Below the pieces are notes generated by a model. That model was not told the DNA's origin. It worked only from the letters and a program-made list of their open reading frames with translations, and searched no databases. Made by a program: the position numbers and the translations under genes. A stretch of 42,063 bases of DNA from a virus. Positions 1-42,063 of this stretch are shown here, piece by piece (the stretch's first letter is position 1; every line of letters starts with the position of its first letter). The stretch is taken from positions 1 to 42,063 of IMG/VR virus record IMGVR_UViG_3300040781_000253. The stretch is one strand, 5' to 3'.

Positions 1-10
1 AAAAAAATAA

Positions 11-38
11 TTGACAAAATCGTTCATTTAAATTTGAT
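11..38 (+). promoter_or_regulatory. sigma70-like promoter of the stable-RNA operon
   Basis: A perfect TTGACA (-35) at 11-16 is followed after 16 bp by TTTGAT (-10, 4 of 6 consensus bases) at 33-38. The tmRNA 5-prime end at 43 lies 5 bases after the -10 box, where transcription would be expected to start. This suggests that the mature 5-prime end is at or very near the transcription start. The -10 box is weak. Confidence 0.6.
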
Positions 39-42
39 TAAT

Positions 43-443
43 GGGGACGTATTGGTTTCGACGTTGTGATGAAAGAGATTGTAAAGCATGTGTGAGTGGG
101 CTGGCTCACTAAAAAGCCTAAAGCAAATATAAATGCAAAAGAAGAAAATAATGTTATTTCTCCAGTATTTGGTTTCTCAAACCATGAGGTACTTGAAGCT
201 GTAGCATAACCCAAACCGAATCCTTTACTAAAGTATCTGTGAGTAGGTAAAGGTATTAAAATGCAGATCGTCAGTATTAAATAGTGTGAGTCTTACTATT
301 AATATGGTGTTTAAGTGGCTCTGAGATTAAAGAACGTTTGTTATGTGTCGTTTTTTAATTAAATACTAAACAGATAACTAAACATGTAGAAAAGCAATTT
401 TTTTACATAGCGGACAAGAGTTCGACTCTCTTCGTCTCCACCA
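43..443 (+). ncRNA. ssrA: transfer-messenger RNA (tmRNA)
   Basis: The RNA rescues stalled ribosomes: it acts as an alanyl-tRNA, then as a short mRNA that adds a degradation tag. The 5-prime end GGGGACG (43-49) pairs with CGTCTCC (433-439), including the G3-U70 pair recognised by alanyl-tRNA synthetase. A T-arm (AAGAG, loop TTCGACT, CTCTT) precedes it, and an A discriminator plus encoded CCA end at 443. The start matches the conserved tmRNA 5-prime domain (GGGGACGTATTGGTTTCGACG-like). An in-frame tag reading frame sits at 135-209, and 210-400 would hold the pseudoknot region. Length is 401 nt, a normal one-piece tmRNA. It heads an operon with a hairpin and tRNA-Gln. Phage-encoded tmRNAs are known but uncommon. 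Confidence 0.95.
135..209 (+). other. tmRNA-encoded proteolysis tag reading frame
   Basis: The likely resume codon GCA (135-137) follows ATAAAT, at the place of the conserved TAGTC-GCA of other tmRNAs. Reading from it gives 24 codons and a TAA: the tag starts AKEENNVISP, continues VFGFS and ends NHEVLEAVA. An in-frame upstream GCA at 123 would give 28 codons. Most bacterial tags are 8-15 residues and end in LAA or VAA. This one is about twice as long and ends in AVA. Long tags are known mainly from mollicutes and some phages. Confidence 0.8.
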
Positions 444-494
444 TTTTTATATTTTAGTTTCTCCCTCTATAGGTCGGAGACTTCTAAGTTGGTA

Positions 495-582
495 CTTTTA
501 TATTTGAGAGTGAATGAAGTAGAACATGATGTGTTGCAAAACTTCCCATGTGACTACCGCTCTTTATTCTCAAATATAAAGG
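495..582 (+). ncRNA. candidate structured RNA (long hairpin) between tmRNA and tRNA
   Basis: A 13-bp perfect inverted repeat (497-509 with 568-580) extends outward by C495-G582 and T496-G581, and inward with A-U, G-C and G-U pairs to about 18 bp (497-514 with 563-580). Inside it, GTAG (519-522) can pair with CTAC (554-557), and ACATG (524-528) with CATGT (547-551). No tRNA cloverleaf or convincing reading frame explains it. It lies in the same transcription unit as the tmRNA and tRNA-Gln, so it may be a processing spacer or a separate small RNA. The flanking parts of the stretch 444-802 hold only the tRNA, the terminator and a promoter. Confidence 0.4.
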
Positions 583-586
583 TTTT

Positions 587-660
587 AGTCCTATCGTCCA
601 ATGGCAGGACAACGGATTTTGGTTCCGTTGATTGTGGTTCGAATCCACATAGGACTTCCA
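587..660 (+). tRNA. tRNA-Gln (anticodon UUG)
   Basis: A full cloverleaf can be drawn. The acceptor AGTCCTA (587-593) pairs with TAGGACT (650-656), and the D stem GTCC pairs with GGAC. The anticodon stem ACGGA/TCCGT (612-616/624-628) carries the loop TTTTGGT, giving anticodon TTG at 619-621, and the T arm TGTGG-TTCGAAT-CCACA is present. Discriminator T657 is followed by an encoded CCA (658-660). It reads CAA and, by wobble, CAG codons. CAA is the usual Gln codon in these AT-rich genes. It is co-transcribed with the tmRNA. Confidence 0.96.
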
Positions 661-695
661 TTTTTAAGTAGAGAGGGACTCTACTAATGCGTTTC

Positions 696-730
696 GAGCT
701 GGATCTGTTGGCGTCCAGCTCTTTTTTATT
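696..730 (+). terminator. rho-independent terminator of the RNA operon
   Basis: The perfect 8-bp stem GAGCTGGA (696-703) / TCCAGCTC (714-721) with a 10-base loop is followed at once by six T residues. It lies 36 bases after tRNA-Gln and 2 bases before the next promoter. Confidence 0.9.
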
Positions 731-732
731 TC

Positions 733-761
733 TTGACATCTTTTTATACATATGATATAAA
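733..761 (+). promoter_or_regulatory. sigma70-like promoter of the HU-like gene
   Basis: TTGACA at 733-738, a 17-bp spacer and TATAAA at 756-761 form a near-consensus promoter, with an extended -10 TGA directly before it. The HU-like start codon is about 40 bases downstream. Confidence 0.8.
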
Positions 762-802
762 CTTTATGCAATGTGCATTTTTTATTAATTAGGAGAAAGA
801 TT

Positions 803-1087
803 ATGAACAAAAAAGAATTTATTTCAGAAGTACAGGAAAATTTAGGTGAGACAGTAGTATCTAAAGCTATCATTGAGGAAGTATTTGACGCAATATTCTT
901 GACACTTAAAGAAACTATTGATAATGAAGATTTTCTTACTGTTAATGGTTTTGGTAAGTTTAGCTTTAATCAAACTGAACCAAGAGTTGGTCGTAATCCA
1001 AGTACTGGTGAGAGTGTTGATATTGAAGCCAAAAGACAAATTAAATTTAAGCCTTCTAATACTTTAAAAGAGTATCTCAATTCCTAA
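803..1087 (+). CDS. HU/IHF-family DNA-bending protein
   Basis: This 94-residue protein binds and bends DNA as a dimer. It starts MNKKEFISEV, has the HU core VNGFGKFSF, and carries the DNA-inserting arm motif RVGRNPSTGE near residues 64-73, followed by IKFKPSNTLKEYL. Length is standard for HU (about 90 residues). The ATG at 803 has AGGAGA at 791-796. An in-frame ATG at 773 is rejected because it lacks a ribosome binding site and lies too close to the promoter. The gene has its own promoter. Phage HU homologues such as SPO1 TF1 act in replication, packaging or transcription, and which applies here cannot be told. Confidence 0.93.
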   Translation: MNKKEFISEVQENLGETVVSKAIIEEVFDAIFLTLKETIDNEDFLTVNGFGKFSFNQTEPRVGRNPSTGESVDIEAKRQIKFKPSNTLKEYLNS

Positions 1088-1107
1088 AATAAATCATAAA
1101 AATTAAA

Positions 1108-1136
1108 TTGACATTAAAGTATAAATATAATATATC
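1108..1136 (+). promoter_or_regulatory. composite promoter: TTGACA element plus late-like TATAAATA
   Basis: TTGACA at 1108-1113 has TATATC at the 17-bp position (1131-1136). A T4-late-like TATAAATA lies at 1120-1127 in the same gap. A leader box TTTGTTACTA (1147-1156) follows. Either or both promoters may serve the recombination/replication genes at 1185-4373. Confidence 0.5.
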
Positions 1137-1184
1137 TTATTTACAATTTGTTACTAAGAGTTTTAAAATTAACGGAGAAATCAA

Positions 1185-1574
1185 ATGAAATCAATGTCTT
1201 TAAACAATGAAAAATTAAGATCCTATTCTAACATTGTTAAGATCATCAATGGTTTATTACATGTTGATGATAATGTTTATTCAATTCGTAATATCGATAA
1301 AATAGAAGCTATAAAATCAATTGATAAAAGAATAACTGAGTATAAAGGGTTTAAAGATAGATACATACAAAAAGATGTTGTAGAAGCAAGATCTGGTATG
1401 CACACTAAAAAAATAACTGTACCAGATTTTAAATCTACAACAATTGAAGTTGGTATGTCATTTAACATTTATTTTGGTGAGCATTGGGTTCCTTTATATT
1501 TTAAAGATAAAGAAGATGCTGTTAAATTTAGAAATGAATTAATAGCAGTAAAAGGTAAAATAGAAAGTAATTAA
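1185..1574 (+). CDS. hypothetical protein, 129 aa
   Basis: Not recognised. The protein is soluble, lysine-rich and without membrane segments or cysteines. The second half (IEVGMSFNIYFGEHWVPLYFKDKEDAVKFRNEL) looks like an alternating beta-strand domain followed by a helix, as in PH-like or ubiquitin-like small folds, but this is only a reading of the pattern. The start is chosen from AACGGAGAAATCAA just before ATG 1185. It is the first gene of a unit continuing into the recombinase 22 bases later, so a role in recombination or replication is possible from context only. Confidence 0.75.
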   Translation: MKSMSLNNEKLRSYSNIVKIINGLLHVDDNVYSIRNIDKIEAIKSIDKRITEYKGFKDRYIQKDVVEARSGMHTKKITVPDFKSTTIEVGMSFNIYFGEHWVPLYFKDKEDAVKFRNELIAVKGKIESN

Positions 1575-1576
1575 TT

Positions 1577-1586
1577 TTTGTTGTTA
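1577..1586 (+). promoter_or_regulatory. leader box TTTGTTGTTA before the recombinase ribosome binding site
   Basis: The 10-base box is directly followed by GGAGA and the ATG at 1597. The same box, allowing one or two changes, occurs in at least nine other leaders in this window (see findings). Confidence 0.45.
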
Positions 1587-1596
1587 GGAGAATAAT

Positions 1597-2787
1597 ATGG
1601 GTCTTTTAGATTTTATGCCAAAAGATGCTTTAAGTAGCTTAGAAGATATAGATGAAATAGAGTTTTATGATACAGGTGTTCTTGTATTAAATTTTATGAT
1701 AGGTGGGTCAATGTTTCGAGGTATTCCATCAAGGTTTACTACTTTTGCATCTCCACCACATGTAGGTAAATCTTTAATAGGTTATCAAATTTGTAGAAAT
1801 TTTTTAAAATTAGATGATGAAAATGAAGTTTTAATATATGACACTGAGTCAGCTATTGATAAAATTGGTTTAAAACAATTATTTGGTAAAAACTCAGATA
1901 GAGTTTTTGTAGTAAATACAAAACAAAAAATTAATATTGTTGAGAATTTTTCAGTACATGTTAGACAGTTATTAGATGGTAAGAAAAAAAATTATGATGG
2001 TGAGAGATCAAATCTTTTGGTTGTTATTGATAGTATGGCTGGTTTTAAATCTCAAAAAGTTGTTGAGATGCATGAGAAGGGTGATGATACTGCTCAATGG
2101 CACACACAAAAAATATTATCAGATATTATGCCTGTTATAGCAAATGATTTCTCTGATATGAAGATACCAGTTTATATAACCGCACATGCAAAACCTAAAG
2201 TAATGGCTAATCGTTATGAAGATCCTTTAAAGATTGTTGGTGTACAGGCACTTGAGTTCTTTTCATCTAATATATATCAAATGACAAAAGTGCAATTAGC
2301 TGAAGATAGAGATGGTGGTACAACTGCCAGATGCAAACCTAAAAAATCAAGATTTTGTTCATCTAATTTTAAAATGGATTTAGATATATTTTATAAGGAT
2401 GGTATACGTAAGGACTCTTATCTTTTAGAATTAATGAAAAAAGAAAAGTTAATAACAGGTCAAAGTAATGGAACATATCGGGGTGTAGGTGCTTTAAAAG
2501 GTATGGAATTTACAGGAGCATTAACTCGTAAAAAACCAATTGATGAATGTATGGGTATGGAATATCTTGAGAAATTAGATGATTATTTAATTAGTAAATA
2601 CAGATTAGGATCTCAAAAAATACAGGAATTAGATGAAGAAGATATATCAATGTCTTATACAAAAGAAGATATTTATGATATGGATATGAAAGAGTTAAAG
2701 ACATTATACTCTTCTCTTAATAGGGGTAAAACTTGTTTAATAACTGATGTTGATAAATTAAGAAGAAGAATTATAAAAAAAATATGA
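1597..2787 (+). CDS. uvsX: UvsX/RecA-like strand-exchange recombinase
   Basis: The protein would coat single-stranded DNA and drive strand exchange in phage recombination, repair and recombination-dependent replication. At 396 residues it matches T4 UvsX (about 390). The RecA core shows a Walker A SPPHVGKS (residues 52-59), DTESAIDK near 86-93 (the RecA glutamate region), Walker B NLLVVIDSMAG near 138-148, and YITAHAKPK near 191-199 at the position of RecA motif 4/L2. The first Walker A residue is Ser rather than Gly, a loosening also seen in UvsX-type proteins. The C-terminal 100 residues are charged and less conserved. Its stop overlaps the next start (ATGA). Confidence 0.85.
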   Translation: MGLLDFMPKDALSSLEDIDEIEFYDTGVLVLNFMIGGSMFRGIPSRFTTFASPPHVGKSLIGYQICRNFLKLDDENEVLIYDTESAIDKIGLKQLFGKNSDRVFVVNTKQKINIVENFSVHVRQLLDGKKKNYDGERSNLLVVIDSMAGFKSQKVVEMHEKGDDTAQWHTQKILSDIMPVIANDFSDMKIPVYITAHAKPKVMANRYEDPLKIVGVQALEFFSSNIYQMTKVQLAEDRDGGTTARCKPKKSRFCSSNFKMDLDIFYKDGIRKDSYLLELMKKEKLITGQSNGTYRGVGALKGMEFTGALTRKKPIDECMGMEYLEKLDDYLISKYRLGSQKIQELDEEDISMSYTKEDIYDMDMKELKTLYSSLNRGKTCLITDVDKLRRRIIKKI

Positions 2788-2942
2788 AAAATGAAAATGA
2801 GACTCAGATCAAAAAATTAATGAATGAGAGTGGTAAAGGTTATGCTTTTTGTTCGATAGCTTATTATTTTAATAATCGCAATTATGAGGAAGCATATAAA
2901 TTTTTAAAGGAAAATAAATCATTAAGAACCATAGCAAAATAA
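2784..2942 (+). CDS. 52-aa protein resembling the EF-Ts N-terminal (UBA-like) domain
   Basis: The reading frame starts at an ATGA overlap with the recombinase and ends 3 bases before the helicase, so it is translationally coupled on both sides. The protein (MKNENETQIKKLMNESGKGY... EEAYKFLKEN...) follows the TS-N/UBA pattern of elongation factor Ts: I-K-x-L, then a Ser-Gly-x-Gly turn (residues 16-19), Cys23, Ala26, then an N-x-E-E-A-x-x-x-L-K-E helix (33-43). In EF-Ts this three-helix domain contacts EF-Tu. A stand-alone copy is unusual. The similarity is a by-eye pattern match over about 36 residues. An unrelated small three-helix protein remains possible. Confidence 0.7.
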   Translation: MKNENETQIKKLMNESGKGYAFCSIAYYFNNRNYEEAYKFLKENKSLRTIAK

Positions 2943-2945
2943 AAT

Positions 2946-4373
2946 ATGAGTAAAAATAAAAAGATTAAAAAATCCCCAATATCTGATTTAATGGTATTTA
3001 GATTATTTATGTTTAATGATCTATATAGATCTAAGATGTTACCAATTATAAAATCTGAATATTTTGAAGATCCCAATATGAAAGAGATTTTTGAAAAAGT
3101 TATTGAGGTATTTGAAAAAAATAATAAATTCCCAAAAAGTATTAAAGGTATTGTATATCGTAATCATTGGGGTAATAAGAAAGATGTTTTACAAGAAAAA
3201 TTAGACATTGTTAATGTTGACAAAAAAGAACTTGAGCTTATACCTGTAGAAGACTATTTAGAGTCAATACAAGTATGGTTGCAAGGTAAGGCTTTTGTAA
3301 ATGTTATTAAAAGTGGTTTTAATACATTAAATGATGTCGGGAGTGTTGATTTTTTGGATTATTCGGATCGTATTAAAAAAATATCAAAATTGAGTTTTGA
3401 TACAGAAATTGGTTTAAATCTTAGAGATAATAAGAAAATAATTGATATTTATCAAAAATCATCGCCTAAAATAAAAATGAATAATGAACATTGGGATTAT
3501 GTTACTGCTGGTGGTTGTGCAGTTGGTACTTTAAATGTTTTAATGGGAATGAGTCATAGTGGTAAATCAAGACATATGATTAATATGGCTATGGATTATA
3601 TAAAAGATCCTAATACTAATGTCCTCTACATTTCACTTGAGATGACTAATCGACAAATGATGGAAAGATTTGATTCGTTATTATTAAATACAACAACAAA
3701 AGAACTGAGAGAGTTAATTTTATCAAATGATGAGGATAAAATTGCTTTATATGAACAAGCTAAAGATAAATTATTAGCTAAAATGGGTCAAATAGTCGTT
3801 AAACGTTATCCAGCATCAACCGCAAATATAATTGATTTTAGCAACTTAATGTATAATCTTAGAGCGCAAAATTTCGTACCAAGAGTTGTTTTTATTGATT
3901 ATTTAGGCACTGGTACTACAAGTGACTCACTTAATTTATCTTCGCATGAGCTTGGTCGAAAAATAGCCGAGCAATATAGAGATTTTTTTGAGCAAGAGCA
4001 AGTCGTAGGTTGGACATCAGTTCAAACATATCAAGGTACTCAAAAATCACAAAAAGACATGAATATGTTTGATGTTGCAGGTTCTAAAGCAATAGCGGCA
4101 ACTGCGGATTTATTTGGTGTTATAAAGCAACCACCATCATTAGTTAAGACTAATCAACAAATTATAACCCTTGATAAGAATAGAGAAGAGGGTATCATAG
4201 GTACAGGTATCATATATCAGTTAGGTAATCCAAAATTTAAAGTGACTTCAATTGGCATACGTAATAGTGTTGAGTCAGATGAAGAAGAAACTGAGATTAA
4301 AGATGAAAAAGGGTCTAATAGTGTTCGTAATGCATCTAACCTTCGTAATAAATATTTAAGAAGACGTAAATAA
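2946..4373 (+). CDS. DnaB/gp41-type replicative DNA helicase
   Basis: A hexameric 5-prime to 3-prime helicase at the replication fork. Residues 1-150 form an N-terminal helical region of the DnaB/gp41 kind. The RecA-like motor follows with Walker A GMSHSGKS (about 201-208), VLYISLEMTNRQM with the catalytic Glu (about 229-241), Walker B VVFIDYLGTG (about 314-323), and the sensor region WTSVQTYQGTQ (about 357-367). The C-terminal tail is basic (LRNKYLRRRK). The 475-residue length is typical. It follows the recombinase and mini-protein as one unit. T4 arranges replication and recombination functions in the same early/middle region. Confidence 0.88.
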   Translation: MSKNKKIKKSPISDLMVFRLFMFNDLYRSKMLPIIKSEYFEDPNMKEIFEKVIEVFEKNNKFPKSIKGIVYRNHWGNKKDVLQEKLDIVNVDKKELELIPVEDYLESIQVWLQGKAFVNVIKSGFNTLNDVGSVDFLDYSDRIKKISKLSFDTEIGLNLRDNKKIIDIYQKSSPKIKMNNEHWDYVTAGGCAVGTLNVLMGMSHSGKSRHMINMAMDYIKDPNTNVLYISLEMTNRQMMERFDSLLLNTTTKELRELILSNDEDKIALYEQAKDKLLAKMGQIVVKRYPASTANIIDFSNLMYNLRAQNFVPRVVFIDYLGTGTTSDSLNLSSHELGRKIAEQYRDFFEQEQVVGWTSVQTYQGTQKSQKDMNMFDVAGSKAIAATADLFGVIKQPPSLVKTNQQIITLDKNREEGIIGTGIIYQLGNPKFKVTSIGIRNSVESDEEETEIKDEKGSNSVRNASNLRNKYLRRRK

Positions 4374-4382
4374 TTAAATCAA

Positions 4383-4390
4383 TATAAATA
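4383..4390 (+). promoter_or_regulatory. T4-late-like promoter box TATAAATA
   Basis: TATAAATA lies 28 bases before the first baseplate gene and in the only gap between the helicase and the virion module. T4 late promoters consist of this octamer at -10, read by gp55-programmed polymerase. The octamer occurs by chance in AT-rich DNA, so the call rests on its repeated placement before virion genes. Confidence 0.6.
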
Positions 4391-4418
4391 TCATTAATAA
4401 TACAAAAGGGAGTTATTA

Positions 4419-4793
4419 ATGGTATTTAAAGATATTGATTTAACATTTAATAATGTTTACAATGGATTATCTGTTCTTGAGGGTGATAATGCAGTTATAC
4501 AATTAGTGAATGATGCAGTAAAAACTAGATTAGGCGAAGTTCTATATGATCCAACAATTGGTAGTGCAACATTAGATTATGCTCAAGGTACTCGTAATTC
4601 AATGAGTTTAAATTTTCTTAGAGATGAGATTTATTTTGCACTTTTAAATGAAACAGAAATAAAATGTTATAAAAAAAATATTTTAGTTTCACTTAATGAT
4701 AAAGATAAATCATTTGTGGTGAGAATTGCTTTTAGTATTAAAAGCGAAGATAGAACAATAACTACCAATGTAATATTTAACTTTAACAAATAG
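4419..4793 (+). CDS. baseplate wedge protein, gp25-like
   Basis: A 124-residue protein of the T4 gp25/GPW lysozyme-like wedge family. It opens FKDIDLTF, then has the family pattern of an internal helix (VIQLVNDAVKTRLGEVLYDPTIGS, with R-x-G-E and P-x-x-G) followed by beta strands. In T4, gp25 joins the gp6 ring and starts sheath polymerisation. It is first in the virion block, just before the gp6-like gene as in many contractile tails. Start ATG 4419 has GGGAG 8 bases upstream. Confidence 0.85.
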   Translation: MVFKDIDLTFNNVYNGLSVLEGDNAVIQLVNDAVKTRLGEVLYDPTIGSATLDYAQGTRNSMSLNFLRDEIYFALLNETEIKCYKKNILVSLNDKDKSFVVRIAFSIKSEDRTITTNVIFNFNK

Positions 4794-4802
4794 GATCATA
4801 TT

Positions 4803-7274
4803 ATGGCAGAAAAGAAAAATACATTTAATCTTCCGATTGAATATGCTAATTTAGATTTTTCATTATTGGAGTCAGCATTTATAGATTTCTTTAAAAATAA
4901 TCCAGAATCACCATTTACTGATTATCGCCATGATGGTGCTGGTATGAAGAATATGCGTAAATTAATTGTGTATATGCTTCATTATCTTAATTTCTATCTT
5001 AATTTGGGTATTAGTGAGAATTATTTAAGTAAAGCTATTTTGGAAGATAACGTGTATAAATTAATTAAAAATTTTAATTTTATACCATTTGGTAAAACAC
5101 CTGCTAGATCATATATGGAAATCAAATTTTATAGAGGTAGAACAAATCTAACAAGACTAACAGTTGCTTCTACGGTAGGTTTTGTGTTAAATGAAACAAT
5201 ATATGATAATGCCGTACCAGCTTCAGCAACAAAGTCTGGAGAATTGTTAATTATAGATGCAACAAATAATTATCTTTATATTGATCAAACAGTTGGATCG
5301 ATTTTTACTGGTGCTGATACTGCATATGGCAGTATGGCTTCAAGTGCAATTGGTGCTGTTGCTTCCTCACAAGATTATTACTCAACTGATGATGCTAGTA
5401 ATTTCACATTAAAATTTACTCATGCTGTTTATGATTCAGGTGATTATGGTGTACCAACAATGAGAGATGTATATCAGGAAAGTGAGTATATACAGAGTGT
5501 GCTTGATATTTACAATGAAAACAAGGTTATTTTAAATATTGAACCTTATATTGATACTACTAATTACAGAAGATATTTAAAGGCAAAAATACCTTTAATG
5601 CAAGCTAATTGGAGAACTGTTGAAATTAATAATATTGCTGATATAACTGAGTTAGACGGATCGCAGAAATTATATTTAACAGTTGATGGTTTAAAGGACG
5701 TTAATAGTGAATATAAAGATGCAGTATTAAAAGAAACAGTAAGAGTTTTCGTTTTACCATCTGGTTATAGTAATTGGACTACTGAGTCTATAGAGTTTAC
5801 AAATATTATGGATCAGCCTTTATCTGCTAATTTAAATCAATTTAAATTAAACTATGATCAGACATATGGTCTTTATGTAAAATTTAATATAAGTAATTTT
5901 TCAAAGGAATTACAAACTGGTGATAAACTAAGAGCTATTTTCGCAACAACAAAAGGTGATGATATCAATGACGTTGAAGGTACAAATGAGTTTAATCCGA
6001 CTGCTGGTAATATGGCTGATATAGGTTATCTTCAGATCAATGAAACGAATGGATCAACTTTATATGAAACAGAATTAGGTGTGGTTGCAGTTGGTAGTAA
6101 TACTTATAGTGAAGGTGGTTCAAATTATGATGCAATAACTCTTAGGATGGTTGATGAAAATGATAATTTAGATACTTTTGATGATGGTCAGGCTAAACAA
6201 GATTTGGACTCAATAAAAGAAATAGCACCATTATATTATAATGCACAAGGAAGGGCAATAATAGCTGATGATCTCTACCCAATAGTGAAATCAAAATTTA
6301 CAGAATTTAGAGATATTGCTGTTTGGGGAGGTCACACAGAATTTTTAGATTTAAATCAAGTTTTAAATGATGCTTTTGATGATAACGATATTACTGCTCC
6401 ATCATCATTAACATTATCTGAATTTAAATTAGCATTCAGACAGGCGAATTATCAAGTAAGTAAATATGGTTTGTTAGCAGTAGAATCTATAATAGATTCA
6501 TCAATAAACAGTGGTGACTATAAACCGGATTTAGGTCATTTTTACTATTCTCTTATAGGTCAGAATTTTGATTTTGAAACTCAAGCATCTACATACTCAA
6601 TGATAGAAGATTTTATAGATGGTAAGAAAATAGAAACAATATTTATGAAACATATGTACCCAACATATCTTTGTATGAATATTAATTTGGTTTTAAAAGT
6701 TAATAAGGCATATACTAATAATATCAGTGCATCTGATTTAAAACAAAGAATAAGAGACTATGTGAACACAAAAACTTATTATGCAAAGAAAACTTTCAAT
6801 ATCGAAGATTTAAAATCAGTAATACAAGATTATGATGAGATTAGTTTAGTAACATCACTTAATATTACATATAATGCAAAAATAAAACCAACCGCTGTTT
6901 CCGTACCATTAACACCTACTATAAGCGAATACACATATCTTAGAGTATTTAATCAATTAACAGGTGATATTGGTAGTTCATCAGTTATTAATGCTGTTGA
7001 TAATAATGGAAAACAGTATAGATTCTATTCAGACTCATCTAGCACACCAGTTATCAAAATTCAAGATGTTGCTTCTGGAGTTATATATACTCAAACATCA
7101 TGGTTATTTAATGAGAACTTAGGTATGCTGAGATTTCAATATGATTTTAATGATGCGGATTATGTTTATATAAATAATATTCCTATAAGAAATCTAAATA
7201 ATCAAATTTTATCAAATAAAGAATGTATTTTGGGTGTTGAATTCGTAGATGATATTAATATCATATTAACATAG
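4803..7274 (+). CDS. baseplate wedge protein, gp6/J-like
   Basis: This 823-residue protein would form the baseplate ring by dimerising, like T4 gp6 or P2 gpJ. The N terminus (LPIEYANLDFSLLESAFIDFF, FTDYRHDGAGM..LIVYMLHYLNFYLN) matches the gp6 pattern of a helical N-terminal domain. The C-terminal third (KQRIRDYVNTKTYYAKKTFNIEDL..VIQDYDEI) matches the J-like C-terminal strand/helix module. Around residues 140-190 a small insert resembles the SGA module found in three other virion proteins here. Position directly after gp25-like supports the call. Full homology over the middle part could not be judged by eye. Confidence 0.75.
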   Translation: MAEKKNTFNLPIEYANLDFSLLESAFIDFFKNNPESPFTDYRHDGAGMKNMRKLIVYMLHYLNFYLNLGISENYLSKAILEDNVYKLIKNFNFIPFGKTPARSYMEIKFYRGRTNLTRLTVASTVGFVLNETIYDNAVPASATKSGELLIIDATNNYLYIDQTVGSIFTGADTAYGSMASSAIGAVASSQDYYSTDDASNFTLKFTHAVYDSGDYGVPTMRDVYQESEYIQSVLDIYNENKVILNIEPYIDTTNYRRYLKAKIPLMQANWRTVEINNIADITELDGSQKLYLTVDGLKDVNSEYKDAVLKETVRVFVLPSGYSNWTTESIEFTNIMDQPLSANLNQFKLNYDQTYGLYVKFNISNFSKELQTGDKLRAIFATTKGDDINDVEGTNEFNPTAGNMADIGYLQINETNGSTLYETELGVVAVGSNTYSEGGSNYDAITLRMVDENDNLDTFDDGQAKQDLDSIKEIAPLYYNAQGRAIIADDLYPIVKSKFTEFRDIAVWGGHTEFLDLNQVLNDAFDDNDITAPSSLTLSEFKLAFRQANYQVSKYGLLAVESIIDSSINSGDYKPDLGHFYYSLIGQNFDFETQASTYSMIEDFIDGKKIETIFMKHMYPTYLCMNINLVLKVNKAYTNNISASDLKQRIRDYVNTKTYYAKKTFNIEDLKSVIQDYDEISLVTSLNITYNAKIKPTAVSVPLTPTISEYTYLRVFNQLTGDIGSSSVINAVDNNGKQYRFYSDSSSTPVIKIQDVASGVIYTQTSWLFNENLGMLRFQYDFNDADYVYINNIPIRNLNNQILSNKECILGVEFVDDINIILT

Positions 7275-7282
7275 GTGTAAAG

Positions 7283-8704
7283 ATGGCTTATATAAGTGAC
7301 TCCTTTAAAACAAAGAAACGACTTGAGAATTTTGAAAAAGAATTACTAAAACAAAATGTTCGTACTGAATATCCTAATTTTGAAAAATTTATAAAACATT
7401 TATTGGCTATGTTGGATAAATATTCTGTTAATGAGTTTAAAGAGGACTCTAATAATTCATATTATGCTAATTTAACAAATTTTATTAAATTTATTTTTGT
7501 TGATGAACTTCCTTTAGATAGTGATAAAATCTCTAAAGCATATATTGATGATTATGCTTCTACTGTTGATTTTAGAACAAAAAATCTAAATACTGATAAT
7601 GAAAATTTTAGGGAATTATTAAAACATATTGCGCCTTTATATGGTATGAAAGGAGGCTCAAAAGGTAATGCTTTTTTTATTAGGCTTATAGATGAGTTTA
7701 CATATTTTGGTGAAACAAAAAAGTTTAACATTGATTTATTTTTTAATACTAATAATTTTAATGTTGCAAATATGCCACCAGAATTTGATGATATAAAACA
7801 TCAATTAAAATTAAGTGGTATTACAGGAACATTTCAGGTTGGAGACGTAATAACTGGTAGTGTATCTGGTGCATCAGCAACAATAGCAAATATTTTTACG
7901 GACAGAGATCATATTTATTTAGATGATAGTTTGGTTGTCACAGGTACATTTCAGTCAGGAGATGTAATCACAGGTAGTCTTTCGGGTGCAATTGCAACTG
8001 TTACTGAGTATAATCAAGACACAACAATATTAACTGAGATTCCAGTATATGAATATAATACAACAACAGGTAATGTTGATAGAGAAGCGGTTGTATATGA
8101 GTGGCAAAAAGGGTCAAGAGCATTTGAGTATCAATTAGTTAGTGGTCAAAGTGATTTTAATATATCAGGGCTATATAATTATGTTGATCAAAATTTTCAT
8201 CCTGCTGGTTACTCATGCTGGATTTATGTTAAAATTGATGATGTTTTAGCTAGTATACCTTTAGGTGTTGCAGTATTTCCAAAAATTTATGTACATACAG
8301 GTTTACCTTATGCCAGAACGGTTGATACAGCAACTGAAGGTTATACAGGAACAAATTTCCCACCAATTGATCAAGCAAGACAAGGCTATCCAATATATAT
8401 CTCGGGTACTGTTGCTGTACCTTATGGTGCAGGAGGATCTTTTACTGATGAGTGGATAATGTATGATGATACAACCTCAACGTGGGTAGATACAGCCGAT
8501 CCTCTATTTTTGTGGAATATTATTGATTTAAATTCAGATTTTCCATTACCTTATAGTAATCCTGCTGGTGTTAGAAATGGTGATACATATTTAATAGGAA
8601 CAAATGTTACTGATAATGATGCAACTAAAACAAATACTGGTATGAGTTTCACTAAAGGAAAAATAATTCAGTGGTTTGGTGATCCTACGGGATGCTGGTA
8701 TTAA
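7283..8704 (+). CDS. baseplate/tail protein with SGA repeats and C-terminal receptor-type module
   Basis: The 473-residue product is probably a baseplate-peripheral protein, at the place of P2 gpI or T4 gp7/gp8 between the J-like protein and the tail fibre. Residues 1-165 are helical and include HIAPLYGMKGGSKGNAFFIRLIDEF, suggestive of the gpI type. Residues about 180-255 hold two copies of a repeat (GTFQ.GDVITGS.SGA.AT). Residues about 360-473 contain strands ending NGDTYLIG... KGKIIQWFGDPTGCW, resembling the DUF2793-type module of phage tail proteins. No catalytic motif is seen. The family assignment of the N terminus is tentative. Confidence 0.6.
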   Translation: MAYISDSFKTKKRLENFEKELLKQNVRTEYPNFEKFIKHLLAMLDKYSVNEFKEDSNNSYYANLTNFIKFIFVDELPLDSDKISKAYIDDYASTVDFRTKNLNTDNENFRELLKHIAPLYGMKGGSKGNAFFIRLIDEFTYFGETKKFNIDLFFNTNNFNVANMPPEFDDIKHQLKLSGITGTFQVGDVITGSVSGASATIANIFTDRDHIYLDDSLVVTGTFQSGDVITGSLSGAIATVTEYNQDTTILTEIPVYEYNTTTGNVDREAVVYEWQKGSRAFEYQLVSGQSDFNISGLYNYVDQNFHPAGYSCWIYVKIDDVLASIPLGVAVFPKIYVHTGLPYARTVDTATEGYTGTNFPPIDQARQGYPIYISGTVAVPYGAGGSFTDEWIMYDDTTSTWVDTADPLFLWNIIDLNSDFPLPYSNPAGVRNGDTYLIGTNVTDNDATKTNTGMSFTKGKIIQWFGDPTGCWY

Positions 8705-8708
8705 TTGA

Positions 8709-8721
8709 TTTGTTGTTGCTA
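8709..8721 (+). promoter_or_regulatory. leader box variant TTTGTTGTTGCTA
   Basis: A variant of the recurring leader box with an extra TTG, placed just upstream of the late-like promoter box rather than next to a ribosome binding site. The unusual order suggests either an overlapping function or chance. Confidence 0.3.
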
Positions 8722-8730
8722 TGATTTGAT

Positions 8731-8738
8731 TATAAATA
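8731..8738 (+). promoter_or_regulatory. T4-late-like promoter box TATAAATA
   Basis: The octamer lies in the 69-base gap before the tail-fibre gene, 35 bases upstream of its ATG, at a distance fitting a short leader with GGAGA. Confidence 0.6.
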
Positions 8739-8773
8739 AATATAAGAAATAATATTAAAATGGAGAATAAATA

Positions 8774-10666
8774 ATGACTTTGCAGATTGGTGTTGGAACT
8801 ATCTCCAAGAGAGGTTTAGATATAATCAATTATTGTGCTATGAATGGCGTTACTTTAGAATTTCAAGAAGTTATTGTATCGGCATGGGCTACACCTGATT
8901 TTACTAATATTACTGATCCTGAATATGTGTTTGGTACTGGTTTATCAGCATCAAATGGTTTAGTTAAAGAAAAATTTGAAAGTACAATAACAGCAACAGG
9001 AGCCGCAACAGTTGAAGGAACAATAACAAAAGGTGATGAATCATTTGGTACAGCATCTTATATATTACCACTTGCAAGTCAACTTCCAGTTAATGCCGTT
9101 ACATCTCAGATTGATGTAAGATTTTATGGATTATTTGTAAATGATCCTGAAGGTAAAAAATTAACTTTGGGTGTTGGAGAAGGGTCATATTTCTCGATTA
9201 GTGATAGCGTATCAGGTAGTGGTTGGAGTGGTACGGTTATTGATGTTATTAGTGATGTTATATATGTTAGTAATGTTGTGGGTACACTAGGAACGGGTAC
9301 AGTTAATGGTGGTACAAGTTCAGCAACATGTAGTGCTGTAGGCGATTCTAAGATATTGTTTTATTATGGTTGTCTGCAATATGATGATGTGACACCTTCT
9401 ATAGAAGCAATTTCTTTAATACCCGGTATGAATATGCCCTTTCGAACAGAAATCCGATATTCAAGTGGCTTACCAAGCAATATTACATTTATTAATACTG
9501 CAACTGCTGAAATAGAAATACATAATTCTGAAGCTTTAGCTCATGAATCAACATTATTGATGTTGGATGGGTCAAACAATCCAAGTGCTGATGTATCATG
9601 GGGTAATAATAAAATAACAAATTTGACAAATGGTACTGGTGATAAAGATGCTATAAATTTAGGTCAGCGCGAAACTATTGATAGTATTAGTTATGACTCA
9701 ACTTTTAATAATGCAGATGTTCATACAAATTTTAATAATTTTGCTTACTATATCACAACACTACCAAAAAGAATAAACAAAACAGTCACATTGACACTTG
9801 GTGCGAACGCAACACAATATGATGGTATAACTGGTGATATTGCAGAAATTAGTGGATTTCATGGCAGTGGTGAATTAATTATTGATCTTGGAACATATGA
9901 TTTAAATACTGGTGCTGGTAATCTTGGTATGACACCAACTGACATGGTACTTATTAAAAATAACACATTACCTATAACAATTAAGAATGGTAATATAATC
10001 GCTCAATTTAATACTACAACAACAAAAGCGGTAATAAGAATCAAGAATAATTCAGGTAAAGTTAGTTTTGAATCATCTTTGGATATTGATAATGGTATTA
10101 ATACGGATTATATTATTGGCATTTATGCTGAGAACTCAAGAAATGTGCATGCTACATCAATAAATTTTTCTAGTGATGGTTGGAAAGGTTTTGTTTCAGA
10201 TAATAGCGTAATCACATTAGGTGCGTCAATAAGTTCAGTTGGTATAACAAATGGTCAACAATATGCACAATATTGTTTAAATGGTGGTAAAATAAATGTT
10301 AAAGAAACATCACATATTACAACATCAAATACTGGTAATTTTCATTTTTATATTGATGAAGCCAATGGTGGCGGTAGCTATGCAAGAAAATTTAAACTAA
10401 TTAAAGTACTAAATAGTGATGATAATAGTAATTATACTTATGGTGGTATAATTTCTTGGGGATCAGCAGGTCCAACTCATTTAGGTTATGGCATAGTTGT
10501 TGATTTAATAGGATCATGTAATTTGTTAGTTTATGTACTTTCTGGATCAGCACCAGTTGCTGGTAATTTTATTGATAATGTTATCACATATGCATCAGCA
10601 ACAGATCAAATTGACACGGTTGTAGATAAACATGCTGAGGTTGATGTTTCTGTAGATATACAATAA
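8774..10666 (+). CDS. tail fibre / tail-collar fibre protein
   Basis: A 630-residue likely receptor-binding fibre. Residues 1-120 (LQIGVGTISKRGLDIINYCAMNG, then beta-rich PLASQLPVNAV) look like the virion-attachment part of tail-collar fibre proteins. Residues about 140-195 hold a divergent SGA-type repeat (SVSGSGWSGTV.. GTGTVNGGTSSATC). At about 270-300 the fibre motif SADVSWGNNKITNLT-NGTGDKDAINLGQ occurs, the linker found before fibre shafts in many phages. The C-terminal 300 residues are Ser/Thr/Asn/Gly-rich and beta-helical in style. No fibre-assembly chaperone gene was identified next to it. The host receptor is unknown. Confidence 0.75.
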   Translation: MTLQIGVGTISKRGLDIINYCAMNGVTLEFQEVIVSAWATPDFTNITDPEYVFGTGLSASNGLVKEKFESTITATGAATVEGTITKGDESFGTASYILPLASQLPVNAVTSQIDVRFYGLFVNDPEGKKLTLGVGEGSYFSISDSVSGSGWSGTVIDVISDVIYVSNVVGTLGTGTVNGGTSSATCSAVGDSKILFYYGCLQYDDVTPSIEAISLIPGMNMPFRTEIRYSSGLPSNITFINTATAEIEIHNSEALAHESTLLMLDGSNNPSADVSWGNNKITNLTNGTGDKDAINLGQRETIDSISYDSTFNNADVHTNFNNFAYYITTLPKRINKTVTLTLGANATQYDGITGDIAEISGFHGSGELIIDLGTYDLNTGAGNLGMTPTDMVLIKNNTLPITIKNGNIIAQFNTTTTKAVIRIKNNSGKVSFESSLDIDNGINTDYIIGIYAENSRNVHATSINFSSDGWKGFVSDNSVITLGASISSVGITNGQQYAQYCLNGGKINVKETSHITTSNTGNFHFYIDEANGGGSYARKFKLIKVLNSDDNSNYTYGGIISWGSAGPTHLGYGIVVDLIGSCNLLVYVLSGSAPVAGNFIDNVITYASATDQIDTVVDKHAEVDVSVDIQ

Positions 10667-10693
10667 AACAATTTATTATAGGTATTTAATATT

Positions 10694-12364
10694 GTGGCTA
10701 AGATAAAAAAACGTAAAAAGAGTCAACAATCATTAGTTGAAATAGATTATCGTAAATATTATAATGGTCTTGAAGGAATACGTAATCAAGGTGTACAAAT
10801 TGAATTAACAATAAATCAAAAAATGGAATATCAGAGGTGTAAAGCTGATCCAATTTATTTTATAGAAAACTATTGTTATATTGTTACTCTTGATAGAGGT
10901 TTAGTTAAATTTAAACCATATGAATATCAAATAGATGCTCTTTATATGATAATGGAGAATAGATTCTCTATATTTAATTGGGGTAGGCGACTTGGTAAAA
11001 CAACTATATTTGCTGGTTTGGCTACTTGGTTAATGGTATTCTCAGATTATTATAAAATTGGTTGTTTTGCTGATAAAGATGAAGATGCTATGACTCTTAT
11101 TGATATTGTACAAACAATGTATTCAAATCTTCCAATGTGGTTACAAAGAGGAGTATCATCATGGAATGCTCACTCAATTGAATTGGAAAATGGATCACTA
11201 ATAAGAGCAAATGCAACAACTTCTACATCTGGACGTTCTAAAGGTTATAATTTTATCTATGTTGATGAGATCGCACATATTAGAAAAAATATTTTTATGA
11301 AATTCTGGTCTGCTGTTTCACCAACTATATCATCAGGTACAACATCAAGAATATTAATGACCTCTACACCAGATGGTATTAATCATTTTTATGATTTTTA
11401 CACTGAAGCTGATATGGGTAAAAATGGTTTTACAGCATTTAAAGTTACATGGAAAGATCATCCAGATAGAGATGAAAAATGGGCTATTGAAGAATTACAG
11501 AGACTTAAAGGTGATAAACGTGCTTTTGCTCAGGAGCATGAGGGTGACTTCTTAGGTTCTGCACGTGCTTTAATTGATGGTGATAAACTTAAAGATATGT
11601 ACAAAAACAAACAAACTGGTAGATTTGTGAAATCTGCATTGAAACCAGATTTTATGTATAGAGTTTTTCATGACCCTTTACCACATCATAAATATATGAT
11701 TACTGTTGATCCTGCTGAAGGTTTAGGTTTAGATTCCACATGTATAAATGTTATTGATATATCATCAATTAATAATTTTACTCAGGCTGTTGTTTTTAAT
11801 GATAACACCATATCAACAAATGAATCACCATATATTATAAAAGAATTAGCTAAAAAATATAATAATGCGTTTGTAATAGGCGAAAGTAATGTTTGTGCTG
11901 ATTTATATCAAATACTTGTTTATGATCTTGATTATAAGAATGTTTATAGAGATAGAGATTCAGGTAAGATTGGTTTAAGAACAACAAAAGCAACTCGTGA
12001 CAAAGGGCTTAAAATGCTCAAAGATATCATTGAGAAAAATAAATTACAAGTCATTAATGAGAACACAATTTATGAGTTTACAAGATTTATTGAAATAAAT
12101 GGTAAATATCAAGCTGATGAAGATGAGCATGATGATGAAGTTATGTCATTATATTTATTTGCTTGGTTTATTAGTGATAGGCATAGATTTAAATTATGGT
12201 TAGCAGATATTGAATTTATGTTTAACATGTATAATGCTAATGTAAAAGATAGTGATTACTCACTAATGATGAATGAGGTTATTAGTGATTCTTTAGAAAA
12301 TGATCCTGATATAATCAATAGATATTCACCTATTGATTATGATCCTTGGAATGAACAATATTAA
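10694..12364 (+). CDS. terL: terminase large subunit (gp17-type DNA-packaging motor)
   Basis: The ATPase and nuclease cut concatemeric DNA and pump it into the prohead. The ATPase domain has Walker A WGRRLGKTT (about residues 96-104), Walker B FIYVDEIAHI (about 187-196) and the coupling motif LMTSTPDG (about 219-226). The RNase H-fold nuclease domain has TVDPAEG (about 337-343), VIGESN (about 396-401) and the acidic pair in DEDEHDDEVMS (about 475-485). At 556 residues it is slightly shorter than T4 gp17. The start is a GTG at 10694 with only a weak ATAGGT upstream, and no TATAAATA precedes it. It may be read through from the fibre gene. No small terminase subunit was seen. Confidence 0.92.
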   Translation: MAKIKKRKKSQQSLVEIDYRKYYNGLEGIRNQGVQIELTINQKMEYQRCKADPIYFIENYCYIVTLDRGLVKFKPYEYQIDALYMIMENRFSIFNWGRRLGKTTIFAGLATWLMVFSDYYKIGCFADKDEDAMTLIDIVQTMYSNLPMWLQRGVSSWNAHSIELENGSLIRANATTSTSGRSKGYNFIYVDEIAHIRKNIFMKFWSAVSPTISSGTTSRILMTSTPDGINHFYDFYTEADMGKNGFTAFKVTWKDHPDRDEKWAIEELQRLKGDKRAFAQEHEGDFLGSARALIDGDKLKDMYKNKQTGRFVKSALKPDFMYRVFHDPLPHHKYMITVDPAEGLGLDSTCINVIDISSINNFTQAVVFNDNTISTNESPYIIKELAKKYNNAFVIGESNVCADLYQILVYDLDYKNVYRDRDSGKIGLRTTKATRDKGLKMLKDIIEKNKLQVINENTIYEFTRFIEINGKYQADEDEHDDEVMSLYLFAWFISDRHRFKLWLADIEFMFNMYNANVKDSDYSLMMNEVISDSLENDPDIINRYSPIDYDPWNEQY

Positions 12365-12382
12365 TCTTTTTATTTAATTTAG

Positions 12383-12390
12383 TATAAATA
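12383..12390 (+). promoter_or_regulatory. T4-late-like promoter box TATAAATA
   Basis: The octamer is in the 56-base gap between the terminase stop and the Kelch-sheath gene and is followed by a strong AAGGAGG ribosome binding site at 12404-12410. Confidence 0.65.
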
Positions 12391-12420
12391 AAACTAGAAA
12401 AATAAGGAGGATAATATCCA

Positions 12421-14988
12421 ATGTCATATTCAAAAATTACAGTTAAAATGGATAAATTTAATATAACCAGACCAAATATAAATGGTTTGGGTTTTGGTAT
12501 GTTGAACTGGGGTCCGATTGCTTTACCTATAGATGTTGATTATCTCAATTATCAATATCAAATAGGAGAAAAATGTGACGAAAATGATATTTTCTATCAA
12601 GACCTTTTGAGTTATTTAGAGTACTCACCACAGAGTTTACTTGCATATCGTGTATCACCTCGAACAAACACAGGGACGTTTGATTCTTCAGGCGATTTAA
12701 TATCAAGTATAGGTGTAACTCACTCTCATCTTTTTATGACAGGAGAATTAGAATCTGCTGATATGAGTACCGAGACTCAAATTAGTGCTTCTGTATCTAT
12801 GGGTCAACGAGGAGGGTTTGGTCTCGTTAATTATAATGATGATCTTTACTTAACTGGTGGAACTGATGGTACAACTTATTATGATGATGTTTGGAAAAGT
12901 ACAGATAATGGTTTAACATGGACTCAAATAAAAACTGGAGCGGCATTTGGTACATTGGCATATCATGGAATGATTGTCTATGATGGTAAAATGTGGGTTA
13001 TTGCTGGTACAACGAATGGAATAGCTGGTCAAGATCATGTTTTCTCATCAACTGATGGTATTACATGGACAGATTTAGGTGCAACCGCTGTTGGTACAAG
13101 AATGCAGTTTGGTTTAACAGTACATGATGGTAAAATGTGGGTTGCTGGTGGATTTCTATTTTCGCTTGGAGCTATTGTTGCTACAGCTTTTTCATCTACA
13201 GATGGTATTACATGGAGTGCTGAAACAGCCTTACCTTATGCTGTACAAAATCATGGCATAATAAGTAAAGACTCAAAATTATGGTTAATTGGTGGTTCAT
13301 CCAGAAATCAAGTTTATTCTGATAGTGGTACAGGATGGGTTTTAGAAACAACATTAGCAGATAATACAGATCAATTTGCTTTACTTGAAACAGATGATAA
13401 AATTTTTATTGTTGGTGGTACATATAATAGTATACCTGATTTTAGAATATATGAAACAGTAGATTGCATAACATGGACAGTTGTAGATACATCATCTACA
13501 TCAATAACACCAAGATATGATAGTAGTGGAGTTATTACTAGTGATAATAAAATAATTTATATGGGTGGTTTTATTACAATTTTTTTCCCACCATTTATCG
13601 ATTATTTTCAAGATGAATGGAGTATAGAGTTTACTACAGCACACGGATTTTTACCCTCTATATGGAATGAAAATTACAATGGGTCAGATTTATATTTAAA
13701 ATTAAATGAACAAATAGAAGCAATAAATACACCAACATTTCATGATTTACAAATAATGGCTATTATGGCTAAATATGCTGGTGATTATGGTGATAATCTA
13801 AAAGTTACTATTGCTTCTTATTTAGATAATTTAAATCAGATAACATTATTTAATGAAAGTGATAATTTAACTAGAAATTATTATTTAAGTGAATTATTTA
13901 ATCGTAAGTTAAATATAAATGAACATGTTATGGTTGTGTGTAAAGACGGTGTAATACTGGATAAGTTTATTTTTAGTTTAGATAATACGGATATAAGGTA
14001 TATAGATAATATTGAATGTGCTTATTTAGATTTTTATGTTAATCCAAATTATACAAAAGCCATAAGTTCTGATACTGATTTAGATAAAAAAAAGAAAGCA
14101 ATTTATAACACAACATATACAGCATTATCATTGGGTAATTCAGGATTTAATAAAATAACAAATGCTGATTATGAAAGAGATTTAGAATTATTAAAAGATA
14201 GATATTATGCCGATTTTAGAATAATATTTACATCAGGTGATAATACAACAATACATGAATATGCAAAAAATGTTGTTAATCAGAGAGGAGATGCAGAGTT
14301 AATAATTTGTGCTCATGAAAAATTCTATTATACATCAATATTTGGCTTCGACTCATATGGTTTAAGTGCAACTGGTTCCGTTGTATCACTGAGTTTCAAT
14401 GTTTATGATTATTATGAAACGATAGATAGTAAAAATGTTGCTTTTTTCTATAATTATAAAAAAATTGATGTTAACGGTACAATAAAAAATCATTCTATTG
14501 CTGGTGATTTGGCTGGAACAATAGTTCAGGCAATGATTAATATGAAATTTAAAGAAATTGGTTTTTTGGAATTTGGTAATAATATATTATCTATTAATGA
14601 TTTGGATAATATAGTTATTAATTCATTAAATTTATCATATGTTAATGTTATGGCACGTTCAGGTCTCACATATAAAATTAAAGGTGATTGTGTTATGAAA
14701 GATGTATCATATGGTTTAAATTATCAAATGATTAAATTATATGTAATTTCTGCTTATCTTTCATGGTCTGATTTAATGACACATGAAAATATGGATGATG
14801 AATTAAGTAAAGATTTAGATAAATTAACAGAAAATATAAATACGATGCTCAGTAATTACACAACAGAATTTCAAACTTATAGTAAAATAAATATGGATGA
14901 GTTTAGAGTGACTTTAGAAATAAGTTTCAAAATCAATGATGTTTATGAGGGCATATCAATCCTTTTACGTGATGTAACCAACTTATAA
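12421..14988 (+). CDS. tail-sheath-family protein with inserted six-bladed Kelch propeller
   Basis: The 855-residue product combines two folds. Residues 1-110 start like a sheath protein (GLGFGMLNWGPIALP, matching the GLAIGGTWGPAN of the next gene). Residues about 130-405 hold six Kelch-type blades, each with a hydrophobic strand, D-x-K-[ML]-[WYF]-[VLI]-x-G-G and, in most, S-[ST]-D-G-[IL]-T-W. Residues 405-855 return to sheath features: MAKYAGDYGDNLKVTI, then YERDLELLKDRYYADFRIIF, and the tail YEGISILLRDV. It could be a minor sheath or tail-end protein that displays the propeller on the virion surface. The SD is 10 bases from the ATG. Confidence 0.75.
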   Translation: MSYSKITVKMDKFNITRPNINGLGFGMLNWGPIALPIDVDYLNYQYQIGEKCDENDIFYQDLLSYLEYSPQSLLAYRVSPRTNTGTFDSSGDLISSIGVTHSHLFMTGELESADMSTETQISASVSMGQRGGFGLVNYNDDLYLTGGTDGTTYYDDVWKSTDNGLTWTQIKTGAAFGTLAYHGMIVYDGKMWVIAGTTNGIAGQDHVFSSTDGITWTDLGATAVGTRMQFGLTVHDGKMWVAGGFLFSLGAIVATAFSSTDGITWSAETALPYAVQNHGIISKDSKLWLIGGSSRNQVYSDSGTGWVLETTLADNTDQFALLETDDKIFIVGGTYNSIPDFRIYETVDCITWTVVDTSSTSITPRYDSSGVITSDNKIIYMGGFITIFFPPFIDYFQDEWSIEFTTAHGFLPSIWNENYNGSDLYLKLNEQIEAINTPTFHDLQIMAIMAKYAGDYGDNLKVTIASYLDNLNQITLFNESDNLTRNYYLSELFNRKLNINEHVMVVCKDGVILDKFIFSLDNTDIRYIDNIECAYLDFYVNPNYTKAISSDTDLDKKKKAIYNTTYTALSLGNSGFNKITNADYERDLELLKDRYYADFRIIFTSGDNTTIHEYAKNVVNQRGDAELIICAHEKFYYTSIFGFDSYGLSATGSVVSLSFNVYDYYETIDSKNVAFFYNYKKIDVNGTIKNHSIAGDLAGTIVQAMINMKFKEIGFLEFGNNILSINDLDNIVINSLNLSYVNVMARSGLTYKIKGDCVMKDVSYGLNYQMIKLYVISAYLSWSDLMTHENMDDELSKDLDKLTENINTMLSNYTTEFQTYSKINMDEFRVTLEISFKINDVYEGISILLRDVTNL

Positions 14989-14997
14989 ATATAAATA
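14984..14997 (+). promoter_or_regulatory. two overlapping T4-late-like boxes TATAAATA
   Basis: TATAAATA occurs at 14984-14991 and again at 14990-14997, overlapping the stop codon of the Kelch-sheath gene and lying 44-57 bases before the main sheath ATG. A doubled box would suit the most heavily made tail protein, but whether both are used is unknown. Confidence 0.6.
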
Positions 14998-15040
14998 TGG
15001 AATGCAGAATTTTATTTAACTTATAAAATAGGAGAGAAAG

Positions 15041-17479
15041 ATGGTTGGAAGCCCAAAGAATACTTTTTCCGAAATAGATAGCTCATTTGGTATTGAATCT
15101 TTACCAAGTGCCAATATGGGTTTAGCTATTGGTGGAACATGGGGTCCAGCTAATCAGATTATGGGTACAACTAATAAAAAAGCATTAGCTAATCTTATTG
15201 GAAAACCTATATTAACTGGTTATACTGGGGCAAATGCTAGAACATGGATGGTTGCCAGAGAAATTCTCAACAATTATTCAAGCTCACTTTATTTAGTGAG
15301 AGCTGTAAAAGATGATAATACATCAAAAAACTCATTTTTAGGTGTTACAAGAGATGCTGATACTCATTCATGGGTTAATGGTGAAGATCAATTGAGATAT
15401 CTCAATGATGATGATGCTGAACCAACTGTACTTATGCCTGATGTAAGATTAAAAATGAGTGATGTTTCTGGTTTCGTTGTCGGTGATAATGCTGTACAGT
15501 TAACATCAACAGCTACAGGTGTTATTTGTTCAATAGATACTATTAATAGTTATCTTTATGTATCAAGTACTTCAAGTGCTACATATACAGTAGTTGCCGC
15601 TCATACAATTGCGGATGGTGGGGCAGTTGCTCGTACTGTAAGTGAAGTTAGATCATTTGAAAGCAAAGTGAGACTTACACTTGGTGGTACTGAAGTAAAT
15701 ACATTTAGACTTGGTGAAATAGTTACACAGGCAACATCATTAGCAACTGGTGTTGTTACTGGTATGGATATTGACAATGATTATCTTTATCTCAATGATA
15801 TCGAAGGTACATTTAATGGTACAAATGCAGTAACAGGATCTTTATCTGGTGCAGGAACAGCATCTGCATATACTTTACAAAATGTTGATGCCGTAAATGA
15901 TGTATTGGGTATTTATGCTGTTTATGCTGGTGCAAATGGAAATGATATCGATGTAGCAATTGCAGACGCGAATAATTACTATGCTGATATGACATATAAT
16001 GGTACTGATAAATTTAGTGATGAGTTTGAAACTGGTCCGAATATTGATTATAATTACGTAGAAGCAGTAACAAAAATTTTAACAGAAGCAGAAGCAATTA
16101 TTGCACCAACTGCTAAACATCAAATTACTGGTGCAAGATATGCAATACCAGAAGTTTCTACAAGTGTACATGGATCTTGGGTAGGTAGTGCTGGTGATAT
16201 CGTTGAATGGTCTGGTGCGGCTTGGACAATAAGTGCAACAACTGCTGTTGATGATTTCTTTTACTCTGATGTTGATAATGCTCATTATAGAGTTTCAGTA
16301 GTTGGTGGAACTTATGTTGCCTTTGCACCGGAATTAGCAATTATAGTTACATATGAAGATGAAATAGTTGAAAGACATATAGTATCTACATCTGAGAGTG
16401 CATTGACAATTGAAAGCGAACCAATGTTTATTGATGAGTATCTGGAAAATAACTCAAACTATATAAGAAGCAAATCAAGAACTTCTGCTGGATCATTAGC
16501 ATCAAATGATCAGACTATTGAAGAATTTGGTGGTTATTTTACATTAACCGCTCTTAGTGCAGGAACAACAGCGGCTCCAGCTTTAGCAGAGTTACAAAAT
16601 GCAATTGATGTTTTCTTTACCGATGAGCAAATTGATGTTGGTTTACTTGGAGATAATCACGATCTTACATCGAACTCAGATGTACAGAGTTTGCAGAATT
16701 ATATAATTGGTAAATTGTCAGTTAATAAACTCAAATTTGCTGCTTTCTCATTACCTTCTGATGTAATTGATATGACTCAATCTTCTGCAACGTTAGCAAG
16801 TGCAGATGCTGTTACTTACCTTGCTGGTATAACAGTTGAATCAAGGGCTATGATGACAGAGCAATGGAAAAAAATAAGTGATGAATATAACTATAAAACT
16901 TATTATATTCCAATGACTGGTGATGTACTCGGTAAACTATCACGTACCGAAACAGATTTTGGTGTAAATAAATCACCAGCCGGTGTAAGAAGAGGAATAA
17001 TGCAAAATGCGGCTAGACTTCTTCATAAAACAAATGGTGGTGTTAGAGATATACTCTGGAATAATAGATGCAACTCAATATTCTACATGAGTAATAAAGG
17101 TGTATTGCTTTGGGGTGATAAAACTCTCTATAATCAGGCAACATCTGCTATTTCATCAATATCTGGTAGACGTACACTTACACAAATTGAAAAAGATATT
17201 ATGAATAATCTTGTTAATTATAATTTTGAAAACTCTAACCCTGATGTTTGGGCTGAAGTTACTCAGATAATTAGTTTAGATTATCTTGCAACAAAAAAAA
17301 CATCCGGTTGGTTATATGATTATAGATTCCAGTGTGATGATAAAAATAACCCTGAAGCAGTACAGGATAATTTTGAGATGTATATTGATTTGGCTGTGAA
17401 ACTTTTTAAAACTGTTAGGTATATTTACCTCAGAATTAAAATTGTTAAAACATCTGTATCTTTTGAAGAAGTAGCATAA
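15041..17479 (+). CDS. major tail sheath protein with inserted surface modules
   Basis: The contractile sheath subunit (T4 gp18 type). The N terminus has GLAIGGTWGPANQIMG and LYLVRAV. The C-terminal core shows the usual sheath signatures SPAGVRRGI, RCNSIFYMSNKGVLLWGDKTLY, SGRRTLTQIEKDI, NYNFENSNPDVW and SGWLYDYRFQCDDKNNP. At 812 residues it is longer than T4 gp18 (659) because of inserts: SGA-type repeats at about 140-280 and a DUF2793-like module at about 363-425 (GARYAIPEV.. GDIVEWSGAAWTI.. VDDFFYSDVDNAHYRV). Both would sit on the outside of the tail. The tube gene follows 19 bases later. Confidence 0.9.
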   Translation: MVGSPKNTFSEIDSSFGIESLPSANMGLAIGGTWGPANQIMGTTNKKALANLIGKPILTGYTGANARTWMVAREILNNYSSSLYLVRAVKDDNTSKNSFLGVTRDADTHSWVNGEDQLRYLNDDDAEPTVLMPDVRLKMSDVSGFVVGDNAVQLTSTATGVICSIDTINSYLYVSSTSSATYTVVAAHTIADGGAVARTVSEVRSFESKVRLTLGGTEVNTFRLGEIVTQATSLATGVVTGMDIDNDYLYLNDIEGTFNGTNAVTGSLSGAGTASAYTLQNVDAVNDVLGIYAVYAGANGNDIDVAIADANNYYADMTYNGTDKFSDEFETGPNIDYNYVEAVTKILTEAEAIIAPTAKHQITGARYAIPEVSTSVHGSWVGSAGDIVEWSGAAWTISATTAVDDFFYSDVDNAHYRVSVVGGTYVAFAPELAIIVTYEDEIVERHIVSTSESALTIESEPMFIDEYLENNSNYIRSKSRTSAGSLASNDQTIEEFGGYFTLTALSAGTTAAPALAELQNAIDVFFTDEQIDVGLLGDNHDLTSNSDVQSLQNYIIGKLSVNKLKFAAFSLPSDVIDMTQSSATLASADAVTYLAGITVESRAMMTEQWKKISDEYNYKTYYIPMTGDVLGKLSRTETDFGVNKSPAGVRRGIMQNAARLLHKTNGGVRDILWNNRCNSIFYMSNKGVLLWGDKTLYNQATSAISSISGRRTLTQIEKDIMNNLVNYNFENSNPDVWAEVTQIISLDYLATKKTSGWLYDYRFQCDDKNNPEAVQDNFEMYIDLAVKLFKTVRYIYLRIKIVKTSVSFEEVA

Positions 17480-17498
17480 ATAATAATAGGAGAGAAAA

Positions 17499-18032
17499 AT
17501 GAGTATTGATACTTTAGAGATCTTTCAGAAGAAATTTTACCCAGATGCGGTTAGGTCAAATTTATTTTACATTTATATAAATTTCCCTACTTTTATATTA
17601 AATTCTTCTGATGCAAGAACAAAAACCAAATGGTTAGTACAAGCCGCTTCATTGCCGGGAAGATCACTTGGTGTTATTGAAGTGCCATTTAGGGGTGTAA
17701 AAAGTAAATATGCTGGAAACTCAATATATGCAGATTGGTCAGCAACTTTCTTACAAGATCCGAGTTTTACAATTACTAATGCAATGGAAGCATGGATGGA
17801 ATATATAGAGAGTATACCAGCCGGAATTAGAGCTGTGGATATCAGTTATAAAAGTACAATTGAGATTGTTCAGCTTGATGGTCGTCAAAATGCAATTAAG
17901 AACTATGTACTTATTGGTGCATTTCCTTCAGATAAACCAGATGTAAGTCTGGCACAAGATGAGAACGATTCAGTGCAAATGGCAGATTTCACGTTATCCT
18001 ATGATTACTTTATTACGTCAGTTAGTCTTTAA
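17499..18032 (+). CDS. tail tube protein (gp19-like)
   Basis: This 177-residue protein forms the inner tube through which DNA is ejected. Family features are AASLPGRSLGVIEVPFRGVKSKYAG (Leu-Pro-Gly-Arg strand and G-x-x-x-x-Y-A-G turn), YADWSATFLQDPSFTITNAMEAWMEYI and the C-terminal strand MADFTLSYDYFIT. Length is close to T4 gp19 (163). It lies directly after the sheath, the standard order. ATAGGAGAG precedes the ATG. CATAAATA at 17479-17486 is a one-mismatch late box, so it may also have its own start. Confidence 0.92.
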   Translation: MSIDTLEIFQKKFYPDAVRSNLFYIYINFPTFILNSSDARTKTKWLVQAASLPGRSLGVIEVPFRGVKSKYAGNSIYADWSATFLQDPSFTITNAMEAWMEYIESIPAGIRAVDISYKSTIEIVQLDGRQNAIKNYVLIGAFPSDKPDVSLAQDENDSVQMADFTLSYDYFITSVSL

Positions 18033-18063
18033 TCAATAAATTCAATACCTTACAACTTTATAC

Positions 18064-18092
18064 TTGACAAATCTTGTTATTTGTGATTATAT
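18064..18092 (+). promoter_or_regulatory. sigma70-like promoter of the HNH endonuclease gene
   Basis: TTGACA at 18064-18069, 17-bp spacer ending in TTTGTGA, and TTATAT at 18087-18092. The TGTGN end of the spacer matches the accessory-operon promoters, giving an extended -10. The downstream hairpin of those promoters is absent. Confidence 0.7.
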
Positions 18093-18126
18093 AATTACAA
18101 TTTTTAAATATTTTTAGGATAATTTT

Positions 18127-18945
18127 ATGAGATTATGTGAAGTATGTGGACGCAATGAAAAAGAAACAAGAGTTAATCATTGGAAATTGTATAATCAAAC
18201 ATTATGTAGTAACTGTTATCAAAGAAAGAAACATAATTTACCTGATAATAAATTCTATAGTAAAAAAAGTGAAGATAAAATTTGTGGAATATGTGGTTTA
18301 AATGAAAAAGATGCAAATGTTCGATTTGTTAGAAGTAGAAAATTTCAAATGATGTTATGTAATAAGCACTATTTACAAATGCAAAGAGATGGTGAAACAA
18401 AAAAGCGAACAAAAAGAGACCCAAACACTTTTATAATTAAAGATGATTATTGTGAAATAATTTTATATAATATAAAATCTGAGGAAGTTGGAAGAGCTTT
18501 AATTGATTTAGAAGATATAGCAAGATGTAAAAAGTATAAATGGACATTAAATAATCGTGGTTATGCTTTTAATTCAAATTATGTTGGTTTACTACATCAT
18601 TTTATTTTAGATTTTGAATATAATAAAAAAGAAAATATAGTAACAGATCATATTAATCGTAACAGATTAGATAATCGTAAAAGAAATTTAAGATTAATAC
18701 ATGAAAGTAAAAATCATTCAAATATAAGTTTAAAATCAAATAATACATCAGGTGTTATGGGAGTTTATAAAATAAAAAATAGACCTAGTTGGGAAGCTTT
18801 TATTGCAATTGATGGTAATAGAATAAGTCTTAAAAGTTATAAAACTAAAAAAGAAGCTATAATAGCCCGACTTAAAGCGGAGAAAAAATATTTTGGAGAA
18901 TTATATGCACCACAAAGACATCTATTTAAAAACTACAATATATAA
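18127..18945 (+). CDS. HNH homing endonuclease with zinc ribbons and AP2-like domain
   Basis: A free-standing, selfish DNA endonuclease inserted inside the tail module. Residues 4-31 and about 53-80 form two short zinc modules (CEVCGRNEKE..CSNCY and CGICGLNEKD..CNKHY), near-duplicates of each other. The HNH part has LLHHFILD (about 155-162) and VTDHINRNRLDNRKRNLRLI (about 172-191), which supply the catalytic His and Asn residues. Residues about 208-258 (GVMGVYKI..WEAFIAIDG..LKSYKTKKEA) form the AP2/ERF-like DNA-binding module common after HNH_3. It has its own promoter. No intron or intein was seen, so it is intergenic. Confidence 0.88.
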   Translation: MRLCEVCGRNEKETRVNHWKLYNQTLCSNCYQRKKHNLPDNKFYSKKSEDKICGICGLNEKDANVRFVRSRKFQMMLCNKHYLQMQRDGETKKRTKRDPNTFIIKDDYCEIILYNIKSEEVGRALIDLEDIARCKKYKWTLNNRGYAFNSNYVGLLHHFILDFEYNKKENIVTDHINRNRLDNRKRNLRLIHESKNHSNISLKSNNTSGVMGVYKIKNRPSWEAFIAIDGNRISLKSYKTKKEAIIARLKAEKKYFGELYAPQRHLFKNYNI

Positions 18946-18953
18946 TATCATAT

Positions 18954-18981
18954 TTGACAATTTAACTAATATTAGTATAAT
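18954..18981 (+). promoter_or_regulatory. sigma70-like promoter of the Vsr-like endonuclease gene
   Basis: TTGACA at 18954-18959, 16-bp spacer and a perfect TATAAT at 18976-18981. The leader box TTTGTTGTTA (18990-18999) follows, then GAGAG and the ATG at 19010. Confidence 0.8.
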
Positions 18982-19009
18982 TAATATTATTTGTTGTTAT
19001 GAGAGATTT

Positions 19010-20704
19010 ATGATGCCAGCATCAAGAACATATGATTTTTATATAAAAAAATTTAAAATAATTCATAATAATTTTTATATATATCCAAAACATCAGGAAC
19101 TTGTTAATAGAACAAAAACATATATAGATATTAAATGTCCTAAGCATGGATGGTTTAAACAAACAATAGAATCTCATTTTAGAGGAAGAGGTTGTAAAAA
19201 ATGCTCTCATGAAACTGTTGGAAGATTAAATGCAAAATCTTATAATTATTATATTGGAAAAGCTAAAAATAAACATGATGATTTTTATCATTATCCTAAA
19301 CATCAAGATATAAAAAATAACGAAGATAAAATAATGATTAAATGTCCTAAGCACGGATGGTTTAAACAAAAATTAAATAATCATTTAAATGGTAATGGTT
19401 GCCCTAAATGTGGTTATGAAAAAACATTATCATATCTTAAAAAAACATTTAAAGAACATATTAAAGAATGTAGATTAGTACATAGAAATAAATATGAATA
19501 TAAAGAACCATCTGGTCATTATGATATTTTTACTAAAATAATGATTAAATGTCCTAAGCATGGATGGTTTAAACAAACTATAGATTCCCATAAGCGAGGT
19601 AATGGTTGCCCTGATTGTGGATTAGAAAAAAGAGTAGAAAAAACTAAAATAACATATGACGCTTATATAAAAATAATGAAATTAATTCATGATAATTTTT
19701 ATAAATATCCTAAACATCAAGATCTAATAGATGGTGTTTATACTAAAATAAAAATAAGGTGTCCTAAACATGGTTGGTTTAAGCAATCTTTAAACAATCA
19801 TAAAAAAGGTCATGGCTGTCCTAAATGCACTATTGGCACATCTAAAGCAGAAGAAGAAATAAGTAGTTGGCTTAAATCAATTGGCATCAAAAATATCAAA
19901 AACAATTATAAATTTAATTATGAAGGTAGGAGATTTGAGATTGATGTTTATTTACCCGATTTTAATTTAGGTATTGAACATGATGGGCTTTATTGGCACA
20001 GTGATCAATTAAAGTCGAAAGGATATCATAAAGAGAAAACTGAATTTTTTAAGAAAAATTTTAATATAGACATTATACATATATTTCAAAATGAATGGAT
20101 TTTAAAATCCAAAATAGTAAAATCAATTATTTTAAGCAAATTAAATAAATCTGAAAATATATTATATGCTCGTAAATGTATTATAAAAGAAATTGATAAT
20201 AAATTATATAAATCATTTCTTATGAATAATCATATACAAGGTTATATACAAGCTAAATACAAATATGGATTATTTTTTAATGATGATCTTGTTCAAGTAA
20301 TGTCATTTGGTAAATCAAGATATAATAAAGATTATGATTTTGAAAATATAAGATCATGTACTAAAATAAATACTCAGATTATTGGTGGATTATCTAAATT
20401 ATTAAAATATTTTATTAAAAATGAAAATCCTAAATCAATTATAAGTTATGTTGATTTAAGATATTTTAATGGTAATGGATATATTAAAAATAATTTTAAA
20501 ATAATAGGGCAAAGTGAACCAAATTATTTTTATTTCCATAAAACTTCAATGATTTTAGAATCAAGATTAAGATATCAAAAACATAAATTGGAAAAAATAT
20601 TAGATAATTTTGATGTTGGTTTATCTGAGTATGAAAATATGATAAATAATGATTATTTAAGAATTTTTGATTGTGGTAATTTAAAACTATTATATACATC
20701 TTAA
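19010..20704 (+). CDS. Vsr/PD-(D/E)xK-like homing endonuclease with four zinc-ribbon repeats
   Basis: The first about 270 of 564 residues are four tandem repeats of about 65 residues, each with an F-Y-x-Y-P-K-H-Q-like strand, KCPKHGWFKQ and a closing G-C-x-x-C. Each supplies a Cys-His plus Cys-Cys metal site. The nuclease part follows: SKAEEEISSWL (about 280), FEIDVYLPDFNLGIEHDGLYWHS (about 308-330) and FFKKNFNIDIIHIFQNEW, the layout of Vsr-like homing endonucleases. A C-terminal region of about 170 residues is unassigned. ATG 19010 was chosen over 18893 because the latter overlaps the HNH gene and precedes the promoter. Repeats also show at DNA level. Confidence 0.82.
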   Translation: MMPASRTYDFYIKKFKIIHNNFYIYPKHQELVNRTKTYIDIKCPKHGWFKQTIESHFRGRGCKKCSHETVGRLNAKSYNYYIGKAKNKHDDFYHYPKHQDIKNNEDKIMIKCPKHGWFKQKLNNHLNGNGCPKCGYEKTLSYLKKTFKEHIKECRLVHRNKYEYKEPSGHYDIFTKIMIKCPKHGWFKQTIDSHKRGNGCPDCGLEKRVEKTKITYDAYIKIMKLIHDNFYKYPKHQDLIDGVYTKIKIRCPKHGWFKQSLNNHKKGHGCPKCTIGTSKAEEEISSWLKSIGIKNIKNNYKFNYEGRRFEIDVYLPDFNLGIEHDGLYWHSDQLKSKGYHKEKTEFFKKNFNIDIIHIFQNEWILKSKIVKSIILSKLNKSENILYARKCIIKEIDNKLYKSFLMNNHIQGYIQAKYKYGLFFNDDLVQVMSFGKSRYNKDYDFENIRSCTKINTQIIGGLSKLLKYFIKNENPKSIISYVDLRYFNGNGYIKNNFKIIGQSEPNYFYFHKTSMILESRLRYQKHKLEKILDNFDVGLSEYENMINNDYLRIFDCGNLKLLYTS

Positions 20705-20712
20705 AAAAATAT

Positions 20713-20740
20713 TTGACAAAGTATATTTTTTAAATAATAT
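20713..20740 (+). promoter_or_regulatory. sigma70-like promoter with a hairpin leader
   Basis: TTGACA at 20713-20718, 16-bp spacer, TAATAT at 20735-20740. Transcription would start near 20747, about 14 bases before a GC-rich hairpin. The next ATG is about 150 bases away. Confidence 0.6.
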
Positions 20741-20760
20741 AGTATTGGTTCATAATGAAT

Positions 20761-20796
20761 GTAGCCGAGTGTTTGGTGAGTCTTGCACTCGGCTAC
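20761..20796 (+). ncRNA. 11-bp GC-rich stem-loop in the intergenic leader (terminator, attenuator or small RNA)
   Basis: GTAGCCGAGTG (20761-20771) pairs perfectly with CACTCGGCTAC (20786-20796) around a 14-base loop. It stands out in AT-rich surroundings. The following bases TTCTATATT are only moderately T-rich, so a classical terminator is not certain. With the promoter at 20713 it could make a short RNA of about 60 bases or stop read-through from the endonuclease gene into the baseplate genes. The rest of 20705-20895 holds a late-like box and no reading frame. Confidence 0.55.
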
Positions 20797-20830
20797 TTCT
20801 ATATTAAGTCGAACTGGAATTATCTTTTAT

Positions 20831-20838
20831 TATAAATA
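20831..20838 (+). promoter_or_regulatory. T4-late-like promoter box TATAAATA
   Basis: The octamer is 58 bases before the ATG at 20896 and downstream of the hairpin, so it would restart virion-gene transcription after the homing endonuclease insertion. Confidence 0.6.
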
Positions 20839-20895
20839 AGTATAGAATAAAAATTGAATTGTGTTTTTTATTGGTTGTTTAGGTGAGGTGTTTAG

Positions 20896-21138
20896 ATGAA
20901 CCCTAATTATGGAAAGCAAATACGTGTTAAGAAAGATATCAGTACTCTGTTAAAAGAAAATGATTTACATGATGAGACGAAACTTAGATTGGTAGAAGAA
21001 TCAAATATCAACGCATTATTAATTGGTGAAACTGATATTGATGCTGAGATAGTTGTTGAAGGAATTAAAGATAGCTTAGATAGTAAATACTCAATTGTTG
21101 CAGTTGAGAAATATAAGTTTTTAATTCTGGAGAAATAG
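20896..21138 (+). CDS. hypothetical protein, 80 aa (virion-module context)
   Basis: Not recognised. It is a small acidic protein with alternating charged helices and a beta-strand end (KYSIVAVEKYKFLILEK), without cysteines or membrane segments. AGGTGAGG precedes the ATG. It abuts the gp53-like gene with no gap, so it probably belongs to the tail or baseplate unit, either as a structural part or an assembly factor. Confidence 0.8.
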   Translation: MNPNYGKQIRVKKDISTLLKENDLHDETKLRLVEESNINALLIGETDIDAEIVVEGIKDSLDSKYSIVAVEKYKFLILEK

Positions 21139-21552
21139 ATGTTATATTTTCGTGATATTCTTGGTACTATCAATTATAATGGTACAGAGGTTATAAATAT
21201 ATTTCGAAATATTGATTTTGATGTTCTAAAGAATTCTAATTTTTTAGATGATTATATCATACAGGATGGAGAAACACCAGAATCTATTAGTTTAAATTTA
21301 TATGGTGATAGAGATCACGCATGGACTATAATGATCATAAACACAATTCAGAATAGATTTTATGATTTTCCATTAACCGATAAACTTGTCGAGAAAAATA
21401 AACAAGATATGCTCCTGATGGGTTATACATTAACAGAAATTCAAGAATTTGAAACTGATAATGATGCTAAAAGATATATAAAAGTATTAAAACCATCGGT
21501 TATGCAATCTTTCTTATTTCAGGTACAAGATAAAATAGCTGGTAGGTTATAA
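21139..21552 (+). CDS. baseplate wedge protein, gp53-like
   Basis: This 137-residue protein matches the T4 gp53 type, which joins neighbouring wedges in the baseplate. The family core is DDYIIQDGETPESISLNLYGDRDHAWTIMIIN (residues 47-78): a LysM-like pattern with a Gly-Asp-x-Asp-His-x-W turn and a conserved Asn. GGAG sits inside the upstream stop region. The end overlaps the next start by one base (TAATG), indicating translational coupling with the tube-initiator gene. Confidence 0.8.
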   Translation: MLYFRDILGTINYNGTEVINIFRNIDFDVLKNSNFLDDYIIQDGETPESISLNLYGDRDHAWTIMIINTIQNRFYDFPLTDKLVEKNKQDMLLMGYTLTEIQEFETDNDAKRYIKVLKPSVMQSFLFQVQDKIAGRL

Positions 21553-22706
21553 TGAGTCAAATATTAGCAAAAACAAAAGAAGAACTTTTAGCTGAGATTA
21601 TTAAAGGTTTATCAGCTCTAATTGCAGAAAATGAAAATTATCTATCACCAGATACTCAGAAAATAGCTAATGATTTAAAAGCTCAATTAAATGCTTTTTC
21701 ATCTAAAGACCCAGTTGCAGTTGATTTGGATAAGTTTAGATCTAATTTGGAATCATTGCGAGATAAAATTGGTCAAGAGGGTAATAAAATATCTGTTGAT
21801 GATATCCCAGAAAATAATAAAAAAATTCTCGATGCTCATGACGGTCCGAAAGGTAAATCTGATGGTGGCTTAATAAAAAGTATTGCTGAGTTAATGAGTA
21901 ATTATGCTCAACAGGTTCTTTTAAGTTTAACCTATGCGGCTGGACAGAGTTTCATTACTGCTGGAATTTCTAAATTATTAGGAAATCAACCTCGTATTGT
22001 AAGTACTAATGAAGATGAATATGTATTTAATAGCAATGAAATGAATGCTGCTAAAGATAAAGCAAAAGATGATTATGTTAGATTTCAAGATTATATGAAT
22101 ACTGTACGTGCATATAATTTTAATTTATTGCAGAGATGGCGAGTGGAATTTAGTGATAGAAAATTTTTTAATTCTACAGATAAATTATTATTTTCACACT
22201 ATGCTACTGAAGTTGTATTACCTTTTCCAAGTATCACATTAGGTACAATTAATTATGGTAGATATATAAAAGATGTACAAAGTATGACCAATCGTCCTAT
22301 TAGTATATCATATCTAATTGATTTAAATATGCATATTGCTAATAAGTTTAATTATATTTTATCTTCAATGGGTGACCCTGATACTGGTATATTAGGTTAT
22401 AAGGATGATTATGTTATAGATAAATTAGTGATAATGGTTGAAAATAATAATTTGGGTATAGTTTTAAAATATATATTTCATGATCTTGTTATTGCTGATA
22501 TGAATGAGATAACAGTTAGACAAGAAAATAATGAGGTTCAGTTATTGAATTTGACTTTAGATTATGATTATAAAAAAGTCATTGTTGGTAAGAAAGATAG
22601 AGATAATATAGTAGCTGATAAAGCCGCTTCATTATTGGATGTTTTAGATACAAAAAAGGATTTTGGTTTTATTGTAAATCCCGATGGCGCACCTATAGAC
22701 CAATAA
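21552..22706 (+). CDS. baseplate-to-tail-tube initiator, gp48/gp54-like
   Basis: A 384-residue protein whose C-terminal half looks like a tail-tube fold: RWRVEFSDRKFF, then ATEVVLPFPSITLGTINYGRYIKDVQSMTNRPISISYLIDL, and the closing strand NNEVQLLNLTLDYDYKKVIVG, parallel to the end of the tube protein (DSVQMADFTLSYDYFI). T4 gp54 and gp48 share the tube fold and start tube growth on the baseplate. The N-terminal 180 residues are helical, with a Gly/Ala stretch near 135-150 that may be a membrane-like or packing helix. The partner gp48 or gp54 is not separately seen, so which one this corresponds to is open. Confidence 0.65.
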   Translation: MSQILAKTKEELLAEIIKGLSALIAENENYLSPDTQKIANDLKAQLNAFSSKDPVAVDLDKFRSNLESLRDKIGQEGNKISVDDIPENNKKILDAHDGPKGKSDGGLIKSIAELMSNYAQQVLLSLTYAAGQSFITAGISKLLGNQPRIVSTNEDEYVFNSNEMNAAKDKAKDDYVRFQDYMNTVRAYNFNLLQRWRVEFSDRKFFNSTDKLLFSHYATEVVLPFPSITLGTINYGRYIKDVQSMTNRPISISYLIDLNMHIANKFNYILSSMGDPDTGILGYKDDYVIDKLVIMVENNNLGIVLKYIFHDLVIADMNEITVRQENNEVQLLNLTLDYDYKKVIVGKKDRDNIVADKAASLLDVLDTKKDFGFIVNPDGAPIDQ

Positions 22707-22730
22707 ATTAATATATTTAAGGAGAAGAGA

Positions 22731-23549
22731 ATGAAACTTAATTACAACCCAGAAAAGGATATTACAATGACTTTTAAAATGTCAAAATATCCTAAAATTT
22801 TAAATGAAGAAAAATTGTTTGTATCTCATGCAAAAAGAGCAAATACTTTCGCTGTTTATATTGAAGAGCAAACAGGTATTAGAGTTGATGCAAAAACTTT
22901 CAGAGATAATGATAAAGGTGTATCAATAGATGCTACAATATCAAATGTAATGAGTAAAAGAAAGGTACTTGATTATTTAGTTGCAAATGAAGAGAAAATT
23001 CAGAACAATGATATTATTCTGGAAGAAGGAATCGTGTGTAATTACTGTGTTAAGAACGAAGTGTATAGCCCCTCTTTACTTAAAGAGGATATAGAGTATA
23101 TACTTGAAGAGAAAGTTCAGTCTATAATTAATGAGACAGAGATTGAGGTATCTGAGAGTACTGTGTTGGAAGGCTTTGAAAATGACATGGACGCTGTGTT
23201 TATCGTTGAGCATAATGGTGACTATATAGTCGAGAGTTTTAATGCTGACGTTGAGGAGATTTATGAAGATAGCGATGCGGTAATCGATGAAGATGATTTT
23301 GATGATAAAGTTGAGGAAAGAGTTGTAAGAAAAAGACTCATCAGAGGTGGAAAATCAATATTCAAAAGAAAAGCAACAAGAACAGGATATAAATTTTCTG
23401 GTGGTAGAGAAGTAAGAATGTCATCAAAAGAACTTCGTGATAGAAAACTCGCTCAGATTAAAGCCGCAAGAAAAAGACAATCAAAAATGAGAACACTTCA
23501 AAAATCAAGAAAAAGATCTTTGTCAATGAGAACAAGAAGACTTGGTTAA
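22731..23549 (+). CDS. charged virion-associated protein, acidic middle and Arg/Lys-rich tail
   Basis: Not recognised. Residues 1-95 form a mixed domain (FAVYIEEQTGIRVDAKTF). Residues 95-200 are strongly acidic (for example YEDSDAVIDEDDFDDKVEE). The last 75 residues are very basic with many Arg/Lys (KLAQIKAARKRQSKMRTL, ending RTRRLG). Such a split resembles prohead core or scaffold proteins, or internal DNA-binding proteins, but no protease site or family motif could be fixed. Lower AT content and more GAG codons in the acidic part differ slightly from neighbours. AAGGAGAAGAG precedes the ATG. Confidence 0.75.
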   Translation: MKLNYNPEKDITMTFKMSKYPKILNEEKLFVSHAKRANTFAVYIEEQTGIRVDAKTFRDNDKGVSIDATISNVMSKRKVLDYLVANEEKIQNNDIILEEGIVCNYCVKNEVYSPSLLKEDIEYILEEKVQSIINETEIEVSESTVLEGFENDMDAVFIVEHNGDYIVESFNADVEEIYEDSDAVIDEDDFDDKVEERVVRKRLIRGGKSIFKRKATRTGYKFSGGREVRMSSKELRDRKLAQIKAARKRQSKMRTLQKSRKRSLSMRTRRLG

Positions 23550-23579
23550 TTTTTATATTTTATTGCTAGGAGACATTTT

Positions 23580-24398
23580 ATGAATTTTAATGATATAAAT
23601 GACGTTTTTAATTTCTTAGATGATAATTGGTTTTCTCTTACTACCAAATATAGTAATAAAGAATATAAGATAAAACCTTTTAATAATTTTCAAATAAGAG
23701 AATTTCATAAACAAAAAGAGATAACTATTAATGAAGATGAACCAAATCTTGATGCAAAGCTTCTTAAATTATGTAGAGATTTCTTACAAGGTAAAGTTAA
23801 ATCCGGTGATCAGTTCATTACAATTGGTGAATTATCATATTTTGATTTTATTGAAATATTTCTTTATCATAAAAGTTTATCAGCTGGAAATGTTGAAATC
23901 GAATTTAACTGTGATAATTTAATAAATAATCCAGATAATGATGATGAGGATGATAAGATACTTTGTAATACATTAATAGATCTCACTTTCAAATATGGTG
24001 ATCTTAAATATACTTTTCTTGATAATGAAGAAAAATTAAAACATATTTTTATTAAGGGTCAAAAGAATATTGATTTTGTTATTTATTTTAAAGATTACAA
24101 TGTAAATAATGTAATTGATTTCTTTAATAATGATAGTGATTATAGTTTTACTTCCCTTATTGATTATATTGGTATTTTAAAAGGTGAGGAAGAACAAAAG
24201 ATAACTTTTACAGATGAAGAACAAAAGATAACTTTTGTTAAAAAATTAGATCCTGAATCATATGACACATTCTTAAATGATTATGCACAAAGACCAACAA
24301 TATATTGGGAAAAATTATTAAAATGTACAAATGAGGAATGTAAAAAAGAACATAAATTGGTTTTTGTTGAGACAGAATTCGCAAATTTTTTCGTATGA
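23580..24398 (+). CDS. putative baseplate hub assembly protein (gp26/gp51-like) with C-terminal zinc motif
   Basis: A 272-residue protein. The N-terminal YSNKEYKIKPFNNFQIREF resembles the opening of T4-type baseplate hub proteins (T4_baseplate family). The C-terminal LLKCTNEECKKEHKLVFVETEFANFF has a C-x4-C motif and an aromatic end as in that family, and two further Cys (near 116 and 131) could complete a zinc site. The middle carries a perfect 27-bp tandem duplication. It ends in an ATGA overlap with a 68-residue gene. The assignment is by pattern and context only. A tail-assembly chaperone is the main alternative. Confidence 0.5.
   Translation: MNFNDINDVFNFLDDNWFSLTTKYSNKEYKIKPFNNFQIREFHKQKEITINEDEPNLDAKLLKLCRDFLQGKVKSGDQFITIGELSYFDFIEIFLYHKSLSAGNVEIEFNCDNLINNPDNDDEDDKILCNTLIDLTFKYGDLKYTFLDNEEKLKHIFIKGQKNIDFVIYFKDYNVNNVIDFFNNDSDYSFTSLIDYIGILKGEEEQKITFTDEEQKITFVKKLDPESYDTFLNDYAQRPTIYWEKLLKCTNEECKKEHKLVFVETEFANFFV
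24189..24236 (+). repeat. 27-bp in-frame tandem duplication
   Basis: The 21-base segment at 24189-24209 is repeated exactly at 24216-24236 (period 27), giving the peptide EEQKITF twice. The exact match at DNA level suggests a recent duplication. The effect is 9 extra residues in a loop-like acidic region. Confidence 0.9.
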
Positions 24399-24601
24399 CA
24401 CTTGGATATACGGATCTTAAAGCACTTTACGATAGGGAGCATTTTTTATATTATGATATAGGTATTCAACCAAGCAGTTATGAAAGATGGACACCATATG
24501 ATACAAATATAAAGGTTATAATGTTTAATAAAGAAAAAGAAAGAGAATATTTAAATCGTAAAGCCGCACTTGAGAAACGTAGATTACAAAACAAATTATA
24601 A
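24395..24601 (+). CDS. small protein (68 aa) coupled to the hub-like gene
   Basis: It starts at an ATGA overlap, so it is translated by coupling. The protein starts MTLGYTDLKALYDREHFLYY, has a PSSYERWTPYDTNIKVIMF middle and a basic helical tail (EREYLNRKAALEKRRLQ). Small proteins of this shape often follow hub or tape-measure chaperone genes in contractile phages, but no named family is claimed. It is the last gene of the virion block in this window. Confidence 0.7.
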   Translation: MTLGYTDLKALYDREHFLYYDIGIQPSSYERWTPYDTNIKVIMFNKEKEREYLNRKAALEKRRLQNKL

Positions 24602-24645
24602 AGAAGTTACCAAGTTGCTTATAGCGTAAAACTTCAATCATAAAA

Positions 24646-24674
24646 TTGACATATCATAAAAAATATAATATCTA
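24646..24674 (+). promoter_or_regulatory. probable sigma70-like promoter at the virion/accessory boundary
   Basis: A perfect TTGACA lies at 24646-24651. The best -10 at 17 bp is the poor TATCTA (24669-24674). A perfect TATAAT at 24664-24669 has a spacer of only 12 bp. A weak inverted repeat GAAGTT/AACTTC (24603-24608/24630-24635) lies upstream without a T-run. Confidence 0.45.
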
Positions 24675-24710
24675 ATAAATACAGTATATATTAAAAAAAG
24701 GAGATTTGTT

Positions 24711-24962
24711 TTGAATCTTAAAATGATGGAAAAATATAATTATAAGATACATAGTTTTAGATCAATACGTCCTAAATTAGATAAAGAAAGAGAGTTTAAT
24801 CAATGGATTAAATTTATTGGTGATGATGATTTGAAAGATTATGATGTGATTGAAGTAGAAGATAGCACATTTAAAGCATATTATTTGACTAAAGATGGAT
24901 GGCAGATACCACAAATATCATTAATTTATAAGCATAAGAAAAAAGCAAGAAAACAAAAATAA
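24711..24962 (+). CDS. hypothetical protein, 83 aa
   Basis: Not recognised. It is small, mixed-charge and ends in a lysine-rich tail (KHKKKARKQK). A TTG at 24711 is 7 bases after AAAGGAG and is the best-placed start. An in-frame ATG at 24723 is too far from the Shine-Dalgarno. It is a one-gene unit between two promoters. Confidence 0.65.
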   Translation: MNLKMMEKYNYKIHSFRSIRPKLDKEREFNQWIKFIGDDDLKDYDVIEVEDSTFKAYYLTKDGWQIPQISLIYKHKKKARKQK

Positions 24963-24965
24963 TAT

Positions 24966-25024
24966 TTGACATGTATAATAATATGTGATAATATTATATA
25001 TACAATAAAGTTATATTTATTGTA
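24966..25024 (+). promoter_or_regulatory. accessory promoter-hairpin cassette, copy 1
   Basis: TTGACA (24966-24971), 17-bp spacer ending TGTGA, TAATAT (24989-24994). Six bases later begins the perfect inverted repeat TACAATAAA (25001-25009) - loop GTTATA - TTTATTGTA (25016-25024), so the hairpin begins at the predicted transcription start. Leader box TTTGTTGTTA follows at 25025-25034. Confidence 0.85.
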
Positions 25025-25058
25025 TTTGTTGTTATTATTAATTAGAGAGGTAAAAATT

Positions 25059-25502
25059 ATGAAAATGCCAAAAACAGTTAGATTTTTAATTTCAAATCTT
25101 TATGAGATTGATGGGTTTGAAGATACCTTAGATGGTATTTTCGATTATCCGTGCGATAAGATGTATAATCTTAATTATCAGACACCATTTAATTGTGAGG
25201 AAAATGGTGATGCTGAAAATACTTTTACAGTTTACATTGACCCACAGGCTCCGAAATGGTATTTTGATGGTACAGTTTATGAGCTAAGAACGAAAACCAA
25301 AAACGCTACATTATTATTTGCTTTTAATAATGATGGTGAAATTATTGGTGTAAGGGAACTAAATGAGACTTATTTTGAAGTACCTTTAGATGTTTATGAT
25401 GGTGCTTTTAAATATGTTAGAGATTATGCAAAAGAGTTTTGGGAATCACGTGATAGATTATTACTCAGAAATGCTAGTTTTATGAGATATTTTAAAAAAT
25501 AG
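25059..25502 (+). CDS. hypothetical protein, 147 aa
   Basis: Not recognised. It is first in the operon of promoter cassette 1. It contains FTVYIDPQAPKWYFDGTVYELR and DGEIIGVRELN, suggesting a small beta-rich domain, and a helical end (YVRDYAKEFWESRDRLLL). An open frame continues upstream to 24966, but that part covers the promoter and hairpin. ATG 25059 with GAGAGG upstream is the real start. Confidence 0.8.
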   Translation: MKMPKTVRFLISNLYEIDGFEDTLDGIFDYPCDKMYNLNYQTPFNCEENGDAENTFTVYIDPQAPKWYFDGTVYELRTKTKNATLLFAFNNDGEIIGVRELNETYFEVPLDVYDGAFKYVRDYAKEFWESRDRLLLRNASFMRYFKK

Positions 25503-25513
25503 GAGGTGTAATT

Positions 25514-25750
25514 ATGAAAAACATTTTTAGTGGTGCGTTTTTGTTATTAGTATTTTTTGGTGGTATTATTCTTGGTTATAGAGGTTTATCTCTTCGTGAG
25601 ATTGGTGATCTTGCTGAGAAGTATGCTGAGGAAGGAGACAAGTATATTAATCGTAAATTAAATGAAGTTGACAAAATTAGGAGGGAACGTAAAAAAGATT
25701 ATCACAAACAAGCATATCAACTTTACAAAGAGGAGAGAAATAATGACTAA
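25514..25750 (+). CDS. small single-pass membrane protein, 78 aa
   Basis: Residues 5-22 (FSGAFLLLVFFGGIILGY) form one membrane segment. The remaining 55 residues are a charged helix with coiled-coil character (EKYAEEGDKYINRKLNEVDKIRRERKKD), probably cytoplasmic. AGGAGGTG precedes the ATG. Function is unknown. Membrane proteins of this size in phage accessory regions can act in lysis timing or exclusion, but nothing here shows it. Confidence 0.8.
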   Translation: MKNIFSGAFLLLVFFGGIILGYRGLSLREIGDLAEKYAEEGDKYINRKLNEVDKIRRERKKDYHKQAYQLYKEERNND

Positions 25751-25889
25751 TTTTCCTAATCTTGTTGTTGCCACATGTAATTTTAGAATTGGTAGATTAG
25801 AGAAATGGTGGTTAGCTTTTGATAAAATGGAGTTTGCACCAGAAGGTAGGAAACATTTATTTGGGTTCTGGTTTTGGAGGGAGAATTAA
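25743..25889 (+). CDS. hypothetical protein, 48 aa
   Basis: It starts at an ATG overlapping the previous stop by 8 bases, with GAGGAGAG upstream. The protein is rich in Trp and Phe (MTNFPNLVVATCNFRIG.. FGFWFWREN). Not recognised. The short length and good ribosome binding site make it plausible but not certain. Confidence 0.6.
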   Translation: MTNFPNLVVATCNFRIGRLEKWWLAFDKMEFAPEGRKHLFGFWFWREN

Positions 25890-25890
25890 A

Positions 25891-26232
25891 ATGAGATTTG
25901 ATAAAAAACTAGTAAATTTAACAGATCATCCTATCAATATACAAATGCCAGATGGATTATTAATTAAATTAAAACCATCTGGAAATATAGCGAGAGTTGT
26001 CACACAATCAGAAGATATCGATGAGTTTATAAACGGTATACCTTTAGGACGTGGTAGATTAACACCAGACATCGAAGGTTTGCCGGAGCCAAAGGAAAAT
26101 ACTTTTTATATAGTATCAAGTTTGGTTTTTTATATGTGCGCGGACAGAGAGGACATATTAGTACCTGATACAAATAATGTTGTGAAAGGTGCAGATGTGC
26201 GTATTGTTAAAAGATTAATGAGGAGATGGTAA
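25891..26232 (+). CDS. conserved small phage/bacterial protein of unknown function, 113 aa
   Basis: The pattern VNLTDHPINIQMPDGLLIKLKPSGNIARV (residues 7-35), a middle GLPEPKENTFYIVSSLVF, and R-E-D-I-L-V-P-D near the end recall a widespread family of about 100-residue proteins found in phages and actinobacteria with the N-L-T-x-H and P-S-G-x-x-A-R motifs. Its function is not established. GGAGGGAG precedes ATG 25891. The longer frame from 25819 overlaps the previous gene and is rejected. Confidence 0.82.
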   Translation: MRFDKKLVNLTDHPINIQMPDGLLIKLKPSGNIARVVTQSEDIDEFINGIPLGRGRLTPDIEGLPEPKENTFYIVSSLVFYMCADREDILVPDTNNVVKGADVRIVKRLMRRW

Positions 26233-26414
26233 TGAATTACGACTTTAAAAAACTAGTTATGAAAGCTTTAGAAATTGATTCAGACGAGTTTAATCAATTG
26301 ATGGATGAAGCTTATGAAAGATTTGGTGATGGGGAAGATGCAGAAGAATTATATAATGAACTGATTGGTTTGGAACCTGATTATATAATTGATTTTATGG
26401 ATTATTTAGTTTGA
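26232..26414 (+). CDS. hypothetical acidic protein, 60 aa
   Basis: Not recognised. It is helical and very acidic (FGDGEDAEELYNELIG). An AGGAG at 26221-26225 lies 6 bases before ATG 26232, which is preferred over the ATG at 26226 that is too close. The start overlaps the upstream stop by one base. Confidence 0.75.
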   Translation: MNYDFKKLVMKALEIDSDEFNQLMDEAYERFGDGEDAEELYNELIGLEPDYIIDFMDYLV

Positions 26415-26422
26415 GGTAAATC

Positions 26423-26572
26423 ATGGAAGCTATTAAAAGAGATTATAAAAGAAAAATAACATGTCCTGTTTGTGAGATGAAATTTTTTAGAGATCATATT
26501 CCAATATTTGAAGATATGTATGGTATTCCCTATACCGTATGTCCTAATTGTGACGAAGCAATAAACTTATAA
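26423..26572 (+). CDS. zinc-ribbon mini-protein, 49 aa
   Basis: A reading frame with TGAGGTAAATC before ATG 26423. It encodes a CPVC (residues 14-17) and a CPNC (41-44) pair, a classical zinc ribbon, after a basic start (MEAIKRDYKRKIT). It is last in the operon of cassette 1. A DNA-, RNA- or protein-binding adaptor role is possible, and no family is recognised. Confidence 0.7.
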   Translation: MEAIKRDYKRKITCPVCEMKFFRDHIPIFEDMYGIPYTVCPNCDEAINL

Positions 26573-26599
26573 GACTCTCAATCTTTCTTTAATTATTAA

Positions 26600-26659
26600 T
26601 TGACATTCATATTTTTTTGTGGTAATATTTATATATACAATAAAGTTATATTTATTGTA
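26600..26659 (+). promoter_or_regulatory. accessory promoter-hairpin cassette, copy 2
   Basis: TTGACA (26600-26605), 17-bp spacer ending GTGG, TAATAT (26623-26628), inverted repeat 26636-26644/26651-26659 with loop GTTATA, then leader box TTTGTTGCTA (26660-26669). The 32 bases covering the repeat are identical to the other four copies. Confidence 0.87.
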
Positions 26660-26691
26660 TTTGTTGCTATGAATTTTTTAGAGGTGAAATT

Positions 26692-26955
26692 ATGAAAAAA
26701 GTATTTAGTGGTAATAAAAAAATCAAAGATAAGGATCTTATCTTATATGATAGTGCTGAGTATTTCAAACCAGCATATGATATAAAAGGTAAGATTCTAT
26801 CACCTAATGAATATGTTGCGATATATGTTGATCCAAAAGAGCCTATGGAGCTTGATTCATATATACAGCAATATGGTAATGTAGAAGGTATCAAAAGATT
26901 TAATAAAACAAGGAAAAGATATAAAAATGGAGAGAGAGGTAAATATGATGAATAA
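26692..26955 (+). CDS. hypothetical protein, 87 aa
   Basis: Not recognised. It is basic and soluble, with YVAIYVDPKEPMELDSYIQQYG and a lysine/arginine-rich end. First gene after cassette 2. AGAGGTGAAATT precedes the ATG. Its end overlaps the next start by 11 bases. Confidence 0.78.
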   Translation: MKKVFSGNKKIKDKDLILYDSAEYFKPAYDIKGKILSPNEYVAIYVDPKEPMELDSYIQQYGNVEGIKRFNKTRKRYKNGERGKYDE

Positions 26956-27667
26956 TAAAAAAAGAGTTAAAATGTACATTCATAGAGTTGATATGTACAA
27001 AGTAGAAGATGTTAATTTATCTTATGAGGAAACAAGAGAATTGTGTGGTTATGAGGTTCTTTATACTCGTAATCATTATTATTGGGATTCAAAAAACAAT
27101 AAAGTGAGATATGAAGGTAAAAAAGATGTGTTTTTTGCTTATGCTATTGATAATGAAAATAGAGCATTGTGTATGGATACAATAAATGAAAAATTTGGTC
27201 AAAGTATAGATGAAAGATTAACTGTCTATTTTAATCTTGATGATTTGGAATTGAGACTAAAGGATATGTTTGATAAAGCATTTGATGAGAATTTCAATAA
27301 TCAGAGAATTAAAGATTATAAAGAAAGACAGGAAAAATCTGATAGAGAAAGAGAGGAGAGAAATATGCAATATGCTGAGGAACAGGCTAAAAAAGAAAAA
27401 GAAAGAAAAAATGAGTTGTCAAAGAAAGCGGCTGACTTAATTGCAGGTGACAAAATAAGATTGGAACCCGAAGAGTTAATTGATATTTTAAAGGAATTTG
27501 ATTTAAAGTTACCTTTAAGAACACATGGTAGTTTAGTTGCTAATGTGTATTGGATTGAGTTTAATAAAGGTAATGTAGTTTCTTTATCAAGAGGTAAAGG
27601 TAAAACAGTTTCAACGAAAGCGATCAATGAGGTTGTGCAAAAAATGATTAAAAGTATGGAGGTGTAA
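26945..27667 (+). CDS. hypothetical protein with central coiled coil, 240 aa
   Basis: Not recognised. Residues 1-110 are beta-rich (MYIHRVDMYKVEDVNLSYEE). Residues about 121-162 form a highly charged helix (KERQEKSDREREERNMQYAE...) with coiled-coil spacing. Residues 165-240 form a compact domain ending TVSTKAINEVVQKMIKSM. GAGAGG is upstream of the double ATG at 26945/26948. A frame from 26927 lies inside the previous gene and lacks support. Confidence 0.78.
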   Translation: MMNNKKRVKMYIHRVDMYKVEDVNLSYEETRELCGYEVLYTRNHYYWDSKNNKVRYEGKKDVFFAYAIDNENRALCMDTINEKFGQSIDERLTVYFNLDDLELRLKDMFDKAFDENFNNQRIKDYKERQEKSDREREERNMQYAEEQAKKEKERKNELSKKAADLIAGDKIRLEPEELIDILKEFDLKLPLRTHGSLVANVYWIEFNKGNVVSLSRGKGKTVSTKAINEVVQKMIKSMEV

Positions 27668-27669
27668 TT

Positions 27670-27795
27670 ATGATACATAGAAACTATAATTTAGGTCGCA
27701 GTGTAGATGAATCGACAAAAGAGTTTGAAGAAAAATTGTATGCGTTAATAAAGGAATATGATGTTTATATTGACATCGAAGATTTTAATGTTTAG
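27670..27795 (+). CDS. hypothetical protein, 41 aa
   Basis: A short frame between two well-supported genes: GGAGGTGTAATT before ATG 27670, and a stop that runs straight into the Shine-Dalgarno of the next gene. The protein (MIHRNYNLGRSVDESTKEFE... ending YIDIEDFNV) is acidic. Not recognised. Without it, this would be a 138-base gap in a gapless operon. Confidence 0.65.
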   Translation: MIHRNYNLGRSVDESTKEFEEKLYALIKEYDVYIDIEDFNV

Positions 27796-27805
27796 GAGGT
27801 GTGAG

Positions 27806-28078
27806 ATGATTATGATGACCGAGGAATTTAGAAAATACATAAAAAAACTTTCTGATCTAAATGGTGTATCTACATCAGATATTAAGAAAATGTTTATGAG
27901 AGAGATAGATTATGAAAGTAAACGTTTAGATATGAAAGAAACTGATGTTGAGGATAATGTTTTTAGAAGAATTAAAGAGTGGGTTGAAGGTGATTATGAA
28001 TTAATAATAACACCAAAACATATAGTTGATTATCGTCCAACCTATTTGTTTTTCACAAGATGCATGTGGGAGGATTAA
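27806..28078 (+). CDS. hypothetical protein, 90 aa
   Basis: Not recognised. It is helical, mixed charge (TEEFRKYIKKLSDLNGVSTSDIKKMF) with an aromatic tail (RPTYLFFTRCMWED). AGGAGGTG ends 5 bases before ATG 27806, which decides the start against the longer frame from 27758. Confidence 0.75.
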   Translation: MIMMTEEFRKYIKKLSDLNGVSTSDIKKMFMREIDYESKRLDMKETDVEDNVFRRIKEWVEGDYELIITPKHIVDYRPTYLFFTRCMWED

Positions 28079-28492
28079 ATGATAGATATTATTAAAGTAA
28101 GAGCATTGAAATCAGGTAATATTTTTGAAAAACATCAAGAGTATTATTTTCAAAAAACAAATGAAAGATCATTTACAACAGAGATAATGATCAATGGTCA
28201 GATCTATGAAAGAGTCGAAAATATTGATGCATTATATAATAAAACAAAATCCGCTCACTTTAAATATGATGATGTGTTGGAAGCAGAAATAATGAATTAT
28301 GAAATTTTGGAAGTATCTGATAAAGATGGTGTTTCTTTAATAATATATGAGACATGTTCTGTTTGTTTAACTGAAATTGAGATTAAAGATTGTCAACCAA
28401 AAATTTGTTCCAATTGTGGAGATTTAGTATTACCTTGTAAATTATGTGATTTGGATAATGTTAATTGTAATAAATGTCCTTGGGAGAAATAA
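28079..28492 (+). CDS. protein with C-terminal cysteine-rich zinc domain, 137 aa
   Basis: Residues 1-90 are beta-rich. The last 47 residues carry four Cys pairs: CSVC (about 95-98), CSNC (about 113-116), CKLC (about 123-126) and CNKC (about 132-135), enough for two zinc sites as in double zinc-ribbon proteins. The end CPWEK recalls the C-x-x-W end of other Cys-rich proteins in this region. The function is unknown. Confidence 0.78.
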   Translation: MIDIIKVRALKSGNIFEKHQEYYFQKTNERSFTTEIMINGQIYERVENIDALYNKTKSAHFKYDDVLEAEIMNYEILEVSDKDGVSLIIYETCSVCLTEIEIKDCQPKICSNCGDLVLPCKLCDLDNVNCNKCPWEK

Positions 28493-28494
28493 TA

Positions 28495-28893
28495 ATGGAA
28501 TTACCACAAACAAAGTCAGAATTTAAAGAATTAGTTAAAGATGGAATAGTTATATTTGATTTCATTAAAAAAACTGATGGTACTGAAAGAAAAATGATTG
28601 GTACTTTTGATTTGAAAAAACTTCCTTTATATGACTTACCGAGTGGTGATTTTGATCATGAAGTACCTGATTATATTGTCCCTATATATGATTTAGAAAT
28701 GGGTGATTGGAGGTCATTTGATATCAATAATTTGATATCAATAAATCAGATCTTGAAAGTTTCTGCAATTGAGCAAAAAAAGTTAGAATATCTAACCGAG
28801 TTATATTCATATGAGGGTAAACGTTCTAAAGATTACAAGACTAAAAGGAGAGTTCGATTCATTAAACTTATGCTTAAATTATTAGGTTTATGA
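28495..28893 (+). CDS. hypothetical protein, 132 aa
   Basis: Not recognised. It has the look of a small beta domain (FKELVKDGIVIFDFIKKTDGTERKMIGTFDLKKLP), followed by DWRSFDINNLISINQI, and a basic helical tail. GGGAGAAATA precedes ATG 28495. The frame from 28474 overlaps the upstream gene and is rejected. Last gene of the cassette 2 operon. Confidence 0.78.
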   Translation: MELPQTKSEFKELVKDGIVIFDFIKKTDGTERKMIGTFDLKKLPLYDLPSGDFDHEVPDYIVPIYDLEMGDWRSFDINNLISINQILKVSAIEQKKLEYLTELYSYEGKRSKDYKTKRRVRFIKLMLKLLGL

Positions 28894-28908
28894 AAGTTAA
28901 TTTTTAAT

Positions 28909-28967
28909 TTGACATATATAATTTTTTGTGTTAAAGTTATATATACAATAAAGTTATATTTATTGTA
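28909..28967 (+). promoter_or_regulatory. accessory promoter-hairpin cassette, copy 3
   Basis: TTGACA (28909-28914), 17-bp spacer ending GTGT, TAAAGT (28932-28937, the weakest -10 of the set), inverted repeat 28944-28952/28959-28967 with loop GTTATA, leader box TTTGTCGTTA (28968-28977). Confidence 0.83.
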
Positions 28968-29002
28968 TTTGTCGTTATGATTATTTATCTAGGAGGTATA
29001 AG

Positions 29003-29734
29003 ATGTTTGATGCTAAAAAACAATTGGAAAAATTTAACAAAAACGAAGAACAAAGACGAGCTGAGTTTGAAAGTGCGCTTAAAATTAAGAGTGAGATTTT
29101 TGAAGATCTAATCCCAAATATCAAATCAGAACTTCAAGAAAATGATTTCAAGCTTAATGTTATTAGTGCATTCAAAGGAAAACCAACTATTTTTATCACT
29201 GTTAAAGATAGAAATGTTATGGGTGATATCATTTCGCATTATTTGAATGATATGCTAACTACTTTCTATCTTAAAGGCTATGATGCAGGTTTTCGTACAA
29301 AAGAGGAAATAATCAAAAAGTTCAAAGATACCAAGTATACGGATAAAAATGGTGTTGAAATGAATGGTCTTGAGTATTGTGAACCAAAAACAATTGAGGT
29401 GCAGGGTTTCTGGGTAACAACAAAATATTGGGAATTTAATGGTAAAAAGGATTTAGAAGTAAGTTTTGAGACTTCCAAGTACACATATCATATAAAAATT
29501 GAGGATTATAATTTTTATGGTCAAGATGATTTTACAGAAAGACTCATAGGTAAAAAAGCAGTACAAAAAGCAGGCAGAAGAGAATATGTATCTACTTACT
29601 CATTTATGCCAAAGGGTTCTTTTTCTAGTTTTATTATATCAGGTGGTGATTTAAGAACTTATTGTGGCATATATGATGATTATGCTAAACTGGTGAAAAT
29701 GTTTACTGGTAAGGAGGGTTGTGATGAGTGTTAA
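29003..29734 (+). CDS. hypothetical protein, 243 aa
   Basis: Not recognised. It opens with a charged helix (AKKQLEKFNKNEEQRRAEFESALKIK), then mixed strands and helices (VISAFKGKPTIFITVKD, WEFNGKKDLEVSFETSKYTYHI). No catalytic motif was found. AGGAGGTATAAG precedes the ATG. Its last 11 bases overlap the next gene. Confidence 0.8.
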   Translation: MFDAKKQLEKFNKNEEQRRAEFESALKIKSEIFEDLIPNIKSELQENDFKLNVISAFKGKPTIFITVKDRNVMGDIISHYLNDMLTTFYLKGYDAGFRTKEEIIKKFKDTKYTDKNGVEMNGLEYCEPKTIEVQGFWVTTKYWEFNGKKDLEVSFETSKYTYHIKIEDYNFYGQDDFTERLIGKKAVQKAGRREYVSTYSFMPKGSFSSFIISGGDLRTYCGIYDDYAKLVKMFTGKEGCDEC

Positions 29735-29969
29735 TTTTTGTCAAAATTGCAATTGCATGATATCAGAAGATCAAGAGTACTGTTATGAGTGTGAAGAATT
29801 AGCGGAGAGATATTTAAATTCTCACTATGATAATGCTATTAAACAACTTAAAAATGTACTATCCGATGAGAAGCGTAAAGATTTTGAGAGTAAATCAAGA
29901 GATAGTCAGGAACGTATTATTGATCGTATGATTGAAAAGGGTTATTTTAAATGGAGTATAGGAGAATAA
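29724..29969 (+). CDS. zinc-ribbon protein, 81 aa
   Basis: N-terminal CQNCNCMISEDQEYCYECEE (residues 6-25) has two C-x2-C pairs separated by about 10 residues, a compact zinc ribbon, followed by a helical charged region. AGGAGG at 29712-29717 is 6 bases before ATG 29724, deciding it over the GTG at 29721. Its role is unknown. Confidence 0.78.
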   Translation: MSVNFCQNCNCMISEDQEYCYECEELAERYLNSHYDNAIKQLKNVLSDEKRKDFESKSRDSQERIIDRMIEKGYFKWSIGE

Positions 29970-29970
29970 G

Positions 29971-30393
29971 ATGAAAGTTAAGTTAAATAGATTCATGACA
30001 TGGTATACAGGTGATTCATGTTGGTATGAAAAAGATTATGATGAGTTCGAGGATTGGGGCATTTATAGAGATAAAGACTTTGCAGACATAACAGATTATG
30101 AAAGATTAATCGCTGGTAAAAATGATGAGATTGAAATAATATCTCAGGAAGTAGATGATCATGGAACATATGATGTTGTATTTGAATTACAAAATATCAG
30201 ATATTCAGTTGGTTGTGTTAATAGATTTGTTGATAATTTAGAATCTAAAAAACTGTTAAAAGAATCAACTGATGCTATAAATGAATATGATATTCCCTGT
30301 CAGGTATGCATTCATTCTGATAGTTGCCAAGTAATGTATAATCGAATAAATGGTAAAGATATAATATTTTGTTCACTTTGGGAACGTAAATAG
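29971..30393 (+). CDS. protein with C-terminal C-x2-C...C...C-x2-W motif, 140 aa
   Basis: Residues 1-85 look like a small beta domain (YDVVFELQNIRYSVGCVNRF). The end reads CQVCIHSDSC...IIFCSLWERK: a four-Cys zinc-type motif finished by Trp and acidic/basic residues. The same motif ends or fills the genes at 34871 and 41701. The family function is not known. Confidence 0.78.
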   Translation: MKVKLNRFMTWYTGDSCWYEKDYDEFEDWGIYRDKDFADITDYERLIAGKNDEIEIISQEVDDHGTYDVVFELQNIRYSVGCVNRFVDNLESKKLLKESTDAINEYDIPCQVCIHSDSCQVMYNRINGKDIIFCSLWERK

Positions 30394-30402
30394 GGGGTAA
30401 TT

Positions 30403-30666
30403 ATGGAAAGAGAAGATATTTTTAGACTAAGAGAAATACAAGAAGAGATTAATGATCTCTGTGATGAAGCTTTATCGTTACTTCCTGATTTTATGAAACA
30501 AACAGCGAGTAGCTATTGGGTTTCACATATTAAAGGTGCTTTAGATAGTAGTCAAGTTCTTGGAGGGTCAATGGTCGATTTTGAAAAACAAATTTGTAGG
30601 CTTGAGGAAGAGTTAGAGGAAGATATACCAGACTATAGTAAAATGAAAAAAGGAGGTAAAAAATGA
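30403..30666 (+). CDS. hypothetical helical protein, 87 aa
   Basis: Not recognised. It is mostly helical and acidic (LREIQEEINDLCDEALSLLP, then CRLEEELEEDIPDYSK) with a lysine end. AGGGGGTAATT precedes the ATG. The stop overlaps the next ATG (AAATGATAA). Confidence 0.78.
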   Translation: MEREDIFRLREIQEEINDLCDEALSLLPDFMKQTASSYWVSHIKGALDSSQVLGGSMVDFEKQICRLEEELEEDIPDYSKMKKGGKK

Positions 30667-30863
30667 TAAAGGCATTGATTTTAATAATATCTTCTATGAT
30701 GTTTTTTACATTAGCATTCATTTATAGTGCAAACGTTGTTAATGTTTTCAATGTAAAAATAATGTTAATGATTTTCCTTATTTGGTCAGCAACTGTTTTC
30801 ACACACTGGGTTTCTATTAAACTTACAAAGGAGAATTATTATGGAAATGATAAAAATTCTTAA
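30663..30863 (+). CDS. small two-pass membrane protein, 66 aa
   Basis: Two hydrophobic stretches (residues about 4-24, ALILIISSMMFFTLAFIY, and 32-52, KIMLMIFLIWSATVF) predict a membrane hairpin. The start overlaps the previous stop by 4 bases, and an internal GGAGGT upstream acts as the Shine-Dalgarno. It could alter the host envelope or act as a holin-like protein. No lysin gene is nearby, so lysis is not inferred. Confidence 0.75.
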   Translation: MIKALILIISSMMFFTLAFIYSANVVNVFNVKIMLMIFLIWSATVFTHWVSIKLTKENYYGNDKNS

Positions 30864-31092
30864 AGGTGATGTTTACTCTTTAGAAGAGTTTTCTATTGAT
30901 GAGTTTAATAACCTTCGTATTGGTGATTTAGTAGCAACAACATTTCATATACCAGATACTAAAGAAATTCTAATAGGCAAAATAAAGAAATTTAATTATA
31001 ATGCTGGAACAGTTGATCTGGATTGTTTTGATGGATATGATATGCCTTATGATGCTTTAAGAAAATACCCTAATATAAAATACAAAAAATAA
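30841..31092 (+). CDS. hypothetical protein, 83 aa
   Basis: Not recognised. FNNLRIGDLVATTFHIPDTKEILIGKIKKFNY and TVDLDCFDGYDMPYDALRKYP suggest a small SH3-like beta barrel. AAGGAGAATT precedes the ATG. It overlaps the membrane-protein gene by 23 bases. Last gene of the cassette 3 operon. Confidence 0.75.
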   Translation: MEMIKILKGDVYSLEEFSIDEFNNLRIGDLVATTFHIPDTKEILIGKIKKFNYNAGTVDLDCFDGYDMPYDALRKYPNIKYKK

Positions 31093-31115
31093 TTAAATCT
31101 TTCTAATATTATTAA

Positions 31116-31174
31116 TTGACATCCATTAATTTTTGTGTTAAAATTATATATACAATAAAGTTATATTTATTGTA
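31116..31174 (+). promoter_or_regulatory. accessory promoter-hairpin cassette, copy 4
   Basis: TTGACA (31116-31121), 17-bp spacer ending GTGT, TAAAAT (31139-31144), inverted repeat 31151-31159/31166-31174 with loop GTTATA, leader box TTTGTTGTTA (31175-31184). Confidence 0.87.
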
Positions 31175-31208
31175 TTTGTTGTTAAGAATTTTTAAGATGG
31201 AGAATAAA

Positions 31209-31505
31209 ATGATGAATGGTACTTATTATTTAAATCAAAAAGGTACTCGCTGGGTTGTATTCAATAGAGGTGAGAAAGAGAAGTGTCTCATAAGAACTGA
31301 TAGAGGTTATGAGACCAGAACGATTTTATTTTATGAGCAGTTTGGAAACTTTGCAACTGCTTGTATATCTTATAAAGGTAAAAAAATACATAAGTTTCCA
31401 GATGATCGTTTTGATGTAAAGGAAATGAATAAGTATTTTTCTTATGATGCATATCCAAAGGAATGGGATGGTTTAATGGTAATTGATTTGAGGGAGAAAA
31501 AATAA
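31209..31505 (+). CDS. hypothetical protein, 98 aa
   Basis: Not recognised. It has basic/aromatic character with strands (TYYLNQKGTRWVVFNRGEKEK). The Shine-Dalgarno GGAG (31199-31202) favours ATG 31209. An ATG at 31197 overlaps it. The frame up to 31116 covers the promoter cassette and is not coding. The stop overlaps the next ATG by one base. Confidence 0.75.
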   Translation: MMNGTYYLNQKGTRWVVFNRGEKEKCLIRTDRGYETRTILFYEQFGNFATACISYKGKKIHKFPDDRFDVKEMNKYFSYDAYPKEWDGLMVIDLREKK

Positions 31506-31873
31506 TGAGTATGTCAAAGTTTTTAGAGTTGGAGAGCATAGTTGATAACAATGACTTCATAATTAAGATTTATGAGAAAAGTGCTAAGAAAGCAGGGTTT
31601 AATGATGTGGTTTATTATGAAGATCCTCTTATTGAAGATATAAATCTTGAAGATGGTTTTATTAGTGTTTCTATGTGGGGTAAAAGTTTTCATTTAAATG
31701 AGTACAAAAAAGAAATAGTAAGAGTATCATTTGAAATTATTGATGATATTATTTCAGGTATAAAAATATCAGATGATTTTTTTGTATCTTATAATGATCT
31801 TCAAGAGATTATGAAAAAGGTAGAGAAATTTTTAGAATTACTTGATAAAGAGGGAGATAAGTATGATGAGTAA
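31505..31873 (+). CDS. hypothetical acidic protein, 122 aa
   Basis: Not recognised. It is acidic, with a central beta part (INLEDGFISVSMWGKSFHLNEYKKEIVRVSFEI) and a helical end (LQEIMKKVEKFLELLDK). Translationally coupled on both sides (1-base overlap upstream, 11-base overlap downstream). Confidence 0.78.
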   Translation: MSMSKFLELESIVDNNDFIIKIYEKSAKKAGFNDVVYYEDPLIEDINLEDGFISVSMWGKSFHLNEYKKEIVRVSFEIIDDIISGIKISDDFFVSYNDLQEIMKKVEKFLELLDKEGDKYDE

Positions 31874-32663
31874 ACAAGAAATATTAGTATGTCATGATCA
31901 TTTAAGATGGGAAGATGAAAAACTTCGCAAGATGTATGATTTACATCGTTATTATGGTGTTCAGGATGAGATTGTTATTTTTGTAAAATCATTTAACAAC
32001 CTTATTGATGAATGTAATTATACTACTATTAAACAGATGAAAGCAATCAAAGAAGTGGAAATAAAAAGATGGTCTGATGACTCGGATACAGTAATGTATA
32101 TCGCATTGATTATTGATAGAACAGCTGACTCAAAATATATATCGGGTGTTGAGGAAGCTTTGTGTGCAATTGAAAACTATCCAATACTTGATGATCATCT
32201 ATATTCAGAAAGAGAGCTGAGTATTATAGATCAGTTCTTAGATGATAAAGTTGATACAGATACCGAAGAAGAGATTCGTGAGTATATAAGATCAAACTTA
32301 CATCATTTTAAAGATTCCGTTGACTTAACTGTTGGTAATATGGATTCTGGTGGTGACTATATTATTGACGGTTTTGATGAAAATAAGTTTGATGGTTTTG
32401 TTAACAGATATTGCAATATTTTTGCAACAAATTGGATTATTGAAAATGAAAATGATTATGAGGAAAATTTAACTCATATTCTTGAAAGGGCTGATGATAA
32501 TGTGAGTGAGAAAGTAATTGATAATTTAGGTTATCATGAGGAAGCAAATTTAGGGTTATTACTCAATAGATCAAATCTTTCAGAAAGTGAGATTTTTGAT
32601 ATTTTAAACAAATTAGATTCTGATGGTAGAAATCTAATTAAACGATTAGCAAGGGAGATTTAA
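31863..32663 (+). CDS. hypothetical acidic protein, 266 aa
   Basis: Not recognised as a named family. ALCAIENYPILDDHLYSERELSII (residues about 99-122) recalls a motif seen in large phage hypothetical proteins, and the C-terminal half is strongly acidic and helical. No membrane segment or catalytic triad is visible. AGGGAGATAAGT precedes the double ATG. The frame beginning at 31842 lies inside the upstream gene. Confidence 0.78.
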   Translation: MMSKQEILVCHDHLRWEDEKLRKMYDLHRYYGVQDEIVIFVKSFNNLIDECNYTTIKQMKAIKEVEIKRWSDDSDTVMYIALIIDRTADSKYISGVEEALCAIENYPILDDHLYSERELSIIDQFLDDKVDTDTEEEIREYIRSNLHHFKDSVDLTVGNMDSGGDYIIDGFDENKFDGFVNRYCNIFATNWIIENENDYEENLTHILERADDNVSEKVIDNLGYHEEANLGLLLNRSNLSESEIFDILNKLDSDGRNLIKRLAREI

Positions 32664-33011
32664 ATGAAATCATATACCATAGAGTTAAGAAAAAATCTAA
32701 TAAAAGCTATCGAGGAAATATTTAAAAAATTGACTCCTATGATTTATACTTTAGATACGGAAAACCAAAAACGATTACTTTTTCAGATTGTTTTTGAATG
32801 GTTGCTGGATAATAAAAGAAAATATACATCACAAATTTACTATCCGTCATTATCATATGAGCCAATACGAAGGGAAATTAAAAAAATTTATAGAGATATT
32901 GACTCAAAAGACTTCACAGATGATCATATGTGGAATGCTTGTATTAAAGCAATTAAAAATATACAAAAATATGATAAAAATGATTTATTTACAAAAAATA
33001 AGGGAGCATAA
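32664..33011 (+). CDS. hypothetical basic protein, 115 aa
   Basis: Not recognised. It is helical and lysine-rich (LRKNLIKAIEEIFKKLTPMIYTL; IRREIKKIYRDIDSKDF). It starts directly after the previous stop, with GGGAGATTTAA upstream. Confidence 0.78.
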   Translation: MKSYTIELRKNLIKAIEEIFKKLTPMIYTLDTENQKRLLFQIVFEWLLDNKRKYTSQIYYPSLSYEPIRREIKKIYRDIDSKDFTDDHMWNACIKAIKNIQKYDKNDLFTKNKGA

Positions 33012-33012
33012 A

Positions 33013-33507
33013 ATGAATCAATTTACAAAAGATGTTCTTAAAGTAGATTCTCAAAAAAGAGATGAGACAGAAGAATATGATTACTATGTTTGTAAAAAAG
33101 ATTTTACTGTGGTTTGGAATTTTTATAGCAAAAAAGAGTATGCTGAAAATGCTTTAGAAAAACTCAAAAAAGAAAGACTAGATAGGGATTGGGAAGATTA
33201 TGTTATAATGCGTGAGGATGATTTTTTAGAGGGTGAGAAGAAAAAATATACCTATCAAAAAATAGAGGAAATTACTGCTGAGAAATGGAATGATCAATTA
33301 AATGTTTTACCTCCTATATTATGGGAAACAAACAACAGTGTGAATAGTTTTTGCATGTGTGAGATGTGGACAGGATCATATACACATCAGTATGCTAAAT
33401 TTAAGAATAATAAAGGTCAAACAAAGTATTATTGTACTATGGTGGATATACATGATCGTGATACATGGATTTACAATCGACTTAAAGAAATAAACTATGG
33501 AGAGTAA
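33013..33507 (+). CDS. hypothetical protein, 164 aa
   Basis: Not recognised. It is highly charged and Trp/Tyr-rich, with a short Cys pair (SFCMCEMW) and several W/Y-containing strands (KYYCTMVDIHDRDTWIYNRL). AAGGGAGCATAAA precedes ATG 33013. The longer frame from 32788 runs inside the upstream gene. Last gene of the cassette 4 operon. Confidence 0.75.
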   Translation: MNQFTKDVLKVDSQKRDETEEYDYYVCKKDFTVVWNFYSKKEYAENALEKLKKERLDRDWEDYVIMREDDFLEGEKKKYTYQKIEEITAEKWNDQLNVLPPILWETNNSVNSFCMCEMWTGSYTHQYAKFKNNKGQTKYYCTMVDIHDRDTWIYNRLKEINYGE

Positions 33508-33515
33508 TATTTTAT

Positions 33516-33575
33516 TTGACATTCATCAATTTTTGTGGTAATATTTATATATACAATAAAGTTATATTTATTGTA
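33516..33575 (+). promoter_or_regulatory. accessory promoter-hairpin cassette, copy 5
   Basis: TTGACA (33516-33521), 17-bp spacer ending GTGG, TAATAT (33539-33544), inverted repeat 33552-33560/33567-33575 with loop GTTATA. Unlike the other copies, 12 extra bases separate the repeat from the leader box TTTGTTGCTA (33588-33597), which runs directly into AGGAGG. Confidence 0.87.
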
Positions 33576-33608
33576 TATATTTACTAATTTGTTGCTAGGA
33601 GGTACATT

Positions 33609-33896
33609 ATGGGTTGGATTATTACAAACAATATCATCGATTGTGATGAAAAACAAATCAAGTCAGATGAGAAAATATCATTTGATTCTGAGAGTAAAAA
33701 ACTCGTAAGAAATGATCGCAAATTGAAAACTTTTAAGTTTAGAATGCTTGATGATGATAATGAAGTTTATTTTGAGGGTTATTGTACAGATAACTCTTCA
33801 GAGTATGCATTCTCACCATTAGATGAATTTGGTATGCCTTGTTATGGTTGTACAGACATTCAGTATTTTGAAAATGGTCGATGGGAATCACTTTAA
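33609..33896 (+). CDS. conserved-looking small phage protein, 95 aa
   Basis: The pattern MGWIITNNII at the start, FKFRMLDDDNEVYFEGYCTD, then FSPLDEFGMPCYGCTDIQYFENGRWE resembles small phage hypotheticals that end G-C-T-x-I-x-Y-x-x-x-G-x-W. No function is known. AGGAGGTACATT gives a strong start. Confidence 0.82.
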   Translation: MGWIITNNIIDCDEKQIKSDEKISFDSESKKLVRNDRKLKTFKFRMLDDDNEVYFEGYCTDNSSEYAFSPLDEFGMPCYGCTDIQYFENGRWESL

Positions 33897-33907
33897 GGAG
33901 GTGTGAT

Positions 33908-34339
33908 ATGCAGGTTAATAGCTTTGTAGAAGAAATTAAAAGAGCTTATTATGAGCAGTTTCCAAAAGGTTGGATATATGGTGGTTACAAAGAATACTTG
34001 GGAAAATTTGTATCATTTACATTCGGTGTTCAACCTAAAGAAAAATGGGCTAATGGAATTGAGCATAATGATCCAGCAAGACATGTGATAATGATTCATG
34101 ATTGCTCTGTGGATGGTCTCGCAATGAAAAGTAAAGTAAAAATGGAATTTGCATGTGGTGGTTCAATTTATATAAAACCAGACAAAGAATCATTTTATGC
34201 TTATGATCTTCTAAAATTTGGTGCAAGAAAGAAATCATCATCACCTGAGAAGATAGTTGATCATCTTGAGAAATATTTCAAGACAATGCGTAAAATCATT
34301 GATGAGAACAGAGATAAATTAAAAGATGATATTGATTAA
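33908..34339 (+). CDS. hypothetical protein, 143 aa
   Basis: Not recognised. It has mixed strands (GKFVSFTFGVQP; HVIMIHDCSVDG; KVKMEFACGGSIYIKPD) followed by a helical lysine-rich end. AGGAGGTGTGAT before ATG 33908 decides the start against the frame from 33881. Confidence 0.8.
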   Translation: MQVNSFVEEIKRAYYEQFPKGWIYGGYKEYLGKFVSFTFGVQPKEKWANGIEHNDPARHVIMIHDCSVDGLAMKSKVKMEFACGGSIYIKPDKESFYAYDLLKFGARKKSSSPEKIVDHLEKYFKTMRKIIDENRDKLKDDID

Positions 34340-34351
34340 GGAGAGTTAAAA

Positions 34352-34663
34352 ATGATAGAAAAAGAGGTTCACTTTTCAATAAATGTTACAACAACAAAAA
34401 AGGTAACAATGAAAGATATTAGACGCTCATTTAATTCCATATTGATATCAAAAAAATATATAGATAAAAGATACGAATGTCTAAATATCATATCCGATGC
34501 ACTTAAAAAATACCGTTGGGAAATTTTTAAAACATTTGATGCATTCAAAATTGTGATAAATGGTTATAAACAATTAAAGTATGTTGAAATGGCAGATGGA
34601 ACTATTTTTAAGAAAGATTATATTTTAGATGAGCTGGAAAAGATAATGATTAAGGAGATGTAA
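34352..34663 (+). CDS. hypothetical protein, 103 aa
   Basis: Not recognised. It is basic and helical (KKVTMKDIRRSFNSILISKKYIDKRYE), with AAGGAGAGTT upstream. Separated by one base from the next gene. Confidence 0.78.
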   Translation: MIEKEVHFSINVTTTKKVTMKDIRRSFNSILISKKYIDKRYECLNIISDALKKYRWEIFKTFDAFKIVINGYKQLKYVEMADGTIFKKDYILDELEKIMIKEM

Positions 34664-34664
34664 G

Positions 34665-34868
34665 ATGAAAAAGATAAATAAAAACAATCAGGAAGATTTT
34701 ACTAATTTTCATATTGAGGTTAGTGACCATTTTCAGAGAGATTTTCATATCTGGTTTGAAAATGGTCACTTAATTGTTAGATATGTGGATGATTGTGATA
34801 AAAATACTGATAATATATATCAGTATATAGAAGATAATTATTATTTTTATGATGGTGAGGAGGTTTAA
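34665..34868 (+). CDS. hypothetical acidic protein, 67 aa
   Basis: Not recognised. The beta-like SDHFQRDFHIWFENGHLIVRYVDD is followed by an acidic, Tyr-rich end (YQYIEDNYYFYDGEEV). AAGGAGATGT precedes the ATG. Confidence 0.76.
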   Translation: MKKINKNNQEDFTNFHIEVSDHFQRDFHIWFENGHLIVRYVDDCDKNTDNIYQYIEDNYYFYDGEEV

Positions 34869-34870
34869 TA

Positions 34871-35380
34871 ATGATAAACTTTAAAACTGTTTTAGCGGAT
34901 GCCTATTTGGAATATTTTAATGATTATTTATCAGTAGAAAAATTTGCAGAGCATCATAAAATGGATGAGGAAACTGCAAAATATGTACTTGAACTTGGTC
35001 GCAAGTTCCATGATGATCGCACATTGATTAAATATGATTCAGTACAAGCAATCAAAGATGCAGTTCTGGAAGGTAAAAAAGTCTATTGGTCAAATAATAC
35101 ATATGAAGTAAGATATGATGAGAAAACAAAAGACTTTTATCAAATCTGTGTAACGAATAACTACATGATCGGATTGACTTGGCAAGATGGTGTTACTTTG
35201 AATGGTAAATTGGAAGAGTTTTACAGTATAAAAGAAGTGAGTTGTTTTGATTGTGATAATTGTATCATGTTGGAAGGAGTTCATGATCTTTGTACTGGTT
35301 ATGAGGATGAGATGGAAGTTTTTGATCTCAATGACGCAAAAAAGAAAGCAAAAGGTTGTGTAAAATTTAAATGGAGATAA
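34871..35380 (+). CDS. three-part small phage protein ending in a Cys motif, 169 aa
   Basis: Residues 1-45 (AYLEYFNDYLSVEKFAEHHKMD..AKYVLELGRK) look like a helix-turn-helix-like module. Residues 55-110 (AIKDAVLEGKKVYWSNNTYEVRYD.. MIGLTWQDGVTLNGKLEEFY) resemble another small phage module. The end has C-x2-C, Cys and Cys-V-K-F-K-W, as in the recurring Cys/Trp motif. The parts look like a fusion of units that can occur alone, but that is inference. GAGGAGG precedes the ATG. Confidence 0.78.
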   Translation: MINFKTVLADAYLEYFNDYLSVEKFAEHHKMDEETAKYVLELGRKFHDDRTLIKYDSVQAIKDAVLEGKKVYWSNNTYEVRYDEKTKDFYQICVTNNYMIGLTWQDGVTLNGKLEEFYSIKEVSCFDCDNCIMLEGVHDLCTGYEDEMEVFDLNDAKKKAKGCVKFKWR

Positions 35381-35383
35381 ATT

Positions 35384-36394
35384 ATGAGGTATTTAATTTT
35401 TGTTTTAATGTTTTTATTTATTTCATGTGGTACAGATCGACTTGATATCACATATGAAACAGATAAAACAGATGATATTGATAACAATATCATAGTTGAT
35501 GAGGACGCAAATGAAACAGACGAGGAAGAGACAAAAACCGATATAGATAGTACAAACATTACAGATGATATAAACGATGAAGAAATTGAGGACGTTGACC
35601 CTGATGGGGTTGATGATTTTGTTTCTGATGATGAGTTATCAGATAATAATATTATAGACGAAGACGAAATAATAGAAGAGCCCGATGAGGTAGTATCATT
35701 ATGTGGTAATGGTAAAATAGATGAAGGAGAATTTTGTGATAAAGGAGAAATAAAATCACCTTGTGTGAATGCAAATGCTGATATATTTGAATCAGGTAAT
35801 ATTATTTGTAATGATACTTGTACAGGTTGGACTTATAAAAAGTGCGTTATGAAATATGATGATATTATTCGATTAGATACACCAGATGTATTATCAGGAT
35901 ATGATGAGATGTATTATCAGCCTGTACATATTCCAGATAACGAGTATCATAATGTTTTGATGGTTACAGTTCAAACAAACTCTGATGAAATGTGTAGGAA
36001 ATATAGTCATACTAAAAATTCATATTCATCTAAATTTTTAAATACAAAGTTTGCTTTGTTATATGATGATGAGAAATTAAAACACAAAGGATTATGTAAA
36101 ATAGGCACAATATTAGATGGCATTCAAGATAGATCATATGAAGAGTTAGGCTGGGATATATTTAGAGAAGAGTGCTCATATATAGATGAACCAACAAAAA
36201 ATGTTTTAGATATGTTCCCAGAGAAATTCCAATCATACTCATATTGGATGACTGGTTATGAAATAGTTATACCAGATGCTCCGTCAGCATATGGACATGG
36301 TGCTATTCTTTTACGTAAAAATGGTCTGTCAACTGCTCAATATAATTCGCCTGATAATTATTTACTTTGTAGTATTGGATTTGATATTAATTAG
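35384..36394 (+). CDS. secreted lipoprotein with acidic linker and Cys-rich (myxo-disulfide-type) motif
   Basis: Residues 1-15 form a lipoprotein signal: MRYLIFVLMFLFISC, with Cys15 as the lipidation site followed by GT. Residues about 20-103 are an Asp/Glu-rich linker (dozens of D, E, T and N), and residues 106-138 contain CGNGKIDEGEFCDKGE followed by two more Cys, the pattern of the Cys-rich repeat found in secreted proteins of Myxococcota. Residues 155-336 form a globular domain with several Cys and a C-terminal DNYLLCSIGFDI. The product should be exported, lipidated and anchored to the cell envelope. It is last in the cassette 5 operon and could change the host surface during infection. 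Confidence 0.88.
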   Translation: MRYLIFVLMFLFISCGTDRLDITYETDKTDDIDNNIIVDEDANETDEEETKTDIDSTNITDDINDEEIEDVDPDGVDDFVSDDELSDNNIIDEDEIIEEPDEVVSLCGNGKIDEGEFCDKGEIKSPCVNANADIFESGNIICNDTCTGWTYKKCVMKYDDIIRLDTPDVLSGYDEMYYQPVHIPDNEYHNVLMVTVQTNSDEMCRKYSHTKNSYSSKFLNTKFALLYDDEKLKHKGLCKIGTILDGIQDRSYEELGWDIFREECSYIDEPTKNVLDMFPEKFQSYSYWMTGYEIVIPDAPSAYGHGAILLRKNGLSTAQYNSPDNYLLCSIGFDIN

Positions 36395-36423
36395 TTGATA
36401 TTTTATATTTAGTGGTGTATAAT
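36395..36423 (+). promoter_or_regulatory. sigma70-like promoter of the candidate sRNA, with overlapping late-like box
   Basis: TTGATA (36395-36400, overlapping the bases after the lipoprotein stop), 17-bp spacer and a perfect TATAAT (36418-36423). A TATAAATA at 36423-36430 directly follows. The shared hairpin cassette is absent. Confidence 0.75.
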
Positions 36424-36429
36424 ATAAAT

Positions 36430-36590
36430 AAAAGAGGTCATTAAATGCGGAGATATTGTTTTGAGAGTTTAAAAAATACTTGTCGAGTCAAAGACTTAGC
36501 AAGTTTTAAATATACTCTCCAGAGTCTTTTGAGACTCGAAAGAGAGTCATGATTTTTTAAAGGACGCCATTTTTGAGCGTCCTTTTTTGT
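36430..36590 (+). ncRNA. candidate structured small RNA, about 160 nt
   Basis: Between a strong promoter and a strong terminator lies a run of hairpins. The first nests GAGAGT (36463-36468)/ACTCTC (36514-36519), ACTTG (36478-36482)/CAAGT (36500-36504) and AGTC (36486-36489)/GACT (36493-36496). The second pairs GAGTC (36522-36526) with GACTC (36533-36537). The same GACTC can instead pair with GAGTC at 36544-36548, so two forms exclude each other. A 35-codon frame (36445-36552, start MRRYCFESLK, AGAGG upstream) overlaps the structure and could be a leader peptide or chance. This explains the 249-base stretch without a recognised gene. Confidence 0.55.
36559..36590 (+). terminator. rho-independent terminator
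   Basis: AAGGACGC (36560-36567) pairs with GCGTCCTT (36577-36584) around the loop CATTTTTGA and is followed by a run of T. The 8-bp GC-containing stem and T-run are as strong as the terminator at 696. Confidence 0.9.
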
Positions 36591-36593
36591 ATT

Positions 36594-36603
36594 TTTGTTG
36601 TTA
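36594..36603 (+). promoter_or_regulatory. leader box TTTGTTGTTA after the terminator
   Basis: The box follows the terminator directly and is followed by GGAAAG. No clear promoter sits between it and the terminator, so genes from 36644 on either use read-through or an unseen promoter. Confidence 0.35.
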
Positions 36604-36643
36604 GGAAAGTAATATTTTGGTAAAAATATTAGGAGAATTTTTT

Positions 36644-36907
36644 ATGAGTAAATCAAAATGGGTAAGATTTCCTAATTTTGGTTTGTATATCATGCTTATT
36701 GATGATGTGATATATGGATCAGCAATTAGTCGATGTGGCTTCCCTGAGCAAAATGATAATTGTACTTCATTTATATTTTATGAGCTTAATTGGGAATACA
36801 CAAAAAGAGATAAAGGTTTAATTGATGCAATAAATGCATTCTTTAAAACAGCTTTCAATTTAAAGAAATTAACTGGTAAACATTGGTTTAATAGATTAGG
36901 AGATTGA
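36644..36907 (+). CDS. hypothetical protein, 87 aa
   Basis: Not recognised. It has an aromatic and charged composition (KWVRFPNFGLYIMLIDDVIYGSAI; DAINAFFKTAFNLKK). AGGAGAATTTTTT precedes ATG 36644. The frame from 36617 starts before this Shine-Dalgarno. Confidence 0.75.
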   Translation: MSKSKWVRFPNFGLYIMLIDDVIYGSAISRCGFPEQNDNCTSFIFYELNWEYTKRDKGLIDAINAFFKTAFNLKKLTGKHWFNRLGD

Positions 36908-36908
36908 T

Positions 36909-37115
36909 ATGATGAATAAAGAGTATAAAGTAGGTGATTTCTATCGTGTCTATGATGGTAAAAAATTCCTTGTGAGATATATTGCAAAAACAGTAAAAGA
37001 TGCAAATGATTTTTGTGAGGAACATGAAGATACTGGTGTTATTGCTGGTGATGAAAAAAGTGGTCACATAATAATATGTAATTTAAAGGAAAGTCCTAAA
37101 GGAGACAAAAAATGA
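36909..37115 (+). CDS. small conserved-looking phage protein, 68 aa
   Basis: FLVRYIAKTVKDANDFCEEHEDTGVIA.. HIIICNLKE resembles small phage hypotheticals with a Y-I-A-x-T-x-x-x-A-N and T-G-V-I core. The function is unknown. Coupled to the next gene by a 4-base overlap. Confidence 0.75.
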   Translation: MMNKEYKVGDFYRVYDGKKFLVRYIAKTVKDANDFCEEHEDTGVIAGDEKSGHIIICNLKESPKGDKK

Positions 37116-37414
37116 TTAAAGTTAAAATTTTACAGGTAATTATGAATTTAGTAAATGAGCCAGAGGTAAATGAAATAGCTGTCGCAGAGGTTGAAGCTTT
37201 GCCTAGCAGACATGAGACAATTATAATAGGTAGTAAGGCATATATTTGTATAAACGTTGAACATCACATTGCTCCGATCGAAGATACATCAAATGAGAGT
37301 AGTATAAACATTATAGTTGATGATATTGAAACATATAAACAAATGATGGCACAACAAGCAATGATGTCCAGAATGTCAGGTGGTTCTGGTAAAGTTAAAT
37401 GGATTAAAGATTAA
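37112..37414 (+). CDS. hypothetical protein, 100 aa
   Basis: Not recognised. It has strand-rich character (SRHETIIIGSKAYICINVEHHI) with a Met/Gln/Ser-rich end (QMMAQQAMMSRMSGGSG). The ATG lies in the stop region of the previous gene, with AAAGGAGA upstream. Confidence 0.74.
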   Translation: MIKVKILQVIMNLVNEPEVNEIAVAEVEALPSRHETIIIGSKAYICINVEHHIAPIEDTSNESSINIIVDDIETYKQMMAQQAMMSRMSGGSGKVKWIKD

Positions 37415-37424
37415 GGAGTATTTT

Positions 37425-37778
37425 ATGATTAATACGAATGAAATTAAAATGACAATGAAACAATATTTTGGTATTGAGAGTGATATCGAAAAGCAAACAT
37501 TTAAAATCATGGAAGATATGCACATGAAATTCATTGATGAATTAATTGAATTATTACCTAAAGGAATAAATGATGACGAATTACATCTTGAGGTAAAAGG
37601 ACCGATCAATAAAGAGAAATTTGAAAGTAGAGTATTTTTTAGAAATGTGCCAATTGTTTTTATAGCATCAACATTTAATGTATTATATTTGCGTGATGAG
37701 GAAAAAACTAAACTTGAAGAGAATCGTGATTATACAATTACAGATGAAGCGAAACTATTAGCATTAATGGGTTATTAA
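37425..37778 (+). CDS. hypothetical protein, 117 aa
   Basis: Not recognised. It has a helical N terminus (EIKMTMKQYFGIESDIEKQTFKIMEDMHMKFIDELIELLP) and a small beta part (FESRVFFRNVPIVFIASTFNVLYLRDE). AAGGAGTATTTT before ATG 37425 fixes the start. The frame from 37380 overlaps the upstream gene. Confidence 0.77.
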   Translation: MINTNEIKMTMKQYFGIESDIEKQTFKIMEDMHMKFIDELIELLPKGINDDELHLEVKGPINKEKFESRVFFRNVPIVFIASTFNVLYLRDEEKTKLEENRDYTITDEAKLLALMGY

Positions 37779-37788
37779 GGAGGATATA

Positions 37789-38253
37789 ATGAGTAATAAA
37801 AAATATAAAGAAATAAAAACAAATGTTGGTGTACAAATAACTAACATTTCAACAACAAATGATCATGTTAGAATTGAAATTAAAGATAAAAAATCAAGGC
37901 TACCAGTTGCTATAATTGAGTTGACATATGAACAGTTTGGTTTAATTATTTCAGGTAGAGATACTTGGATTAAAGACGGTGTACCAGCAACGTTGTTTCA
38001 ATCAGACAATCATGGTAAAAATGCAATCAATAAGACTTTTGAATTTGAAATACCATTTGATTGTACTTATGAAAATAGGAAAAAAATAACATGTGACACA
38101 GTATTAAAAGTATGTCCAGATGGTTGGTATCCAGATCTTAATTTTAATTCAAGAGACTCTTTTAGAGTTGATTATGAAAATAATAAACATTATGCTAAGA
38201 CAACAATTAGAAGTTATGTTGATGATGAGGAGGAGATAAAAAATGGAAAATAA
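37789..38253 (+). CDS. hypothetical protein, 154 aa
   Basis: Not recognised. It is basic, with beta-like VGVQITNISTTNDHVRIEIKDKKSRLPVAIIEL and later FEFEIPFDCTYENRKKITCDTVLKVCPDGWYPD. AAGGAGGATATA precedes the ATG. The end overlaps the next gene by 11 bases. Confidence 0.78.
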   Translation: MSNKKYKEIKTNVGVQITNISTTNDHVRIEIKDKKSRLPVAIIELTYEQFGLIISGRDTWIKDGVPATLFQSDNHGKNAINKTFEFEIPFDCTYENRKKITCDTVLKVCPDGWYPDLNFNSRDSFRVDYENNKHYAKTTIRSYVDDEEEIKNGK

Positions 38254-38911
38254 AAGAGTAAGATGTATTAAAGAAACAGAAGGGTTTATAGTAGGTAAAG
38301 ATTATGAATTAAAATACTATCCAAAAAATGAATCTGAATTGCATAGTGTCATTGTCAATGAAAAAGGTTTTCAGGTTCCATTTACAAAAGAGGGATTAGA
38401 TGAGTTTTTTGAACCAACAAAGATACAGATGTTAGATGAAGTAAATGCTGTTGATATTTTAGAAAAAGATTTAAATGTTATGTGCATTAGTTCGAGTCTC
38501 ACTAAATTTTCCAAAGGTGCTTTTTATAAAGCAATAAAAATGAAAAGAAAATTCTCTGATACTATAATTTATCATGTTTATTATGATGCATCAAAAGGTA
38601 AAGGAATACAATTTAGTGAGGATATATTTTTTGATCTCTTTAATATACAGCGTAAAATATCTAATAGTGATTTAATGGATGAGATGATACAAATGAAAAA
38701 TGAGCCTGAAGCATACGATAAAAAAGATTATTGTGATATGTTAGATATTCTTGGAGATAGATTATCTAAAATGATCATAGACGTTCAAAAAATATCACAA
38801 ATGCTTGGTGATTATGATGAGGTTGAGGATTTTGAAGATGATGCAATAAAATTATGTAATGATATAGTATCAGGATCAAATTATTACATAGATACAAAAG
38901 ATGAGGGTTAA
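38243..38911 (+). CDS. hypothetical protein, 222 aa, SH3-like start
   Basis: The start KRVRCIKETEGFIVGKDYELKYY follows a C-x-K-x(4-6)-F-x-x-G-x-x-Y pattern shared in looser form with the genes at 40530 and 40917, suggesting a small SH3-like barrel family spread in this region. A second similar stretch (NVMCISSSLTKFSKGAFYKAIKM, about residues 76-98) suggests an internal duplication. The remainder is helical and acidic. The function is unknown. Confidence 0.78.
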   Translation: MENKRVRCIKETEGFIVGKDYELKYYPKNESELHSVIVNEKGFQVPFTKEGLDEFFEPTKIQMLDEVNAVDILEKDLNVMCISSSLTKFSKGAFYKAIKMKRKFSDTIIYHVYYDASKGKGIQFSEDIFFDLFNIQRKISNSDLMDEMIQMKNEPEAYDKKDYCDMLDILGDRLSKMIIDVQKISQMLGDYDEVEDFEDDAIKLCNDIVSGSNYYIDTKDEG

Positions 38912-38913
38912 TA

Positions 38914-39234
38914 ATGAAATGGATTAAATGGTTTTTATATGTGTTTTTTACTAGGGATGCCAGATTAAGATACCAATATGGACTTATGAAAGGTAAGCAT
39001 GTTGTTAGTATGAAACATGATGTCTTTGGTACTGATTTAGAATATCATCTATGGAAAGAACCTCAAAGAGAGTATCTTACAAGAAGAGAGTATTTTGATT
39101 TATTTAATACTGAGATAAAAAAAGATGTTGATATAGTTGAACTTAATGAGTTTTGTGATAGGTTAAAAAGCGTAAATGTTAGATTAGATAAAATACTTAC
39201 AGATATCAGAGATTTTAGAGAGGGATTAAAATGA
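38914..39234 (+). CDS. hypothetical protein, 106 aa
   Basis: Not recognised. It begins with a hydrophobic, Trp-rich stretch (KWIKWFLYVFFTR) too short for a clear membrane span, then is charged and helical. Its stop overlaps the next ATG (ATGA). Confidence 0.75.
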   Translation: MKWIKWFLYVFFTRDARLRYQYGLMKGKHVVSMKHDVFGTDLEYHLWKEPQREYLTRREYFDLFNTEIKKDVDIVELNEFCDRLKSVNVRLDKILTDIRDFREGLK

Positions 39235-39398
39235 AAAAGTTTATTATAGTTACAAGTAGTAGTATGTCAACAGTTGAAAATAGAGTAAATCATCTTCTTG
39301 ATGAAGGTTATGAGATTTTACAGCTCGATTCATCATTTACTGATGTTACGGTTTTTATGTTACTGAAAGAAAACAAACCAAAAAAGATTGGAAAATGA
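39231..39398 (+). CDS. DUF1737-like small protein, 55 aa
   Basis: The frame lies in an ATGA-coupled chain with genes on both sides (overlaps of 4 bases each). FIIVTSSSMSTVENRVNHLLDEGYEILQ has the x-x-x-L/V-N-x-L-L-x-E-G-[YW]-E pattern of the DUF1737 type, one small alpha/beta unit. The function is unknown. Without it there would be a 160-base gap in a gapless operon. Confidence 0.7.
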   Translation: MKKFIIVTSSSMSTVENRVNHLLDEGYEILQLDSSFTDVTVFMLLKENKPKKIGK

Positions 39399-39592
39399 AA
39401 AAACAATACATCTGCAAAAAATGTGGAATAATAAATGGTAAAGTAATACCATTGATAACAGCTCAAGGAATAAAAACAAATAGAGTTGTGTGCGCCGAAA
39501 TGTATCAAGATGATCTCATGTATGATTTTTTTAGCTGTATGGGTGAGATAGAAATATTAATTGATAAGATAGAGGTGAGTGATGATATATGA
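39395..39592 (+). CDS. small Cys-containing protein, 65 aa
   Basis: The start MKKQYICKKCGIINGKVIP has one C-x2-C pair, with two further Cys (residues 33 and 48) that could bind zinc. Coupled by an ATGA overlap upstream. Its end overlaps the next gene by 11 bases. Confidence 0.73.
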   Translation: MKKQYICKKCGIINGKVIPLITAQGIKTNRVVCAEMYQDDLMYDFFSCMGEIEILIDKIEVSDDI

Positions 39593-39773
39593 AATATACA
39601 TAAATCAATTCGGTAAAGATGAATTTGTTAAAGATCACTTAAAATTAAGAAATAAACATTTTCAGTTTATGAAAAGATTCAAAATTATATTAAAAAATCC
39701 TAACACTAAAGAATTGGAGTTATACATTAACGATGTAGATAATTTTTTGAAAGAGGTGGGTGATGAAGGATAA
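39582..39773 (+). CDS. hypothetical basic protein, 63 aa
   Basis: Not recognised. It is helical and basic (FVKDHLKLRNKHFQFMKRFKIILK). AGAGG at 39571-39575 suits ATG 39582 better than the GTG at 39579. Confidence 0.7.
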   Translation: MIYEIYINQFGKDEFVKDHLKLRNKHFQFMKRFKIILKNPNTKELELYINDVDNFLKEVGDEG

Positions 39774-40062
39774 AATGCTTAGAGTATGTCCTGTATGTGG
39801 TAGTAGTAAATTATTCATACAAAGGGACGAGATAATGTGTACTATGTGTTTACATGAAAAAGATACTCTCTATAGAGCATATCAAATAGCATGGAAAAAA
39901 TTAAAAGCATGGCTTCAAAATAGTCCAGATGCGGAAGTAAATAAAGAAACAATAATAAATCACATAAGTATATTATTTGATAGACCTAGAAGAGAAGTTG
40001 AATCAGACTTATATCATTATATACTTAACCGAGATATAAAAAATGTTAATACCAATGATTAA
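39763..40062 (+). CDS. zinc-ribbon protein, 99 aa
   Basis: N-terminal CPVCGSSKLFIQRDEIMCTMC (residues about 9-29) is a standard two-pair zinc ribbon. The C-terminal part is helical (YQIAWKKLKAWLQN..VNKETIINHISILF). AGAGG before ATG 39763 is preferred over the GTG at 39760. Confidence 0.78.
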   Translation: MKDKMLRVCPVCGSSKLFIQRDEIMCTMCLHEKDTLYRAYQIAWKKLKAWLQNSPDAEVNKETIINHISILFDRPRREVESDLYHYILNRDIKNVNTND

Positions 40063-40516
40063 AAGAAAAACACCATTTACAATGGGTGAAGAAATTTTTA
40101 AAGAAGAATTAATCAAATCTAAAAAACTAAAATTTGAAATGAATCATTCAACAAAAACATCCCCTTACCACTGTGGAATTATAATCAAAAATAAAAATCA
40201 ACAAAAAATCTTTGATATGTTAACTGAAAAATATGGCAACCTAAGAAACTTTACTGAAATAAGTTTAGAAGATTATAAAAACATGGATTGGTTTTTTGAG
40301 TTTACAATGGGTTTTTTGAATGATGATTGGATGGAAGAGCATAGATTAGATTCTTATGATATCTATAATAAGACATATAAAATAATTGGTGATCTTTTCC
40401 AAGAAGGCGACACCATTGTATATTATGATTGCATAGCAATATTAAGTGGACATACTGCGTTTGCTTTAATAAGAGATAACGAGTTAGTTGAAGGACGTAA
40501 ATTTATGAGAAGTTAG
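40043..40516 (+). CDS. hypothetical protein, 157 aa
   Basis: Not recognised. It is mixed alpha/beta with an acidic, Trp/Phe-rich middle (DYKNMDWFFEFTMGFLNDDWMEEH). The start is ambiguous between ATG 40043 and ATG 40055. Neither has a good Shine-Dalgarno, and both overlap the previous gene. Confidence 0.72.
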   Translation: MLIPMIKRKTPFTMGEEIFKEELIKSKKLKFEMNHSTKTSPYHCGIIIKNKNQQKIFDMLTEKYGNLRNFTEISLEDYKNMDWFFEFTMGFLNDDWMEEHRLDSYDIYNKTYKIIGDLFQEGDTIVYYDCIAILSGHTAFALIRDNELVEGRKFMRS

Positions 40517-40529
40517 GAGAGGTGAGTAA

Positions 40530-40913
40530 ATGTTAAAAAAGATATTATGTTATAAAAGTTTCGATGTAAATGGAATTTATTTTAAGAGTGGAGTTTCATA
40601 TGAGTTAGCACATGTAATTGAAAATGAACATTCATCAAGTATTTTTATGTTTAACCATCCTAATGTTATTGATCAATTTGTTCCTGTACTTGAAAATGAT
40701 TTTATTGACAAATTTAATTATGTGGTGGAAAAAGTAAAATTAACACACGAGTTTAAAGAAGTGGAGATATATTTAGAAGGTGGGTTAAAAAGAAAAGAAA
40801 TATTAAAATACAGAAGAGATATGGAAAAACCAAATTGGCATTATTATGAAAAAGAAGATGGTAAAATCATTCATATAAGAAAAGATAAACTTATTATGGT
40901 TGAGGAGTTATGA
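40530..40913 (+). CDS. hypothetical protein, 127 aa, SH3-like start
   Basis: The start LKKILCYKSFDVNGIYFKSGVSYELAHV has the same C-x-K...F-x-x-G-x-x-Y-E-L signature as the gene at 38243. The remainder is basic. GGAGAGGTGAGTAA precedes the ATG. The function is unknown. Confidence 0.76.
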   Translation: MLKKILCYKSFDVNGIYFKSGVSYELAHVIENEHSSSIFMFNHPNVIDQFVPVLENDFIDKFNYVVEKVKLTHEFKEVEIYLEGGLKRKEILKYRRDMEKPNWHYYEKEDGKIIHIRKDKLIMVEEL

Positions 40914-40916
40914 TGT

Positions 40917-41504
40917 ATGAAAAGATATTTTAAAAAGAGTAGACATAAAAAACAATATGATCACAAAGCAGGAAAACAATATAAACTTCTCTGTGTTGAA
41001 AATGATATACAAGATTACTGTTTTAATTTAGCAGGAGATGTTGTTTTTCTAAATGACTATGAATTATCTTTTTCTAAATATGTTGATATTAATGATAAAT
41101 ATATGATTCCAGATAAAGAAGGTTTTATTGATCATAGTATGGTTAAAGAATGTGATAATACTGTTTTAATGTATAATCGAAATCGTTTCTGGGAATATGA
41201 TTATGAACTGGAACAATATACTAATTTTCGAGATATTAAAGGTAAATATATTCTCCTAAATAGAAATAATAAAAAAGAAAAGAGATCAGGTAAAACAAGA
41301 AAATGGATTCGTAAAAATAAACCATTTGAAGATTTAAAAGATATGCTAGAAGAAATAAAGGGTAGTTTGTACGCACTACAAAAATTAGAATTAGATGAAA
41401 AAATAAATACTCAAGATATAGTTAAAAAGATAGAAGATCTTCAGAATAGAAAAAAGGTTGAAAATCATTATCATGATGAAAGAAAATATTATTCAATTTT
41501 TTAA
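40917..41504 (+). CDS. hypothetical basic protein, 195 aa, SH3-like start and helical end
   Basis: The basic start (KRYFKKSRHKKQYDHKAGK) leads into YKLLCVENDIQDYCFNLAGDVVFL, a looser version of the signature seen at 38243 and 40530. Residues 130-195 are helical with coiled-coil spacing (FEDLKDMLEEIKGSLYALQKLELDEK). The function is unknown. Confidence 0.76.
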   Translation: MKRYFKKSRHKKQYDHKAGKQYKLLCVENDIQDYCFNLAGDVVFLNDYELSFSKYVDINDKYMIPDKEGFIDHSMVKECDNTVLMYNRNRFWEYDYELEQYTNFRDIKGKYILLNRNNKKEKRSGKTRKWIRKNKPFEDLKDMLEEIKGSLYALQKLELDEKINTQDIVKKIEDLQNRKKVENHYHDERKYYSIF

Positions 41505-41517
41505 GGAGATGAGTAAA

Positions 41518-41685
41518 ATGAAGAATAAAAATTATTTACCAGAGGATGGAGTAGAGGTTATCATTGAAACTAAAAATGGTAAAAAGTTTAAAGGTTTTTA
41601 TTGTGAGGAGCTTGGTAGGTTTTTATCGGATGATGAGGAGGATTTATATTATCTTAGTGAAATAGCAAATTGGTCGGAAATTTAA
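41518..41685 (+). CDS. DUF551-like small protein, 55 aa
   Basis: The pattern LPEDGVEVIIETKNGKKFKGFY... and the end IANWSEI resemble the L-P-x-D-G-x-x-V and final W motif of DUF551-type phage proteins. AAGGAGATGAGTAAAATGAA forms the start region, and the same string recurs before the next gene. The frame from 41458 lies inside the upstream gene. Confidence 0.73.
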   Translation: MKNKNYLPEDGVEVIIETKNGKKFKGFYCEELGRFLSDDEEDLYYLSEIANWSEI

Positions 41686-41700
41686 AAGGAGATGAGTAAA

Positions 41701-41889
41701 ATGAAAGATAAACTAAAAAGAATGCTTCAATTAATGGAGAATGGAATAGATGACTTATGTAATCTATGTAAGATACAATATGAAGGAAAATGTTCAGAGT
41801 CTAGAGGAATTAATGAATATGGTAACAAAGTTAAAGTAAGTGGTATCACCTTCTGTTCAGATTGGGAAGAAAAGGTAAATAATGAATAA
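41701..41889 (+). CDS. small Cys/Trp-motif protein, 62 aa
   Basis: The protein is almost only the recurring motif: LCNLCKIQYEGKC ... GITFCSDWEEK, i.e. C-x2-C-x7-C and C-x2-W, as at the ends of the genes at 29971 and 34871. ATG 41701 is well spaced from AAGGAG. An in-frame ATG at 41692 is too close. Confidence 0.75.
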   Translation: MKDKLKRMLQLMENGIDDLCNLCKIQYEGKCSESRGINEYGNKVKVSGITFCSDWEEKVNNE

Positions 41890-42063
41890 ATTAGAGAGAA
41901 TAAAAATACTTCTATCTTATCATTTTAATATACTAATACCAACCAATAATAAAAATGATTCAATAATAGATGCATCATCAGGAAAGGAAATAAAAACAAT
42001 ATCAAAAGAATACTATTATAAAAATGTAAAAGAAAAAGATGTAGAGGATATAGTAGTTGAGTG
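41882..42063 (+). CDS. partial hypothetical protein (runs off the window)
   Basis: An open frame begins at ATG 41882, overlapping the previous stop by 8 bases, and continues without stop to the window end (60 codons seen). The visible protein (MNKLERIKILLSYHFNILIP...) is basic and helical. Not recognised. The 3-prime end is missing. Confidence 0.65.
   Translation, partial: MNKLERIKILLSYHFNILIPTNNKNDSIIDASSGKEIKTISKEYYYKNVKEKDVEDIVVE

Follow-up and report, generated by a model that had tools for sequence, protein, structure and literature searches.

What is a Kelch propeller doing in a gene lodged between the terminase and the tail sheath of a T4-like phage? The window, i.e., the whole stretch of DNA analysed here (42,063 nucleotides), is a 42 kb virus record from IMG/VR that derives from a deep-branching T4-like myophage. 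It codes for UvsX, a DnaB-like helicase, baseplate wedge proteins, a hub protein, a fibre, HNH/homing endonucleases, the terminase large subunit (TerL), the protein under study (hereafter X), a tail sheath, a tail tube and a tube-like protein, and its TerL is about 35% identical to that of isolated T4-like phages. The genes around X are:

8774-10666: the phage's fibre
10694..12364, + strand: terminase large subunit (gp17, TerL; Pfam/PHROGs), the upstream neighbour of X here and in two relatives, L006 and G001
12404..12410, + strand: strong Shine-Dalgarno sequence of X, AAGGAGG (from the sequence)
12421..14988, + strand: X, sheath paralogue with an inserted Kelch propeller, 855 aa (ORF calling, Pfam, profile comparisons)
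15041..17479, + strand: main tail sheath (gp18), 812 aa (phrog_23, 2.6e-42)
17499..18032, + strand: tail tube (gp19; phrog_45, 7.8e-41)
21139-21552: baseplate wedge protein, gp25-like by size and place
21552-22706: second tail-tube-family protein, 384 aa (phrog_45, 1.9e-13, residues 156-353)

The last of these is possibly a tube initiator of the T4 gp48/gp54 type whose N-terminus bears a long extension. Positions 18893-20704, which adjoin an HNH gene and lie between the tube gene and those of the baseplate, encode a protein of 603 aa in which treble-clef zinc fingers recur (DUF4379/DUF723) and which matches a homing endonuclease (phrog_559, 1e-137). At the other end of the window lie a phage-borne tmRNA gene (43-443; Rfam RF00023, 138.9 bits; tag AKEENNVISPVFGFSNHEVLEAVA) and, after it, a tRNA-Gln (587-660). 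Neither T4 nor the T4-like phages that we compared, which have the same gene order, carry a sheath-like gene between TerL and the sheath; X is thus an extra gene between gp17 and gp18. Its ORF is intact from an ATG start, and its 855 residues fall into the following parts:

12421..12741, + strand: residues 1-107, the N-terminal sheath part, comprising the gp18 N-arm, Domain III-N and the first strand of Domain II (alignment with the L006 and G001 orthologues and T4 gp18)
12742..13653, + strand: residues 108-411, insert absent from the L006 and G001 orthologues, at the site of gp18 Domain I (98-188; alignments)
12814..13647, + strand: six-bladed Kelch propeller, residues 132-409 (Pfam; blade anchors; Asp-box consensus from PMC2716378)
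13654..14988, + strand: residues 412-855, the remaining gp18 Domain II, Domain III-C and a shortened Domain IV (alignments)

An earlier note on this DNA had placed a propeller at residues 130-405, and this assignment holds with slightly shifted limits: six GG-type blades occupy residues 132-409, with anchors at 140, 188, 236, 284, 325 and 375 (DDLYLTGG, DGKMWVIAG, DGKMWVAGG, DSKLWLIGG, DDKIFIVGG and DNKIIYMGG), within an insert that spans approximately 108-411 relative to the orthologues. We counted as Kelch proteins those with four to seven blades bearing the GG motif and a Pfam match over its cut-off. In addition to its six blades, X is matched above the curated cut-offs by PF24681 (3.5e-18; 66.1 bits, cut-off 50), Kelch_1 (1.3e-14; 53.8 bits, cut-off 20.1) and Kelch_4 (32.2 bits, cut-off 21.6), and Kelch proteins in the PDB also match this region. 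Further, blades 1, 2, 3 and 5 bear Asp-box or short-Asp-box turns (STDNGLTW at 160, STDGITW at 210 and 259, TVDCITW at 346), the consensus being S-X-D-X-G-X-T-W and the short form S/T-X-D-X-X-X-W (PMC2716378). With such turns in four of its six blades, the propeller is a hybrid of the Kelch and Asp-box types; among known structures, propellers that mix repeat types are described as rare (PMC2716378).

The blades are 24-43% identical to one another in protein. Blades 2 and 3, previously described as near-identical in DNA and hence as recently duplicated, prove to be alike only in motifs of 28-30 nt (89-90%) and are 43% identical in protein over their whole length. At their identical residues the same codon is used in 10 of 17 cases, against 9.2 of 17 expected from codon usage alone; because this sharing is at chance level, a recent duplication is unsupported. 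Likewise, the codon usage of the insert (-0.754) lies inside the phage's own range (-0.771 +/- 0.062), and a very recent foreign origin of the Kelch segment is not detectable. The full-length AlphaFold model of X, a check that the earlier note had proposed, has a pLDDT of 42.6, which is too poor to use, with the Kelch region not resolved. The form of X with a Kelch insert is represented by one instance on one contig.

The nature of the flanks is less readily apparent. On their own, and even with the threshold relaxed to E 10, they match nothing relevant in either Pfam or PHROGs; compared by BLASTP, X and the adjoining main sheath show no meaningful similarity. The motifs by which the flanks had been likened to the sheath give no sheath match, and neither they nor single-sequence searches are usable as evidence for membership; the relation itself, in contrast, is borne out by family profiles. 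The X/L006 pair without the Kelch segment aligns by hhalign to 13 sheaths with 97.3% probability (E 2.7e-11, 393 collinear columns) and to a larger sheath set with 98.3% (E 1.7e-14), against at most 0.2% for the controls (reversed, column-shuffled, TerL and tube). A three-member X profile aligns to T4 gp18 over 491 columns (T4 residues 17-642) with 97.5% probability. When the ORFs of 166 loci are searched with the X-profile HMM, only sheaths are found besides X itself, and all ORFs outside the X family that are matched by any X-family HMM are sheaths; reciprocally, the sheath profile recovers the L006 orthologue at 3e-9. Among the 152 loci with a sheath, these profiles detect a second sheath-family gene only in the window and L006. 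For the window's protein the homology is visible through the family profiles of its relatives and not through direct library searches with its flanks. The X-family profile has no sheath match among PDB sequences at E 1, and solved sheaths are thus out of reach of sequence alone.

Structure prediction points the same way. The AlphaFold model of the L006 orthologue (P0006; pLDDT 67.5, pTM 0.69) retrieves tail sheaths with Foldseek (best 1.1e-15) and superimposes on a phage sheath with a VIA Z of 24.1 (440 residues, rmsd 4.8) and on T4 gp18 with a Z of 22.3 (458 residues, rmsd 5.2). This model was built on an alignment that included sheaths, and it supports the homology without being independent of it. 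By the profiles and the orthologue's predicted structure, then, X is a member of the gp18 tail-sheath family whose flanks are predicted to keep the sheath fold. It is a second, strongly diverged sheath paralogue beside a normal gp18. The main sheath (15041-17479) has a peculiarity of its own, in that about 200 residues separate Domain III-N from the AVYAG motif, with repeated segments of the 'A-T-G-x-V/I' type that are also seen in the sheaths of L006 and G001. Nine long sheaths (775-888 aa, from eight other phages and L006) contain neither a Kelch nor any other non-sheath Pfam domain.

The relatives were recovered by alignment-based TerL and tube searches and by a DNA pattern for Kelch blades; patterns built on single sequences found nothing. 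L006, from the TerL-alignment scan, is an environmental phage closely related to that of the window, to which it is 46% identical in TerL, 63% in the tube, 43% in the sheath and approximately 30% in X. Its X orthologue (547 aa) has no Kelch segment and occupies the same place, in the order TerL-X-sheath-tube. The second relative, G001 (L170/L237/L238, 22.9 kb), was found with the Kelch-blade pattern and is organised as follows:

755-2440: TerL
2491-3801 (L237): N-terminal half of X (XN), 436 aa, matching X residues 1 to ~665 (HMM 1e-38; PHROG tail sheath 8.6e-6)
5422-10017: Kelch protein, 1531 aa, between the halves of X
12965-13555 (L237): C-terminal half of X, 196 aa, matching X residues 670-834 (tblastn 2.2e-6, HMM 1e-9)
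13607-15985: main sheath, followed by the tube

Here X is split near the position of T4 gp18 residue 455. The first half adjoins TerL and the second the sheath, which are the places where X starts and ends elsewhere, and each half has its own start codon; this suggests that in G001 an ancestral X was interrupted by some 9.2 kb of DNA with genes of the adhesin type among its contents. The intervening stretch holds fibre-like genes, the 1531-aa Kelch gene and small ORFs, and a search for inverted repeats bounding it gave nothing convincing. By lying between the halves, the Kelch gene ties Kelch to X physically for a second time. Of the 15 phage Kelch ORFs compared, it also gives the best overall match to the Kelch segment of the window, albeit with a small margin per blade. 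The order TerL-X-sheath is kept between phages so distant that their TerL proteins are 34% identical.

Beyond these contigs, a set of 50,697 phages gave no tblastn match to X, to its L006 orthologue or to the Kelch domain. XN of G001, searched against the same set, matched loci whose annotation reads tail sheath or hypothetical protein, plus one unannotated phage, Nitratidesulfovibrio phage SRB7757, which we rejected as an isolate with X since the sole sheath-family ORF in 24 kb around the match is an ordinary sheath. X is thus not detectable in isolated phages by either search. In 28 other T4-like contigs, several of them longer than 125 kb, there is at most one sheath-like match each, and no recognisable sheath was found on 12 other Kelch-bearing viral contigs, a weak result given that this search had no positive control. 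Two viral contigs from different samples, L187 and L221, encode proteins (at least 730 and at least 1177 aa, respectively) whose N-terminal Kelch regions look the same, and possibly represent the same phage.

The alignments also locate the propeller within the sheath fold. Most of the stretch corresponding to gp18 Domain I (98-188) is absent from X and from its orthologues in L006 and G001, and the Kelch insert (X 108-411) is flanked by residues aligning with T4 positions ~178 and ~184, which is the place of Domain I. This domain of T4 gp18 protrudes outward, takes no part in contacts between subunits and serves as a binding site for the long tail fibres when these are retracted (PMC3004832). 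Since the insertion site is that of this outward domain, it is a reasonable inference from the alignment that the propeller would lie on the tail surface.

We accordingly distinguish what X may display from how it may be built in. Our preferred reading, to which we assign a probability of roughly 0.6, is that X is a sheath paralogue whose propellers are displayed on the tail, where they serve in adhesion or in the docking of fibres, its homology, fold and insertion site being drawn from alignments and models. The gene would be an addition between the terminase and main sheath genes in a deep T4-like lineage; its product would keep the sheath fold and carry a complete six-bladed Kelch/Asp-box propeller in the Domain I slot; and a few copies would be built in or on the tail, for example as one specialised hexameric ring at a sheath end, with the propellers held on the outside. 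There they may provide an accessory adhesive surface for glycans or proteins of the host or of particles. Alternatively, they may dock fibres, as gp18 Domain I does for the retracted fibres of T4. The data are compatible with either role; docking, in this case of the phage's own fibres, follows what is known of Domain I. We infer the presence of X in virions, the position of its ring, its copy number and its ligand.

The residues that sheaths use to assemble bear on this reading and on its competitors. We took as signature every column conserved in 85% or more of a set of 40 sheaths. Of the 94 such residues in Domain IV, X keeps 14-19 and T4 60; of the 12 in the N-arm, X keeps two and T4 six. 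The last residues of gp18 are also missing from X. Thus, the inner domain, which provides the sheath-sheath and sheath-tube contacts, has mostly lost its conserved residues with the fold apparently kept. With this interface signature mostly gone, X can hardly be expected to take the place of gp18 throughout the tail. More probably it is a minor component of the tail with a specialised role and does not make up the bulk of the sheath.

The same loss could be a sign that X has ceased to assemble with the sheath. X would then act off the sheath as a chaperone, decoy or other intracellular factor, with Kelch serving as an intracellular protein-binding domain, as it does in eukaryotic Kelch proteins. 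The fast divergence of the family (orthologues approximately 30% identical, against 43% for the sheath, 46% for TerL and 63% for the tube) and the splitting of X into two ORFs in G001 would also fit such a derivative. However, all three phages have kept X, in each case among the tail and packaging genes, its fold is retained over the whole length, and its neighbours in G001 are fibre-like and giant Kelch genes, on account of which we hold this explanation to be unlikely.

A two-component sheath, in which X and gp18 polymerise together over the full length of the tail to present many propellers, is in our estimate quite improbable. In its favour, the X and gp18 genes stand in tandem, both with good ribosome-binding sites, and phages with two sheaths do exist: Pseudomonas phage PaBG has two sheath-family proteins that arose by duplication (gp76/gp213; Kurochkina 2018, as cited in PMC7412058), both found in virions and, in that secondary account, thought to co-polymerise along the tail. 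According to the same account, however, the PaBG proteins are of similar size, 38% identical and both sheath-like, whereas X has diverged too far from gp18 for BLASTP, carries a Kelch propeller and is missing both most of the conserved positions of Domain IV and the C-terminal end of gp18. That X is a decaying, functionless duplicate with a fortuitous insertion would account for the lost signature and the split in one relative, but is very improbable in view of ORFs intact in all three phages, a strong Shine-Dalgarno sequence, six complete blades with ordinary phage codon usage and a gene order maintained while TerL fell to 34% identity.

Our preferred reading of X as a displaying paralogue joins elements that are already known separately, namely extra outer domains on sheaths, two-sheath phages such as PaBG and Kelch proteins in large phages. 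T4 gp18 (Domains I-IV; PDB 3FOA, 3J2M) resembles X in its collinear profile (17-642), in the fold predicted for the orthologue and in having an extra domain at the Domain I place; X differs from it in being a second copy, in bearing Kelch instead of Domain I and in having lost most of the Domain IV signature and the C-terminal end. The multi-domain phage sheaths (PMC9230969) likewise carry extra domains, inserted into the sheath core on its outer side and proposed to aid adhesion, but these are mostly Ig-like or helical, and we found no propeller or Kelch domain in the text of that study. Kelch propellers are present in proteins of jumbo phages, such as CBB_552, which is a virion protein; unlike the case of X, a fusion to a sheath protein is not reported there (PMC5259590). 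The open-access literature that we searched yielded no description of a sheath-family protein with a Kelch propeller inside it, and none of a sheath paralogue whose halves flank a Kelch gene.

Tentatively, and with rather less confidence than we place in the display function as such, X and its relatives may constitute a distinct class of tail proteins, in which duplicated sheath subunits serve as display platforms with the outer-domain slot swapped for adhesin modules. In one lineage Kelch would be fused, and in another the subunit would be split around a giant Kelch adhesin and fibre, its halves assembling non-covalently into an adhesive tail ring.

Contractile sheaths are usually viewed as uniform springs. 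The Domain I site would mark a place where sheath proteins tolerate a 300-residue propeller, and the split orthologue around a Kelch gene in G001 offers a natural comparison. A sheath duplicate freed from the duties of the spring, with a propeller at the place of Domain I, would show phages making the surface of the sheath itself adhesive or a site of docking.
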